Below are positions 1 to 51,792 of a DNA stretch of 51,792 nt, piece after piece (positions within the stretch are counted from its first letter, which is position 1; every line of letters starts with the position of its first letter). The notes under the pieces were generated by a model. The model did not search any database, was not told the origin of the DNA, and saw nothing but the letters and a program-made list of their open reading frames with translations. The translations under genes and the position numbers were made by a program. The DNA is from a virus. The stretch lies in the IMG/VR virus record IMGVR_UViG_3300043395_002133, positions 1-51,792 of that record. One strand, given 5' to 3'.

Positions 1-517
1 GTAAGTTGTTTTGTTTGACAAAATTATTAAAATGAATTATTAAATTATCATATAGTTCGTATGAACCTTCTCTCCAATCTAAAATAACGATTACACAATT
101 TTTATGAGTTCTAATTAAATCTAAACTTTTTTTAGAAAATGATAATTTATCCAATCCATATAATTTAGCAGATGAGCGTATATCTGATTCTACTAAAAAT
201 ATATTTAAAACATCATCTTTTAATTCATTATCTATTATTTCATAAGGAGTTTTAAAATTAATAATTGGAGTTTTATGTCCTACATTATGAAATTTATCTT
301 TGTATTCTTTTACATAATTTAAAAAAGCACTATGAATATATGAAATAGAATAATCATGTCTATCATCACTCCTAATTATATGTGAATCGGAATCAGTTAT
401 TTTTTTTAATTGTTGCAGGAATATTTCTGGTAAATCGTTTTGAGCATACCCATTAAATAAATAACCATTTGGAGTTACATATTCACATACAATATTAATT
501 TTAGAATAACCACTCAT
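1..517 (-). CDS. Hypothetical protein, 3' end cut by window edge
   Basis: An open frame runs from an ATG at 515-517 to the window edge, giving at least 172 residues with no stop. The start overlaps the stop of the preceding LamG gene by one base (TAATG), the same coupling used by several neighbours, which supports the start and membership of the same operon. The visible part begins MSGYSKINIVCEYV and mixes charged and aromatic residues. I see no signal peptide, membrane segment or motif I recognise. Its place at the end of the glycan-modification cluster suggests a role there, but that is inference from context only. The remaining C-terminal part lies outside the window. Confidence 0.7.
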   Translation of the reverse strand, partial: MSGYSKINIVCEYVTPNGYLFNGYAQNDLPEIFLQQLKKITDSDSHIIRSDDRHDYSISYIHSAFLNYVKEYKDKFHNVGHKTPIINFKTPYEIIDNELKDDVLNIFLVESDIRSSAKLYGLDKLSFSKKSLDLIRTHKNCVIVILDWREGSYELYDNLIIHFNNFVKQNNL

Positions 518-1299
518 TAAACAATACTCTTTGTCTTTTTACTTATTTCATTCATCAATTCCATTTCATAATTTTTGAATGTTTCAATATACCATTGTCT
601 TTTATGTCTTAAATGATTTGAGTGACCTGATATATCTGCAATAGTTGCATATGTTTTAGGTTCACCATTATAGTGAAACCAAGTACTTTCAAAGGTAACA
701 TCATTCATCAAATCATCAAAATATATTTCATCTTCCAACACAATTTTTGGTGTAAAGAAATCAACTGCTTTTACATAATCAATTTTTCCTGCCCAAAATC
801 CATTATGTGGATATGTATTTTTATGATGATAAGCACAACCAATGTATGTATTAGACCAACTATAATCTACTAAATCACCGGTGTATTTATTTGATGATGC
901 CATCATTAGTTCATCTACTTCGTTGTAAAAACATACAACAAATTCTTTACCAACACTATCATGTGATACAAATACTTTTAACCACTCTTGATTTTCAATT
1001 TTGTGTGGTACAAACACATGATTAAATTTTGGGTCTGATTCTGGTGTTTCTTTTGTCCACCAATCAAATTTAATATACCCATCAGTAGTAATATACAATC
1101 CCAAGTGTAGACCAGGTTTTCCAATTACACAACATGCATTATTTTCTTCTGCATCTTTTTTTATAGAATCAAAATCAGTTTTGAATCTTGTAAAAAGTGT
1201 AAAATTTCCTTGTGTCCAAGCTGCTGAATTTTTATCTTTTAATCCATGTTGGTTTTCGATGCAAATCTCCCACCAATCTTTATAACCTATTTCTATCAT
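517..1299 (-). CDS. Stand-alone LamG/concanavalin-like domain protein
   Basis: This 260-residue protein has the pattern of a laminin-G-like jelly-roll. Alternating beta-strand segments carry a WLKVFVSHD strand near residue 105, a substrate-face loop NTYIGCAYHHK near 150, and the typical closing strand FWAGKIDYVKAVD near 168-180. A C-terminal YATIADISGHSNHLRHK segment resembles the DxSGxxNH signature that follows LamG domains in secreted lectin-like proteins. The same fold appears inside the three glycosyltransferases upstream, so this looks like a free-standing version that may bind a glycan or the product of those enzymes. The start overlaps the radical SAM stop by 4 nt (ATGA). No signal peptide is visible. 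The fold call is fairly sure; the ligand is unknown. Confidence 0.7.
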   Translation of the reverse strand: MIEIGYKDWWEICIENQHGLKDKNSAAWTQGNFTLFTRFKTDFDSIKKDAEENNACCVIGKPGLHLGLYITTDGYIKFDWWTKETPESDPKFNHVFVPHKIENQEWLKVFVSHDSVGKEFVVCFYNEVDELMMASSNKYTGDLVDYSWSNTYIGCAYHHKNTYPHNGFWAGKIDYVKAVDFFTPKIVLEDEIYFDDLMNDVTFESTWFHYNGEPKTYATIADISGHSNHLRHKRQWYIETFKNYEMELMNEISKKTKSIV

Positions 1300-2711
1300 A
1301 TTTTAGTGTTTTTACAAATGTTCCAAAAATGTTCAAATTCTGGGAATGTTTTTACAAAATCAGTTCCTCTTCGTCTATCGTGATTTGAAAAGAATTGATA
1401 AAAATTATATCTTCTCATATCTTTTAACCAATCTTCCTCATCGGTAATGTACCAATCATAAATTCTTTTTACTTTTGCAATTTCCATATCACCAAATCCT
1501 GCTTCGGTTTTAGCTGCATATGGTGTTGCTAAGAAATCCATAAGTTTTGCTTGGTCTAATATATTAATTCCCCAATCATGTGAATCGTCTGCCATTAAAG
1601 TTTTTACAGCCTGATGTTGTGGGTGTCTTAAATATGAACTATCTAATAACACTGCATTTGGCCAGTATCTATCAGTACTTTTGTGTGCGTATTTTAAATC
1701 GTAAACATCTGCAATCATACCACCAAAGTTTGGAACTGATAATGCATTATATGTTGTCATAAACGTAATGTTTACTCTTGGACATTTTTCTAAAATTTTA
1801 TTTACATTATCAATAAACTGATTGTAAACCAATCCGTTTCTAATATATTCTGCTTGAGGACCTTTTGTGTCACAAGATGTAAAGATTACAAAATCTTTAA
1901 CTCTATCTTCTTCTGTAATTCTATTTATTTTATCAATAAATTTATCAATCAATTTATCAGGTACACCTAAATTAGAGTTTATGGCCAAAGATAAATTTTT
2001 ATTTGGAGTTTCTTGTTCAATAATATAATCCAATACTTCCCATGTATCTTTACTTAATAATGGTTCTCCACCTGTTATACGAAAAGTATATAAATCTCTA
2101 TACAATTCAGGCCACCATTTCCAAAATGCTTCAACATATGGATTTTCTTGTGTTAATGGAATTGGCATTTTATCTTCTTGTCTAAGATACGATAAATCAT
2201 TAAAATTATCGGTTGTAGGATATCCACCAAATTCTTCTATTTCCTCCATCCATTTTGTTGAAAATTGTGGAGAACAATATGAACATTTAAAATTACAAGC
2301 ATTTGAAAAAGAAACTTCTACATATTTTGGATTAAAATCTGCTTTCCAATCCAATGATTTAATTTCTTTCATATGTGGATAAGACCAGGGTTCGCCTGAT
2401 TTAAAAATTCTATCTGAAAATTCATTTGAATTATCTTCCACATTCCAACAATAATCACATTCTGTTGGTCGTTTACCTTCTAACATTTCTTTTCTACGAA
2501 TTTTTTTAAATCTTGTATTGTGAAGTGCTGATGGGTTTCTTCTAATTTCCCTCTCTGGTATCGGGTGTGTGCCAGGGTGGTGGCATGAATGTGTATGGCC
2601 TATTTGTAAGTGCATTGTAACTTGTGTCCATTTTGCCAAACAAAATCCACAACCAGTTTTATTTAATTCTTCTTTTACTTTTAAAGAATGTTCGTAAAAT
2701 TTATTTTCCAT
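1296..2711 (-). CDS. Radical SAM protein, twitch-type
   Basis: This 471-residue enzyme contains the radical SAM signature C139-x3-C143-x2-C146 in the strand VEVSFSNACNFKCSYC. The SAM-binding TGGEPLL motif lies near residue 215. Extra cysteines in the N-terminal part (C21xxC24, C43, C85xxC88 in ECDYCW) could hold a second cluster or zinc. The architecture resembles the 'twitch domain-containing radical SAM protein' family often seen in T4-like marine phages, which has no established substrate. It lies in the glycosyltransferase operon 26 nt after a GT7-LamG gene and is coupled to the LamG gene downstream, so modification of a sugar or of a glycosylated peptide is plausible but unproven. The family call is strong; the reaction is unknown. 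Confidence 0.9.
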   Translation of the reverse strand: MENKFYEHSLKVKEELNKTGCGFCLAKWTQVTMHLQIGHTHSCHHPGTHPIPEREIRRNPSALHNTRFKKIRRKEMLEGKRPTECDYCWNVEDNSNEFSDRIFKSGEPWSYPHMKEIKSLDWKADFNPKYVEVSFSNACNFKCSYCSPQFSTKWMEEIEEFGGYPTTDNFNDLSYLRQEDKMPIPLTQENPYVEAFWKWWPELYRDLYTFRITGGEPLLSKDTWEVLDYIIEQETPNKNLSLAINSNLGVPDKLIDKFIDKINRITEEDRVKDFVIFTSCDTKGPQAEYIRNGLVYNQFIDNVNKILEKCPRVNITFMTTYNALSVPNFGGMIADVYDLKYAHKSTDRYWPNAVLLDSSYLRHPQHQAVKTLMADDSHDWGINILDQAKLMDFLATPYAAKTEAGFGDMEIAKVKRIYDWYITDEEDWLKDMRRYNFYQFFSNHDRRRGTDFVKTFPEFEHFWNICKNTKI

Positions 2712-2737
2712 AACTTGTTTTTATATATCTATATATA

Positions 2738-4177
2738 TTAAAGTTTTACATTTATCAATTTTGCTTTGGGATTTATTTGTTCAATTCCAATCAAATCATA
2801 TTTTAATTGTGCTATTCCATCTGATTTATAATCCCATTTACCTTGTTGCATTTGTAAAACATACCTTCGTTCGTTTCTAGCAGTAGTTTCACCTTTTGCC
2901 CATTTATCAACACCGCCAACTTTAATCAATCCTTCATCAACATGAGGTAAACATCTCAAACGACCTGGTCTTCTATGTGGTATAATTGTATAAGGTATTT
3001 TTATTTCTTCTTTTTTATTTTCACAATTGTATGCTACTCCGTTATTTCCATTTTCACTTTTATCAAATACAATACCATCTTTAAAATCGTAATCTAAAAT
3101 TAAACCAGTATTTGGTGTAGTTTTTATTAAATCTTCAACTTCTGATTTTGATAATGCCCTATCCCACATTTTAACTTCTGCAATATCACCCTTAAACCAT
3201 TTATTCACATCATCGTTTGTTACTGATGTGGTTGTTCCTAAATAATAATCAACCATACCATAACGTTTTAACATACCTTCAAAATGTTGTGGTGAATGAG
3301 TACCTGTTCCATGTCTTGCATCAGATTCTTTACCATTCATATAAAAATGAATATTATTTTCATCTACAACTAATGTTACCAAAGTCCAACGATTTTCGTA
3401 ACGCTTCATCCATTGATATAAGTGTTCACGTTGGTTATTCCATAATTGTGCAGTGTATGCTCGTGAATTGTTATAACTTAATCCATAATCATATCCTGGT
3501 CTACGAAGAATAGGATATTCACAAAATCTGCGTTCAGTATCACCTACTAACCAAATAGGGACTTTTTCTTCTTGTTGGTGTGCTCGAACTAAAACTGAAA
3601 TAGTATGTGAACGCGATGTTAAATTTCTTAAACTACGAGTTGTTGGAATGTGAACATATGAACTTTTACCATCAAATGATAAAAAATCTTTTGGTTCTGA
3701 TGGAAATTTCATATATGAATCATCTGCATAACCTTCTAATACACATCTCCAAAATAAGTCATCATCTTCCATACCCCAATCCCAATAATCATTAGAATAC
3801 CCATTGGTTTTTTGGACTTGTTCTTTTGAAAAAATTACTGCACCACCAAAGTATTCTTCATACTTTAATTTATAATCCATTTGTGAGATATTAGTTGCAA
3901 TATGAATTGGCGTTTCAGTTGGAAATGAATAATCACATCCTTCTTCTGGTATCATATCAATATCATGCCAAACTATATAATCACACCCATCTTCAAATGC
4001 GTGTTTAGCTGCAACGTTTTTCATTGCACCCCTATTAAATAGTTTATCATCACATTGGTGACCAAAATAAATACAAAAATCTATACCTTGTTCGGTTAGA
4101 TATTTACTAACTGCAGGAATAAATTCTTTAAGATGTGTTTCTCTATTTCTATATGGTACACAGACTCCTAATTTCAT
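2738..4177 (-). CDS. GT7-type glycosyltransferase with inserted LamG domain (copy 1)
   Basis: Residues 1-150 match the catalytic half of beta-1,4-galactosyltransferases (GT7): VPYRNRETHL start, FNRG at 47-50, a DxD-like HDIDM at 71-75, YFGG at 109-112, NGYSNDYW, and the acceptor-site WGMEDDD at 134-140. A LamG domain follows at about 165-385 (FLSFDGKSSYVHIP, WFKGDIAEVKMWDRALS). The chain then returns to GT7 at about 400-479. CLPH there matches the metal-binding histidine region of B4GALT, and SDGIAQLKYDLI matches its DGLNSLTYQVL segment. The lectin domain is therefore inserted in the catalytic domain rather than appended. No signal peptide is present, so it probably acts in the cytoplasm on nucleotide-sugar donors. 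Its start shares one base with the next gene's stop. The acceptor is unknown. Confidence 0.85.
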   Translation of the reverse strand: MKLGVCVPYRNRETHLKEFIPAVSKYLTEQGIDFCIYFGHQCDDKLFNRGAMKNVAAKHAFEDGCDYIVWHDIDMIPEEGCDYSFPTETPIHIATNISQMDYKLKYEEYFGGAVIFSKEQVQKTNGYSNDYWDWGMEDDDLFWRCVLEGYADDSYMKFPSEPKDFLSFDGKSSYVHIPTTRSLRNLTSRSHTISVLVRAHQQEEKVPIWLVGDTERRFCEYPILRRPGYDYGLSYNNSRAYTAQLWNNQREHLYQWMKRYENRWTLVTLVVDENNIHFYMNGKESDARHGTGTHSPQHFEGMLKRYGMVDYYLGTTTSVTNDDVNKWFKGDIAEVKMWDRALSKSEVEDLIKTTPNTGLILDYDFKDGIVFDKSENGNNGVAYNCENKKEEIKIPYTIIPHRRPGRLRCLPHVDEGLIKVGGVDKWAKGETTARNERRYVLQMQQGKWDYKSDGIAQLKYDLIGIEQINPKAKLINVKL

Positions 4178-5619
4178 TATAAATTTACTTTTATATGTAA
4201 AACATTATTTGAAATTGTTTCATTTGATATTTCTTCATAACGTAGTGTATTTAATCCATCTATATGATAATCCAAAATACCAGTTCTAACTTCGTTGTAA
4301 TATTTTAATTGATTTTTTCTAGTTTCAGAATGAACCCATCTATTACCAACTGATGAATTTGATTTATGTTTTAAAGATTTGAATTTACTTTCTCTTCTAT
4401 GTGGTTTTGGTAAAAATGTTTTAAATGATTGATTTAATTTTTCTAATTCAACATTATATAATTTTGCTTTATATTCATTTGCTAAATCAATACAAGTTTC
4501 ATCGGTTGATAATTCTGCTAATAATTGAAAATACAAAAATTCTGCAGATTGATATTTTCCAAAATTTCTCATTTTTGGTTTTATAGGATTTTTATATAAT
4601 TCCAATACTTCTACTTCTTCTAATGCAATATCGTACATTTCAACACTTGCAATATTTCCATAGAAAAAATCTTTATTATCTTTTTTACCATTTGCTGCAC
4701 CAATGTATATCTTATCAGTTAATAAATTTAAGATATCCTCCTTCATTACAACTTTATCAATTAATTTACCATCCAAATAAAAATAAACTTCCTTTGAATC
4801 TTTTAGTACCATTACTAAGTGAACCCAACGTTCTCCTAATATATCCGTTGTAATTGAATATGGAGTTTTATCCATATCATAAGTTTGACAGAAAAATCTT
4901 CTAAATGAATTATAGAATATACCAATATTATAACCAGGAATTGATACTATTGGTAATTCATCGTATGTTTTATTCGGATTTAATTGAATATCAGATGGTT
5001 TAACCATTACTGATATTGTAAAATCATCTGATAATGCTGTTGATTTTTTTATTTTTGTTAATTCAATAAATGATACATCTCCATCAAATTTAAATGTTTC
5101 AAAATCTTGTATAGTAGCATCACCACTACTTTCAGTGTCTAATTCTAAATTAGATTGTAAACAACGAATTAACAAATCGTCATCTTCAAACCCCCAACCC
5201 CAATATTCATTAGAATAACCATTTATTCTTGCAAAATCTTCTTTGTTAAAAAGTGTTACACCTCCAAAATAATCAAAAAATGTAGTTTCATAATCATTCT
5301 CTTGTAAGTGTGTTGCAAGATGTAGTGGTTTATCAGTATATGAGTAATCTACTTTATAAGGTAACATATCAACATCGTGAAATACAAAGTAATCACAATT
5401 ATTTTCGCATGCAATCTTATACCCAATATTTAATAATTTACCACGATTAAATGGCTTATTATCACATTGTTCAATTACAAAAATCTGATAAACATAATCA
5501 CCTAAATAGTTTTCCATATGAGTTAAAAATCTTTTTAATTGATTTTTTCTATCTCTATATGGAACTATTACAGCAAGTTTATTCGGTTTCTTCTTCACTT
5601 GTTGTTTCTCTTTCCGCAT
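4177..5619 (-). CDS. GT7-type glycosyltransferase with inserted LamG domain (copy 2)
   Basis: This is a paralogue of the neighbouring enzymes, about 480 residues. The GT7 half carries IVPYRDRKNQL, FNRGKLLNIGY, FHDVDMLPY, YFGGVTLF, NGYSNEYWGWG and FEDDD, the best match of the three to the B4GALT WGWGxEDDD motif. A LamG segment follows (FDGDVSFIEL ... FYGNIASVEMYDIALEEVEVLEL). The C-terminal GT7 segment contains SLKHKSNSS and IDGLNTLRYEEI. I chose the ATG at 5617-5619; a GTG one codon upstream is also possible. The start lies inside the 3' end of the 80-residue gene at 5579-5821, an unusually long overlap of about 41 nt. It probably transfers a hexose to a phage or host glycan; donor and acceptor cannot be read from sequence. 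Confidence 0.85.
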   Translation of the reverse strand: MRKEKQQVKKKPNKLAVIVPYRDRKNQLKRFLTHMENYLGDYVYQIFVIEQCDNKPFNRGKLLNIGYKIACENNCDYFVFHDVDMLPYKVDYSYTDKPLHLATHLQENDYETTFFDYFGGVTLFNKEDFARINGYSNEYWGWGFEDDDLLIRCLQSNLELDTESSGDATIQDFETFKFDGDVSFIELTKIKKSTALSDDFTISVMVKPSDIQLNPNKTYDELPIVSIPGYNIGIFYNSFRRFFCQTYDMDKTPYSITTDILGERWVHLVMVLKDSKEVYFYLDGKLIDKVVMKEDILNLLTDKIYIGAANGKKDNKDFFYGNIASVEMYDIALEEVEVLELYKNPIKPKMRNFGKYQSAEFLYFQLLAELSTDETCIDLANEYKAKLYNVELEKLNQSFKTFLPKPHRRESKFKSLKHKSNSSVGNRWVHSETRKNQLKYYNEVRTGILDYHIDGLNTLRYEEISNETISNNVLHIKVNL

Positions 5620-5821
5620 CACGTGATGGTCTGTTAGTAGGACCTACTGTTTTAGCTTTAGCAAGTTGATAAAATTCATTTAAATACCATTCAATTCTTT
5701 CAGACCAAATATCGGTTTCCATTGAATAAACCCAATCATTTAAATCTTCTAAAGTGTTTGCAATAGATTCTAATGCTTTTACTTTTCTTTCCTCTAATGA
5801 GTTGTCTTTTTTTTCTGCCAT
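5579..5821 (-). CDS. Small acidic hypothetical protein
   Basis: This 80-residue protein begins MAEKKDNSLEERKVKALESI and is mostly predicted helix: a charged N-terminal amphipathic stretch, an aromatic middle (WVYSMETDIW, IEWYLNEFYQ) and a disordered Glu/Thr-rich tail. No catalytic motif is visible. It sits between two GT7-LamG genes, 10 nt after copy 3 and overlapping the start of copy 2, so it is probably translationally coupled to them and could be a partner or scaffold. That is inference from position. No homologue is recognised. Confidence 0.65.
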   Translation of the reverse strand: MAEKKDNSLEERKVKALESIANTLEDLNDWVYSMETDIWSERIEWYLNEFYQLAKAKTVGPTNRPSRDAERETTSEEETE

Positions 5822-5831
5822 TTTTATTTTA

Positions 5832-7319
5832 TTATGTTGTTATTCTATATTGAATATAACCCATTTTTTGTTTAGTATCCAATACATTATATTTTAAACT
5901 ATTTAATCCATATTTTTTAAAATCAACTAATCCTTCTAAAACTTCATTGAAAAATATATCTGCGTTTTCTTCAACATCGGGGTCATAGTTGTAATAACGA
6001 TTTATAATATTCGTGTCATCTTTGTGAACTAATGATTTATATGGAGCATCAATTCTAACTGGTAAATACATTTCATCTGATAAATTTATAGTTTCACTAA
6101 ATATTGAGTATTTTCCTTCTACTTTTATATGATTACCAGATTTACCTTTATCTAATTTCATTTCTTCAATACCACTTACATTGTACATCGTATCAAATCT
6201 AAAAATATTAGTTGGAACTAATCCATCAATACTAGCAAGTTTATCTAAGTAATCGATACCCTCATAATATAATTTTCTAAGTTGCTCATCATTTAATGCT
6301 TCATCAAATGTTATTATATCTGCCATTTGAATAGAAGTTTCTGATTCTGAAATTTTTATACATCTATCAGAATAATCAAACATTTTAAATTTATACAAAT
6401 CTTTTTCTTGTATTTTTTTATTGTTTAATATAACTTTAAGTTTATCTTTTCTTTTGTCATATATTAAAACAGCATTGTTCCATCTATTTTTGTAATATTC
6501 GACTGAAACATCCATATGATATTCTTTCTTATCCCAAATTTGACCATTTAAATAACGATTTCCCAATACATCTTCCGATAAAAATAAACCAGTATCTGGT
6601 CCATCAAACGCAAATAAACTAATTTTTTCTAAAGTTTCGGATGTGTCTTTAAACCACAATGAAATTGTAAATGATGAATCGGTAAATCCTTTCATCAATG
6701 AATTTTGTGGTCCATACATTTTTGTACCTTTTGGTAAATTAATACCTTTTATTGTATGAGTTTTATGTATATTTGAAATTTCAGCATCTTCTATTCTATA
6801 TGGTAAAATATCCCATTTATCGTAATATGAATAAATCTGATGTAAATCATAATATTTTTCTAAATACGCATCCGATTTTTCTAAACGTTTTAATAAATCC
6901 AAATCTTCGAACCCATATCCCCAATATTCATTAGAATATCCGTTTGCAAATTCAAAATCTTCTCTATTAATTAAAATAACTCCACCAAAATATTGTGGGT
7001 ATGGTAATTTATGATTGTGTGCTTCAACGTTTGTTGCTAAATGTATTGGAGTTTCAGGATAACTATAATCACATTCATCCGTTAATGGTAACATATCTAT
7101 ATCGTGAAAACAAAAATAAGTGTAATCTTTTGATATTTCGTTTACTACTGCATTACATAGTTTACCATAGTTAAATGGTCTATCGTCTGCCTGTTCTGCC
7201 ACAAATATAGTATAATCAATTCCCTTATCTAAAAGGAATCTATTCATGTGTGGTATGAAAACGTTTAAATGGTCTTCTCTATCACGATACGGAACTATTA
7301 TTGCTAATTTATCTTTCAT
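5832..7319 (-). CDS. GT7-type glycosyltransferase with inserted LamG domain (copy 3)
   Basis: This is the longest of the three related enzymes (495 residues). GT7 elements are IVPYRDREDHL, FNYGKLCNAV, FHDIDMLPL, YFGGVILI, NGYSNEYWGYG and FEDLD, where the third acidic position of EDDD is replaced by leucine. The LamG insert spans about residues 190-365 (SFTISLWFKD, IQMADIITFDEALNDEQL). The chain returns to the GT7 fold near 420-495 with YKSLVHKDDTN and KYGLNSLKYNVL, matching the histidine and DGLNSL segments of animal B4GALT. It overlaps the upstream GT2-like gene by 4 nt (ATGA). The altered acidic motif may mean a different sugar specificity or lower activity. Confidence 0.83.
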   Translation of the reverse strand: MKDKLAIIVPYRDREDHLNVFIPHMNRFLLDKGIDYTIFVAEQADDRPFNYGKLCNAVVNEISKDYTYFCFHDIDMLPLTDECDYSYPETPIHLATNVEAHNHKLPYPQYFGGVILINREDFEFANGYSNEYWGYGFEDLDLLKRLEKSDAYLEKYYDLHQIYSYYDKWDILPYRIEDAEISNIHKTHTIKGINLPKGTKMYGPQNSLMKGFTDSSFTISLWFKDTSETLEKISLFAFDGPDTGLFLSEDVLGNRYLNGQIWDKKEYHMDVSVEYYKNRWNNAVLIYDKRKDKLKVILNNKKIQEKDLYKFKMFDYSDRCIKISESETSIQMADIITFDEALNDEQLRKLYYEGIDYLDKLASIDGLVPTNIFRFDTMYNVSGIEEMKLDKGKSGNHIKVEGKYSIFSETINLSDEMYLPVRIDAPYKSLVHKDDTNIINRYYNYDPDVEENADIFFNEVLEGLVDFKKYGLNSLKYNVLDTKQKMGYIQYRITT

Positions 7320-8164
7320 ATATCAAGTATAATTCTTGTCAATTTATCCCACTTTGAATAATCAGAATGAGTATTAGTATCCATCTTTTCTAACATAAAC
7401 AATGGATTATTTATATCAATTTTCCAATCATTTATTTGGATACCTCTATACATTTTTTTATATTCTTTCCAAAATGTATAATCTTCCTTAGTTTCTGAAA
7501 CTTCTTTTAATCGTTTTAAAACTGTGGAATCCCATTTAAAATGATGAACTTGTATGAATCCTTCACCATTTCCATATGGATAACGTTTTGGATGATTCCA
7601 ACCCCTTTCTCTCCAAGTATCAACATTATCAATCTTTGCATAATGTTGACCGGGGGTAACGTCAACATATCCTTTCATCACACAAACCTTATTAGGACAA
7701 GCCCCACTCATTGGATATCTAAAAAACCCAGCGAGTGGAAACTTTTCCCAAATATTAGAGTCTTTCTCAACGATTGGAAATTCTCCATTTTCTCCTATCC
7801 TATCAATGAACCCACCTGTTATAAAATCCCAACCATTTAACTCACATTCTGCAATAAGTTCTTTGATTGGTTTTGGATAAATGTGAAATTCATCATCGTC
7901 TGAAACTACCCACCATTCGTTCGGTTTGGTACGTTTAATTTCGTTATATAGTTCAGTTACCTTTTCCCAATTAAACTTTGGTTCAGTAACTACTTTTATA
8001 GGTGTAATACCTAATTTTTTTACTTCATCTAAAATTCCATCGTTTGAATTTTGTCTATAAACAATTACATGAATTTCATCAACAATTGGTTTGTAATGTT
8101 CAATCATATGACCCAGCATCGTTGTGTTGTGTCCTACTACTGTAACTAAATTTATTTTTGACAT
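7316..8164 (-). CDS. Glycosyltransferase, GT2-like (GT-A fold)
   Basis: This 282-residue protein starts with a Rossmann-like NLVTVVGHNTTMLGHMIEHY segment followed by DEIHVIVYRQNSNDG, as in the Glyco_tranf_2_4/GT92-like group. The metal-binding acidic cluster VVSDDDEF lies near residues 96-103, followed by an HHFKWDSTVL segment typical of the C-terminal part of this group. It overlaps the upstream methyltransferase gene by 13 nt and the downstream GT7-LamG gene by 4 nt, so the three are almost certainly co-translated. It probably transfers a sugar in the same glycan pathway. Donor and acceptor are unknown. Confidence 0.8.
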   Translation of the reverse strand: MSKINLVTVVGHNTTMLGHMIEHYKPIVDEIHVIVYRQNSNDGILDEVKKLGITPIKVVTEPKFNWEKVTELYNEIKRTKPNEWWVVSDDDEFHIYPKPIKELIAECELNGWDFITGGFIDRIGENGEFPIVEKDSNIWEKFPLAGFFRYPMSGACPNKVCVMKGYVDVTPGQHYAKIDNVDTWRERGWNHPKRYPYGNGEGFIQVHHFKWDSTVLKRLKEVSETKEDYTFWKEYKKMYRGIQINDWKIDINNPLFMLEKMDTNTHSDYSKWDKLTRIILDI

Positions 8165-8922
8165 CTTTTAACCAATGTTAGACCAGTAGAAGCTGGTTTA
8201 TTTTTTTGTATTCCAAAATTGAAAAGGTCGAATACTTCCCATTCTGAATTTTCTTTTAATTCTTTGGCAAATTTAATTGGTCCATGCCAATCATCAAAAT
8301 CCCCCCTATCCTTTACCTCATTTGTAATAATATAATTATCTGCATAATTGGGGTCAGTATCATGGATTGAAACAATAGCGTTTGGTGAAAGTATTTGCGA
8401 ATATAATTCAAAATCTTCTTTTACATTTTCATAACTATGTCCTGCATCAATATGAAGATAATCAATTTTAATATCATTAAGAACAAAAAAATTGTGAAAT
8501 GCCTTTTCAGTTGTTTCACTTATAATGCGTGGGTGAAATGTTCTTCTAAGAAATGATTCTTCTCTAAACCAATCTACATTTCCACCAATACCATTCATTG
8601 CATCAACAACATAAGTAACACCAATATCACCCCAACTTAAATTATTATCACCTTCGAATATTTTTTGTTGATGTAAATCATAACGAGCTTGTGTCATTAA
8701 ACGAGGAATGAATCCTCCACCACTCCCTAAGCAAACACATACCTTTGCTCTCATATATTGAATAAGAGAATATACAATCAAACCATCACCTAAATGTAAA
8801 TCAGTTGAACCATGTGACCAACGATATGGGACTGGTTTATCTTCAATTTCTTGAGATTCGTTAAATTCCTGATTGTTTGTTAGATTGTTTTTTAGATATT
8901 CTAAATCTTGTAATGATTGCAT
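8152..8922 (-). CDS. Class I SAM-dependent methyltransferase (Methyltransf_24-like)
   Basis: This 256-residue protein has the glycine-rich SAM loop VCVCLGSGGGFIPRLM near residues 81-96. The strand-loop YLHIDAGHSYENVKEDFELY near 155-175 and IVSIHDTDP near 185 are characteristic of the Methyltransf_24/cephalosporin-hydroxylase-like group that often modifies sugars. It is the first gene after the 189-nt gap at 8923-9111 and leads the run 8922-1, overlapping the next glycosyltransferase by 13 nt. Sugar O-methylation within the glycan-modification cluster is the likeliest role by context; the substrate is not visible. No strong ribosome-binding site precedes the ATG. Confidence 0.8.
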   Translation of the reverse strand: MQSLQDLEYLKNNLTNNQEFNESQEIEDKPVPYRWSHGSTDLHLGDGLIVYSLIQYMRAKVCVCLGSGGGFIPRLMTQARYDLHQQKIFEGDNNLSWGDIGVTYVVDAMNGIGGNVDWFREESFLRRTFHPRIISETTEKAFHNFFVLNDIKIDYLHIDAGHSYENVKEDFELYSQILSPNAIVSIHDTDPNYADNYIITNEVKDRGDFDDWHGPIKFAKELKENSEWEVFDLFNFGIQKNKPASTGLTLVKRCQK

Positions 8923-9111
8923 AACCGATTGATATTTACCGAGATTTCGGGTTTAGGCCTTATATAGCTATAAATTATATAGTATTATAAAAAATAGTAT
9001 AAGTTATAGTGTAGTAGTTAGTAGCTTTGTAGCTAACCCCCTTCCCCCTTTGTATATAAATATATAAAAATATACAAAACGTAAAAAAAAGTAAAAAATA
9101 AATATTTGGAA
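8923..9111. other. AT-rich intergenic region, likely promoter/leader
   Basis: This 189-nt gap is the longest non-coding stretch in the glycan cluster and holds no open frame I can support. It contains an exact TATAAATATA (9055-9064; TATATTTATA on the sense minus strand), a short C-run block CCCCCTTCCCCC (a G-run on the sense strand), a small inverted repeat TAGCT/AGCTA beside it, and several imperfect TATA-rich repeats. The late-type element would give a leader of about 130 nt for the methyltransferase gene. A role as promoter with structured leader is inference. Confidence 0.5.
9055..9064 (-). promoter_or_regulatory. Late-type element TATATTTATA
   Basis: This is an exact copy of the 10-bp element found upstream of virion genes in this window. 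It lies between the GT-B gene and the methyltransferase gene, much further (about 130 nt) from its start codon than most other copies. Confidence 0.4.
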
Positions 9112-10149
9112 TTATGCTAAAATTGATGTACGGACTTTATCAATCCATTCGGTTTTATTATCAAATTTTTTCATATATTCTTTGAGATTTGACCAATTCT
9201 CATACCTTTCTTCATATGAATCTTTTAGTATTTGTTTCACACATTCATCAAATTCATTTTTAGTTGATACTCTATATTTGTATTGAACTTCTGGTGCCCA
9301 ATCTTTATTTATTATTGGTAATTTCCCATAATCAACTGCCTGAAAAATTGAGTATCCGAATGGTTCTTTAAAATATGCACCATGAAATATACCCCAATTT
9401 TTTAACATAAAAAAATGATGAATATTCGGGTCCCATTGAAATAAATCTATACCATTTAGAGAATATGTTGTAGTATCTCTTAAATTTTTTACATCAAATT
9501 GATTTGTAAGAACATACCCAGTATGATTATTCAACCAATGTAAACATTTACGAGATTCAGCTCGAGAAGCAAATCCAATTTTACCATTATTTACGTGAGA
9601 TGTAAGAGATAAGTTATGTTTAAACTCATAAAAATTTGGAATATTGTAAGTATAATTTGGAAATTCATCAATCATAGATGTTGTATTATTTCCAACCCAA
9701 ATTCTTCGATTAAAAGTAGCAAGATATTCATCATAAAAATCAACATCTACTTTGGTATTAAATTGTAATCGATTTATCTCTGGATTATTATCAATTACTT
9801 CTACCATTTCTCTTGCGTATGCGTGAACAAATACTGTTCCAAATTTATCTTCATAATGCCAGAGATGCGGTCTATTATGATAATGTGGGTGAAGCATATG
9901 AATTATTTCACTTTCTTCTAACCATTGTTTTGTTTTCTCTTCATCATCGTAATGAAAATGAAATGCTAACCCTTTTGGTAAAGACGTTTCTTCAAAATTA
10001 ACAGGTCTTTTAGAATCTATTAATAATCTCCATTCTTTTTTTATAGGAAGAGTTGGCCAAACTAATTCTAAGAAATAATTAGTCCATATATCAGAACCAC
10101 CTTGTATGGTGTTTCCGCAACCGGTTGTAACTAATAGTTTGTAACTCAT
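9112..10149 (-). CDS. Glycosyltransferase, GT-B fold (GT4-like)
   Basis: This 345-residue protein has an N-terminal Rossmann-type start (LLVTTGCGNTIQGGSDIW) with a glycine-rich loop. The nucleotide-sugar half carries KIGFASRAESRKCLHWL and the GT4-like block KEPFGYSIFQAVDYGKLPII near residues 262-281, corresponding to the E-x7-E region, although the second glutamate is replaced by glutamine. It lacks membrane segments and is probably cytoplasmic. It follows the SGNH-like gene after about 20 nt and is separated from the methyltransferase by the 189-nt gap. An exact TATATTTATA lies only 3 nt before the ATG. The fold call is fairly good; specificity is unknown. Confidence 0.75.
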   Translation of the reverse strand: MSYKLLVTTGCGNTIQGGSDIWTNYFLELVWPTLPIKKEWRLLIDSKRPVNFEETSLPKGLAFHFHYDDEEKTKQWLEESEIIHMLHPHYHNRPHLWHYEDKFGTVFVHAYAREMVEVIDNNPEINRLQFNTKVDVDFYDEYLATFNRRIWVGNNTTSMIDEFPNYTYNIPNFYEFKHNLSLTSHVNNGKIGFASRAESRKCLHWLNNHTGYVLTNQFDVKNLRDTTTYSLNGIDLFQWDPNIHHFFMLKNWGIFHGAYFKEPFGYSIFQAVDYGKLPIINKDWAPEVQYKYRVSTKNEFDECVKQILKDSYEERYENWSNLKEYMKKFDNKTEWIDKVRTSILA

Positions 10150-10152
10150 ATA

Positions 10153-10162
10153 TATAAATATA
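10153..10162 (-). promoter_or_regulatory. Late-type element TATATTTATA, adjacent to a start codon
   Basis: This is an exact copy of the element, but it ends 3 nt before the ATG of the GT-B gene. That leaves no room for a usual leader, so it may be a chance AT-rich match, give a leaderless message, or imply a later start codon. Confidence 0.25.
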
Positions 10163-10170
10163 TGTTTATA

Positions 10171-10974
10171 CTAAATTCTGGTTTTGATAAACATTTTTAA
10201 TTTTTCTGCCCATTCTTTTTGTGCAAATAATCCCGCATGGTTATCTCCTGCAAATCCATTTGTTTCATCTTGTATTAATTTTTTATTAGCATATGCCCAC
10301 AAATTTAAAGCATGATGACCATCTATTTGTATTATTCTTTTTTTTATAAATTCATTAGTAAAATAACTATCTGACAAATATTGCAGAAAAAATCCATCTG
10401 TAGCCTCAATAAAGTAATCAATTTTATTTAATTCAAAAAATGATATCAATCCAATCATTTCCATACCCAACTTATCATATTCACCCATTAAATCATAATG
10501 TTTTTCTAAATGATTTTTTAAATGCTCAGTTGTTTCAGAAAAGTAACCTCGTGGTTTGGTTGGATTTGGGTGTGAATCGCATGATTCTATCCATTCTATT
10601 TTATTATTTGAATCATACCTACAATTTACTACTAAATACCTTTCTAATTCTTTTGAATAAAAATCCAATCTTACTAATGGGTTATTAATTTGAAGAATAA
10701 ATAATGTTTTTTTACTTTCTTCTAATCCAACTTCTCTAATATATTGCCAAGTTTTTCTTAATAATCGTTTAGCCCCAGTACCCGATTTAGCAGTATTAAT
10801 CCATTTTAAATTCATAGAATCTGCTAAATATTTTACATATGAAACATCTAATTCATTTTCATATGAAATATTACAATTTTCTTTATACCATTGCTTAGAT
10901 TGTGGCCACCATAACCCACCACTTGCAGTATGAGAACACCCAGTAGCATACAATGTTTTTAATTCATTTTTCAT
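10171..10974 (-). CDS. SGNH-like hydrolase/acyltransferase-type protein
   Basis: This 267-residue protein shows all the spaced SGNH blocks. A block I-like ATGCSHTASGG lies near residues 10-20, with the nucleophile serine in GCSH. A block II-like AKSGTGAKR glycine lies near 62-70. A block III-like LQINNP asparagine lies near 93-98. A C-terminal DNHAGLFAQ supplies the Asp-x-His pair. These phage GCSHT proteins are seen in other large marine phages without a defined substrate. De-acetylation or acetylation of a glycan fits the neighbouring glycosyltransferases, but that is inference. Its start overlaps the stop of the upstream gene by one base (TAATG). Confidence 0.6.
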   Translation of the reverse strand: MKNELKTLYATGCSHTASGGLWWPQSKQWYKENCNISYENELDVSYVKYLADSMNLKWINTAKSGTGAKRLLRKTWQYIREVGLEESKKTLFILQINNPLVRLDFYSKELERYLVVNCRYDSNNKIEWIESCDSHPNPTKPRGYFSETTEHLKNHLEKHYDLMGEYDKLGMEMIGLISFFELNKIDYFIEATDGFFLQYLSDSYFTNEFIKKRIIQIDGHHALNLWAYANKKLIQDETNGFAGDNHAGLFAQKEWAEKLKMFIKTRI

Positions 10975-11909
10975 TATATCAAAACACTATTTTTAGCAGT
11001 TTCACATATTTCTTTCCAATAAAAATATGAACACTTATTTGGATTTATTTCTAATTGTTCATTATAAGGTAATGATGCAACATATTTTCCTTTAAAAAAT
11101 AAATCACCATTTCCGTTCAACACACCTGCATTGTGAAAAATATTAACTTCATCTAATTCATTAATTGGGTTTGGTGCCCAAGTAAAATTTAATCGAGTAT
11201 CTACTTTTGTTTCATTTCCATATAACCAAGCATTCCACAATAAACTCCACATTCCTGCAGTCCATTTTTGTATTGGATAATAATCTTTATCCCAATTTCT
11301 TTCTGATTCACAAAATAATTTATATAATTCAATACTATCTAATTCTACTTTATTCCAAAATTCGGAAGTTGTGTTTTTTACAATATATTGTGCACCACCT
11401 GAATTACTATTCATCAATTTTGGTATTAATGGATTTAACCCAATTATTTTACACATACCTTCATATACATCATTTCCTTTACTAATAATATAATCATAAT
11501 TTATATATGAATTCGTATTACTCATATACCATATATTATCATCGCCCATTTTTTTTAAATTATTCATAAGAATTCGTCTTGTGAAAATAGTATCACAATC
11601 ATATAAAAACCATGGCTCAGTTTTAATTTCTGGTCTTGCTTCTATATGTTGTTTTAACATATTGAAATAAATTGAAGGAGCGTATCGTTTATCTTCTCGT
11701 GTATCATCGTAAAAGAAAAATCTAACATAATTGTATTTGTTTTGTAATTTTTTCCAATCAGTTAAATCATAAGAATCTTGTACAGCACACACAATATCCA
11801 TTTGGTTTCCATTAACACCATTTTTAATAAAATTATTTATCATAACCTCTACTTGCCAAGTGTAGTATGGTATTGCAGGTTGACAACATATAAATCTTAA
11901 TTCTTTCAT
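10974..11909 (-). CDS. GT-A-like glycosyltransferase, hydroxyproline/serine glycosyltransferase-like
   Basis: This 311-residue protein has a probable donor-binding DxD in WFLYDCDTIF near residues 103-112, preceded by a YFNMLKQHIE helix. It also has a central NSNSGGAQYIVK strand and QKWTAGMWSLLWNAWLYG. The layout recalls plant-type peptidyl-serine galactosyltransferases and hydroxyproline arabinosyltransferases, with weak similarity judged by eye. It directly follows the fibre and adhesin genes (16 nt gap), so it may act on those proteins. No secretion signal is present. The GT-A call is moderate and the acceptor is speculative. Confidence 0.65.
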   Translation of the reverse strand: MKELRFICCQPAIPYYTWQVEVMINNFIKNGVNGNQMDIVCAVQDSYDLTDWKKLQNKYNYVRFFFYDDTREDKRYAPSIYFNMLKQHIEARPEIKTEPWFLYDCDTIFTRRILMNNLKKMGDDNIWYMSNTNSYINYDYIISKGNDVYEGMCKIIGLNPLIPKLMNSNSGGAQYIVKNTTSEFWNKVELDSIELYKLFCESERNWDKDYYPIQKWTAGMWSLLWNAWLYGNETKVDTRLNFTWAPNPINELDEVNIFHNAGVLNGNGDLFFKGKYVASLPYNEQLEINPNKCSYFYWKEICETAKNSVLI

Positions 11910-11925
11910 AACTTTTTAATTTTTA

Positions 11926-13143
11926 TTATACTGCACAATATCCACTTCTAGTAAATAATCCACTATTATTTATAGTACCATACGCATTTCCATCGGAATA
12001 AACAAATCCTCCTCCGGTGAATGTACTACCAACGGAATCATAATAAGTATATCCATCTATTAATCCATTGGCGGTTGAATGATATAATGTATATTGAAAT
12101 GTTCCGGCTCCATAATGTTCACAAGCGGTTGTTCCTTTTCCTAAACTACCATCCCCACTCGTACCTTGAGATACAATAAAATTTGTAGCAGTATTACTTC
12201 CTCCACTTGTAGTAGTTGTAGTAGTTGTAGTTGTAGTAGTTGCTACATAACAACTCAACGCCGTACCCATTCGTTTATCAGTTGCGTTACCAAAATTATC
12301 TCTAATTCTAGTTCTATATAAATATCCATCAGATAATCCACTTAGAATATATGATGTTGCACTTCCTATGTCTATAAGATTTGTTTCTAAATCCAAATCG
12401 CCTACTGATAATCCCCAAATCAAATATTTTAAAGTACCACCACCGGCAATGTTTGTTATTTCCAAATAACCATTTGTTCCACTTGTATCATTACATCCTT
12501 GTGAATTTAATGTATATGTAATTGGTGCTAAAGTAGTAGTTGTAGTGGTTGTAGTTGTAGTGGTGGTTGTAGTAGTTGTACAATTTACAGTAACTGCTGT
12601 ATTTTGAACGGCAACTAAACCATTTGAATCCATAACCGCAACATACCAAGTACCATTAGGAACACCACTCCAATCATGTAATGCAATACCACTTGGTGTA
12701 GTTCTAACACCAGATGCAGAACCACCTGTTCCTGCTACTTTTTGAGCAACATTTGCTTGCGAAGTATCATATGCAACATAAGAATAAGTGCCACTACCCC
12801 CGCTAAATGAACTTCGCCATCCACCGGTTGTTCCACTACATGATACACCACCATTTGTTACTGTTAATGGTGGTTGTGTGGTTGTAGTTGTAGTTGATGT
12901 AGTTGTAGTTGTAGTTGTTGATGTTGTAGTAGTTGTTGTAGTGGTTGTTGTTGTTGCACCACTTTTACCATGAAAATCATCAAAAGAAATAGTAGAACCT
13001 GCAGTTGTTTTTCCTGCAAGAGTTCTAACGGCAGTATCATCCATACTAATTTGTGCAGTTGCATTTAATCCTAATACAGCCGCAACATCAGTTGTAGGGT
13101 CACTACCTCCAAGATTTATTACACCACTAGCATTTAATGCCAT
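11926..13143 (-). CDS. Tail adhesin with poly-threonine linkers
   Basis: This 405-residue virion protein starts with a domain of about 60 residues (MALNASGVINLGG ... TISFDDFHGKSG) that I recognise from many marine phage tail proteins. Three threonine-rich linkers (residues about 64-89, 189-204 and 302-312) then separate compact beta-rich modules, one with GGSGTYSYVAYD resembling the SprB-type repeats of gliding Bacteroidota adhesins. Cysteines are few and roughly one per module edge. Such low-complexity Thr tracts act as rigid stalks and are good O-glycosylation substrates. The gene is coupled to the long fibre by a one-base overlap and is followed by glycosyltransferases. It is probably a receptor-binding or fibre-tip protein. 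Confidence 0.75.
   Translation of the reverse strand: MALNASGVINLGGSDPTTDVAAVLGLNATAQISMDDTAVRTLAGKTTAGSTISFDDFHGKSGATTTTTTTTTTTSTTTTTTTSTTTTTTQPPLTVTNGGVSCSGTTGGWRSSFSGGSGTYSYVAYDTSQANVAQKVAGTGGSASGVRTTPSGIALHDWSGVPNGTWYVAVMDSNGLVAVQNTAVTVNCTTTTTTTTTTTTTTTTLAPITYTLNSQGCNDTSGTNGYLEITNIAGGGTLKYLIWGLSVGDLDLETNLIDIGSATSYILSGLSDGYLYRTRIRDNFGNATDKRMGTALSCYVATTTTTTTTTTTSGGSNTATNFIVSQGTSGDGSLGKGTTACEHYGAGTFQYTLYHSTANGLIDGYTYYDSVGSTFTGGGFVYSDGNAYGTINNSGLFTRSGYCAV
12208..12240 (-). repeat. Thr-tract coding repeat (third linker)
   Basis: A run of eleven threonine codons, mostly ACT/ACA, gives a near-perfect triplet repeat on the DNA (GTAGTT units on the plus strand). Confidence 0.8.
12532..12579 (-). 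repeat. Thr-tract coding repeat (second linker)
   Basis: Sixteen consecutive threonine codons in mixed ACA/ACT/ACC usage form a GTAGTT/GTGGTT-like triplet array on the plus strand. This could expand or contract in frame. Confidence 0.8.
12877..12954 (-). repeat. Thr-tract coding repeat (first and longest linker)
   Basis: About 26 codons that are threonine except for two serines. The triplet-repeat DNA could change length by slippage without shifting the frame. Confidence 0.8.
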
Positions 13144-16100
13144 TATTTATCCTTTTTTAATTCTTCTATTTCTTTTTTCAATTCTTTAATACATTCTACT
13201 AATAATGGTACAACTTTTTCATATTGAACAGTCATATAATTTTCACCACTTTTTGATTTACCATCATTATCATCAAATGGAGCAAGATGTATAATTTCAG
13301 GTAATACTTCCTTAACTTCTTGTGCAATTAAACCAATTTGTTTTCCATCGGTATCATATCCAAATGATTTTGCCAATTCATTTTCTTCATAATAAACTCC
13401 ATTTAATTTTTGGATTTTATCTAATGGATTATCTATATTTCCTAAAATGTTCTTTAATCTTTTATCAGAGTAATATGCGGTAATGTTACCACTTGCAACT
13501 ATGTTACCACCAACATCAATCATATTAGAAACTGCATCTCTTTGCATTTTAACATAACGAGTTGATAAACTACCCAATTGGATACCACCATCTATAATTT
13601 CCGTAAATGAACCTTGTTCTGCTACTGACCAAGATGCAGCAGGATATGTTATTCCGGTTGCAGTTACTGATGTAGTTCCACCATATGTCCAACTTATTCT
13701 TTCATATAAATCCCAAGTATGTCCGGTACCAGTAATAACTGCCTGTCCACTTATTCCGTTACCACTCATATTAATACTACTCACATTAAATCCAGAATTA
13801 CTATCCTGATGCACAGTCACTGTTTCACCAGTTGTTGTATTATATAAATACCAAGCATACGATACACTTAAATATTGACAAGTAGATGATACACTTAATA
13901 AACCAGTTCCATTGGCAGTTGTTTCCGTAACAGTAGCAGTATAGTTTCTCCCTGAAGTACTAACTAATGCATTGGATGCTACTAAACGAGTTTGAACTCC
14001 TGGAGAACCACCGCTTGTACCAGCAGCAGAAGTATGTGTACCACTATTACTATATGTTCCACCTAATGCACTAAATGTAGATTTACCATTCAAAAATATT
14101 GTTTTAGTTCCACCACTATTTGCAATACTAATAGATTTATTAGCAGAATCTAAAATAACTGCATCATTTACCGATGCAAGTTGTGTTGCACCAATACTCC
14201 AACCTCCAATAGTACCTGCGTTTGAAGTAATATTACCATTAAACGTACCGTCAGTTGCAGTAACAGTTCCATTAAACGTACCACTACTTGCATATACAGC
14301 TCCGGTGAATGTTCCACTTGTAGCAGTAATTGCACCACTAATAGTAACACCCGATGCAGTTAAAACACCTGCTTTGGTTACTCTAAACGGAGCAGAAGCT
14401 GCAGTTGTATTCCCGGCCCATAATCTATATGTTGCATCAGTTGCAGATAATCTAACAACATCGTTTGATGTTCCTAATGTAATATCACCACCACTATCTA
14501 ATGTAACGTTGCCACCGGTTAAAGTAGATGAACTTAATGACCACCCACCAATTGCACCACTTGTAGCAGTTAATAATCCTGCAGGAGAAACTCTAAAGGG
14601 TGCTGATGCAAATGTTGCATTACCTAAATAAATTCCGTTTGAATCTGCTTTAAAAATACTATTACCACTACCAATTGAAATTGTACCACCACTTAATGCT
14701 CCAGTAAACGTTCCACTTGCTGCTGATAATGCTCCACTAAATGTACCTCCGCCTGTTATTGTAAGACTTGTTCCATCCCATAATAAAGAGTTTGATGCAC
14801 TTTTTAAAGAAAGTTTTCCACTAGTCCCATCACTACCAATCCATGCTCCAACTTGGTCATAACCCTTTGTTGCTTGACCAATTGAAATATATGGAGAAGT
14901 AGTTCCACCTGCAATAGTAATATTTGCATTACCAGATGTATTTGTACCAACGTTTATAGTTTGTTTTACATATGATTCTCTAAATATAGCAATTTCAGCT
15001 GCTACAAAATATGAATCGGTCCCTAACGATTCCCAAAACGCAGTTTCGGTATCTGGTTGTTTATTTAAGTTAGTAGTTGCATTTACTTTTGTTGCGTAAT
15101 ATGTTCCACTATATAAAACTGCATCTCTACGTGTTGGATAATCTCCAGTATCATAATATGTAACAGTTGAATCCCAAGGCCCTCTAAATACTACACCCGG
15201 TCCATCTGCTCCATTAGCACCATCCGTTCCATTTGTACCATTCGTACCATTAGTCCCGTTTGTTCCATTACTACCATCCAATGTTACGCTTACTCTATGA
15301 GTTTTTGAAATTGTACCAGTTGTACCTTCCGAATTCACATAAGTTATTGTTAGGGAAACTGTTGTCCCAGCATCAGTAGTTGGAGTTGTTGGGGTAATTG
15401 TACCACTTGAATTTGAACCACCAGTTATTGTTGAAACGTAGTATGTGTTTATTGTACCACCACTTGAGTATGAATAATTTGAACCACCTTCATTTACTGC
15501 AATTGTAAAAGTAGAAGGTGTTCCGTATGTACCTGTATTTGATTTTGTAACTGATTGTGCATCGTTTGATAAAATAGCTACTACTATCGGAGCAGGTGTT
15601 TTTGCTTTTGAATATGTTACTACCTTTGTCACATCAGTTGTATCACCTGCACCATCTTTATATCTTACTAATAAAGATAATGAACCACTATCTTTTGTTA
15701 AAGCAGTAATACCATAAGTTGCATCATCGGGTGTTGTATCATTTGCTACAACATTTGTTTCAGTTGCAGAAATTATATCCCATCTATTATTTGTATTTAA
15801 TCCTTCATCTCTTGTTATATCTTCACCACCAACTTTAACACTTACCGAACCACTTGTTAAAACAAACGAACCACTTTCCACAAACCCAGTTGATTTAGCA
15901 GGAAGAGTTGCATTTTCATTGGTAAGAGTTACTGATAATCCATCCAATATTTTTACAGGAGTAATTTTTAATGTATCATGATAATCAATACCATATGCAT
16001 CAGATGCACTAAAGAAATAAGTTGCAGAACCAGATGTATAATCAAAAGTTGAACCTGATAAATAATAAGTTGCTACTGCAGTTGTTGGGTCATCTGATAA

Positions 16101-18314
16101 TAAAGTTAAAGGTGCTGCTATTCCATATTGACTACCTGAGTTTATCGTAATCGTTGTACCAGTAATACCTAAATTTTTTCTTCTTACATCAAATGTTATT
16201 ACTTGATTTGATGGATTTAAAGCAAGAGTTGTTGCTTTATATATAAATTGATTTGCAGTTGATGAAGCAAATAGACCAGGTGCGTTATCTCCATCTTCCA
16301 ATCTATAAATTGTTTCGTATTCTTCGATTCCATCTGCAGATGCTGTATAGGTAATAAATCCAACTCTAACCGAACTTGTCAATGCAGTATCCAATGAACC
16401 ACTAAATTCACCAATTTGAACTACAAATCCAGCAGAAGATGATGTGTGTAATTTACCAGGATATTCTAATAAAGTACCATTTGATTGAGTATAATGAGTT
16501 GGGTCAATATAACTACCCGTTATATCGAATGCAGACCTACCATACGAAACTGTCCCAGCGATATTTTGACGAGTAGTTGTAAATCCAATTTGTTGAAATG
16601 GTGGATTTGCTATTGAACCAGTTGTAAAACGGAATGCAGATTTATCTGCTTGTAATAGTAGAATTTTTGTAGATGTTGGGAAATTATTACCACCTGTAAA
16701 TTGTTTTGATGCAAATACATCAACCGGTATATAATTGTTATTTATATCATAAAATTCAAAACGAAAATCAAAAGTTTCAGTTGCTACATTTTTAGAAACA
16801 TCTTGTACAATTGTAAATTCATCAGGTGAAAATGATGTTTCTTGTGCATTTTTTAGACTTACATTTGATACATGCCAACCACTACCATTAAATTCAAAAA
16901 CTAATTTAGCATCAGCAGAACTACCGGTTGGTATTGCAATAATATTTTTAGTTATATCTTGTTTTGTTTGATATATTGCAGAACCAGAAAGAGTTAAAAA
17001 ATCTTGTGTATAAGTTGATGAACTCAAATATGCACGAAGTGTTTTTGAATTATCTACCGAACCGCTATAAAGAGTTTTAAATGTAAGTGTATATTCTACA
17101 TCTTTTGAAACCGAAATAGATTGACTTGTATATAAAGTTTGTACACCAATTTGATTATTTTGTGGTTTTACTGATGCATATAATTTATCCAAATTTAATA
17201 TATCAGTTGTTCCCCATATTGTTGGTGCAAAATTTGAAGAACCTGTCCAATATGTACTTAAATTTGTAGAAGTAAAATTACCATACGATATATCAGTTTG
17301 GCCTGATGCATTTAAATCTCTTAGTAATTCAGTAGATTCTAATTTAGATTCTTGTACTAAAACATAATCACCAACATCGTTACGAGATTTACGGAAAACC
17401 TTTACTCTTGCTACATCACCCACAAATGTTTTAAGATTTGATATGTTGATTTTAGCAAAAGAACCGGTCAATGCAGATTCGGTAAATGTTTGGTTATCTA
17501 AATATTCAAATGATGATGTATATGAACTTTGAGTAAAATTTGATACAACATTATTAATTGAATATGGAATATCGACTAAAATTTCATCGGTATTTAATAC
17601 CTCTTTAACAGTTGCTGTATATCCTAAATCTGGTAATTGTATTTGGTTTTCATCAATTGATGCAGTCCAACCACCACCACTAACTCTTTTTAATTTATAT
17701 AGTGTTCCTGCAGTCCATCTACTTAAATTTGTTCCTGCAATTGGAATTTCTGCAATACCCTCCACCGAACCACTTTGAGTTACATACGGAGTTGTAACAT
17801 TGTATATTGGTTTTACAATTTCATCAATTGAAATCGTAGGTCTTTTATAGAATCTTACACGAGTTTCGTTTGTAAGGTTTTTATTGATTTGGAATGTTCT
17901 TTCCCACTTTACATTATATGCACCTGTCCATTCTACTGGAATATCACGAATAACCCCATTAGCATCCTCATAAGTCTTCAATTCTCCCAAAATGGTAATC
18001 TTACCTATCCCAATCGGTGTGTCCTCATAAACGTGAACAGAAACCAATTTAGAGATACCCTCATAATATTCCGGCACACCATTACCAGGTTCGTAATAAA
18101 TAGGATTACCATCAACATCTAAAATCTCAATTTTTATTTCAGTTGTTTCTTTAAGATATTCAGAACCCTCAATTAAGAATCCATTTTTACCACCAGTAAA
18201 TGTTTCGTTAAATTCCGTTATACGAAAATAATCGGAATTAGGATTTTGGTCATTGATAAACGTTCCGTAATTCGATAAATTTTGTAGTGGTGAGTATGAT
18301 TTGATTATTGCCAT
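13143..18314 (-). CDS. Long tail fibre with C-terminal S74 intramolecular chaperone
   Basis: This 1723-residue fibre begins MAIIKSYSPLQNLSNYGTF, a start common to virion-attached proteins. Beta-rich Ig-like segments follow. A collagen-like NGTNGTNGTNGTDGANGADG stretch lies near residues 1010-1036, followed by a carbohydrate-binding-type module (YYDTGDYPTRRDAVLYSGTYYATK). Short repeats based on GxFxGxxxASSGTFNG precede the C-terminal Peptidase_S74 chaperone: YYSDKRLKNI near 1613 holds the auto-cleavage Ser and Lys, then GLIAQEVKEVLPE and a final KELKKEIEELKKDK coiled coil. In this family the chaperone trimerises the fibre and then cuts itself off. An AGGAG ribosome-binding site precedes the ATG, with a TATATTTATA element 19 nt upstream. 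It probably determines host recognition. Confidence 0.93.
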   Translation of the reverse strand: MAIIKSYSPLQNLSNYGTFINDQNPNSDYFRITEFNETFTGGKNGFLIEGSEYLKETTEIKIEILDVDGNPIYYEPGNGVPEYYEGISKLVSVHVYEDTPIGIGKITILGELKTYEDANGVIRDIPVEWTGAYNVKWERTFQINKNLTNETRVRFYKRPTISIDEIVKPIYNVTTPYVTQSGSVEGIAEIPIAGTNLSRWTAGTLYKLKRVSGGGWTASIDENQIQLPDLGYTATVKEVLNTDEILVDIPYSINNVVSNFTQSSYTSSFEYLDNQTFTESALTGSFAKINISNLKTFVGDVARVKVFRKSRNDVGDYVLVQESKLESTELLRDLNASGQTDISYGNFTSTNLSTYWTGSSNFAPTIWGTTDILNLDKLYASVKPQNNQIGVQTLYTSQSISVSKDVEYTLTFKTLYSGSVDNSKTLRAYLSSSTYTQDFLTLSGSAIYQTKQDITKNIIAIPTGSSADAKLVFEFNGSGWHVSNVSLKNAQETSFSPDEFTIVQDVSKNVATETFDFRFEFYDINNNYIPVDVFASKQFTGGNNFPTSTKILLLQADKSAFRFTTGSIANPPFQQIGFTTTRQNIAGTVSYGRSAFDITGSYIDPTHYTQSNGTLLEYPGKLHTSSSAGFVVQIGEFSGSLDTALTSSVRVGFITYTASADGIEEYETIYRLEDGDNAPGLFASSTANQFIYKATTLALNPSNQVITFDVRRKNLGITGTTITINSGSQYGIAAPLTLLSDDPTTAVATYYLSGSTFDYTSGSATYFFSASDAYGIDYHDTLKITPVKILDGLSVTLTNENATLPAKSTGFVESGSFVLTSGSVSVKVGGEDITRDEGLNTNNRWDIISATETNVVANDTTPDDATYGITALTKDSGSLSLLVRYKDGAGDTTDVTKVVTYSKAKTPAPIVVAILSNDAQSVTKSNTGTYGTPSTFTIAVNEGGSNYSYSSGGTINTYYVSTITGGSNSSGTITPTTPTTDAGTTVSLTITYVNSEGTTGTISKTHRVSVTLDGSNGTNGTNGTNGTNGTDGANGADGPGVVFRGPWDSTVTYYDTGDYPTRRDAVLYSGTYYATKVNATTNLNKQPDTETAFWESLGTDSYFVAAEIAIFRESYVKQTINVGTNTSGNANITIAGGTTSPYISIGQATKGYDQVGAWIGSDGTSGKLSLKSASNSLLWDGTSLTITGGGTFSGALSAASGTFTGALSGGTISIGSGNSIFKADSNGIYLGNATFASAPFRVSPAGLLTATSGAIGGWSLSSSTLTGGNVTLDSGGDITLGTSNDVVRLSATDATYRLWAGNTTAASAPFRVTKAGVLTASGVTISGAITATSGTFTGAVYASSGTFNGTVTATDGTFNGNITSNAGTIGGWSIGATQLASVNDAVILDSANKSISIANSGGTKTIFLNGKSTFSALGGTYSNSGTHTSAAGTSGGSPGVQTRLVASNALVSTSGRNYTATVTETTANGTGLLSVSSTCQYLSVSYAWYLYNTTTGETVTVHQDSNSGFNVSSINMSGNGISGQAVITGTGHTWDLYERISWTYGGTTSVTATGITYPAASWSVAEQGSFTEIIDGGIQLGSLSTRYVKMQRDAVSNMIDVGGNIVASGNITAYYSDKRLKNILGNIDNPLDKIQKLNGVYYEENELAKSFGYDTDGKQIGLIAQEVKEVLPEIIHLAPFDDNDGKSKSGENYMTVQYEKVVPLLVECIKELKKEIEELKKDK

Positions 18315-18333
18315 TATATTTCTCCTATGCAGG

Positions 18334-18343
18334 TATAAATATA
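18334..18343 (-). promoter_or_regulatory. Late-type element TATATTTATA before the fibre gene
   Basis: An exact copy ends 19 nt before the fibre ATG, with AGGAG in between. On the other strand it reads TATAAATA, the T4 late consensus, pointing at the plus-strand ribbon-helix-helix gene, so this element could work in both directions. Confidence 0.6.
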
Positions 18344-18368
18344 ACTGTTTTTAATACTTATTGTAAAA

Positions 18369-18387
18369 TCCATAGAATTCCATAGAA
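18369..18387 (+). repeat. Tandem 9-bp repeat before RHH gene, candidate operator
   Basis: TCCATAGAA occurs at 18369-18377 and again at 18379-18387, a 10-bp spacing (one helical turn), ending directly before the ATG of the ribbon-helix-helix gene. Tandem half-sites are typical for RHH dimers, so autoregulation is a reasonable inference. Confidence 0.45.
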
Positions 18388-18552
18388 ATGAATAAGTACA
18401 CTACAATTCAAATAAAAAAAGAAACCCACGAACTATTACAAGAATATTGTAAAGAACGTGGGTACACCTTAAGCGGATTAGTTGAGCAGTTGATTAAACA
18501 AAAAATCAATCAAACACCCAAACCTACTAATATATTACGCGTTAATACTTAA
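18388..18552 (+). CDS. Ribbon-helix-helix (Arc/CopG-like) DNA-binding protein
   Basis: This is the only plus-strand gene in the window: 54 residues from the ATG at 18388 to TAA at 18550-18552. YTTIQIKKETHELLQEYCKE gives the N-terminal DNA-contacting beta strand (TIQIKK) and helix A. The RGYTLSGLVEQLIKQKI stretch that follows has the turn and helix B pattern of CopG/MetJ/Arc repressors. The last 15 residues are a short tail. It converges on the SbcDC fusion gene, overlapping its 3' end by 11 nt, and diverges from the tail-fibre gene. No Shine-Dalgarno site is visible; a tandem 9-bp repeat abuts the start. It probably represses its own promoter and possibly the fibre promoter. Confidence 0.75.
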   Translation: MNKYTTIQIKKETHELLQEYCKERGYTLSGLVEQLIKQKINQTPKPTNILRVNT

Positions 18553-21500
18553 CGTGACTAAAACCTTCTACTTTTTTAATTTCGATTAGACCATCAACTA
18601 CATCTCTCATAGAATCGATGTGAGATATAATCATCACAAAATCAAATTGTGTCTTCAAATAGGTAAATAACATAAATAGTGATTGTAAATTCTCACTATC
18701 CAATGTACCGAACCCTTCATCGATTACTAAGAAGTTTGGACGAGGTAAGTTACATACATTGATTAAAGCAACTCTAATTGCAAGTCCTGATATAAATCTC
18801 TCCATACCACTACACATCTCCAAAGACCACTTATTATCACCATAAACAAGGTAAGCATTGATGTTTTTACCATCCATCTCTAATTGCATTCCAAACTCAA
18901 CAATTTGTGCAAGGATGTTATTTACCTCACCTTCAATCATTGGTAATGCTTTTTCAATCAATTCGTATGATACACCATCCTTACTCAAGGAGTTTAAATA
19001 ATACTCATATAATTTGGATTGTTCTTCTAATTCTTTAACCTCACTAATCTTTGCCTCAAGAATTTCTTTTTGTGATTTAAGAGATGAAACCTTACCATTT
19101 AATTCTAAAAGTTTTTTATTTGTCTTTGTAAAGTTTTTCTTAACCTCATCTAATGTTTCTCTTTTAGCCTTAATTTCTTCTCTAATTTCACCATTCTTTT
19201 TAATTTGTTCTTCGTTTTGGTGATACTCTTCTATTAGTTTAATTTGGTCTGCAATTTGAGTTTGAATACGAATTTCTTCGGTTTCAGATGCAGATAACTT
19301 ATTCATTAGAGTTGAAATTTCCCTATCAACTTTACCTTCTTTTTCTTTAGTTTCAACTAAATTATTCCAATCAGTTTCATATGGAGTTAATTCATTCATT
19401 TTGATTTCAGTAATATCACGAGTATGTATTACCTGATTATATTCTTCCCAAATTTCCGCTAAGGATTCTTCAACATCTTTTTTGGATTCTAAAATAGTTT
19501 TAGAATTCTCCATGCAAATTTCACAATTTTCATTATATTTGTGAGAATCTAAGTGAGTTTTCTTATCCGTTAATGAATCAATTTTTATATCTAATTTTTC
19601 TAATTCATGTACTGCAGTACTAAAATCTTTTCTAGCAACCTTTAATACTCCAATCTTATCTTCTAATTCTTCTTCATCAAATCCATCAATAATTTCTTCT
19701 AATTGTAGTTGTAATTCCTCTAATTTAGAAATACGGGTTTGTGTTTCACCTTTGGTTTTTAAAATTTCTTCTTCTTTAGCAACAAGAATTTTTTTACGTT
19801 TTTCCAATTCATCAATTCCAACTAAATCCGAATTAAGTTTTACAATTTTACCATTCAAACGAATTAAATCTTTGTTTAACCCATCTTCTTCATCTTTAAT
19901 TCCGCCCAATTCAATCTCAACTAATTTGTATTCAGATTTGTTTTCTTTCAAATTAGTTTCAATTTCAGCAAGTTTAGAAGTGAAATCATCTGATTTAAAT
20001 TTCTTAATTAAAGTTGCGTTTTCTCTATTCTCATCTGATGCTAATTGATATAATTTATCGAAAATATCCACACCAATGAATTGTGATAAAATCTCCTTAC
20101 GTTCTGCTTGTGATTTATCAATGAAGAGTGCGTTGTTACCTTGTAACGATAATGATGTTAAAACAAAATCTTCAAACTTACCTAAGTATTTCTCAATATT
20201 TTTGTTAGTATCTCTACGTTGTTCTCCATTTAAGGATGTAGTTATACCACCATCTTCTTTCCAAAAGTTTACGTTTACCGAAAGGTTAGTTCCCTTTCTA
20301 GTCCACTTTGCACTTCGTTCGATGAAATAATCAACCCCATCAATCTCAAAATTAAACTTACAATAGAAGTTATCTTTTTGATTATTTAGGATGTTTTTTG
20401 ATGAAGATGTACGAGATGTTTTATCAAAGATACAAAATGAAAGGGCATCAAACAAAGATGATTTACCACTTGCATTGGGTGCAAAAATACCAATCACACC
20501 TCTTGCATCTTCGAATCTAACTTTGTTACCTTCGCCATACGAAAACATATTACTGAACTCCAAAGTCTTAGGTGTCCATAAAATATTCTCAGCTAATGTA
20601 GAATCATCAATTCTCGAGTTTACCTCTTTATTTATTTCAGAAATCTTGTCTAAATCAGAATCTTCCAATAGGAATTGTCTTTCTAAGTAATCTCTGATAA
20701 GTTGGTTTTGGAACGTTTCATCCTTCACATTACCAACAATATTTTTGTTTAGAGCAGAGTTACGTTTTAATTGACCAATAGTATCAGTTCGTGTAACTGT
20801 CACCTCAGCAACGTTAAATAATTGTTTTAATTCAGTAATACGAAGTTTCATATCAGATGCTTCAGTATTAGTAAATCTCAATCTTAAACGAGGATTTTTA
20901 GGTAATTTCGTTCCAACCTCATCATATACCCATTGTGGTATAACACCATCAATTACATCGATTGTAAGGAATCCATAATCATTATGGATATGATGTTCGG
21001 TAAAAGTACGAGTAGGTACATCCCATATTAGATAACCATGATTTTCCAACATTTCACCATGATTTTGTTGAATCATAGAACCTGCATATGCAACGTGTTC
21101 ATAACCTGCACCGAATGTTTGACGTTTATGAATATCACCCATCATAACCATATCGAATCCATCGAACATATCGACAGTGAATGAATTTGATGATACTACA
21201 TATCCAATATCAGTTTGTGCTTTGTTTACCGGTCCGTGGAAAAGACAGATTTTGTTTTCGCCTTCAATTTCTTCTGCCTTTGGCCAATTTTCCTTTTTAT
21301 CCAATATGGAATAAACGACAAAAGTAAGATTGTGGTGCTGATAAACACCAGTATCGCGAAGATAATGAATGCGAGGATTTTGAAGATTATCAATAATGGG
21401 CGTAAGAACATCTAATCTATGTGTGTTGTTTAGGTTACAATCGTGGTTTCCCGTAATTAAAAATGTTTCGCGTAACTTAGAACATTCAGTTAAAAACCAA

Positions 21501-21697
21501 CTTATCTCCTGTATTAATTCAGGTGACATTTCAGTTTTAGCATGAGCAATATCTCCTGCTAAATAAATAATAGAATCTTCAATTTTATCATCTTCTACTT
21601 GTTTCAAAAACTTTTTGAACACCTCACGATATTCTTTATGTCTTTGTAAGTTTCTGATGTGTAAATCAGCTAAGTGGTATATTTTGTTTACTATCAT
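18542..21697 (-). CDS. Fused SbcD-SbcC (gp47-gp46) recombination nuclease
   Basis: In T4 these are two proteins; here they are one chain of 1051 residues. The N-terminal Mre11-type phosphoesterase shows LADLH (D11, H13), LAGDIAH near 46-52, ITGNHDC near 101-107 and later GDIHKRQ. The Rad50/SbcC part begins near residue 375, with Walker A FAPNASGKSS near 403-412, coiled-coil arms, and a zinc-hook CEIC near 724. It ends with the signature CSGMERFISGLAIR near 960, Walker B FLVIDEGFGTLD near 990, and an ISHID H-loop. It should process DNA ends for recombination-dependent replication. Its start overlaps the primase stop by 4 nt, so the two are co-translated. I see no frameshift or internal stop. 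Confidence 0.95.
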   Translation of the reverse strand: MIVNKIYHLADLHIRNLQRHKEYREVFKKFLKQVEDDKIEDSIIYLAGDIAHAKTEMSPELIQEISWFLTECSKLRETFLITGNHDCNLNNTHRLDVLTPIIDNLQNPRIHYLRDTGVYQHHNLTFVVYSILDKKENWPKAEEIEGENKICLFHGPVNKAQTDIGYVVSSNSFTVDMFDGFDMVMMGDIHKRQTFGAGYEHVAYAGSMIQQNHGEMLENHGYLIWDVPTRTFTEHHIHNDYGFLTIDVIDGVIPQWVYDEVGTKLPKNPRLRLRFTNTEASDMKLRITELKQLFNVAEVTVTRTDTIGQLKRNSALNKNIVGNVKDETFQNQLIRDYLERQFLLEDSDLDKISEINKEVNSRIDDSTLAENILWTPKTLEFSNMFSYGEGNKVRFEDARGVIGIFAPNASGKSSLFDALSFCIFDKTSRTSSSKNILNNQKDNFYCKFNFEIDGVDYFIERSAKWTRKGTNLSVNVNFWKEDGGITTSLNGEQRRDTNKNIEKYLGKFEDFVLTSLSLQGNNALFIDKSQAERKEILSQFIGVDIFDKLYQLASDENRENATLIKKFKSDDFTSKLAEIETNLKENKSEYKLVEIELGGIKDEEDGLNKDLIRLNGKIVKLNSDLVGIDELEKRKKILVAKEEEILKTKGETQTRISKLEELQLQLEEIIDGFDEEELEDKIGVLKVARKDFSTAVHELEKLDIKIDSLTDKKTHLDSHKYNENCEICMENSKTILESKKDVEESLAEIWEEYNQVIHTRDITEIKMNELTPYETDWNNLVETKEKEGKVDREISTLMNKLSASETEEIRIQTQIADQIKLIEEYHQNEEQIKKNGEIREEIKAKRETLDEVKKNFTKTNKKLLELNGKVSSLKSQKEILEAKISEVKELEEQSKLYEYYLNSLSKDGVSYELIEKALPMIEGEVNNILAQIVEFGMQLEMDGKNINAYLVYGDNKWSLEMCSGMERFISGLAIRVALINVCNLPRPNFLVIDEGFGTLDSENLQSLFMLFTYLKTQFDFVMIISHIDSMRDVVDGLIEIKKVEGFSHVKY

Positions 21698-22629
21698 AAC
21701 ATTTGTAATTTTTGTGATATTACATCACTAAAATCAGTTGGTTTAACGTTTTTTAATATTTTGTTTATTTGTTTGAATCCCATTTCAGATGCATCTTTTT
21801 CAGATGGTATTACATTTTTTGTATCTATACCTTGTTTTTGAAAATATATGGTATAATGTAACGCTTGGTCTTGTGCATCACTATCTAATATAATATTGAT
21901 TTTCTTAACCCCTCTTTGATATATACTATCCATTAATTTTTTTGGAATAAATTTACCCAATATCGGAATAGCGTTTCGTTTAATTGAAATTGCATCAAAT
22001 GCACCCTCACATAAATTAATCGGTTCATTCCAATTAATTTGATTTTCAAACATTATTACATTTTTTGAAACTGGTGGATTCTTATATTTGTAAGGTTCAT
22101 CATCATACACCGAACGTGCGATGAAATAATTTAATTTATTGTTAGAATCATACGAAGGTATAATAACTCTTCCCGCATACAATCCACTTTTACAATAACC
22201 CATATTATATCTGATAATATCGGATTCGGTAATACCTCTAACTTTTAGATAATGTTTTACTTTTTTGTATAATGGGTTTAATCCCTTTGGGGCTTCGGTT
22301 AGGGATATAAATTCTGATGGTAATCGTAATTCAATCTCTACATCTTCGTTATTTGCAACCACATAATCATCACCATAAATGTCTAATATACGTTTTAATT
22401 TATGGGAATCTACCTGTAATTTTCGTAAAAGTGAGTATATACGTTTACCCTTAGAATCACACACCCAACAGTGCCATTGTTGTGTATCTAAGTTCACTTG
22501 AAGTTTCTTCTTATGATGATGACAAAAAGGACAATAATGAGCCTGTTCATTTCCTTTAAGGGATGACCCATGTCCTAATGTATCATCTAAGATACTAATA
22601 ATTGTTAGTTTATCAGGTGTTGATAGCAT
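21694..22629 (-). CDS. DNA primase (DnaG-type, T4 gp61-like)
   Basis: This 311-residue protein has an N-terminal zinc ribbon: C33-x2-C36 (HYCPFCHHHKKK) and C54-x2-C57 (WHCWVCDSKGK), as in CHC2-type primases. The Toprim domain follows, with the catalytic glutamate in NLCEGAFDAIS near 204-214 and the DxD in IILDSDAQDQA near 244-254. It would make RNA primers for lagging-strand synthesis. No helicase domain is present, so as in T4 the helicase should be a separate gene. It is transcribed from tandem host-type promoters in the 98-nt gap upstream, with a leader of only about 13 nt and no Shine-Dalgarno site. Confidence 0.92.
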   Translation of the reverse strand: MLSTPDKLTIISILDDTLGHGSSLKGNEQAHYCPFCHHHKKKLQVNLDTQQWHCWVCDSKGKRIYSLLRKLQVDSHKLKRILDIYGDDYVVANNEDVEIELRLPSEFISLTEAPKGLNPLYKKVKHYLKVRGITESDIIRYNMGYCKSGLYAGRVIIPSYDSNNKLNYFIARSVYDDEPYKYKNPPVSKNVIMFENQINWNEPINLCEGAFDAISIKRNAIPILGKFIPKKLMDSIYQRGVKKINIILDSDAQDQALHYTIYFQKQGIDTKNVIPSEKDASEMGFKQINKILKNVKPTDFSDVISQKLQML

Positions 22630-22648
22630 AGTTATACAATATCATATA

Positions 22649-22680
22649 CAAATATACAAAATAAATCTGATATTTCCAAA
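22649..22680 (-). promoter_or_regulatory. Bacteroidota-type promoter P2 for primase operon
   Basis: The sense strand carries TTTG (22677-22680), exactly 20 nt, then TATATTTG (22649-22656). This fits the Bacteroidota sigma consensus TTTG-N19-21-TAnnTTTG at every fixed position. The start codon lies 20 nt downstream. Confidence 0.75.
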
Positions 22681-22708
22681 TTTATTTTATATTTGCTATT
22701 ATACTACC

Positions 22709-22740
22709 CAAAGATACGAAAAATTTATCAATTTTCCAAA
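22709..22740 (-). promoter_or_regulatory. Bacteroidota-type promoter P1 for primase operon
   Basis: The sense strand carries TTTG (22737-22740), 20 nt, then TATCTTTG (22709-22716), a full consensus match. Its -33 element lies within the last codons of the GIY-YIG-like gene. It is tandem with the promoter 60 nt downstream, and both share TTTGGAAA at the -33 box. Confidence 0.75.
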
Positions 22741-23171
22741 TCTATTTCATCTAAATCTCTACGGAAAAATTTACCCAAAAGGTTATCATTTAGGGCATTT
22801 TCATCGGCCAAGACATTATGGGCGAATTGTTCTTGTAATTCGTAATATGTTAGGGATTTCTTAGATTTACAAAATCTTAGGATTTCTAACTTAATTCTAT
22901 CCCCTTCCCATGCTTTTACTACTGCATTTGAAGATTGATATTTTTTCCAATCGGATTCCTTAGTAACCCATTCCCAATGTTTACTACGTTTATCAGTTAA
23001 AGCTGCAATTTCCCTTTTACCAAATTTTCTTTTTGTGATTGACAATACATTTTTCTTACCAATGTAATATTGTCCAGTTTCACCATTAGTTATTTTGTAA
23101 ATAAAACCGATTGTATTTTCAGGCATATCTGAAAGTTCGGTTATAAATTGTCCTCTATATGTCCAACTCAT
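22728..23171 (-). CDS. GIY-YIG-like nuclease domain protein
   Basis: From the ATG at 23169-23171 the protein is 147 residues and begins MSWTYRGQFITEL. IGFIYKIT at 21-28 and YYIGKK at 35-40 are the two strands of the GIY-YIG fold. A conserved-looking KKYQSSN follows, and a late glutamate lies in YYELQEQFAHNVL. Very similar small proteins occur in T4-like marine phages as free-standing, putative homing-type endonucleases, with no DNA-binding extension visible here. An in-frame start 7 codons earlier (23192) is possible, but it would lie deeper inside the sulfotransferase gene and adds unconserved-looking residues. Function as a nuclease is inferred from the motifs alone. Confidence 0.75.
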   Translation of the reverse strand: MSWTYRGQFITELSDMPENTIGFIYKITNGETGQYYIGKKNVLSITKRKFGKREIAALTDKRSKHWEWVTKESDWKKYQSSNAVVKAWEGDRIKLEILRFCKSKKSLTYYELQEQFAHNVLADENALNDNLLGKFFRRDLDEIDLEN

Positions 23172-23727
23172 AGTTAAAAAATTTGAAATCATTTTTATAC
23201 CTCTCTAATACCCATTCCTTACACCATCCATCTTTATATAGTATTTTATAATAATTTTGTTGATTTAATTGTGGATGTCTATCGTAAATAGGATTTCTAT
23301 TTTCATGTGGTATATCGGCCGATTTAATTTTAATTTTATTTAAAATATATCTAACATCGGTTTCATAGTTTTCATATCTACCAACAAAATTAACAAATCT
23401 ATTTTGGGTTTGATTGTGATTTAAAAAATAAGTTTGTGGAAAATACCAAACATCAATTGGATTTATTCTTTCCAAAAATTGTTTAAAATTAGAAGTTGTA
23501 TTACTTCTTACATTATGTTGATATGCTGATGCTATTCTCGTAAAAGGATTTCTTACGATTGTAAAAATAAAATATTCCGTAACGTTTCCAAAATTTCCCA
23601 AATCACCATGTGTGACAACCTCTTCACTACCATCTTGTTCTAATAGTAATTTTGTTAAAGATGTTCCACCTGTTTTTGGGATATGTAAATACGCCCATTT
23701 ATTTAAATGGTTTACTATACAAGCCAA
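23155..23727 (-). CDS. Sulfotransferase (PAPS-dependent type)
   Basis: This 190-residue protein has the two PAPS-binding signatures of the Sulfotransfer_2-type family. The 5'-phosphosulfate loop is HIPKTGGTSL at 15-24 and the 3'-phosphate block is IVRNPFTRIASAY at 57-69, with R59 and S67. RFVNFVGRYENYE near 110-122 matches the conserved GRxE segment. It would move sulfate from PAPS to a glycan or protein hydroxyl group. It follows a small late gene after 6 nt and overlaps the nuclease gene by 17 nt. It may act with the glycosyltransferase cluster elsewhere in the window, though it lies 10 kb away. The length is short but complete for phage members. Confidence 0.85.
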   Translation of the reverse strand: MACIVNHLNKWAYLHIPKTGGTSLTKLLLEQDGSEEVVTHGDLGNFGNVTEYFIFTIVRNPFTRIASAYQHNVRSNTTSNFKQFLERINPIDVWYFPQTYFLNHNQTQNRFVNFVGRYENYETDVRYILNKIKIKSADIPHENRNPIYDRHPQLNQQNYYKILYKDGWCKEWVLERYKNDFKFFNYELDI

Positions 23728-23733
23728 AACTTA

Positions 23734-23913
23734 TTATTTTTTAATAGTATTTGAGTATGGTTTTTCTTGTAATTGGCCACCTCTTGCTTTTTTCAATTTA
23801 GTTTCATCAACTTGCAATTTTTTATCATCAACCGATAAAGGTGTTTTATCCTTGTTGTTTTTACCCACTTTTGCAAATTCTGAACCTTTGTATAAATCTA
23901 AAATTGTTGACAT
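23734..23913 (-). CDS. Small hypothetical protein in late position
   Basis: This 59-residue gene runs from ATG at 23911-23913 to TAA at 23734-23736. It begins MSTILDLYKGSEFAKVGK and is lysine-rich, hydrophilic and probably disordered. An AAGGAAAA ribosome-binding site precedes the ATG by 5 nt. A near-exact late-type element lies 20 nt upstream, the same layout as the virion genes, which supports a real late gene. The LDLYKGSxF start resembles short virion-associated peptides in related phages, but I cannot name it. It leads the sulfotransferase gene by 6 nt. Confidence 0.75.
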   Translation of the reverse strand: MSTILDLYKGSEFAKVGKNNKDKTPLSVDDKKLQVDETKLKKARGGQLQEKPYSNTIKK

Positions 23914-23933
23914 GATATTTTCCTTTTATATTA

Positions 23934-23943
23934 TATAAATATG
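23934..23943 (-). promoter_or_regulatory. Late-type element (9/10 match) before the 59-residue gene
   Basis: CATATTTATA on the sense strand ends 20 nt before the start codon, matching the spacing of the exact copies. Confidence 0.5.
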
Positions 23944-23944
23944 A

Positions 23945-25105
23945 TTAAGTATCAAAACGAACTAAAAAGTTCAAATTATAATCTGGTAAATTTTTTATTG
24001 GTTTTGGTAATTTTGCTACCACCAATAAGTTTCCATCATCATCGTATAATCCAATGGTAGTTACATATGTAGATAAATACGAACCAGATTGGTCAATTGA
24101 ACTACTAACAAAATAATCATCCCATGTACCAACACTTGTACCAATACTACCTGAAAATACTTGTTTTTGTTTAATATCTAAAATTTCTTTAATTTTTACA
24201 TTTCCTGCAGGAGATACATTTGGAATAGCAGTAGTTTGAAAATCATACGAACCACTTAAAACAACATCTACTGCGGTTGGGTTTTGTGAATAATTAAATT
24301 CTCCAGCATCTGCAGAAACTAAAATTTCCGTTTCGTATATTGTATGTGTCGAGCGAAAATCCATTGAATATGATGTTGGGTCTGATTGTTGTGTTACTAA
24401 TACTACCAAACCATCATCATAAAATACATTACCATGTATTTGTGTTGTTAAAGATGTACCTTCAAATTGGAAATCTTCTAAAAATTCAATAGTACCTGCT
24501 TCAATATCAATCGAGGCTAATGTAATTGTATCAGAAACACCGGTATAGATGAAATAACATATTCCATCATTTAAATCCATACCAGTTCCCATTGTTTCAT
24601 CTAAAATTTCTAACTCATATGTATCAACTCCATTTGAAATATGTAATGAACCAATGTGATTACTACCACTATCTAAATCCATAGAAAGTATGGTATATGT
24701 TGGTACTGGTGTACGAAGTTGTCCGTATCCATTATCTACAAATGTTTGACCATTTATATCTAATTGTACTGAATTTGGTTTGATTTGTTCACCAAATTTA
24801 GAACGTTCTATTGAAAATGCATAAACAGTTTGAGGATATTGTCTTTCGTTTTCGTAATTTGCTAAATTTTCAACACTACCAAAAGTTGTAAATGCATTAC
24901 CTTCCGAAGAATAATATTTTTTCTTTATTGAGTTATAAAGTGAATGAACGTAATATCCTTGTGATGTTGGTGCACCTGCATCAAAATAAGAACCAGATAC
25001 ATTATATAATTTAATTATAGGTGCATCGGTTTCACTTGTGTTCCAAAGTTTATAAGCTTTGAATGAACGTTTAGATATATTTGATTTGGGTATTGATTTA
25101 AACAT
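23945..25105 (-). CDS. Virion structural protein, C-terminal module shared with neighbour
   Basis: This 386-residue protein begins MFKSIPKSNISKRSFKAYK. Its last part, FNYSQNPTAV ... VTTIGLYDDDGNLLVVAKLPK, aligns with the C-terminus of the 405-residue protein one gene upstream (FNFSNNPTF ... ITTVGLYNDANELLAVAK). The two are therefore distant paralogues with different N-terminal parts. The remainder is beta-rich and Gly/Ser/Thr-rich, as in tail or neck proteins. This C-terminal pattern occurs in structural proteins of other large marine phages with no exact function. The gene follows a terminator and starts after an AAGGAA site, with a variant late-type element 15 nt upstream. Confidence 0.7.
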   Translation of the reverse strand: MFKSIPKSNISKRSFKAYKLWNTSETDAPIIKLYNVSGSYFDAGAPTSQGYYVHSLYNSIKKKYYSSEGNAFTTFGSVENLANYENERQYPQTVYAFSIERSKFGEQIKPNSVQLDINGQTFVDNGYGQLRTPVPTYTILSMDLDSGSNHIGSLHISNGVDTYELEILDETMGTGMDLNDGICYFIYTGVSDTITLASIDIEAGTIEFLEDFQFEGTSLTTQIHGNVFYDDGLVVLVTQQSDPTSYSMDFRSTHTIYETEILVSADAGEFNYSQNPTAVDVVLSGSYDFQTTAIPNVSPAGNVKIKEILDIKQKQVFSGSIGTSVGTWDDYFVSSSIDQSGSYLSTYVTTIGLYDDDGNLLVVAKLPKPIKNLPDYNLNFLVRFDT

Positions 25106-25120
25106 AGTAAATTCCTTACC

Positions 25121-25132
25121 TATATAAGTATT
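25121..25132 (-). promoter_or_regulatory. Variant late-type element AATACTTATATA
   Basis: AATACTTATAT is shared with the sequence before the genes starting at 27056 and 45443, but the rest of the TATATTTATA block is missing here. It is placed between a terminator and the start at 25105, so a new transcript probably begins here. Confidence 0.45.
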
Positions 25133-25141
25133 TTAATAAAC

Positions 25142-25169
25142 AAAAACCCAACTTTTTAAGGTTGGGTTT
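25142..25169 (-). terminator. Rho-independent terminator
   Basis: A 9-bp stem, AAACCCAAC (25144-25152) with GTTGGGTTT (25161-25169), has an 8-nt loop and is followed by a T-rich tail on the minus strand. It lies 27 nt after the stop of the 405-residue virion gene and ends that transcript. Confidence 0.85.
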
Positions 25170-25196
25170 CGGTTTTATATTATTTTAATCCGTTGA

Positions 25197-26414
25197 TTAG
25201 AAATCTAATTTAACTGCGATTAATACTTCTTTATCGTATGATTTTGCAATCGGTTGTGAAGTTTTTGCAACTGCCAATAATTCGTTAGCATCGTTATATA
25301 AACCAACTGTTGTAATAAACGTTTTAGGGTCTCTTTCAAATGTTGATTCTGCAAAAGTACCATCAGAACCAGTCACAAATGTTGGGTTATTTGAGAAGTT
25401 AAATTCTCTATTTGTTGCTCTTACAAAGTAATGAGATGTAGAAACATTTTCAGTTCTTCTTGCTTCAAAATCAGCACCACCTTTAATTGCATTATATAAT
25501 AAGAAATGATTTTTACCTTCTCTTTCAACACCAGTATATATTGAACTACCTGCTAATGAACCACTATCTTTTGATGTACCAATTGTATTATGAATTGCTG
25601 TTGGATTAAGAACTATGATTCCTCTATCTGGATAAAACAATCCAAATCCTTGACCATTTGAAGAATATTTACTTGAAATAGTTGCTTCTGCATCTTGTCC
25701 TAAGTTTAATGAACCACTTGCTACATAGAACACTCTACCTGCTTTACCAACTGTATCAGAGAATTTCTTACCACTATCATCAATAAATGTTGATATACCA
25801 TTTGAACCACTTAAAGTTATTTGCCAGTTTCCTGCATCCATTGTTTCTTTGTATCTGGCACGTGATACGTTAATAACATAGATATCTGATGAATCTAACA
25901 AATTTTCACCTGATGCGGAATCGAATGTAAAAAATTGGTCATCTTGTTCTAGCAATAAAGAACGATATTGTGCATATGTTGCTTTTGTTGCTAATGTAGA
26001 TGTATCACTATTTTGTAAACTGATTGAACCACTTGCGTATTTGTGTCCATATGCTACTGCAAATTGAGCATCGGTTGCATCGGCAGTGTGATATACATTT
26101 AAATAATAGTTAGAACTATTTGCAACAGCTTGTACTGATGATGTGTAGAAAGATGTTAAACTTCCGGTATCACCACTCCAAAGACCAGTTGTTACAACTT
26201 CAACTTTACCTGTAATTTGGTCAAATTCACCAAATCTTTTGTAAATACCCGTTGTAATAGAACCACCTTGTGCTGCTAATTTATCACCACCAGTTAAGTA
26301 TTGGTTAATAAGGTTTGTCAATTGTTCCGTAGTAACATTACCATTACTAGCTTGTAAATACGCTGCTAATTCTGATGTTAAGTTTACTCCGGCTTGTCCT
26401 GTAATTTGTGCCAT
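25197..26414 (-). CDS. Virion structural protein (abundant tail/neck-type, unassigned)
   Basis: This 405-residue protein is serine/glycine/threonine-rich with few cysteines, as in assembled virion proteins. Its N-terminus (MAQITGQAGVNLTSELAAYL) is helical. The central region has a regular strand pattern (FYPDRGIIVLNPTAIHNT). The C-terminus, EFNFSNNPTFV ... TTVGLYNDANELLAVAK, is shared with the next gene downstream. It follows the 207-residue gene after 18 nt with a GGAG site and is ended by a strong hairpin terminator. A dedicated promoter and terminator around a two-gene unit suggest high late expression. I cannot assign a T4 equivalent; I considered tail sheath or tube but saw no convincing motif. 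Confidence 0.7.
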   Translation of the reverse strand: MAQITGQAGVNLTSELAAYLQASNGNVTTEQLTNLINQYLTGGDKLAAQGGSITTGIYKRFGEFDQITGKVEVVTTGLWSGDTGSLTSFYTSSVQAVANSSNYYLNVYHTADATDAQFAVAYGHKYASGSISLQNSDTSTLATKATYAQYRSLLLEQDDQFFTFDSASGENLLDSSDIYVINVSRARYKETMDAGNWQITLSGSNGISTFIDDSGKKFSDTVGKAGRVFYVASGSLNLGQDAEATISSKYSSNGQGFGLFYPDRGIIVLNPTAIHNTIGTSKDSGSLAGSSIYTGVEREGKNHFLLYNAIKGGADFEARRTENVSTSHYFVRATNREFNFSNNPTFVTGSDGTFAESTFERDPKTFITTVGLYNDANELLAVAKTSQPIAKSYDKEVLIAVKLDF

Positions 26415-26432
26415 ATTATTTTATTCTCCGTT

Positions 26433-27056
26433 TTATGCTACATATGTTACGGTCACTGGGATAGTTTGAGAACCACCTGTTTCGTTACCATAAACTGTTA
26501 TAGTTGTCTTAATAGTTTGTGTGATATTTGGGTTAGGAATGAATGAGAATGTTAATCCTCTTTCTACTGCTGCAGTTGTTGTGATTTCATCACCTAAGAA
26601 TACCGGAATAGTACCAGTACCTGCTGCTAAACCACTACCAACAATTGAACCAGCATTTTTATTAGCTAACACAATTGTATAACCACTTTGAGTATTACCA
26701 CTTGGTGAAGTAGTTGGTGTTAAAGAAACTTGGCCACTTCTTTGGTTTACTGAAATAGATGGAACACCAAATTCTACTTTTGGTATCTTTGTAGTACCTT
26801 TTGGTAAAGTTACTAATTTATATTTTAATACTTGTGTTTCATCTGGAGATGCTTCCGTTACGGGAATCGCTCTGATTGCTGCATCATAATATGCAGAACC
26901 TTTTGGATGAGCTGGTTCGTAAAGTGTGTAATCGATTTCATCATCACCCAAAGCGAACTTTGTGATGTTTAATCCTTCACCTGATGCTAATTTCTCTCTA
27001 CCTTTTTTTGTAAGAATTGCATCGACCGTAATTTCGGTATTATCTAAATATGCCAT
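26433..27056 (-). CDS. Virion structural protein, conserved N-terminal domain
   Basis: This 207-residue protein begins MAYLDNTEITVDAILTKKGR. The next residues, EKLASGEGLNITKFALGDDEIDY, form a domain I recognise from tail or baseplate proteins of other large aquatic phages. The rest is an Ig-like beta sandwich (SFIPNPNITQTIKTTITVYG). An AAGGAAA site and an exact TATATTTATA element 24 nt upstream support the start and a late promoter. It begins a two-gene unit that ends at the terminator at 25.1 kb. The exact place in the virion is not known. Confidence 0.7.
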   Translation of the reverse strand: MAYLDNTEITVDAILTKKGREKLASGEGLNITKFALGDDEIDYTLYEPAHPKGSAYYDAAIRAIPVTEASPDETQVLKYKLVTLPKGTTKIPKVEFGVPSISVNQRSGQVSLTPTTSPSGNTQSGYTIVLANKNAGSIVGSGLAAGTGTIPVFLGDEITTTAAVERGLTFSFIPNPNITQTIKTTITVYGNETGGSQTIPVTVTYVA

Positions 27057-27080
27057 AATTTAATTTCCTTTTATTTCCTA

Positions 27081-27096
27081 TATAAATATAAGTATT
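27081..27096 (-). promoter_or_regulatory. Late-type element AATACTTATATTTATA
   Basis: This holds the exact TATATTTATA (27081-27090) preceded by AATACT. The core ends 24 nt before the start codon, with AAGGAAA in between. Confidence 0.6.
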
Positions 27097-27108
27097 CTAT
27101 AATTTTAA

Positions 27109-30100
27109 TTAATCAACCTCTAAAATTGGTTCACCACTACCTCTACCAGTATCAGAAACTCTCAATACATTCGGATTAGTTGTGAATGTTTGAACCGGTG
27201 CACCACCTAAAATATTAGTTGTTGCTGTTTGTTTTGAACCATTGAAATAACTATTTTGTAAACCAGTTGTTAAATCACCCGTGTTTCTGTAATGTGTTGG
27301 GAAGTATCCATTTAATGGAGAAACTTCTACGATATTACCACCAACAATTGGAGCAGATGTTTCATTTCCATCAGAACCAGTAAATGGTAAAATAGTAACT
27401 TTGGTTTTATATTTTGTTACCGATTCTAATTCAGTTCCCAAACTTTTATCTTGCGAACTAATATTTTTTGGTACAAGTTCAGTATAACTTTCTTTTATTA
27501 AATATACTTTACTTCTTTCTTTAATACGATTTCCCCATAAATCGATGTAATTTCTTATACTATTACCATTTTCACCATACAATCCAAATCCAGCAACTCC
27601 TAATGAATTTTTATCTAAACCAATTTGAACAAACTCAACACCATCATATGCACCTTTTAGTGAACCAGTAATTTGTGCATCAACTGATGTGTTAAAAGTA
27701 TCGTATGTTGATAATAATCCAATTTCAGTTGTGGTATCAAACTCACCCTCATATGTTGGGTATGTTGCAGAAGATGTTGTTAGATTTTCCGTAGTTATTT
27801 CTGCACTATAATTTGTATTTACTGCAGTCAATGAAACTGATTCAGTAGTAGAAAGTGTAGTTGCAAAATTATTATATGTTGCAGTAGTTAAAGTTGTATC
27901 CGTAGTATCAACCGATGTTGTAAAATGATTTAACGAACCAGTTGGCTTATTCCACTTAACTTTATTTCTTTCTAAAATATGTGGTTCAATCAAAAGACCA
28001 GACGAAACTTTTGCTCTTGCAGGTACTAATGATTCTAACGTATCGAATAAAGATTTATCAATATATCTTACTAATTGAATATATTCATGCATATTCAAAT
28101 CATAACGCTGGAAATAATAATTTCTCAAAGTAGTTAAATCTGAATACGAATCTTTATACTCATCTGCAGGATTACCAATGTAGTCATCAATGTTAAATTC
28201 ACCCAATGAACGAAGAATATCCATATTGATTTCTTTCATTGGAGAGAAGAACAATCCTAATTTATCAGAATCTATTGCAGCTTGGTCATAAGATTTTTTA
28301 GTTGCACGATGTTTGTAATTCAAATCTCCTGTCAGAGTTTGTGATTCAAAACGGAATTTATTACCATAAGTTAAACCAGAAGATGGAACATTTGCAGTTA
28401 CACTTCTTTCGTATGGAATGTAATTATACGGATATGATGTATTGTTAAATCCAATTGCATGTGCAGATGATGTATAATCAGTTATGATTGCTACGTTATT
28501 AATACTACCAGTTACACTTAAATCTTTTGGATATTCAAAATCTAAACGGAATAACAAATCATGTGATGATGCCGAAATGTATGAACCATCAATTGCATCA
28601 GGTAATAATGTGTGGTTATTTATACGAGATTCCGATATTGGTGATTTCCATAAACGGAATTCATCCAATGAACCCGTCAATCCTTTACCAATTTCTAACA
28701 AAGAACCACTTTCCCAATTTGTAGTACCTAATGTATAAGTATAATTTGTGGTTGCACTATTTCTAATTCTACCATCAAATCCTTCTTTAAAATAAACTTC
28801 ATATTTTTCAGATGAACCTAGAATTCGTCTATTTACAACAACGTTTGCGTAATCATCTTTAAAGAATGGTATATAATCAGTAGATAAACTTTGTGTTGTA
28901 CCATTTACACTAATTCCAAATTCAATTTTAGCCAAAGAACCGGTAGTACTAGGAACTAAATTAATTTCCCAACTATCACTTTTAACCAATGATTGTGTAA
29001 TTGAATTATTAACTGATTTAATTCTAAATTCAATTGCATTTGGATACTCCCCACCATATGTTTGGAATGGTACCTGTAAGTATGAATTAGAATCTAATTC
29101 CAATGCACAAGTTCTATCATCAAATGTAAATGTAGTTGTAGCATTAGATGTTGGGTCTTGTGGACCACCATATTCCATTATAGTTAATAATGAAGCAGGA
29201 ACACCATAACACGCCATAGCTGCATGTAATGCTCGTTTTGTACCTTTATGTTTTAACAAATATGGTAAGTTATTTAAAATTCTTCTCCATATTTCTTGTT
29301 GTCTTGTCTTTCCACTCATTTCAGATACAATTGTACCATCGGAGTGTTTACCAAATGCATATTCCCATAAGAATTGAGATTGAACACCCATATCAGCATC
29401 CCAACCAAGAGATTCTAACATATGATAAATCAATTCATTTCCAAGTCCATCTTCGTATTTATGTTCTAATTTCTTAGATTGAGAAATACCTTTAATATGA
29501 TTCCATAAAATATCAAAGTGTTGACCCATCATTGTTAAGAAAAGGGTAAACTCTTCATTATTTACATCATTTACAATGTGTGCAGGAATATTATTGGTTA
29601 ATAAGTTTTTATTGTTGTAATCATAATCAACCGCTGAATTTACTATGGTATCTAACCAATCAGTTGCTGCAGAACTTGTTACACTATATAAACTACCTGT
29701 ATTATTTAGTTTTGGAAATGTACTACCATTTTCAGATGAACTGACAAATAACCAATTTTCAAAAGCATCAAAACCTTTCTTTAATTGTGTAATTTGGCCT
29801 TCATATGATTTAATTTCATTTGATGTTGCAATATTACCAAATGATGTACTTGCACTTACAAAATTTATTTTGTAATTGTACGCTTCCATCAATTGAAGTT
29901 TGTAATAGAAGTTTCTAACTCTTTCTTCTGCAGACGAATATTTTACAAAATTTTCCCAATACCAAGTTGAACCACTTTCATATTGAATATTTAAATTTTC
30001 TAATGAAAATCCACTAGAACTTACAAAGGTATTTACTAAATCGGTTGATGTTGCAGAACCACTAGCAATTAAATCATCTAATAATTGATATCCAATATCA

Positions 30101-32097
30101 TCCGTTACACTAACATTAAAATTAGGACGTAATGGAGTACATTCACTATTCAACTCATCAATAATAGTAATTTGTTCTATTATTGGAATTGATTGAATTT
30201 TAGAAATCCATAATTGTTGGTTTGGTTCTATATTACGAGGAAGCGGTTCGTATAATTTAAGAACCAATGCTTTCTCTTCTTTTGTTTTACTTCTTGTACC
30301 AGTGGTTGTATCTTCGGTATAAGTAGAAAACGTTTCAGTATCAATTCCCCAAGTGGCAATAAGTTTATTATCACCATCACCCAAATGGATATAGTGTGTT
30401 AAGAATTTAGAAACTTCTTCATATAAAATAGTTTCATCCCAACTCTCTTCAAATGATTTACGAATATCGGCAACAACATCACCACGATGTAATCTAAGGT
30501 CACCCTTATCAAATAACATCGATATACGTTCTACTTTACCTTCGGTTAATTCATCACCCTCTGCATTAAAAGGAACTAATAAGAATTCAAATTGAATCTT
30601 ATCGGTATCTTCATTAAATTGAAGTTTTGCTTTACGCAAAATATCACTAACTTTGAATGTTGCTAAACCTGATGGTGAAAATCTACCTAATGCATATTCT
30701 TTATCGTATTTTGAAACATAAATTTCAATATAGTTAGTATTAATTGATTGCCAACTAACATCAAAATCTACTTCAAATCCTTTAAAATCTGCACCTTTAA
30801 TATTTTGTGGATAATAGATATTTGTAATATCTGGTCCTGGTAAATAGTATTTATTTACAACATTAATTGATATTTTTACTGTTTCACCACTTCCTGCTTT
30901 ATTATTACGAGGTTGTAAATATAAAACATAGTTACCAACTCCATTGTAAAAATCATTTTTAGTTAATACAATAGAACCACTTGTTGAAATAGTTCTTTGA
31001 GTTGTACCTAATGAATAAATAACCTCATCGGCATTTAATGTTGTATAAGGTATTTTTAACTCATTGTTACCTGAAATATTAAATTCAAAATTAACACCAT
31101 CTGCTCTTAAAACTGCTACATCTGGTAGTGGTGCTGCTTGATTGTTATTTTTTGTTACAATAATATCAACTATCACATTATCATTTACTAAATCAATAGT
31201 GTAATCAAATGTTTTATTTGTAGTTACATTACCATTTTTGTTAATTTTATATGTAACCGAATGTTTTTGTGAATCTAATCCTTTAGATGTAAAGCGTATA
31301 TTATTTCCACCATTTGAATTTGGAGAAAAATCTAATTCAGTAGTTCCACTTGTTACTAATCCAACTTTACCATCAGTAGTTCGGTATTCAATTAAATCGT
31401 TTTGATACACATCACCATTAATAGTAATTTTACCCTTTGCAGTTGGAATTGGGTCTACATGAATTACATTAGCTTGTAATTTAAATTCTAAATTTGTATT
31501 TAATGTAGATTGTGATTCAGTATAATTCGATTCTAATTTATTTTGTTGAATATATTGACCATCAATATATTTTTCTACAATTAATTCAAAATATGGAAAA
31601 TATGTTACATTAGTATAAATCTTAGGTCTTGTAATTTGTTTTCTAATAACTGCACCTGGATTTGCAGGGTCAGTAATATATTCGTATTCAACTTTATCAT
31701 CTGCAGGAACTGCTTCTTGTATATCTTTACGAATTTCTTTTTGTATTGTATAAACTTTGTATATATCAGTAGAACCATACCCAGATTTTTTTACACCAAA
31801 AGTTTTTGGAGTAAGTAATTCTTTTTCGGTAAATGTAAGTGTAGAAGTTGTTAATTTATTTGTTTCAACTCCATCTAAAACAATCATACCATCGCCGGGA
31901 TTTGATGTAATTGATATGTTTATAAATAAATTTTGAGTATTGTAAATCGGTTCTCTAACTGCATAAGTTACAGACCCAACTTCAGCAATAGTAGTTTGTG
32001 TGCCGTTTCCACCACCTCCGGTACCAGTTACCATAAGTACCTCTTGATTATTTGCTGTAAAATCGTTTGTTAGTCCGTCTGTTATCTTCTCTATCAT
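27109..32097 (-). CDS. Giant tail/baseplate protein with LamG domain
   Basis: This is the second-largest gene in the window (1662 residues). The first half has Ig-like and fibronectin-like strands. Around residues 985-1005, PYLLKHKGTKRALHAAMACYG and GVPASLLTIMEYGG form a block I know from P2 gpI-like tail proteins of Bacteroidota and marine phages. A LamG domain follows (about 1015-1190: CALELDSNSYLQVPFQ, NAIEFRIKS, LTGSLDEFRLWKSP). The C-terminal third is Thr/Ser-rich and probably extended. It has a late-type element 18 nt before the ATG. A baseplate-to-fibre adaptor or receptor-binding role is the best reading. No frameshift is seen. Confidence 0.75.
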   Translation of the reverse strand: MIEKITDGLTNDFTANNQEVLMVTGTGGGGNGTQTTIAEVGSVTYAVREPIYNTQNLFINISITSNPGDGMIVLDGVETNKLTTSTLTFTEKELLTPKTFGVKKSGYGSTDIYKVYTIQKEIRKDIQEAVPADDKVEYEYITDPANPGAVIRKQITRPKIYTNVTYFPYFELIVEKYIDGQYIQQNKLESNYTESQSTLNTNLEFKLQANVIHVDPIPTAKGKITINGDVYQNDLIEYRTTDGKVGLVTSGTTELDFSPNSNGGNNIRFTSKGLDSQKHSVTYKINKNGNVTTNKTFDYTIDLVNDNVIVDIIVTKNNNQAAPLPDVAVLRADGVNFEFNISGNNELKIPYTTLNADEVIYSLGTTQRTISTSGSIVLTKNDFYNGVGNYVLYLQPRNNKAGSGETVKISINVVNKYYLPGPDITNIYYPQNIKGADFKGFEVDFDVSWQSINTNYIEIYVSKYDKEYALGRFSPSGLATFKVSDILRKAKLQFNEDTDKIQFEFLLVPFNAEGDELTEGKVERISMLFDKGDLRLHRGDVVADIRKSFEESWDETILYEEVSKFLTHYIHLGDGDNKLIATWGIDTETFSTYTEDTTTGTRSKTKEEKALVLKLYEPLPRNIEPNQQLWISKIQSIPIIEQITIIDELNSECTPLRPNFNVSVTDDIGYQLLDDLIASGSATSTDLVNTFVSSSGFSLENLNIQYESGSTWYWENFVKYSSAEERVRNFYYKLQLMEAYNYKINFVSASTSFGNIATSNEIKSYEGQITQLKKGFDAFENWLFVSSSENGSTFPKLNNTGSLYSVTSSAATDWLDTIVNSAVDYDYNNKNLLTNNIPAHIVNDVNNEEFTLFLTMMGQHFDILWNHIKGISQSKKLEHKYEDGLGNELIYHMLESLGWDADMGVQSQFLWEYAFGKHSDGTIVSEMSGKTRQQEIWRRILNNLPYLLKHKGTKRALHAAMACYGVPASLLTIMEYGGPQDPTSNATTTFTFDDRTCALELDSNSYLQVPFQTYGGEYPNAIEFRIKSVNNSITQSLVKSDSWEINLVPSTTGSLAKIEFGISVNGTTQSLSTDYIPFFKDDYANVVVNRRILGSSEKYEVYFKEGFDGRIRNSATTNYTYTLGTTNWESGSLLEIGKGLTGSLDEFRLWKSPISESRINNHTLLPDAIDGSYISASSHDLLFRLDFEYPKDLSVTGSINNVAIITDYTSSAHAIGFNNTSYPYNYIPYERSVTANVPSSGLTYGNKFRFESQTLTGDLNYKHRATKKSYDQAAIDSDKLGLFFSPMKEINMDILRSLGEFNIDDYIGNPADEYKDSYSDLTTLRNYYFQRYDLNMHEYIQLVRYIDKSLFDTLESLVPARAKVSSGLLIEPHILERNKVKWNKPTGSLNHFTTSVDTTDTTLTTATYNNFATTLSTTESVSLTAVNTNYSAEITTENLTTSSATYPTYEGEFDTTTEIGLLSTYDTFNTSVDAQITGSLKGAYDGVEFVQIGLDKNSLGVAGFGLYGENGNSIRNYIDLWGNRIKERSKVYLIKESYTELVPKNISSQDKSLGTELESVTKYKTKVTILPFTGSDGNETSAPIVGGNIVEVSPLNGYFPTHYRNTGDLTTGLQNSYFNGSKQTATTNILGGAPVQTFTTNPNVLRVSDTGRGSGEPILEVD

Positions 32098-32115
32098 TTA
32101 TTTATATTCCTCATC

Positions 32116-32125
32116 TATAAATATA
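32116..32125 (-). promoter_or_regulatory. Late-type element TATATTTATA before the giant tail gene
   Basis: An exact copy sits in the 30-nt gap after the 580-residue gene and ends 18 nt before the start codon, with a GATGAGG sequence between. Confidence 0.6.
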
Positions 32126-32127
32126 GA

Positions 32128-33870
32128 TTACATTATATTATTCACACCCATATTAACGCCTTGATTAAATCCGGTTTCGTATCTATTATTTGTTCCACCA
32201 GAGATACCACCTCCACCACCTCCACCATACGATACTGTCGGTTGGAAATTTGTTTCTCCAGTACATGCTCCAACATTAGTGACTGTCCAATTTGGTCCAC
32301 CAACTCCAACACTACCCTCTGCAGCACATAATGTGATTGATTGTCCTGGTTCTAATGATGGACCTGTTTTAAACGCACCCGTTCCATCTTTATATTGGAA
32401 TGAGTTTGTAAATCCTTGTCCTGCTGCGGCACCATTATATTGTGCATTTATTTCATGAGAACCATTATAAATTCTATATGAATATGTTTTTATTTCTACT
32501 CTTTGTTTTGGAACTTCTCTTACATCCCCTTGGAAATGGTCAATTGCTTGATATGTAATTGTGAATGAATCATACTCTCTACCAAATACATCGGTATTTT
32601 TATTACCATTCGCATCGGTAAATGTAATACCACCTTCACTAGACCAAACATAGAATGTTTTAGTTGTAGTTTGTGGTTTATCTGCATATTTACAAGAACC
32701 ATCATCTTCCGTTGCATTAGGATTGTAATTTAATGAATTCGGGTCCATACAACCTCTAATCTTTTGAATTGGAGATGCGTTTTCAATTGGTCGATAAATA
32801 CAACTACCATCACTTTCTACTGCAAGAGGATTATAATTTAATGCATTAGGGTCAGTACAACCTCTAACAATACCTTGTTTGTTACCAATTTCAGTACTTA
32901 CATTTTGATTTTTACTGATAATTGATTTTAATATTTCTTTAGTTGCATCAAATGTAATTTGTTCATCTTTTGAAAGAATATTATCTTCTTGTATATTTCT
33001 TTTTGGTAAGTAATATTCAATAATTTCAACCAATGATTGTAATATACTTTGCTTTATTTGACCAACTGATAATTCAATTGGAAATGGGGTAGAAAGTGGT
33101 TTACCATAGTTTGTTGATGTAATTGACCAATTTCTATTTTGTATGTAATATTTTGTACTTTCTATTAATTTAGTTTTTATTACATTTATAAATTCTTCCC
33201 AATTAGGTATATTAAATTCTTTTTGAACTAATTTAACATATGTTTCACCATGTGCTACAGTTCCTTGTTGAGATACAAAACGTTCTAATATTTTTTCAAC
33301 TTTTAAACTTTCAATAAATGGTTCAACAAAATAAATTGTATCATCTCTAAATTCACCATCCTTTAAAACTATATTTAAACGAGTATCTAAATCTTTTATA
33401 ATTTTACCATCTTTATCTTTAAGAGGTAAAATACGAATTTCGGTACGAGATGGTGATATTTCATGTATCCATAATTTATCCTTATCAACTTTTTCAGAAC
33501 CCACTCTTCTATTTAAAAGTGTAGTTTGTGTTTTAAATATACCATTTGAATATCCCGCATCTCTAACTAACTTTTCAGTATCAATGATATATTCTTTTGC
33601 ACCATTTGTTTTTTTGTTAGATTTATTTTCACTAAAAATAAAATATTTAGAAATGTTTGTATCATCTAAAAATATGTATCTAACTTTATCCCCAGATTCA
33701 CCTTGTGGCAATACATTATCACTTGAATCATATAATACGAATTCAATAGTATCGGCAGTACCAAGTCCAAAATAAGATTTGGCAACTTCTTGTTCAAAAA
33801 TTGCTCTATCTTTTTTATCAACTTTGTAGCCTTTTTTATCAACTACTTCTTTAAATTGATTTATTGCCAT
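32128..33870 (-). CDS. Baseplate-region protein with two GCxDPNxxNYNP repeats
   Basis: This 580-residue protein has a large N-terminal globular region (about 1-330) rich in charged residues. Two tandem modules of about 25 residues follow, GCTDPNALNYNPLAVESDG and GCMDPNSLNYNPNATEDDG, each closed by SC. They form a small disulfide or calcium-type repeat very common in secreted proteins of marine Bacteroidota. A beta-rich part and a glycine-rich tail with GGGGGG finish the chain. It overlaps the upstream coiled-coil gene by 10 nt. Placement after gp25, gp6 and the DNRLRE-like gene suggests a baseplate or tail-fibre connector. I cannot assign a T4 homologue. Confidence 0.7.
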   Translation of the reverse strand: MAINQFKEVVDKKGYKVDKKDRAIFEQEVAKSYFGLGTADTIEFVLYDSSDNVLPQGESGDKVRYIFLDDTNISKYFIFSENKSNKKTNGAKEYIIDTEKLVRDAGYSNGIFKTQTTLLNRRVGSEKVDKDKLWIHEISPSRTEIRILPLKDKDGKIIKDLDTRLNIVLKDGEFRDDTIYFVEPFIESLKVEKILERFVSQQGTVAHGETYVKLVQKEFNIPNWEEFINVIKTKLIESTKYYIQNRNWSITSTNYGKPLSTPFPIELSVGQIKQSILQSLVEIIEYYLPKRNIQEDNILSKDEQITFDATKEILKSIISKNQNVSTEIGNKQGIVRGCTDPNALNYNPLAVESDGSCIYRPIENASPIQKIRGCMDPNSLNYNPNATEDDGSCKYADKPQTTTKTFYVWSSEGGITFTDANGNKNTDVFGREYDSFTITYQAIDHFQGDVREVPKQRVEIKTYSYRIYNGSHEINAQYNGAAAGQGFTNSFQYKDGTGAFKTGPSLEPGQSITLCAAEGSVGVGGPNWTVTNVGACTGETNFQPTVSYGGGGGGGISGGTNNRYETGFNQGVNMGVNNIM

Positions 33871-34973
33871 AATACGGATAATTGGTTTATTTTATTTTTT
33901 CTTTTAAATTTATATAAGTTGTAAGTCAATACTGAAAATTTACATCCTAAGTAATGGATGAACTTACCCACTTTATTATCAGTTGGTAATACACCCATCA
34001 TATATGCCATATGTTCTGACCAAGGTTTAACTCCAATATATACATACTTAGAAAATTCAGGTTTCTTCTTTAAGAAATCTACAACTCCTTGAGCCCAAAT
34101 TAAATAACCTATTGCTACAGGTTTATTTGTTCTCAACATCATACTACCAAACTCCTCATCTGCTTTCCAAATATGTTCTGGTATAAATCCTTGTCTATAT
34201 AATAAATCACAAATAATTTTACTATTTTTCTTAGTTGATAATTCTGCTTGTGTTTTTGCTGCTTGTGCTGCTGCAGCAGCTGCTTGTGATTGTGAAGCCT
34301 GAATTTGTGCAGATGCTAACAATTGTTGTGCATTTGTTACTTGAGATTGTAAATCAACCATTCTAACATTTGCAGAATCTAATTGAGATTGTAATTGTGT
34401 TTGTAGTTGATTGAATGTTTCTTTTTCTGCTTGTAAACCTCTAAGTTGTGCTTCAAGTGAAACTCTTTCAATACCCTCTCTAATACCTTTACTCAATGCG
34501 TTTTGGAAATCTTGTACAAGTGCAACGTATTTGGTATTTGTAATCTCCAATTCATTTTCTGCAGATGCTCTTAATAATTTTTCAACATCTATTTGTGTAA
34601 TAAGATTTTCATTTTCAGTTGTAAGGGTTTGTATTTTTGAATTAGCATCATTCAATTGTTTAGATAAATCTTTAATTTGTATTAAACTACCACTATACAA
34701 TCCTTGTAAATTATCATAAGTTTTTTGAGGAACTACTTTTGGTTGTTCCTTTGGGGTTTGTGGTATTAATTCAACAACATCAACATTTACTGCTTTTTTA
34801 AGTTCGGTTTCATTATATTTTGGTTTTTCTACATATCCACTTGTTTCACCATCAAAATCTTCATTTGTTGGTTTGACATAGAATGTGTGATTACCTGAAC
34901 TATTTTGTGAGGTAATAACTGCAGAACCACTTGATATTAGTTCCGATACTCTAAATTCATTTTGTAATGACAT
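33861..34973 (-). CDS. Coiled-coil virion protein with conserved C-terminal domain
   Basis: This 370-residue protein has a Ser-rich N-terminus (MSLQNEFRVSELISSGSAV). A long coiled coil spans about residues 85-250, with an alanine/glutamine-rich stretch (SQAAAAAAQAAKTQ) near its end. A compact C-terminal domain (about 255-370) contains CDLLYRQGFIPEHIWKADEE and KPWSEHMAYMMG, a pattern I associate with the C-terminal domains of tail fibres and baseplate proteins in other aquatic phages. It overlaps the 580-residue gene by 10 nt and starts 3 nt after the DNRLRE-like gene. A structural rod or trimeric fibre is likely. Confidence 0.65.
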   Translation of the reverse strand: MSLQNEFRVSELISSGSAVITSQNSSGNHTFYVKPTNEDFDGETSGYVEKPKYNETELKKAVNVDVVELIPQTPKEQPKVVPQKTYDNLQGLYSGSLIQIKDLSKQLNDANSKIQTLTTENENLITQIDVEKLLRASAENELEITNTKYVALVQDFQNALSKGIREGIERVSLEAQLRGLQAEKETFNQLQTQLQSQLDSANVRMVDLQSQVTNAQQLLASAQIQASQSQAAAAAAQAAKTQAELSTKKNSKIICDLLYRQGFIPEHIWKADEEFGSMMLRTNKPVAIGYLIWAQGVVDFLKKKPEFSKYVYIGVKPWSEHMAYMMGVLPTDNKVGKFIHYLGCKFSVLTYNLYKFKRKNKINQLSVLWQ

Positions 34974-34976
34974 ATA

Positions 34977-36041
34977 TTATTTCTCTATCGTAAACGTTAA
35001 ATCTTTATCTGAAAAATATTCTACAACACCATCTCTATCTACTTTTATTTCAATATAATATTCTCTATTAGTTTCCCAACCAATAAGATTTAAGTTAAAG
35101 TAATTACCATTTCCATCGCAACTTACTTTTGAATAATCACTAAATGGAATAATAATATCTTCGGTAACTACATCTTTTATTTGATAATAAGTTGTTGCAG
35201 GTAGGTATTGAAGATTTGTATATCCATATAAGTTTGTATAACTTTTCAATGGATATTTTTCTCTACCAAATACTTTGATTTGTGGTTTACTATTTACTTT
35301 ATATCTTGTTTTTAATTTCTTAAAAGTAACATGAATATCATCAGATGTAAGTTCGGTTAATGAACCAGTTGTAAATGATGAATCATCCCAACCAATTCTT
35401 AATTTTGGTTGATATATTGTATTTGTTTCCTTTGAGAAGAATTTTAATTGTCCATAATCATCAGTATCTCTTTCAACTTGCATACTATGTTTTACCATAA
35501 TACCTTCGTTGGGTCTACCACCAAACCATTCAGTTATAAGTGGAGTAACATTCATTTGAATATCTGCACTTTGATATGAAAATGATTGACTACATGCCGG
35601 TTGAGAATACCAAACACCGCCTTTACCTGTTAATACAGATGCAGTTGCTTCTGCAGAAAGACTACCAGAATTTGGTAACCACTCGGCAGATGTTGTTCTA
35701 TTATTCCAAGTAACACCATCAACTGATACTTCATCGAAACGTGTTCCAATACCCATATCCCAACTTTGAGATACTGCATATGCGTAAATCGTATAATCTA
35801 TTGGTATTTCATTTGATTCACATTCTTTTAGAATTAAATCAACATTTTCAATTGAAACATCACCTCTTACAACCGATTCAGATACCGAAGTTAAATCAAA
35901 TTTAATTAAACTACGTGCAGTATCTTTTAGACTTCCATAATAAACTTTGGAAACTTCTAAAATTTCATCCAACCCAGTATTTTGTCTTGGTTGTTGTTCG
36001 TAAATTGATGCATCTTTTGATGCGGTTATGAATTGATACAT
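34977..36041 (-). CDS. DNRLRE-like baseplate protein
   Basis: This 354-residue protein begins MYQFITASKDASIYEQQPRQ. Together with ARSLIKFDLTSV this gives the DNRLRE-type pattern (SxDAxIYE ... N-G ... RSLIKFDL), a beta-sandwich domain found on surface and virion proteins. The second half is also beta-rich. It directly follows the gp6-like gene with a one-base overlap, the place where T4 has gp7/gp8. It may be a functional substitute for a wedge protein, but I see no sequence match to gp7 or gp8. It is most likely a structural wedge or peripheral baseplate component. Confidence 0.65.
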   Translation of the reverse strand: MYQFITASKDASIYEQQPRQNTGLDEILEVSKVYYGSLKDTARSLIKFDLTSVSESVVRGDVSIENVDLILKECESNEIPIDYTIYAYAVSQSWDMGIGTRFDEVSVDGVTWNNRTTSAEWLPNSGSLSAEATASVLTGKGGVWYSQPACSQSFSYQSADIQMNVTPLITEWFGGRPNEGIMVKHSMQVERDTDDYGQLKFFSKETNTIYQPKLRIGWDDSSFTTGSLTELTSDDIHVTFKKLKTRYKVNSKPQIKVFGREKYPLKSYTNLYGYTNLQYLPATTYYQIKDVVTEDIIIPFSDYSKVSCDGNGNYFNLNLIGWETNREYYIEIKVDRDGVVEYFSDKDLTFTIEK

Positions 36042-38056
36042 TAAACAACCCTCCCTTTAATATCTTTCGCTGGGTACTTTAATTCAAATACTGATGGGTC
36101 TAATGATGGATATACCATTTTACCCTTTGTTGCTTCAGTAATGTTATATGAATACTGCGAATATTGACCTAAACATTTATTTACTATTTCACATTTTGGA
36201 ACGGATTGAACTCCCTCAACACCCGCAATCAACAATTCTAATTCACTTAGATTGATTGCCATATTAAATGTCCAATTATCTATATTAAAGTAATTTGTAA
36301 TTTCATCAATACATCTTACTAACACTTCTCTTTTGTTGTATCCACCATAAACCATAATTTCAAAATCCACACCAATGTTGATGATAAATCCATCTAAAAG
36401 ATTTACACCATCAGTCAACATTCTATATTCGTTTAGATATGTTTTTAGATTTTGTTTTAAGGCTTGATTAGTTCCAATTTGTTGTAAGTTTTTATTTTGA
36501 TTATAACCCAACACATATAAGTTTATAGCAAATGGATTATTTTTTTCATTTAAATTATTTTTCTTACCTATTAAGAATTTATTCACATTATCCTTAATTT
36601 CCATTTCAGATTTACCTTGTAATGATTGAACTAATTGTGTAAATTCTGAAAGAGTGTTTGGGTTTGCAAGAATTGATGCAGGTGAATTATTATCCAACTC
36701 TCCATCTGGTGCACAATATGCTTTTGCAATTCCACCATACTTTGCTGGTAATGATAATGCTCTTACTTGATAATCTTTACGAGTTACCGCTCTATTTTGA
36801 GATGAGAAATTTGCTAATGCATTTTCTCTAATTTCCTCAATTGTTTCAGGTCCTCTACCACCCACTGCAGTTACTTCATTTTCTACCGCTATTGAACTTT
36901 TTGTAACTTTATATACACCTAATTCATTATCGGTGAAAGAATTTGTATCTTCATCAAACGATATAGTTTCAATTCTAGTTATATCACCAATTGGAGTATT
37001 TGATGAAATACCACCACCTACTAAATAAGAAACAGTTAAAGTTGTTCCACTTGGTGCTTGTCCATAGGTTTTTGTTTTTAAGAAATTCGCAGGGTCAAAT
37101 GATGTTGTTAATTTTTCAATTGATGAATTTAATCCTAATCCAACATTTTTAAAGTTTGGTATAAGAGTTTCATCAGATGATGTAGAATTTCCACCACCGA
37201 ATACTAATGTTGTAGTATTATCGGAATTCACTTTAGTTACAAATCTACGAGATGTTTTTAATACCTTTAAAATATTAGAAACTGAATCCTTAAATTGAAC
37301 TAAATCAGTATCAGTATATTCATTATTAGGATAATCTACAAATACCATTTCTTGTGCAAGATATGGAACTTCATACCATTTATTTCCACTACTATCTCTT
37401 ACATCATATATTTCGATTACATTATCATCTGCTATATCTATTTTAGAAAATTCTTCTGCACTACCAAATGATTTCTCAATTGTTTTTAATTCTGCAGAAA
37501 TTGCATTAACGTGTTTTTTAACTAAATAAAATGTTGGTTCATCACCATCTTTTGAATATATAGTTATTTCTCTATCATCCGCAACACTAAAATCCAATAA
37601 TTCAGTTGTACGGAAAAGAGTACCAGTTGAATTAGCTTGAACAACCATTCCTTCTTTAACTCTTAAATAATATTTTGAATTTGGTCTATTATTAACACCA
37701 GTTCCAACAGCAGGAACTAATTGATAAATAGTCAAACTAACTAATGCAGGAGATGTAACTTTTGGTTTGTATCCTAAATATTGTGCAAGAGCAAGAACAT
37801 TTTCTTTATCCTCCGCATATAACATTAAAGATTCTTTTAAAGTATCATCAATGTAATAACCCATAACATCACCAATATACGATGCCATTTCTATAAACAT
37901 CATACCTGGAGATGATTCATTAAAATCTGAATACGTTTTTGGGAAATATGTTTTAGCATACTCAATTAAGTTTTGACGGAAACCCGCAAAATCTTTATTA
38001 AGATATTTTATATCTCTACCTTGATTACTCTTTTTTGTTATACTATTTAACGCCAT
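36041..38056 (-). CDS. Baseplate wedge protein, gp6-like
   Basis: This 671-residue protein has the gp6/baseplate J-like N-terminus: IKYLNKDFAGFRQNLIEYAK and then FNESSPGMMFIEMASYIGDV, with the conserved YIDDTLKES helix. In T4, gp6 forms the inner ring of wedge dimers in the baseplate. Its length matches T4 gp6 (about 660 residues). It follows the gp25 gene after 5 nt, the same gene order as in T4 (25-6), which strengthens both calls. A C-terminal VRCIDEITNYFNIDNW-type domain matches the J-like fold. Confidence 0.92.
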   Translation of the reverse strand: MALNSITKKSNQGRDIKYLNKDFAGFRQNLIEYAKTYFPKTYSDFNESSPGMMFIEMASYIGDVMGYYIDDTLKESLMLYAEDKENVLALAQYLGYKPKVTSPALVSLTIYQLVPAVGTGVNNRPNSKYYLRVKEGMVVQANSTGTLFRTTELLDFSVADDREITIYSKDGDEPTFYLVKKHVNAISAELKTIEKSFGSAEEFSKIDIADDNVIEIYDVRDSSGNKWYEVPYLAQEMVFVDYPNNEYTDTDLVQFKDSVSNILKVLKTSRRFVTKVNSDNTTTLVFGGGNSTSSDETLIPNFKNVGLGLNSSIEKLTTSFDPANFLKTKTYGQAPSGTTLTVSYLVGGGISSNTPIGDITRIETISFDEDTNSFTDNELGVYKVTKSSIAVENEVTAVGGRGPETIEEIRENALANFSSQNRAVTRKDYQVRALSLPAKYGGIAKAYCAPDGELDNNSPASILANPNTLSEFTQLVQSLQGKSEMEIKDNVNKFLIGKKNNLNEKNNPFAINLYVLGYNQNKNLQQIGTNQALKQNLKTYLNEYRMLTDGVNLLDGFIINIGVDFEIMVYGGYNKREVLVRCIDEITNYFNIDNWTFNMAINLSELELLIAGVEGVQSVPKCEIVNKCLGQYSQYSYNITEATKGKMVYPSLDPSVFELKYPAKDIKGRVV

Positions 38057-38061
38057 TTTTA

Positions 38062-38496
38062 TTATCCCCTAACTGTAAAAGTTATTTCTTGTAATTCAAT
38101 TTGATTACCGACCGTAAACTCAATTTTCATATGTGCTATATGTCTATCCTTCATGTCATCGGTCATTTCAATATCAATATTTTCTATGTTAATATATGGT
38201 AACCAATAATTGACAGTTCTTGTAATGGTATCACTTAAACTATTTTCAAATATACCATCGGTCATTGGTTCAAAAAGTAACGAATCTAATCCAGTCCCAA
38301 ATTCAGGTTGCATCACTCGTTCACCTTTTTTAGTTAGGAGTAAATTTTTTAAGTTTGATTTTGCTTGTTCAAAAGAAGTAAAAGCCTGTTCAAAATAACC
38401 ATTACCACCTCTTTTTAGGGGTAGAGTAATACCATATGCATAGTCATTAAACTCTTTGGTATCTTTTACAATTTTATTTCCTAAAACGTATGCCAT
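38062..38496 (-). CDS. Baseplate wedge protein, gp25-like
   Basis: This 144-residue protein is a GPW/gp25 family member. It has FEQAKSNLKNLLLTKKGERV, then the conserved QPEFGTGLDSLLFEP loop near residues 63-77 and a beta-rich C-terminal half (HIAHMKIEFTVGNQIELQEI). In T4, gp25 is the wedge core and nucleates sheath attachment; the family is lysozyme-like in name only. Its length is close to T4 gp25 (132). It overlaps the upstream 210-residue gene by one base and leads gp6 by 5 nt. Confidence 0.92.
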   Translation of the reverse strand: MAYVLGNKIVKDTKEFNDYAYGITLPLKRGGNGYFEQAFTSFEQAKSNLKNLLLTKKGERVMQPEFGTGLDSLLFEPMTDGIFENSLSDTITRTVNYWLPYINIENIDIEMTDDMKDRHIAHMKIEFTVGNQIELQEITFTVRG

Positions 38497-39128
38497 TATT
38501 TTTTAAACCTCTTAACTAATTCTGAATTATCTCTATTTAAAATTCTGTCTAATCCCGCAAGACCAGTTGATACACCTAATCCACTTTTGTTTCCACCAAC
38601 ATTCATATCACCATACCCCATCTTCTCAGCCATTTGTGCTCTCATAGATTGGATACCTCCCATTGCTCCACCACTATATGATATGGTTTCATCAATATCC
38701 GGTTCTGCATCCATATAGTTTGGAATATGTGAATTTGTATAACCTTCGTTTACTGGTTCATAAGTTTGGAAATTATCCAATACCGATGCACCACTACCTA
38801 CACCACCTTCTGCTCTTTGTGCTGAAGTAAATGGTTTAGTTTGATTTAATATTTCGTTGATTGTTGCGTTTTTAGAAAATTGTCTAATAGGTTGTTTTTG
38901 TTGTACTGATTCCTTTTGTAATTTAGGTTGTACTCTTTCCTTATCTAACAATTGATTTGCAAGTTCAAATGGGTCTACATCTTCCAAAATATCCTTCTTC
39001 TTAGGAGTTGGTTTTGTAGTTTCATTTAATAACTTACTAACCTCCTCTTTAATCATTTGGGGAAGTTGTTTCTTAATTTCTTGTTCTACTACTAATTTAA
39101 TTAGTTGTGCTAACTTTTTAGAATCCAT
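38496..39128 (-). CDS. Hypothetical protein in baseplate operon
   Basis: This 210-residue protein begins MDSKKLAQLIKLVVEQEIKK with an amphipathic helix that may form a coiled coil, followed by a disordered Gln/Lys-rich linker. A Gly/Met-rich part follows (YSGGAMGGIQSMRAQMAEKMG), and the C-terminus is basic. I do not recognise the family; similarly placed proteins occur next to gp25 in T4-like aquatic phages. An exact late-type element lies 23 nt upstream, so it opens the gp25-gp6 unit. It is possibly an assembly factor or minor baseplate component; that is inference. Confidence 0.6.
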   Translation of the reverse strand: MDSKKLAQLIKLVVEQEIKKQLPQMIKEEVSKLLNETTKPTPKKKDILEDVDPFELANQLLDKERVQPKLQKESVQQKQPIRQFSKNATINEILNQTKPFTSAQRAEGGVGSGASVLDNFQTYEPVNEGYTNSHIPNYMDAEPDIDETISYSGGAMGGIQSMRAQMAEKMGYGDMNVGGNKSGLGVSTGLAGLDRILNRDNSELVKRFKK

Positions 39129-39151
39129 TTTTAAAATATTTGTTTACTCAA

Positions 39152-39161
39152 TATAAATATA
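39152..39161 (-). promoter_or_regulatory. Late-type element TATATTTATA before the gp25-gp6 unit
   Basis: An exact copy in the gap 39129-39182 ends 23 nt before the start of the 210-residue gene. Confidence 0.6.
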
Positions 39162-39182
39162 TCTTTAATGGATTTTGGAATC

Positions 39183-40166
39183 TTATGAGTATAAATTAGG
39201 GTTTTCTTTTAATTTTTTCCAATATCCACAAAACTTTTTCTTTCTATCATCTAATCCGTTATACCCACCATTTATTCGTTTTGTAATATATTTTAGAGTT
39301 CCGATTGTATCATCTACTGCTGCTTCATTTAACTTACGAGTTCTCCAAAACCAACACGCAGTTTCTGCAACATACTTCTTTTCAACTAATGTAGAGTTTG
39401 CAACTACATCATCGGATACACCTTTTCTGAATTGTGTATAATTTGCTCTACCTGTAACTTGAATATATCCTCTACCGGCAAATCTATAACCATCACCGGG
39501 TTGTGTATTTCCTAAATCAGTCCTACCTTCGTAGCGTTGTTGTGCAGAACTCGGCCCCCATATTTCTTTTGTATAAATAAAATCACCACTCTCATGTGCA
39601 CATTGAGCAAGGAAATGAGCTTTTTGTAATGGAGTTTTGATTCCCCATTTTCTCATTGCATCTATTACAACTTGTGGTGGTTCTTTTAATTTAACATTTC
39701 CACATTCTTCAATTTTTTCTGATGGAGTTTGGTTTGCAACATCATTATCTGCTTGATTATCAGATGAACCCCCACCACCCTCACCATTACGTTGTGCGGG
39801 AGATGAAACTCCAACACCACTCAAACCAGCAGAAGTTGATTCGTTTATACCATAACCTTGTTCCGTTGCATCATTTGCTAAGGCTTCTTGTTCCGGTGAC
39901 AATTTTATAGCCTCTTCAACTTGTTTTTGTTCTTCGGTTTGTTGTGTTTGAGTTGCTTGTAAATTACCCGCTGTTCCTCCTCCTACACCCTGTCCTGCAG
40001 GCGGAATAGTATAACCAACAAAAGGTACTGCACCCGGTCCTGGCGTTAATAAAGGTGGATACAATGATGTTGTAAGGTATGTTCCTTTAATTGTGGGCAA
40101 GTGGGTTTGAATTGATGCAATCAATTGGTCTAAAAATATTTCTGAATTATCCGTTGGTCTTGCCAT
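39183..40166 (-). CDS. GH19-like (chitinase/lysozyme type) peptidoglycan hydrolase
   Basis: This 327-residue protein has an N-terminal region with PPLLTPGPGAVPF shared with the CHAP gene just upstream, a Gly/Gln-rich linker, and a GH19 domain from about residue 155 to the end. Key segments are FLAQCAHESG with the catalytic glutamate, YEGRTDLGN, the GYRFAGRGYIQVTGRANY core and ITKRINGG. GH19 enzymes in phages cut the glycan strands of peptidoglycan. The position inside the baseplate operon, 8 nt after the CHAP gene, suggests a virion-borne lysin that opens the wall during infection, replacing the lysozyme domain of T4 gp5. No holin or signal peptide is linked. Confidence 0.88.
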   Translation of the reverse strand: MARPTDNSEIFLDQLIASIQTHLPTIKGTYLTTSLYPPLLTPGPGAVPFVGYTIPPAGQGVGGGTAGNLQATQTQQTEEQKQVEEAIKLSPEQEALANDATEQGYGINESTSAGLSGVGVSSPAQRNGEGGGGSSDNQADNDVANQTPSEKIEECGNVKLKEPPQVVIDAMRKWGIKTPLQKAHFLAQCAHESGDFIYTKEIWGPSSAQQRYEGRTDLGNTQPGDGYRFAGRGYIQVTGRANYTQFRKGVSDDVVANSTLVEKKYVAETACWFWRTRKLNEAAVDDTIGTLKYITKRINGGYNGLDDRKKKFCGYWKKLKENPNLYS

Positions 40167-40174
40167 AATTTATT

Positions 40175-41380
40175 TTATTTTGCTACAGGTAATACAAATC
40201 CACTACATCTAGAAACTTTTACTTTTTTCTGAAAAACACCTACACCATTTCTATCAAACCCACCACCTGATGTATTTCCTTCGATTGTTGTAATTGTATT
40301 AGCATCAATTATACTTGATACAATTCCAATATGATGTTCCGAACCCCTTCCACCATACAATACAGCAGCACCAATTACAGGTTTATTACTATATAATTTA
40401 TTTTTTCTAGCCCATGCACTCCAAAACGAACATCCTGCACTATTAGGTGATTTTGCACCTGCTAATCGATAATGTTTAGAAACAAATGCAGCACACCAAA
40501 ATGCAGGAGAATTAATTCCTACACCATTTAATACACTTTTAACATATGGACCCCAGTTTGCAGGTCTTTGATTTGGTGGTAACGGACTTTCCATTTGACC
40601 AATATCTCTTTTTGCATATGCAACAATTCGTTCACCAATTTCTTTTGATGCTATACTTGCATCTACTGCATCATCATAATTAGTTGATTCCTTTTCTCCA
40701 CTTGCTATTCTTTGTTTTTGATAACTAATAATTTCCTTTGCTGCTTGTAATTGTGCAGATATACCAACTGGTGGATAATCTGGGTCATATTCCGTATCAT
40801 CTGCATACTCAATTGCACCTTGTGCTTTAAGTTGTACAATTTCTTTTTCGGCAATCTTTATATCCTCTTCTGCTGCAGCAATATCTTCCTTTGTCATTTT
40901 TTGTGCAGGTTCAACATCATTGGTCTGTGTTGCCATCATTGGAAGTGGTGTTGGTGGAGTCTTTGGTTTTGGTGGTGTTTTTACCAAAGTATCAGTTGGT
41001 GTCCAAATACCAGGGTCAGTAATAAAACTACTGACTGTAGCAACATTTACAACTGCACCCGGTGATGGAATCAATGGCGGTGGAACGGAACTCATAGTTG
41101 CTCCTGTCCAATACGCAATAAATGCAGGGCCTAAGTTTGTGATTATTGGGTGTTCACCTGATGATTGTTGCAATGCTGTGTTTAGAATTCCATTTAGAGT
41201 AGATTCCATCAATTCCGTATTACCTTTTGCAATTGGAATGTTGTTGACCGTATCAAACCCACGTTTAACGGCCATATCGTACTCCATAGTAAGTTTCTTT
41301 GCAAAATCACCATAGGAACTGATTCCCTTTGGATTCTGCATATAACTTAGCATATTTTGTTTGAATATCTCTAACGACAT
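40175..41380 (-). CDS. CHAP-domain peptidoglycan amidase/endopeptidase, virion-type
   Basis: This 401-residue protein has an N-terminal structural domain (about 1-130) containing PPPLIPSPGAVVNV, a proline-rich linker and a coiled segment near 165-200. Its CHAP domain starts at about 255: catalytic Cys296 in FWCAAFVSKHY, His349 or His350 in SEHHIGIVSS, and a polar pair (Glu367, Asn369) in TIEGNTS. It would cut peptide cross-links of the wall, complementing the GH19 protein encoded next. Two hydrolases in the baseplate operon suggest a two-activity device at the tail tip. The shared proline motif in both N-termini may be a docking signal to the hub. Confidence 0.85.
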   Translation of the reverse strand: MSLEIFKQNMLSYMQNPKGISSYGDFAKKLTMEYDMAVKRGFDTVNNIPIAKGNTELMESTLNGILNTALQQSSGEHPIITNLGPAFIAYWTGATMSSVPPPLIPSPGAVVNVATVSSFITDPGIWTPTDTLVKTPPKPKTPPTPLPMMATQTNDVEPAQKMTKEDIAAAEEDIKIAEKEIVQLKAQGAIEYADDTEYDPDYPPVGISAQLQAAKEIISYQKQRIASGEKESTNYDDAVDASIASKEIGERIVAYAKRDIGQMESPLPPNQRPANWGPYVKSVLNGVGINSPAFWCAAFVSKHYRLAGAKSPNSAGCSFWSAWARKNKLYSNKPVIGAAVLYGGRGSEHHIGIVSSIIDANTITTIEGNTSGGGFDRNGVGVFQKKVKVSRCSGFVLPVAK

Positions 41381-41381
41381 T

Positions 41382-42608
41382 TTATTCGGTATAATTTAAA
41401 GTAGATAAGAATTTACTCAATCTACCCTTAATATCATTAAATGTACTTTTATTTTCTGGTCCTACTGCAGTTGGTCCTGCCGGAGTTTTGAACACCTGAT
41501 TATTTACTGCATCTATTAATTCTTCTAATAAACCTTTTAGAGTTTCACCTCTTACCAAAGGTTCTTTATCACTTTCAGTATTTAAGAAAATATTCCCCTT
41601 ACCACCTAAAATGTAAGTACTATTATCATTGGTAGTAAGACGAACATCTCCATGAAAATCTAAATCTGCACCTGCTTTTCCATTATCAATCGACATTTTA
41701 CCATCTGATATGAATCCCCAATTTCCTTTTGAAAAGAAAATCATTTCTTGTGTTTTTGCAGAAAGTATAATTCTTTCAGAGTTTACAAGAACTTGGTCAT
41801 ATCCTTTTAGTTCTGATGGGTAATTTGAAAATTTAGATGGTTTTGTTTCTAATGGTGATTGATAATCCAATTTATATACGCCAGATGTAATTGCAATCGT
41901 AGTACCATCTTTATTAACATCTTCTTCCGTAAGTGAACCTTTTTTTAATTTACTTAAAGATTCATCACTTTGTCTATTACGAATAAGAATGGTAGGTGCG
42001 TATTTTTTATCTTGATTATTATATCCACTAAAACGAATACTTTGACCAAAACGGGATTGGATAATTTTATCACCTTCATATAATTTTAGAGGATTTATTT
42101 GAGTTGTTTCAAAATATTCTCCAAGTTTAGTTTTTCTATCTTCACCACCACTACCACCACTTGGTGTACCTGTTGCAGATACTGTGGAGTATTCGGTTGC
42201 AGGTTGACCGGGTTTTTGAGTTGGTTGGAAATTTTTTATATCAACATTTTCAATTGCGTTTCCTGCATTGATGTTTGTTGATGCTATTCTTTTGTAGTGT
42301 AATTTACCACCCAATAAAATTAATTCCACAGTTTCACCCACTAATGGAATACCTTCATCATTACTAAATGGTTTGTATGCTTTTACACCAGTCTTACTTG
42401 CAGAAGGGTCATTTAATTTTCTAACAACCGCACAACCTACAATACTTGTATCCTTTGTTTCTACCTCACTAAAATCATAAGTTTGAACTTTGGGGTTAGT
42501 ATCATCTAAAATAACATCTAAAACAATACCAGTTAAAACTTTTCCAGTAGTACTTTGGTTTGAATTAGTGTGATGTGTTGCGTTTGATATTTGGGTTCTT
42601 ACACTCAT
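41382..42608 (-). CDS. Baseplate hub/spike-like protein (gp5-type)
   Basis: This 408-residue protein has an N-terminal OB-like part (GKVLTGIVLDVILDDTNPKVQ, IPLVGETVELILLGG), a Gly/Ser linker near 150, and a beta-rich part containing GDKIIQSRFGQSIRFSGYNN and APTILIRNRQS. I associate that pattern with gp5-like hub or spike proteins of aquatic T4-like phages. A possible beta-helical stretch (RLTTNDNSTYILGGKGNIFLN) follows. No lysozyme domain is inside, unlike T4 gp5; the wall hydrolases are separate adjacent genes. The assignment rests on partial pattern similarity and context. Confidence 0.65.
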   Translation of the reverse strand: MSVRTQISNATHHTNSNQSTTGKVLTGIVLDVILDDTNPKVQTYDFSEVETKDTSIVGCAVVRKLNDPSASKTGVKAYKPFSNDEGIPLVGETVELILLGGKLHYKRIASTNINAGNAIENVDIKNFQPTQKPGQPATEYSTVSATGTPSGGSGGEDRKTKLGEYFETTQINPLKLYEGDKIIQSRFGQSIRFSGYNNQDKKYAPTILIRNRQSDESLSKLKKGSLTEEDVNKDGTTIAITSGVYKLDYQSPLETKPSKFSNYPSELKGYDQVLVNSERIILSAKTQEMIFFSKGNWGFISDGKMSIDNGKAGADLDFHGDVRLTTNDNSTYILGGKGNIFLNTESDKEPLVRGETLKGLLEELIDAVNNQVFKTPAGPTAVGPENKSTFNDIKGRLSKFLSTLNYTE

Positions 42609-43018
42609 TATTTACCAATCTTTTGTTTTAATTCTTCAACTTCGTTTGTCAATTCATCTACTTTTGCATCTTGTTCATCTTTCACATCATTGACAGTTAC
42701 TTCAATTTCTTTTAGTAATTGTTCCTTCTCGGCATCAGAAAGGAATCCAACTTCACCTTCGGTTTTTGTGTTTGCAGTAACAATACGTTGTGCAATTGTT
42801 GCCAATTTAATTAAAGCATCATCGTTACGAACTGATACATCTACTAAATCTTTTAGGATTGGACCAATAACTGCCATATCACCTGCGTGACGAATTAACT
42901 TTCTCATTTCGGCTATTAATTCCGAAATTCTTTGTTTTTTATTTTGTTGATTATCGTATATATCTTTAAATAACCCACTCAAACTTTTGCCAGGAAATAT
43001 TTCAAATTCTGTGCTCAT
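42608..43018 (-). CDS. Conserved coiled-coil protein, tail-operon leader
   Basis: This 136-residue protein begins MSTEFEIFPGKSLSGLFKDI. It is mostly helical, with a C-terminal coiled coil ending VDELTNEVEELKQKIGK. No enzyme motif is visible. T4 UvsY has a similar length, but I see no sequence match. It opens the baseplate unit, overlapping the gp5-like gene by one base, and has an exact late-type element 21 nt upstream. The FPGKSLSxLFKDIY start is reminiscent of small proteins next to hub genes in other aquatic myoviruses. It is probably a minor tail or assembly protein. Confidence 0.6.
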   Translation of the reverse strand: MSTEFEIFPGKSLSGLFKDIYDNQQNKKQRISELIAEMRKLIRHAGDMAVIGPILKDLVDVSVRNDDALIKLATIAQRIVTANTKTEGEVGFLSDAEKEQLLKEIEVTVNDVKDEQDAKVDELTNEVEELKQKIGK

Positions 43019-43039
43019 ATTTTTTAATTTGATTCAATC

Positions 43040-43049
43040 TATAAATATA
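43040..43049 (-). promoter_or_regulatory. Late-type element TATATTTATA opening the baseplate unit
   Basis: An exact copy lies directly after a terminator and ends 21 nt before the start at 43018: a clear transcript boundary. Confidence 0.65.
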
Positions 43050-43050
43050 T

Positions 43051-43083
43051 CAAATAAAAAAACCTCATTTTTGATGAGGTTTT
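43051..43083 (-). terminator. Rho-independent terminator
   Basis: The stem is AACCTCAT (43061-43068) with ATGAGGTT (43074-43081), a 5-nt loop and extra A-T pairs, followed on the minus strand by a long T-run. It lies 4 nt after the stop of the 32-residue gene. Confidence 0.85.
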
Positions 43084-43086
43084 CGA

Positions 43087-43185
43087 TTAAGTATGTTTTT
43101 TGTAATTGCCACGTTTTTGTTGTTCCTTTATAGTTTTTTTGGCAATTCTTTTACGATTTTTTTCTTTTTGTTCTCTTCTTGTCAT
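43087..43185 (-). CDS. 32-residue highly basic peptide
   Basis: The ATG at 43183-43185 overlaps the stop of the upstream Ntn-hydrolase-like gene in an ATGA arrangement, and the TAA at 43087-43089 sits just before a strong terminator. The product begins MTRREQKEKNRKRIAKKT and is about half Lys/Arg, suggesting nucleic-acid or acidic-protein binding. No family is recognised. Coupled start, tight fit before the terminator and lack of overlap with another frame make it a credible gene despite its size. Confidence 0.6.
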   Translation of the reverse strand: MTRREQKEKNRKRIAKKTIKEQQKRGNYKKHT

Positions 43186-43994
43186 TTTAGTTTTTTCACC
43201 TCTATTTTAATTTTTGGTTGATAATCATTTGGTAATTCAGTTCTAACACCTTCAAACGACTCTACCTTATCATCAAAATATTCAACTTCTAAAATTCTAT
43301 CAGTAAGGTTCATAACAGTTTGTGATGATGTAAACATATCTTTTGCTTGTCTTCTCATGTTTAATTGAGATTCCTTCGGAAAAAATTCTTTTCTCATTGC
43401 TTGAGCAATCTCTTTCCAATCTTCAACTTTATCGACAGTCTTTTCAGCTGAAATCTTTCTCATTTTAGATGAAAGATATTTTTCACCATGAGTATATCCT
43501 GCATCAGTAAACATATGACCGTGATTAGTTCTTACAATTGGATGTTCCGTATTATGTAATTTAATATTAGGTTTGTGTTGTGAAGTTTTTTCAATACTAA
43601 CCATATGAGTTGGTGATGAAATAAATGTATGACCATTTATACCACCATCGGTTTTTATTGCAGCTTTGATTGCTTCTCTTAAAGTTTTTTGTGAAAGTGC
43701 AGTTCTGATTTTCTTTCCATCTTTTGATGGTTTACCTGCTTTTTTTACTAATTTTTTTTCTGCTTCATCGTGTCCAACCATCAATGCAGAATTTACAATA
43801 CCGATTCCAAATTCATTCATTCCTTCACTCCAATCAGTAATAATGTCGTGAATATAAGCAACTTCTACACCATCGATGATAGTATGCACTATTTCTAATT
43901 TAGGTTTGTATGCTCTATCTCTATTTTTAGCCAAAATAAACTTATCGCCAACTTCTTTGGATACGATAATACATTCGGTCAATTTGTTGCCCAT
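43182..43994 (-). CDS. Ntn-hydrolase-like protein (C45/linear amide hydrolase-type)
   Basis: From the ATG at 43992-43994 it is 270 residues; a TTG start 3 codons earlier is open but less likely. The N-terminus has CIIVSKEVGDKFILAKNRDR, where a cysteine at residue 8 and the NRDR motif resemble choloylglycine hydrolase/C45 and TANGO2-type Ntn hydrolases. EFGIGIVNSALM and HPIVRTNHGHMF fit the later core strands. The catalytic Cys would normally sit at position 1 or 2 after processing, so activity is uncertain. The C-terminal half is basic and charged. It carries the 32-residue gene behind it (ATGA overlap). Confidence 0.55.
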   Translation of the reverse strand: MGNKLTECIIVSKEVGDKFILAKNRDRAYKPKLEIVHTIIDGVEVAYIHDIITDWSEGMNEFGIGIVNSALMVGHDEAEKKLVKKAGKPSKDGKKIRTALSQKTLREAIKAAIKTDGGINGHTFISSPTHMVSIEKTSQHKPNIKLHNTEHPIVRTNHGHMFTDAGYTHGEKYLSSKMRKISAEKTVDKVEDWKEIAQAMRKEFFPKESQLNMRRQAKDMFTSSQTVMNLTDRILEVEYFDDKVESFEGVRTELPNDYQPKIKIEVKKLK

Positions 43995-44029
43995 TCTTAA
44001 CAAAGGGAGATTGGTTAAATTCTCACGAT

Positions 44030-44039
44030 AATAAATATA
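44030..44039 (-). promoter_or_regulatory. Late-type element (9/10 match)
   Basis: TATATTTATT on the sense strand ends 35 nt before the ATG at 43994, further than the other copies. The leader shows no Shine-Dalgarno site. Confidence 0.35.
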
Positions 44040-44066
44040 TTTTTATTTGAAATCCGTATAAATAAT

Positions 44067-44297
44067 TTATTTTAATCGATACATGTACTGATAGCCACAA
44101 TCATCATCGTAATCACAATCTTCAATTACTTCATTAAGATTACTCAATAGTTGATTTAATTTATTGACATCAACTTGTCTCCAGTATCCAAAACGAAAAT
44201 ACACATCGTTTGAACCACCCCAAACCTGCTTAATGTCAAAATCACCAAACTCCAATTCAATCTTTTTTAATGTTGAAATATCTAATCCGTTTCTCAT
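44067..44297 (-). CDS. Small hypothetical protein
   Basis: This 76-residue protein begins MRNGLDISTLKKIELEFGDF. It seems to alternate strand-helix segments (FDIKQVWGGSNDVYFRFGYW, VDVNKLNQLLSNLNEVIEDC) and ends in an acidic cysteine pair and YQYMYRLK. No family recognised. It follows the 69-residue gene by 18 nt and shares its host-type promoter, which suggests early or middle expression. Confidence 0.65.
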   Translation of the reverse strand: MRNGLDISTLKKIELEFGDFDIKQVWGGSNDVYFRFGYWRQVDVNKLNQLLSNLNEVIEDCDYDDDCGYQYMYRLK

Positions 44298-44315
44298 ATT
44301 TTTATATTTTAAAGT

Positions 44316-44525
44316 TTAAAATTCTACTTCTTCATCCATATACACTTTACGACTAACTAACTCCCACTTTGCTCTTTCATACATCTCATCCGAAATTAAC
44401 ATCCGCTCAAAGAAGATGTCCATATTTAACTCATGGGGTTCAATCCCCAAATGAAGAGCACGACTCTCAACGAAGTCACAATACTCATTAACACTCATAC
44501 CACGTACATCAATTAAATCACTCAT
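44316..44525 (-). CDS. Small hypothetical protein
   Basis: This 69-residue acidic helical protein begins MSDLIDVRGMSVNEYCDFVE. No motif I recognise. It is first in a two-gene unit behind the Bacteroidota-type promoter at 44562-44593, with a leader of about 30 nt that has no clear Shine-Dalgarno site. Such small acidic early proteins in T4-type phages are often host-takeover factors; that is only a general parallel. Confidence 0.65.
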   Translation of the reverse strand: MSDLIDVRGMSVNEYCDFVESRALHLGIEPHELNMDIFFERMLISDEMYERAKWELVSRKVYMDEEVEF

Positions 44526-44561
44526 ATTTTTATTGTTTTATGTTTAACTCTTATTACAAAG

Positions 44562-44593
44562 CTAACATACAAAGAATATTTTACAATTCCAAA
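44562..44593 (-). promoter_or_regulatory. Bacteroidota-type promoter for small genes
   Basis: TTTG (44590-44593), a 20-nt spacer and TATGTTAG (44562-44569) match TTTG-N20-TAnnTTTG with one mismatch. It shares the TTTGGAA start of the other three host-type promoters in the window. Confidence 0.6.
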
Positions 44594-44610
44594 TTTTTTG
44601 TAAAATATTT

Positions 44611-44643
44611 TTAATAAAAAAGGGAAAACTTTCGCTTTCCCTT
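44611..44643 (-). terminator. Rho-independent terminator
   Basis: An 8-bp stem, AAGGGAAA (44620-44627) with TTTCCCTT (44636-44643), has an 8-nt loop and a T-rich tail on the minus strand. It lies about 27 nt after the stop of the zinc-ribbon gene. Confidence 0.85.
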
Positions 44644-44669
44644 AGTGAATACCTTGTGATTATATTTGT

Positions 44670-45443
44670 TTAGAATTTAGTTCCGCAATGTGGACAGAAC
44701 TTATGTGTATCTTTCTTTCGTTTAGCACCACACTCACCGCAATATAGAACACCTAATTCTTCTTTGTGATATTGTTTATGCGATGTAGGTAAAATTCTCC
44801 ATGCTACATTATGAAATGAGTATGAATTAAAACTTCTATTAGATGTTGTGAATTGTTGATTAGATGTATCACCTTTTTCAGTTGTACCAGTTTCTATCTT
44901 TGAACTTCTAACATTTGGACCTGCGAAAGAATTAGATGTAGTTAAACTTGCATTGTAAAATGTAGATGTTCCACTTGTTGGGATTGTTAAGAAATTATTT
45001 GGTGTTCCTGATGTGTAAGTGATGTTACTATTGTTTAATGTAGTCCATGAAGATGTAGTTCCACTACCATAAAATGTTCTTTGTTTCCATTCATCATAGA
45101 ACTCAACTTCAACATATCCGTTATTATCAGTTGTACCTAAACTAACTGCTTCTTTACCTACTTCGTAAGTTTTGAAAACAAATTTGTTGTTAGTATCCAA
45201 AAATCTTTCTAAAAATACTCTTTCACCTGGTCTTAATACAATACCACCACCTGATAAGTAGTTATTATCAACTTTGATTTTTGCTAAGATGTGGGTTGGA
45301 GTTGGGTTGAAGATTTCGATTTCATATTCATCTCCATCATTGAGATAAACTTGTCCATCGTTTTGTTTTAATCTTTGTTTGCGTTTTGTAATAAACGCTT
45401 GAGGGTTTGACGGTTGATTAACCGTCCAAATTGACTGTTTCAT
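44670..45443 (-). CDS. Zinc-ribbon protein of unknown function
   Basis: This 257-residue protein begins MKQSIWTVNQPSNPQAFITK. The N-terminal part is a beta-rich domain of about 120 residues (YEIEIFNPTPTHILAKIKVD, IVLRPGERVFLERFLDTNNK). A Ser/Thr/Asn-rich linker follows, and the C-terminal zinc ribbon has LYCGECGAKRKKDTHKFCPH followed by CGTKF (CxxC ... CxxC). The ribbon is intact. The gene stands alone between its own promoter-like element with a hairpin-rich leader and a strong terminator, which suggests high or specially controlled expression. I do not recognise the N-terminal domain. Capsid decoration, RNA or protein binding are all possible. Confidence 0.7.
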   Translation of the reverse strand: MKQSIWTVNQPSNPQAFITKRKQRLKQNDGQVYLNDGDEYEIEIFNPTPTHILAKIKVDNNYLSGGGIVLRPGERVFLERFLDTNNKFVFKTYEVGKEAVSLGTTDNNGYVEVEFYDEWKQRTFYGSGTTSSWTTLNNSNITYTSGTPNNFLTIPTSGTSTFYNASLTTSNSFAGPNVRSSKIETGTTEKGDTSNQQFTTSNRSFNSYSFHNVAWRILPTSHKQYHKEELGVLYCGECGAKRKKDTHKFCPHCGTKF

Positions 45444-45481
45444 ATTTTTCCTTATTTTTATTTGTATTTAAAACTTCATTC

Positions 45482-45554
45482 GTTGGTATTTCTCCAACTC
45501 AACTGTCTCAAAGGACAGTGAAGGTTTAACCACAAGGTTTCGAATATAAGTATT
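45482..45554 (-). promoter_or_regulatory. Promoter-like element and structured 5' leader of the zinc-ribbon gene
   Basis: The sense strand starts with AATACTTATATTC (45542-45554), shared with other late-type elements. Three small hairpins follow: AACC/GGTT (45528-45539), a perfect 6-bp ACTGTC/GACAGT (45502-45519) and GTTGG/CCAAC (45482-45498). About 100 nt separate the element from the ATG at 45443, much longer than other leaders. No T-run follows the hairpins, so they are not simple terminators. Confidence 0.5.
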
Positions 45555-45555
45555 A

Positions 45556-47271
45556 CTATTTAATTTTTTTCTTAACGATATAATTTCCTAATACTAATGT
45601 ATCCATTTCACAATCTAAAAAAGTTTCTATTGCATCCTTTGGTGAATTTACAATTGTCTTATCTTTTAAATTGAATGATGTGTTTAAAACGATTGGGTAT
45701 CCATTATCAATTTCTAATTGATTTAGAAGTGAATACATTCTTCTATGCTGTCTATTATTTAGGGTTTGAATTCTTGCAGAACCATCGATGTGAGTAATTG
45801 CAGGTAAATTGTTTCGGTGTTCTTCTAATACCTTAACAACCTGATTCATATAAGGAACTAATAGTTTGTAATCAAAATATTTTAAACGAGTTTCTTCTTT
45901 TACGATTGGAGCAAAAGGTCTAAAACCTTCTCTCTTTTTGATTACTCTATTTACTCTACTTTTCATCTGTGGGTCTCTTGGGTTAGCAAGTATAGAACGA
46001 TTACCGAGTGCTCGAGCACCAAATTCCATTCTGCCTTCGTACCAACCAATAACATTTCCATCCGTAATTTGTTTAGAAATGATTGGAATAAGTTCGGAGT
46101 GATTTTTGTATTCATACCATATATCATTTGAATGTTTATCTAATTCTTTTTTAATTTCATCGTTTGAATGATGTGGACCTAAATAGGGATTCGTATTATC
46201 AACTCTGATAGGATTTTCAGTATGAGTATAATAATATTCCAACGCACAGCCAATTGCAGAACCAGCATCAGATGGAGCAGGTGGAATCCATAATTGTTTA
46301 TATGGAGTTTCTTTTGTTATTTTTCCGTTAGCAGTTCCATTATATGCACATCCACCACTTAAACAAATATTATTAGATGGGTGAATAGCAAACATTTTAT
46401 TTAATAAACGGAAAAAGAAATATTCATATTGTGATTGAATTGTTGCTGCTAAATCCTTATGATGTTGTTCTAATTCATCTTCTGGTAATCGATTTGGAAA
46501 TCCGAATAACAATCCTAATTTCTCATTAAACATTGTTGAATTTGAATAATCGTATGTAAAATAATCCATATTGATTTCAAACCCACCATCTTCGGTTTCT
46601 GTAATAAGTTCTTTAAAATGTTTTGTATAAACGTTTGGATTACCATAGGGTGCAAGACCCATAACCTTATATTCACCTTCATTTGGTTTGAATCCTAAAA
46701 ATGCTGTGAATGCAGAATAAATCATTCCCAATGAGTGTGGGAACTTAACATTTTGAATTTTTGTAATTTTATTATTCTCTGCAAATGCTAAAACTGTTGT
46801 TTCCCATTCACCAACCCCATCTACTGAAATGATTGCAGAACGGTCAAATGGTGATGTGTAATAAGAATATGCAATATGAGAAAGATGGTGGTCTCCATAT
46901 GATAAGATTATTTTATCATTTGTGATTTGGTAAATTTTACGTTCCGTTTCCTTATATTGTTTTTTATTTTCGTTGATAATCGAATTACGTTTGAAGTATT
47001 GTAATACGCCACCTCTTTTAGTAGTTTCTTCAATACGTTCCAATTTTTTAGTAGGATTTTCATAAAACGAAACTACCGATACATCTGCACCGGTAATTTT
47101 GAATTCGTTATACAACCAATTAATCGCATTTGTTGGGAATGAAGAATCGTGCTTAATTCCTGTAAATCTTTCTTCTTCTACTGCACCTAAAACTTTTCCA
47201 TCTTTTAATAAACATGCAGCTGAATCGTGATAACCACATGCTATTCCTAAAATATATTTATTCGTCATCAT
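45556..47271 (-). CDS. Carbamoyltransferase, NodU/CmcH/TobZ family
   Basis: This protein of about 571 residues begins MMTNKYILGIACGYHDSAAC, the N-terminal Kae1-like ATPase half, followed by VLGAVEEERFTGIKHD. LSYGDHHLSHIAYSYY supplies metal-binding histidines, with IISVDGVGEWET next. FGARALGNRSILANPR and GFRPFAPIV are hallmark blocks, and LNTSFNLKD marks the C-terminal domain. The family moves a carbamoyl group from carbamoyl phosphate onto a sugar or antibiotic hydroxyl group. In a phage the acceptor could be a glycan or a modified nucleotide. The start lies inside the sigma gene's end: ATG 47271 or 47268 are best, while GTG/ATG codons up to 47286 are also open. It probably shares the sigma transcript. 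Confidence 0.9.
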   Translation of the reverse strand: MMTNKYILGIACGYHDSAACLLKDGKVLGAVEEERFTGIKHDSSFPTNAINWLYNEFKITGADVSVVSFYENPTKKLERIEETTKRGGVLQYFKRNSIINENKKQYKETERKIYQITNDKIILSYGDHHLSHIAYSYYTSPFDRSAIISVDGVGEWETTVLAFAENNKITKIQNVKFPHSLGMIYSAFTAFLGFKPNEGEYKVMGLAPYGNPNVYTKHFKELITETEDGGFEINMDYFTYDYSNSTMFNEKLGLLFGFPNRLPEDELEQHHKDLAATIQSQYEYFFFRLLNKMFAIHPSNNICLSGGCAYNGTANGKITKETPYKQLWIPPAPSDAGSAIGCALEYYYTHTENPIRVDNTNPYLGPHHSNDEIKKELDKHSNDIWYEYKNHSELIPIISKQITDGNVIGWYEGRMEFGARALGNRSILANPRDPQMKSRVNRVIKKREGFRPFAPIVKEETRLKYFDYKLLVPYMNQVVKVLEEHRNNLPAITHIDGSARIQTLNNRQHRRMYSLLNQLEIDNGYPIVLNTSFNLKDKTIVNSPKDAIETFLDCEMDTLVLGNYIVKKKIK

Positions 47272-48016
47272 AATCTTCATCACCACTTATTGAATCGGGT
47301 GATACCCAAAAAGGTTCATCTCTTACTGAAAAATCACCTTCTTCTAAATAATCGTTTAACATTTTTTTCTGATGTTGTTTCATTATATTTACCACTTTTG
47401 TGATATAATGAGTCTTGCAATCAGTCATCTCTCTAATAAGTAGATATAAATGTTTTTTGTTAAAATTTTCTATATAATCACTTCTACGGAATAATTCCAA
47501 TACCGCATCTGCAATTTGTATATCTCTTTTTTTATTAAATATGGTTGTTAAATGTTTATCCCAATAGGCTAACATTATATCTTTAAATTCTCTGAATTCA
47601 GTTCCTTCTTCGGTTTCGTAAAAATCATTCTCAGGATTCCAACTTTCAGGCATTTCAGATATTAAAGCATTTTGTTTCCAACGTTTGTAGTTTCCGTTGT
47701 TTTTTAGAATCAAATGATTCTTTGCAATGATGGTAAAATAAGAGAATGCTCTACCCTTACCTTCTTTATACATATGCATTTTTTCTACCATAGTAGAAAC
47801 TACTTCCATTTGTATATCCTTTTTAGATACATCAAAATATGAAAACTTAAATGTATTTAATACGTTTTCTGCTAACTTTTCAAAAGGATATTTAATTCTT
47901 TCTTCGTAAATTTTAGAACGTTTTACGGGGTCTTTACATTTATTGTATTCTACTATTGCATCTTGTGCAGGTGTTCCAAAATATACTTTATCTTTTGGTT
48001 TTCTTGTTTTTGCCAT
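47258..48016 (-). CDS. Late transcription sigma factor, gp55-like
   Basis: This 252-residue protein begins MAKTRKPKDKVYFGTPAQDA. IKYPFEKLAENVLNTFKFSY and DIQMEVVSTMVEKMHMYKEG, followed by KGRAFSYFTIIAKNHLIL, match the sigma region 2 remnant of T4 gp55. RWKQN and DYLEEGDFSV lie in the less conserved second half. In T4, gp55 directs host RNA polymerase to late promoters with a bare -10 element and needs the sliding clamp and gp33. Here the TATATTTATA elements before virion genes are the candidate targets. The gene overlaps the carbamoyltransferase start and lies 1 nt after a membrane-anchored small gene. Confidence 0.88.
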   Translation of the reverse strand: MAKTRKPKDKVYFGTPAQDAIVEYNKCKDPVKRSKIYEERIKYPFEKLAENVLNTFKFSYFDVSKKDIQMEVVSTMVEKMHMYKEGKGRAFSYFTIIAKNHLILKNNGNYKRWKQNALISEMPESWNPENDFYETEEGTEFREFKDIMLAYWDKHLTTIFNKKRDIQIADAVLELFRRSDYIENFNKKHLYLLIREMTDCKTHYITKVVNIMKQHQKKMLNDYLEEGDFSVRDEPFWVSPDSISGDEDYDDE

Positions 48017-48017
48017 A

Positions 48018-48275
48018 TTAAATTATTTCATTTAGATTTTCAACAACATCTTTGATTTCTTTGAAAACCACTCCAACTTCATCATCGGATTCAAATGAAC
48101 CTTTTAAATCTGCATCTCTCAATGCTTCTAATGCTGTGTTTACTTTACCTTTTATATCGACTAAGGTTTCCGTTAAAGTATCTTCTAACTCTTCATTTTG
48201 TTTTAATAAATTTACTACACCTACAATAAGTGCAATATTTATAATCAAAGATACTGCTAATATTATGTAAATCAT
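48018..48275 (-). CDS. Small membrane-anchored coiled-coil protein
   Basis: This 85-residue protein has a single N-terminal membrane helix (MIYIILAVSLIINIALIVGV), a short coiled coil (NLLKQNEELEDTLTETLVDI) and an acidic amphipathic C-terminus. No enzyme motif is visible. Small proteins with this layout appear next to gp55 in other T4-like aquatic phages and have no known role. It lies 12 nt after the 84-residue gene and 1 nt before the sigma gene, so all three share a transcript. Confidence 0.7.
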   Translation of the reverse strand: MIYIILAVSLIINIALIVGVVNLLKQNEELEDTLTETLVDIKGKVNTALEALRDADLKGSFESDDEVGVVFKEIKDVVENLNEII

Positions 48276-48287
48276 AATTGTTGATTT

Positions 48288-48542
48288 TTATGCTTCTCCC
48301 ATTGGTCCGAAATAATTTAACATAGGTGTTTCATCTTCGGTTGGTGGATTCATTTGTTTTTTTAATTCTTTTTCGATTATCGTTGCGTTTTTATCAATTC
48401 GATTCTTTATATCATCGAAACTACAAACTCCGTTTTCAATTAGAATGTTGATTAGAGCATCAATTATAAAACTATGATTTACAATTGTTTGTTCCATCAT
48501 TCTATAATGTTCTTTTTTAGATATTTTCTTTTCTGAGCTCAT
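48288..48542 (-). CDS. Small hypothetical helical protein
   Basis: This 84-residue protein begins MSSEKKISKKEHYRMMEQTI and is predicted helical throughout (IIDALINILIENGVCSFDDI), with a C-terminal PPTEDETPMLNYFGPMGEA tail. It overlaps the upstream 76-residue gene by 26 nt. No family recognised. It belongs to the deformylase-sigma operon. Confidence 0.65.
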   Translation of the reverse strand: MSSEKKISKKEHYRMMEQTIVNHSFIIDALINILIENGVCSFDDIKNRIDKNATIIEKELKKQMNPPTEDETPMLNYFGPMGEA

Positions 48543-48747
48543 TGATTAAATCTTCAAAGGTTTTTCTTTCTTCTTCGGTTTCTATAAATGCTTTATTTAT
48601 AGTTTCATAATGATAACCTAACGCAGATGCCATTCTAATACATATCGTTTTGTATTCAAAAATTGTCATATCATCTGGTACTGTTAATTCTATATTTGAT
48701 GCTTCTCTATAATCATCTGCATCTATATTAAATGTAAATTTAGCCAT
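48517..48747 (-). CDS. Small hypothetical protein
   Basis: Taking the ATG at 48745-48747 gives 76 residues starting MAKFTFNIDADDYREASNIE; an upstream in-frame start at 48765 would add six residues inside the deformylase gene. It has a short beta strand followed by helices (YKTICIRMASALGYHYETIN) and an acidic C-terminus. Unknown family. It lies 1 nt after the deformylase stop, so translational coupling is likely. Confidence 0.65.
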   Translation of the reverse strand: MAKFTFNIDADDYREASNIELTVPDDMTIFEYKTICIRMASALGYHYETINKAFIETEEERKTFEDLINELRKENI

Positions 48748-48748
48748 A

Positions 48749-49366
48749 TTATACAATCTCTGCACCTAATTCTAATAACTTCTGTGCTTTTTTATATTTA
48801 ATAAATTCAGTTTTCCCATCTGGTAATTTAACCATCACCATTTCATTTCTACCATATGATTTAGGTGCAATGTAAGTAGTTGTATATCTACGTTCTGGGT
48901 TTGTGATAAGAATACCATCTAAGTGGTCGATTTCATGTTGTGCACATACACATTCCATTAAACCGGCATCACTAAAGAATTCATTAGCATCTTTCCAATC
49001 ATTGAATTGATTATCTGCTTTAAATTCGACCATTCCTAAATTATCAGTTTCTACTAAAATTCGTTTAGAACGAACTGTCTTAACTGGACTCTTTAATGTT
49101 TTATCAATTGATAAACATTGTTCTACATAAGCAACTGCATCTTCCGAGCGTTCTATGATTGTTGGATTGATTAAAACTAACGGGTCGATTACCTTAATTA
49201 TACATGCACGAACATCCAAACCTAATTGATTAGCAGACAACCCAATACCACCATGTTTTTCTAATTCAGTAGTAAGAGTTTCGGTAATCTTTTGAATTTC
49301 TTCAGCAGATAATTTTGAAGGTTTAATCGGTTTAGATAGTTTAAGTTTGTCTTTTACAATTTGCAT
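48749..49366 (-). CDS. def: Peptide deformylase
   Basis: This 205-residue protein has all three deformylase motifs: GGIGLSANQ at 39-47, EQCLS at 82-86 (usual EGCLS, with Gln for Gly) and QHEIDHL at 143-149. Cys84, His144 and His148 bind the metal and Glu145 is catalytic. The enzyme removes formyl groups from new N-terminal methionines. Phage deformylases are known from cyanophages and vibriophages. A glycine-to-glutamine change next to the metal cysteine is mild. It starts 11 nt after the 63-residue gene and belongs to the unit behind the host-type promoter at 49.6 kb. Confidence 0.92.
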   Translation of the reverse strand: MQIVKDKLKLSKPIKPSKLSAEEIQKITETLTTELEKHGGIGLSANQLGLDVRACIIKVIDPLVLINPTIIERSEDAVAYVEQCLSIDKTLKSPVKTVRSKRILVETDNLGMVEFKADNQFNDWKDANEFFSDAGLMECVCAQHEIDHLDGILITNPERRYTTTYIAPKSYGRNEMVMVKLPDGKTEFIKYKKAQKLLELGAEIV

Positions 49367-49377
49367 GTTATTATTTT

Positions 49378-49569
49378 TTATTTATTTGTATATGGATTTA
49401 TATAATTTGGTTTAAAGTATTCATCAGTATATTCCATATTATCTGGGAATATTGAATGTCCTTCTTTAATTTGTTCGTTGAAAATTCTTCTAATTTTTTC
49501 ACCCAATTCCGCGTTGTTAGGTGTATCTTTTATTAATGATACGGGAATTGTAATTGTGTTGGTACTCAT
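49378..49569 (-). CDS. Small hypothetical protein, operon leader
   Basis: This 63-residue protein begins MSTNTITIPVSLIKDTPNNA, with a helical middle and a polar C-terminus (YFKPNYINPYTNK). No motif recognised. It is the first gene after the Bacteroidota-type promoter at 49601-49632 and leads deformylase by 11 nt. The leader is AT-rich with no Shine-Dalgarno site. Confidence 0.65.
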   Translation of the reverse strand: MSTNTITIPVSLIKDTPNNAELGEKIRRIFNEQIKEGHSIFPDNMEYTDEYFKPNYINPYTNK

Positions 49570-49600
49570 AAAATTTATTTATTATTTGGTTAATATTATG

Positions 49601-49632
49601 TAAAGATACGAAAACTTTTCCATATTTCCAAA
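49601..49632 (-). promoter_or_regulatory. Bacteroidota-type promoter for the deformylase-sigma unit
   Basis: TTTG (49629-49632), 20 nt, then TATCTTTA (49601-49608) match the consensus except for the final base. The surrounding sequence is very like promoter P1 of the primase unit (TTTGGAAA ... TTTTCGTATCTTT). Confidence 0.65.
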
Positions 49633-49633
49633 C

Positions 49634-49879
49634 TTATTTAAATTTATTTAATGTCTTTTCGTTAGTTTTTGTTTTCTTTTTCTTTGCTTCTTTGTTTTGT
49701 TTTTCTAAAACTTTCAATCTATTAATCCAAGCAGGTTTCCATTTATATTCAACCGATATTGGACCATTTGGAAATTTTTTCTTATCATATTTCCAAATAG
49801 ATATACAATCTTCATCTTCAAATGTATATTCAAATTTGGTTGGTTTATCTCGCATCGAAGGTTCTGGTTTCTTTGCCAT
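49634..49879 (-). CDS. Small basic hypothetical protein
   Basis: This 81-residue protein begins MAKKPEPSMRDKPTKFEYTF. A short beta-rich core (DCISIWKYDKKKFPNGPISV) is followed by a lysine-rich C-terminus (EAKKKKTKTNEKTLNKFK). It may bind nucleic acid; no family recognised. It follows the ABC-GNAT gene by 8 nt and is the last gene before the 49.6-kb promoter. Confidence 0.65.
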   Translation of the reverse strand: MAKKPEPSMRDKPTKFEYTFEDEDCISIWKYDKKKFPNGPISVEYKWKPAWINRLKVLEKQNKEAKKKKTKTNEKTLNKFK

Positions 49880-49887
49880 AACTTAAT

Positions 49888-51063
49888 TTAAAATGAAAAA
49901 AATTTGTTTATTGTTTCTTTATCAACTCTACTATCATTACGCATTTCATCGATTGGTTTTAATAATTCATCGTATCCATCGATTGATTCACCTACATACT
50001 CATGACAATATGATGCTCGTTGATACATTGTCTTATACACCTCTGAATGGTCATTATTATCGTTTCTAATCTTTCCGTTGAATAAAGTAGGTTTCCAACT
50101 TTCGGTATGAATATTTCGATAAATACCCAATGCAGGATTGATAGTTTTAGTGTAGTATTTAGCATTCATATTTTTAAGAATACCACCACTCCATTCAGAT
50201 ATCTTACTACCAATACTCATTCCTTGATAATCTGGGTGAACTACAATCCTACTTTCTCTAAACACTTTGAACCCACCATTCTTACCCAAATGTCTTCCGA
50301 TTACATTTATTGCTACAGGTTTATCGTTCCATTCAAATAGAAGATAGATGTAGGTTTTATTTGCGTTTTGTGTTAGATAATGATGTTCTTTGAAGAAGTC
50401 CCAAGCTTCAGGTTCAACCCTACTAACTGATAAAGTGATTTCCGGTCTCCCTTGCCGAAGATAGTCAGGTCTTTCGAACCCGCCTCCTTTTGATGGTGAA
50501 TATATCCAATCCGGCATTATCCACTCCATAATATCAAAGTGACAGGATGCTAAGATAATCTTTTTTCCTTCTCTACGAATGTATTTTTGTAATGCAAATG
50601 ACATTGCTTTTGCAACATCTCTATCCACAACTGATGTGTATTCATCAATCAAAATAGTATCACCATCTTTTGCAGATGAAACTAAGTATGCAAGATATGC
50701 ACGATATTGTTCTCCATTACTTAATAATCTAAATGGTCTTAACCAAGTGGGAACTGATGATAATCCTATCGATGTTAGGACTCTTGTTGCTTCTTCTGGT
50801 TCTAACCAATCAAAGTTTGAAATAAGTGGTTTATCTTCATCAAACTTAACATCTTTACCACCACCCAATTCTTTTAATATAGTTGATTTACCACTACCAC
50901 TTCCGCCATATATCACACCAATGTTCCAATCAAACGAATTCAACCCATCTAAGTTCATAGGGATTGTAACTTGAGTTTCTTCTCTATTTTGTATATCAAA
51001 TGCATTATACACATATTCGGTGTATTTATCGTTTTGTATTTTAGATGTAAGTGTGATATTCAT
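49888..51063 (-). CDS. ABC-type ATPase fused to a GNAT acyltransferase
   Basis: This 391-residue protein is a two-domain fusion. The ATPase half (about 40-200) has Walker A GGSGSGKST at 53-61, an ABC signature LSNGEQ at 114-119, Walker B TILIDE at 136-141 and an H-loop SCH with His175. No permease or membrane segment is present, so it is not a transporter. The C-terminal GNAT half (about 215-391) has HHYL at 227-230 and the acyl-CoA loop VVHPDYQGMSIG at 274-285. Such fusions are known in scattered phages and bacteria without a settled role. A nucleic-acid or protein modification coupled to ATP use is a reasonable guess, since GNAT-type Mom proteins modify DNA. It starts 1 nt after the thymidylate synthase gene. 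Confidence 0.85.
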   Translation of the reverse strand: MNITLTSKIQNDKYTEYVYNAFDIQNREETQVTIPMNLDGLNSFDWNIGVIYGGSGSGKSTILKELGGGKDVKFDEDKPLISNFDWLEPEEATRVLTSIGLSSVPTWLRPFRLLSNGEQYRAYLAYLVSSAKDGDTILIDEYTSVVDRDVAKAMSFALQKYIRREGKKIILASCHFDIMEWIMPDWIYSPSKGGGFERPDYLRQGRPEITLSVSRVEPEAWDFFKEHHYLTQNANKTYIYLLFEWNDKPVAINVIGRHLGKNGGFKVFRESRIVVHPDYQGMSIGSKISEWSGGILKNMNAKYYTKTINPALGIYRNIHTESWKPTLFNGKIRNDNNDHSEVYKTMYQRASYCHEYVGESIDGYDELLKPIDEMRNDSRVDKETINKFFSF

Positions 51064-51064
51064 A

Positions 51065-51792
51065 TTAGTTACTTAGGGGTGCTTTAATTTTTGGATGTGA
51101 GGTATATCCAACTAATTCAAAACAATCTGGTCTATAACTCATAATCTTTTCATCAAATGATTTAGGACCTAAATGTTCTTTTACTTTGTGATGTAAATAC
51201 CAATTTCTTTCGGTGATATTTACTGATGGTAATTCGTAAGGAGTTCTACTAATTTGTTCTTTAGCTTGTTCAATGTGATTTGAATATAAATGAACATCAC
51301 CCAAATTACCAATTAATTCATCAGGTATCATATTTACCTCCTTTGCAATGATTTCTAATAACAAACCATAAGATGCAATGTTGAATGGTAATCCTAAAAA
51401 TGTATCTACACTTCGTTGATTCCACATTAGAGAGATTGTTCTTTTAGGTACTCCCGCATCATCAAAATACTTATGTTGTTCTGATTCCGGTGATTCATCT
51501 ACTGAATCACACACATCTCTATTTGGTTTGTGGTTCTTAAACCAATAATCCATTCTTTCACTTTTACTCAATTCTCTAGTGTACAATTGAAATCCATAAT
51601 GACAAGGTGGTAAAACCATATCATTCAATTCACCCACATTCCAAGCAGATACCATCAATCTTCTGCTATCAGGGTTTGTTTTTAAATCATTAATTAAGGT
51701 TGCTATTTGGTCAATCCATTTTTTCTCGCCATCCCCGTTAACATACCAACTTCTCCATTGTTTTCCGTAGATTGGTCCTAAATCACCTAATT
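51065..51792 (-). CDS. thyA: Thymidylate synthase, 5' end cut by window edge
   Basis: The frame stays open from the stop at 51065-51067 to the window edge, with LGDLGPIYGKQWRSW at the truncated end. Catalytic-site block LPPCHYGFQLY holds the active cysteine. RSVDTFLGLPFNIASYG and GDVHLYSNHIEQ are the folate and dUMP-binding blocks. It would make dTMP from dUMP with methylene-tetrahydrofolate. Between FQLY and the next conserved strand there is an insert of about 40 residues (around SERMDYWFKNHKPNRD) not found in E. coli ThyA; such inserts occur in other Bacteroidota-type enzymes. The N-terminal part lies beyond 51792. Confidence 0.95.
   Translation of the reverse strand, partial: LGDLGPIYGKQWRSWYVNGDGEKKWIDQIATLINDLKTNPDSRRLMVSAWNVGELNDMVLPPCHYGFQLYTRELSKSERMDYWFKNHKPNRDVCDSVDESPESEQHKYFDDAGVPKRTISLMWNQRSVDTFLGLPFNIASYGLLLEIIAKEVNMIPDELIGNLGDVHLYSNHIEQAKEQISRTPYELPSVNITERNWYLHHKVKEHLGPKSFDEKIMSYRPDCFELVGYTSHPKIKAPLSN

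Follow-up and report, generated by a model that had tools for sequence, protein, structure and literature searches.

LamG lectin-type domains predicted within the catalytic fold of tandem phage GT7 glycosyltransferases

The window analyzed here, a virus record, covers 51,792 bases and carries three intact genes in tandem on the minus strand, named A, B and C in the order of their transcription. Their products are most likely glycosyltransferases of family GT7 (the beta-1,4-galactosyltransferase family) in which a LamG lectin-type domain splits a predicted GT-A fold. In the explanation that we favor, which we hold to be probable but well short of certain, these LamG-split GT7s have a single origin, the LamG domain binds the acceptor, and the enzymes belong to a cassette with a shared target.

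Architecture and the C-terminal tail

Each open reading frame (ORF) encodes a GT7 N-terminal half, then a LamG-type beta-sandwich, and at its C-terminus a GT7 tail; the boundaries given for these parts are approximate. Copy A (5832-7319, minus strand; 495 aa) has its N-half at ~6855-7319, the insert at ~6060-6854 and the C-tail at ~5835-6059. The corresponding parts of copy B (4177-5622, minus strand; 481 aa) are at ~5134-5583, ~4405-5133 and ~4180-4404, and those of copy C (2738-4177, minus strand; 479 aa) at ~3716-4177, ~2978-3715 and ~2741-2977. The Pfam models GT7N and GT7C are matched by A (5.9e-22 and 7.9e-18), B (2.4e-21 and 5.6e-20) and C (1.3e-16 and 6e-20), in each case far over the cut-off. 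Laminin_G_3 is matched by B (4.9e-15, 56.4 bits) and C (1.6e-14, 54.8 bits) over the cut-off, whereas the match in A (7.7e-4, 20.1 bits) falls under the cut-off of 27.6. The DxD motif, the catalytic Asp of WGxxEDxD and the C-terminal metal-binding His are present in all three. As A and C are only 31 and 34% identical to B, the copies are old paralogues. The layout is not due to chance, since all 99 aligned relatives match both GT7 models (E 0.001) and 91 of them match Laminin_G_3.

An initial annotation of this DNA had described tandem GT7s each split by a LamG domain, and this is borne out for A, B and C by Pfam, by profiles and by uninterrupted relatives; the CLPH, SLKH and SLVH segments and the DGLN-like segments also lie where it had placed them. 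Two of its measurements need adjustment. The N-half, said to end just after WGxxEDxD, ends near that point but runs ~15 residues further, as a helix and short strand in the model. A LamG core is present in the insert, which had been put at 180-220 residues, but the whole insert spans 222-297 residues (medians 247-258 among relatives), longer because of linkers on both sides of the core.

AlphaFold models were obtained for B (pLDDT 93.8, pTM 0.90; 99 sequences) and A (pLDDT 86.8, pTM 0.80; 23 sequences). In the model of B, the xED helix (146-156) and a short strand (162-166) lead into the beta-sandwich, beyond which a strand just ahead of H419, the C-terminal histidine, is followed by a helix at 432-445 and a last pair of strands; as modeled, this order of elements is that expected for GT7. 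The insertion site is flanked by the last core strand on its N-terminal side and by the metal-binding C-terminal histidine on the other. By our own mapping HV3 starts here; GT-A enzymes have three such hypervariable regions, which are tied to acceptor choice (PMC7185993). The insert is strand-rich in the models of A and B and superposes on LamG-type domains in Foldseek. The superposition on B4GALT1 envisaged in the initial annotation was obtained for the N-half (153 columns at 1.2-1.4 Å; 2 Å for A), but N-half and LamG were aligned separately and the C-tail was never aligned across the gap. The packing of the two GT7 halves into one predicted GT-A fold is supported indirectly, by pTM and by homology. 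Among the viral matches listed from BFVD, none spans the whole layout.

If a LamG domain separates it from the rest of the enzyme, is the C-terminal piece truly GT7? A profile of the C-tail, run against 745 ORFs of bacterial GT7 loci, matched GT7 ORFs only (best E 1.6e-9), nearly always immediately C-terminal to the N-half, and alignment of phage and bacterial tails with hhalign gave a probability of 98.8% (E 1.1e-16). Most of the GT7 proteins recovered in a scan of bacterial genomes have 190-350 aa, and N-terminal additions lengthen some others; RxGxYxxLxH and DGLxxLxY come directly after the WGxxEDxD segment, with no insert. One uninterrupted bacterial example, L085, is 54% identical over residues 4-166. 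One bacterial GT7 used as query found no viral relative, but an alignment used as query found uninterrupted phage GT7s (L195-L268) of ~204-279 aa, in most of which the N-half adjoins the tail. The empty insertion site is therefore present in bacteria and phages alike.

The alternative is that the last 75-80 residues are an unrelated tail joined to a GT7 fragment, or that the layout is an assembly artefact. No Pfam model spans these residues, and against solved B4GALT1 the tail is colinear but not significant by itself: the C-tail profile reached B4GALT1 at E 0.12, among unrelated matches of similar score, and the full profile, which matched B4GALT1 in the PDB at E 5e-56 through its N-half, gave a second, colinear stretch with an i-E of 4.7. 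Both are contradicted, however, by the restriction of the tail profile to GT7 ORFs, the hhalign result, the empty site in both bacteria and phages, and the occurrence of this layout in ~250 distinct sequences. Either version is exceedingly improbable, and is refuted as far as sequence comparison can refute it. Compared with its uninterrupted relatives, the C-terminal piece is GT7, as the initial annotation had proposed.

Ancestry and catalytic residues

Two or three neighboring LamG-split GT7s occur in aquatic phages, and ~250 distinct proteins share the layout (250 full-length or near full-length, a few of them from genome assemblies). Their ancestry was examined with quick trees in which many inner branches are modestly supported: in a joint tree that combined N-half and tail, with 63 interrupted, 27 bacterial and 39 uninterrupted phage sequences, a single branch (SH-aLRT 91) separates all interrupted forms from the rest, with no loss of the insert seen within the interrupted clade, and separate trees of the GT and LamG parts recover the A, B and C classes with 3 and 2 label changes, respectively (minimum 2, shuffled mean 27). 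Classes were assigned by best BLAST match to the window copies. The simplest history suggested by these trees is a single insertion in an ancestral GT7 followed by triplication, the LamG and catalytic parts descending as a unit. Taken with the tail profiles, the model of B and the empty-site relatives, the joint tree gives good support to the earlier proposal that LamG lies inside the catalytic domain and not at an end.

Two individual sequences deserve mention. A B-type gene (L202, 2992-4440), one of the 250 sequences scanned, has the RxGKYxxLxH strand on both sides of the LamG insert, possibly a footprint of how the insert arose. A C-type LamG-split GT7 (L086, 2965-4455) adjoins an LRR-kinase ORF in a bacterial assembly, so that phages may not be the only carriers of the layout.

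All 100 B sequences and 101 of the 102 C sequences retain DxD and the equivalents of D318 and H347 (201 of 202 together). The sole exception in C is misfiled: this gene (L176, 3104-4594) was classed as C but groups with A in the joint tree. A Tyr occupies the position equivalent to Tyr289 in 199 of the 202 B and C sequences; in B4GALT1, Tyr289 favors UDP-Gal over UDP-GalNAc. On this residue pattern, the most likely reading of B and C is as active inverting transferases that depend on metal and take a UDP-hexose, probably UDP-galactose, as donor.

The initial annotation had treated the three copies as equals. Within the window A keeps the key residues, but in relatives it is often degenerate: the key residues are complete in 28 of 48 A-type relatives, and at least one is lost in the other 20. 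The degenerate A genes are still under purifying selection, with pooled dN/dS values of 0.08 for the N-half, 0.13 for LamG and 0.26 for the tail (7 close pairs; dN/dS was taken from close pairs, as distant ones are saturated). In some phages A is probably an active enzyme, in others probably a pseudo-enzyme that is nonetheless maintained. EXT1 and EXT2 are a known pair of active and inactive glycosyltransferases, and the likeness lies in a maintained pseudo-enzyme (A, in some phages) beside paralogues, B and C, whose residues suggest activity.

The cassette and the role of the inserted domain

The three genes lie in a cassette with the order methyltransferase, GT2, A, small ORF, B, C, radical SAM, found in more than 100 locus rows (some records are counted twice, here and in the row counts below) and often adjoining a tail fiber gene. 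B and C are near-universal across these rows; A is present in about half. In the window all members are on the minus strand. The methyltransferase (8152-8922; Pfam Methyltransf_24, 2.7e-11; 111 locus rows) and the GT2-type glycosyltransferase (7316-8164; Pfam Glyco_tranf_2_4, 3.8e-6; 119 rows) are followed, between A and B, by an ORF of 80 aa (5579-5821) that overlaps the start of B and has a homologue in the same position in 61 rows. Adjoining C is a radical SAM protein with a twitch domain (1296-2711; NCBIfam NF033640, 6.3e-99; 123 rows). Its candidacy as a viperin-type defence gene was rejected, the weak defence-model match being outscored by the twitch radical SAM model.

LamG is not confined to the GT7s. 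A free-standing LamG-like protein of 260 aa (517-1299, minus strand) matches a profile of the inserted LamGs at 2.4e-16 and has no Pfam match; among 48 distinct loci with the radical SAM gene, the same profile found a solo LamG ORF downstream of C in 37. The radical SAM protein of L164-L166 and L180 has a LamG-like domain fused on its N-terminal side (L164, 7891-10692; L180, 7858-9966). No LamG was detected with this profile in the cassette GT2 and methyltransferase, a point against the explanation that we favor. The strongest evidence for a common target addressed by LamG is this re-use of one module by several cassette enzymes, and the module's presence in a free-standing protein and sometimes in the radical SAM enzyme suggests that the cassette probably has one shared target.

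The cassette is common in environmental virus collections but absent from the isolate phage collection searched, in which no relative of the A, B, radical SAM or GT2 protein was found at 1e-5. By its baseplate wedge protein, the virus is a distant neighbor of Microcystis phage Mel-JY01 and Flavobacterium phage immuto. Other genes of the window were also noted. The ORF at 11926-13143, which adjoins a tail fiber, is mucin-like, with Thr/Ser tracts of up to 26 residues; as a target of O-glycosylation it was rejected, since only 1 of 45 related virus records has long Thr tracts and the ORF is therefore no companion of the family. A Nol-like carbamoyltransferase (45556-47286; PHROG 1601, 2.1e-118), a sugar-modifying type of gene, has homologues near the cassette in L064 and L083 also. 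An ORF of 1051 aa (18542-21697), in which SMC/SbcC-type regions come after a Metallophos domain, resembles an SbcD-SbcC fusion.

In such a cassette, what would be the role of the inserted domain? LamG is most likely the acceptor-recognition module. It would bind the acceptor, a glycan or glycosylated protein, and present it to the GT7 active site, which would transfer a hexose from a UDP-sugar onto the bound acceptor; the cassette as a whole would act on one target, which could be a virion adhesin or else the precursors of host surface glycans. That LamG may hold the acceptor glycan beside the active site fits with insertion at the start of HV3, the high pTM and the re-use of LamG in the cassette.

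The occurrence of LamG in several cassette proteins could equally be expected of a docking or assembly module that binds protein and not sugar, joining A, B, C, the radical SAM protein and solo LamG in a complex or tethering them to the virion. The purifying selection on degenerate A genes, in their N-half and LamG, would also suit a structural partner. However, the matches of the insert's sequence among solved structures include sialidase lectin domains, which favors glycan binding, and a position at the acceptor-side HV3 is unnecessary for mere docking; we regard docking as unlikely, though far from negligible.

A second alternative to acceptor recognition is that the enzyme merely tolerates the insert, as a spacer or solubility domain looped out of the fold and of no effect on catalysis. 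The N- and C-termini of LamG folds are close together, making insertion structurally cheap, and LamG is the fastest-diverging part of these proteins: mean identity is 0.26-0.38 in LamG and 0.55-0.64 in the catalytic half. This faster evolution counts against acceptor recognition, fitting a weakly constrained spacer as well. Yet the insert is kept in ~250 distinct proteins, the joint tree shows no loss of it within the interrupted clade, its dN/dS of 0.09-0.13 indicates purifying selection, and paralogue-specific LamG residues are conserved. Conserved surface positions in the LamG of B include D221, S239, R242 and Y282. A mere spacer is accordingly quite improbable. Acceptor recognition can also be carried further, to a dedicated phage modification system where a single LamG-type module would steer all the enzymes to a common target, with A a dead lectin-bearing partner in some lineages; this broader proposal is tentative, and somewhat more doubtful than not.

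Precedents and significance

Animal B4GALT enzymes are Golgi type II membrane proteins. Those of CAZy GT7, B4GALT1 and B4GALT7, resemble the phage proteins in their GT-A N-half (37% identity over 153 columns) and in DxD, WGxxEDxD, the C-terminal histidine and a DGLNSLTYQVL-like tail, but are without the insert, and the phage ORFs start directly at the GT7 domain. The nearest relatives in sequence are uninterrupted GT7s of bacteria and phages (for example, L085 and L201), which share N-half and C-tail but have no LamG. Every GT7 feature that gave a clear result is found in the split enzymes, and judged by these features the layout is a variant within the GT7 family.

The nearest precedent for such a layout is PGAP4, in which a GT-A fold is split by two membrane helices thought to bring the catalytic cavity near the acceptor (PMC5785973). 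It shares the split GT-A fold but is eukaryotic, not GT7, and interrupted by helices rather than a lectin. A lectin-type beta-sandwich is inserted within the catalytic domain of Vibrio cholerae sialidase, which likewise places a lectin inside a catalytic domain but is a hydrolase with a propeller fold. In polypeptide GalNAc-transferases a lectin domain guides acceptor choice; this lectin is ricin-type, however, and appended at the C-terminus. These enzymes (GT27) form a related GT-A clade (PMC7185993). In the host recognition cluster of pelagimyophages, tail fibers, glycosyltransferases (GT8 being the main family) and radical SAM cassettes occur together, and modification of host surface glycans has been proposed for the glycosyltransferases, but the text names neither GT7 nor LamG (PMC7029224). 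The initial annotation knew of no described enzyme with this layout, and no LamG-split glycosyltransferase was found in the literature searched, with subscription papers mostly outside its scope.

If our reading is correct, a lectin within the catalytic domain of a glycosyltransferase could set acceptor choice from inside the fold, and not by way of an appended lectin. How lectin modules steer glycosyltransferases would become testable here, since the uninterrupted phage relatives allow direct comparison. The conserved cassette, in turn, points to an undescribed phage route for the modification of glycans or proteins.

Follow-up and report, generated by a model that had tools for sequence, protein, structure and literature searches.

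Regulators of the ribbon-helix-helix (RHH; Arc/CopG/MetJ) class act as dimers whose two-stranded sheet is inserted into the major groove, and they bind cooperatively to repeated operator units. Self-repression is known for Arc of phage P22 and for CopG of plasmid pMV158. The small phage protein considered here has the RHH fold in common with both by profile and structure search, with no significant pairwise match; the settings differ, P22 being temperate and CopG plasmid-borne, whereas the present gene lies in a large phage behind a putative late-type promoter. The nearest described case is SvtR of SIRV1, a small viral RHH protein whose targets of repression are its own promoter and the gene of a tail-fibre structural protein, gp30 (PMC5569661). 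Unlike the present locus, SvtR belongs to an archaeal virus, binds an inverted-repeat site and has its highest affinity at the gp30 promoter, while the candidate sites of the phage protein are 10-bp direct repeats and its effect on the fibre gene is hypothetical. F55 of Sulfolobus virus SSV1, again an archaeal virus, is likewise a viral RHH regulator acting on tandem repeats, with the consensus ATAGATAGAGT (PMC5569661). The late promoters of T4 (TATAAATA, gp55) provide a further comparison, as they too have a short late element, composed of A and T only, near the start. A literature search for RHH regulators in jumbo phages found nothing on point.

The stretch of viral DNA analysed here (the window; 51,792 nucleotides, the record IMGVR_UViG_3300043395_002133) contains, at 18388-18552 on the plus strand, an ORF whose 54-residue translation is MNKYTTIQIKKETHELLQEYCKERGYTLSGLVEQLIKQKINQTPKPTNILRVNT. 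Judged by sequence profiles and a predicted model, the product is an RHH protein, a known kind of DNA-binding protein. It matches PF10723 (RepB-RCR_reg) with 25.5 bits, above the cut-off of 21, and phrog_3180 ("Arc-like repressor") with an E-value of 1.1e-5. The arrangement typical of the class, an N-terminal strand followed by two helices, is found here: strand residues KYTTIQIKK occupy positions 3-11, and both helices (11-24 and 28-42) are predicted with high confidence. The strand is absent from the monomer model; such a strand forms only in the dimer. The top Foldseek matches in the PDB are mostly RHH proteins (CopG, ParG, MazE, omega, MatP, Arc and their kin), none of them significant alone for a protein of this size. 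A profile search of PDB sequences gave no RHH match, the best hit being unrelated (E 0.07). The earlier note on this DNA had proposed an RHH regulator, and the profile, helix and fold matches agree with that proposal.

Analysis of substitutions identifies 18388-18552 as a genuine gene under strong purifying selection. The ratio pN/pS in the RHH frame is about 0.24 in clade A and about 0.09 in clade B (mean nonsynonymous versus synonymous difference 0.126/0.522 and 0.041/0.464, respectively), and the remaining five frames contain stops, on average between one and nearly four in each sequence. The earlier note had named a frame not conserved in relatives as a refuting outcome; the comparison was run, and the frame is conserved.

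The neighbourhood is conserved as well. The divergent neighbour, at 13143-18314 on the minus strand, encodes a 1723-aa tail fibre (phrog_5668 tail fiber, E 5.5e-25; Peptidase_S74). The convergent neighbour, at 18542-21697 on the same strand, encodes a fused SbcD-SbcC nuclease of 1051 aa, separate halves of which match phrog_77 (E 1.3e-56) and phrog_100 (E 3e-30); its final 11 bases are shared with the 3' end of the RHH gene. The earlier note had described the RHH gene as the sole plus-strand gene, situated between fibre and nuclease and opposed to both. This description holds for the set of non-overlapping ORFs, each 50 aa or longer, that was selected from the window, and the placement recurs among relatives in viral contigs, which were taken as the best 80 of 131 in one search and the best 80 of 197 in another; since the members of these sets are interrelated, counts over them do not represent independent events. 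In all 80 of the best 80 of 131, the start of the fibre gene and the 3' end of the fused nuclease gene flank the RHH gene, which is opposed to both, the statement covering the flanks present, as some loci end short of the fibre gene. A search anchored on the nuclease recovered the RHH gene, always opposed and with one partial match, in 55 of the 66 loci with an intact nuclease 3' end; 2 of the other 11 retain only a short stretch of DNA. In G001, a 287-kb relative, one strand carries 340 of the 366 ORFs, and the RHH gene interrupts a long block of it as a lone exception.

Several features of the surroundings deserve mention in their own right. The junction between the convergent RHH and nuclease genes is a favoured site for cargo genes (L004, L031, L036, L039, L052, L054, L057, L062, L067, L072, L073, L077 and L079), which lie on the same strand as the nuclease gene and by eye resemble methyltransferases, oxygenases and sulfotransferases. 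Downstream of the fibre genes, positions 1-12000 of the window hold several glycosyltransferase-like or sugar-related genes, also named by eye. The fused 1051-aa SbcD-SbcC is shared with Microcystis phage Mel-JY01 at 38% identity; the RHH gene was not found adjoining the SbcD-SbcC gene of that phage.

Late expression of the RHH gene, suggested by the earlier note, is probable, but not through the element that the note had named; the role of a switch regulator, which the note raised as an alternative, is hypothetical. The note took TATAAATA at 18334-18341 for a T4-type late element of the RHH gene; on the minus strand these bases read ATATTTATA, and in G001 this element stands upstream of genes 24 times in sense and once in antisense orientation. 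Because the sense late element is thus ATATTTATA, the feature at 18334-18342 (minus strand), which lies 19 nt before the fibre ATG, is the fibre promoter seen backwards. The order known from T4 is reversed in this phage group, whose sense strand reads the reverse complement of the T4-type TATAAATA. The RHH gene has a late-class element of its own, ATACTTATT, at 18354-18362 on the plus strand, 25 nt before its ATG, with the class and gap seen at other late genes. Over 98 distinct upstream regions of relatives, this element takes the form ATATTTAT in 58 and ATACTTAT in 17; the other 23 have neither strict form, and the ATACTTATT of the window is itself a variant.

The class is called late from the kinds of genes that follow it: in G001, ATATTTATA or close variants precede the tail-tube, baseplate-hub, head-tail-adaptor and fibre genes. 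Promoters of the TTTG/TAnnTTTG class precede the exonuclease, RNA ligase, endonuclease and primase genes, an example in the window being the Bacteroidota-type promoter (TTTG, 20 bp, TATATTTG) at 22649-22680 on the minus strand, before the primase gene and upstream of the nuclease gene. The main sigma factor of Bacteroidota has TTTG/TANNTTTG as its consensus (PMC6847099). A literature search on the late motif TATTTATA found nothing on point. A second small RHH-looking ORF of 64 aa with its own ATATTTATA element occurs in the 287-kb relative (L084, 18353-18547); it has no PHROG match.

The candidate operator consists of two copies of TCCATAGAA, at 18369-18377 and 18379-18387 on the plus strand. 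They are set at a 10-bp step, the second directly abutting the RHH ATG, and the array starts 6 bp beyond the promoter element. Chance could account for this repeat in the window alone, which contains one such exact 9-mer pair, against a mean of 0.8 in simulated windows of the same dinucleotide content. The case therefore rests on the relatives, in which placement and conservation make the repeat significant. Upstream of the RHH gene the 10-bp lag is dominant (clade A, z = 12.7; clade B, z = 11.1), and clade B shows a 20-bp harmonic as well. Even where the proteins are 43-60% identical to the queries, the gene is preceded by arrays whose 10-bp units share an AGAA core, with copies at distances from the ATG that reach tens of bases. 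The operator-like tandem repeat reported in the earlier note at the RHH start is thus present in the window and has its counterparts in the relatives.

Comparison of loci ties the array to the promoter of the RHH unit. In four loci (L185, L193, L201 and L218), the promoter and the RHH gene are parted by a cargo gene, which is SGNH-hydrolase-like by reading or encodes a 131-aa protein; there the array is found at the promoter of the resulting two-gene unit, not at the RHH start. Seven loci without the RHH gene (L212, L219, L224, L227, L236, L237 and L242) keep the fibre late element and have no array. The candidate operator overlaps the RHH gene's own promoter, both by its position in the window and by the promoter-bound arrays of relatives. 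At L239, a 356-aa gene splits the fibre and RHH promoters; a CTAAAGAA array is found at the RHH gene, and a degenerate CTTTAGAA pair is left beside the fibre gene. At the scale of genomes, the exact tandem ATAGAA-N4-ATAGAA occurs at a single locus in G001 (287 kb, at the RHH promoter) and in G002, and the exact ATAGAA tandem occurs at a single locus, as a three-unit array, in G009 and G010. The B-type array is found at the RHH promoter in 5 of 6 genomes. A regulon search of G001 that allowed up to one mismatch found no tandem site before its other genes. In G004, a second tandem site (78932-78946) was set aside as a likely chance match, since by its coordinates it falls inside the 3' end of the primase gene.

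Two types of array exist: ATAGAA accompanies proteins with the strand motif YTT.Q, and CTAAAGAA accompanies proteins with YAM.Q or YSM.Q. Over 101 distinct upstream regions, arrays are present in 25 of 30 of the TT type and in 59 of 71 of the AM/SM type. In the TT type each of the 61 phased AGAA units follows a T, while in the AM/SM type 106 of 137 units follow TAA. The pairing holds among proteins 43-60% identical to the queries. Clade by clade, then, the version of the array appears to match the DNA-reading strand of the protein. In the tree one single change separates the two protein types, and the observation is thus one of consistent pairing, not a count of independent switches.

We consider it likely that the protein is a late-expressed autorepressor whose promoter overlaps the divergent promoter of the fibre gene. 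Late in infection, the polymerase would read the element at 18354-18362 to produce the RHH mRNA. RHH dimers would then settle side by side on the 10-bp AGAA units, roughly from the start site to the start codon, and bound dimers would block further initiation, so that the protein would be held at a low, set level. Known viral RHH repressors operate in this manner (PMC5569661). If transcription begins a few bases past the element, the array should cover the start site and the first transcribed bases, which is a classic location for a repressor. The fibre and RHH late elements point away from each other at a distance of about 20 bp (19-30 bp among the relatives in which it was measured), and at such closeness two polymerase footprints should overlap. 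Once the RHH promoter is shut, the site would probably be left to the fibre promoter; an indirect effect on the fibre gene is possible. From the sequence comparisons we infer binding of the protein to the array, repression as its result and a possible influence on the fibre gene. A stricter version seems to us rather unlikely: the RHH gene and the two overlapping late promoters would act as a self-limiting timer that sets the moment of the late changeover to tail-fibre transcription in a Bacteroidota host, the RHH protein appearing before the fibre and, by closing the promoter of its gene, releasing that of the fibre gene.

Against an autorepressor it should be noted that one site is visible in the genome and that no second target was found in G001; a repressor with a single site seems pointless unless another target exists. 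The single evolutionary change behind the pairing of strand and array type, and the variant promoter element of the window, with 23 of 98 upstream regions lacking both strict forms, likewise count against it. In a rival reading the main target is the divergent fibre gene, which the protein would repress or activate from the intergenic array while also limiting itself, in the manner of SvtR. We regard this as possible but not probable. The RHH gene is always divergent from the fibre gene, the array lies within about 30-40 bp upstream of the fibre element, SvtR is a precedent (PMC5569661), and L239 keeps its degenerate pair beside the fibre gene despite the gene between the promoters. However, the array follows the RHH element rather than the fibre element, in loci with an inserted gene it is found at the RHH operon's promoter, and phages without the RHH gene retain the fibre gene together with its late element. 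To a similarly modest degree, it is conceivable that the true targets are host genes or weaker sites scattered over the phage genome, with the array only setting the level of the protein. With a single tandem site in each phage genome, such a target could have escaped notice, and a homologue nested in the phage clade occurs in contigs of Bacteroidota genomes; yet no target sites were found, and G001 has no one-mismatch tandem upstream of its other genes.

That the AGAA units are an A-rich translation-start signal is very improbable, although they touch the ATG in the window and although Bacteroidota, which lack Shine-Dalgarno sequences, have a Kozak-like preference for A at -3 (PMC6847099). 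A translation signal would not account for the strict 10-bp phase with its 20-bp harmonic, for copies that lie as much as tens of bases away from the start codon, for the clade-specific sequence of the arrays, or for arrays that remain at the promoter when another gene is inserted, and no such exact arrays precede other G001 genes. Many antitoxins are RHH proteins that repress themselves, the fold and the autoregulation being typical of MazE and ParD. The resemblance extends to the present protein, which has MazE among its Foldseek matches. A role as the antitoxin of a toxin-antitoxin pair is nevertheless very improbable as well: there is no downstream partner, as the convergent nuclease gene overlaps or touches the RHH end in the window and in most relatives, the cargo genes of the junction are on the opposite strand and of unrelated kinds, and no adjoining toxin gene was found in the loci examined. 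The autorepressor remains our preferred reading.

The hosts are most likely Bacteroidota, given that the TTTG/TAnnTTTG class corresponds to the consensus of the main sigma factor of that phylum. Among cultured phages, Microcystis phage Mel-JY01 and Flavobacterium phage immuto are the nearest by the baseplate protein. The phage protein of clade B also has RHH homologues, at 76-81% identity, in contigs of Chitinophaga and Pedobacter MAGs (L179, 464-616; L180, 3211-3384; L181, 1068-1217), where the adjoining enzyme genes look cellular and no array is visible upstream of the homologues. These copies nest inside the phage clade in the tree, which suggests transfer of the gene from phage to host.

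At least 197 viral-contig stretches encode a relative of the RHH protein, and among 50,697 records of annotated phages the family had no match; a search of annotated phages with the DNA neighbourhood of the gene likewise found none. Thus, while the kind of protein is already known, the family and the candidate sites that appear to co-evolve with it matched no annotated phage record searched. The locus represents a protein family with a co-conserved candidate operator, widespread in viral contigs and yet missing from annotated phage records, and a natural data set for how two residues of the RHH strand may read one base of the operator. To our knowledge, little transcription data exist for large Bacteroidota phages. 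For these phages the elements described here may serve as a working promoter map, with early promoters of the host type and late promoters marked by ATATTTATA.
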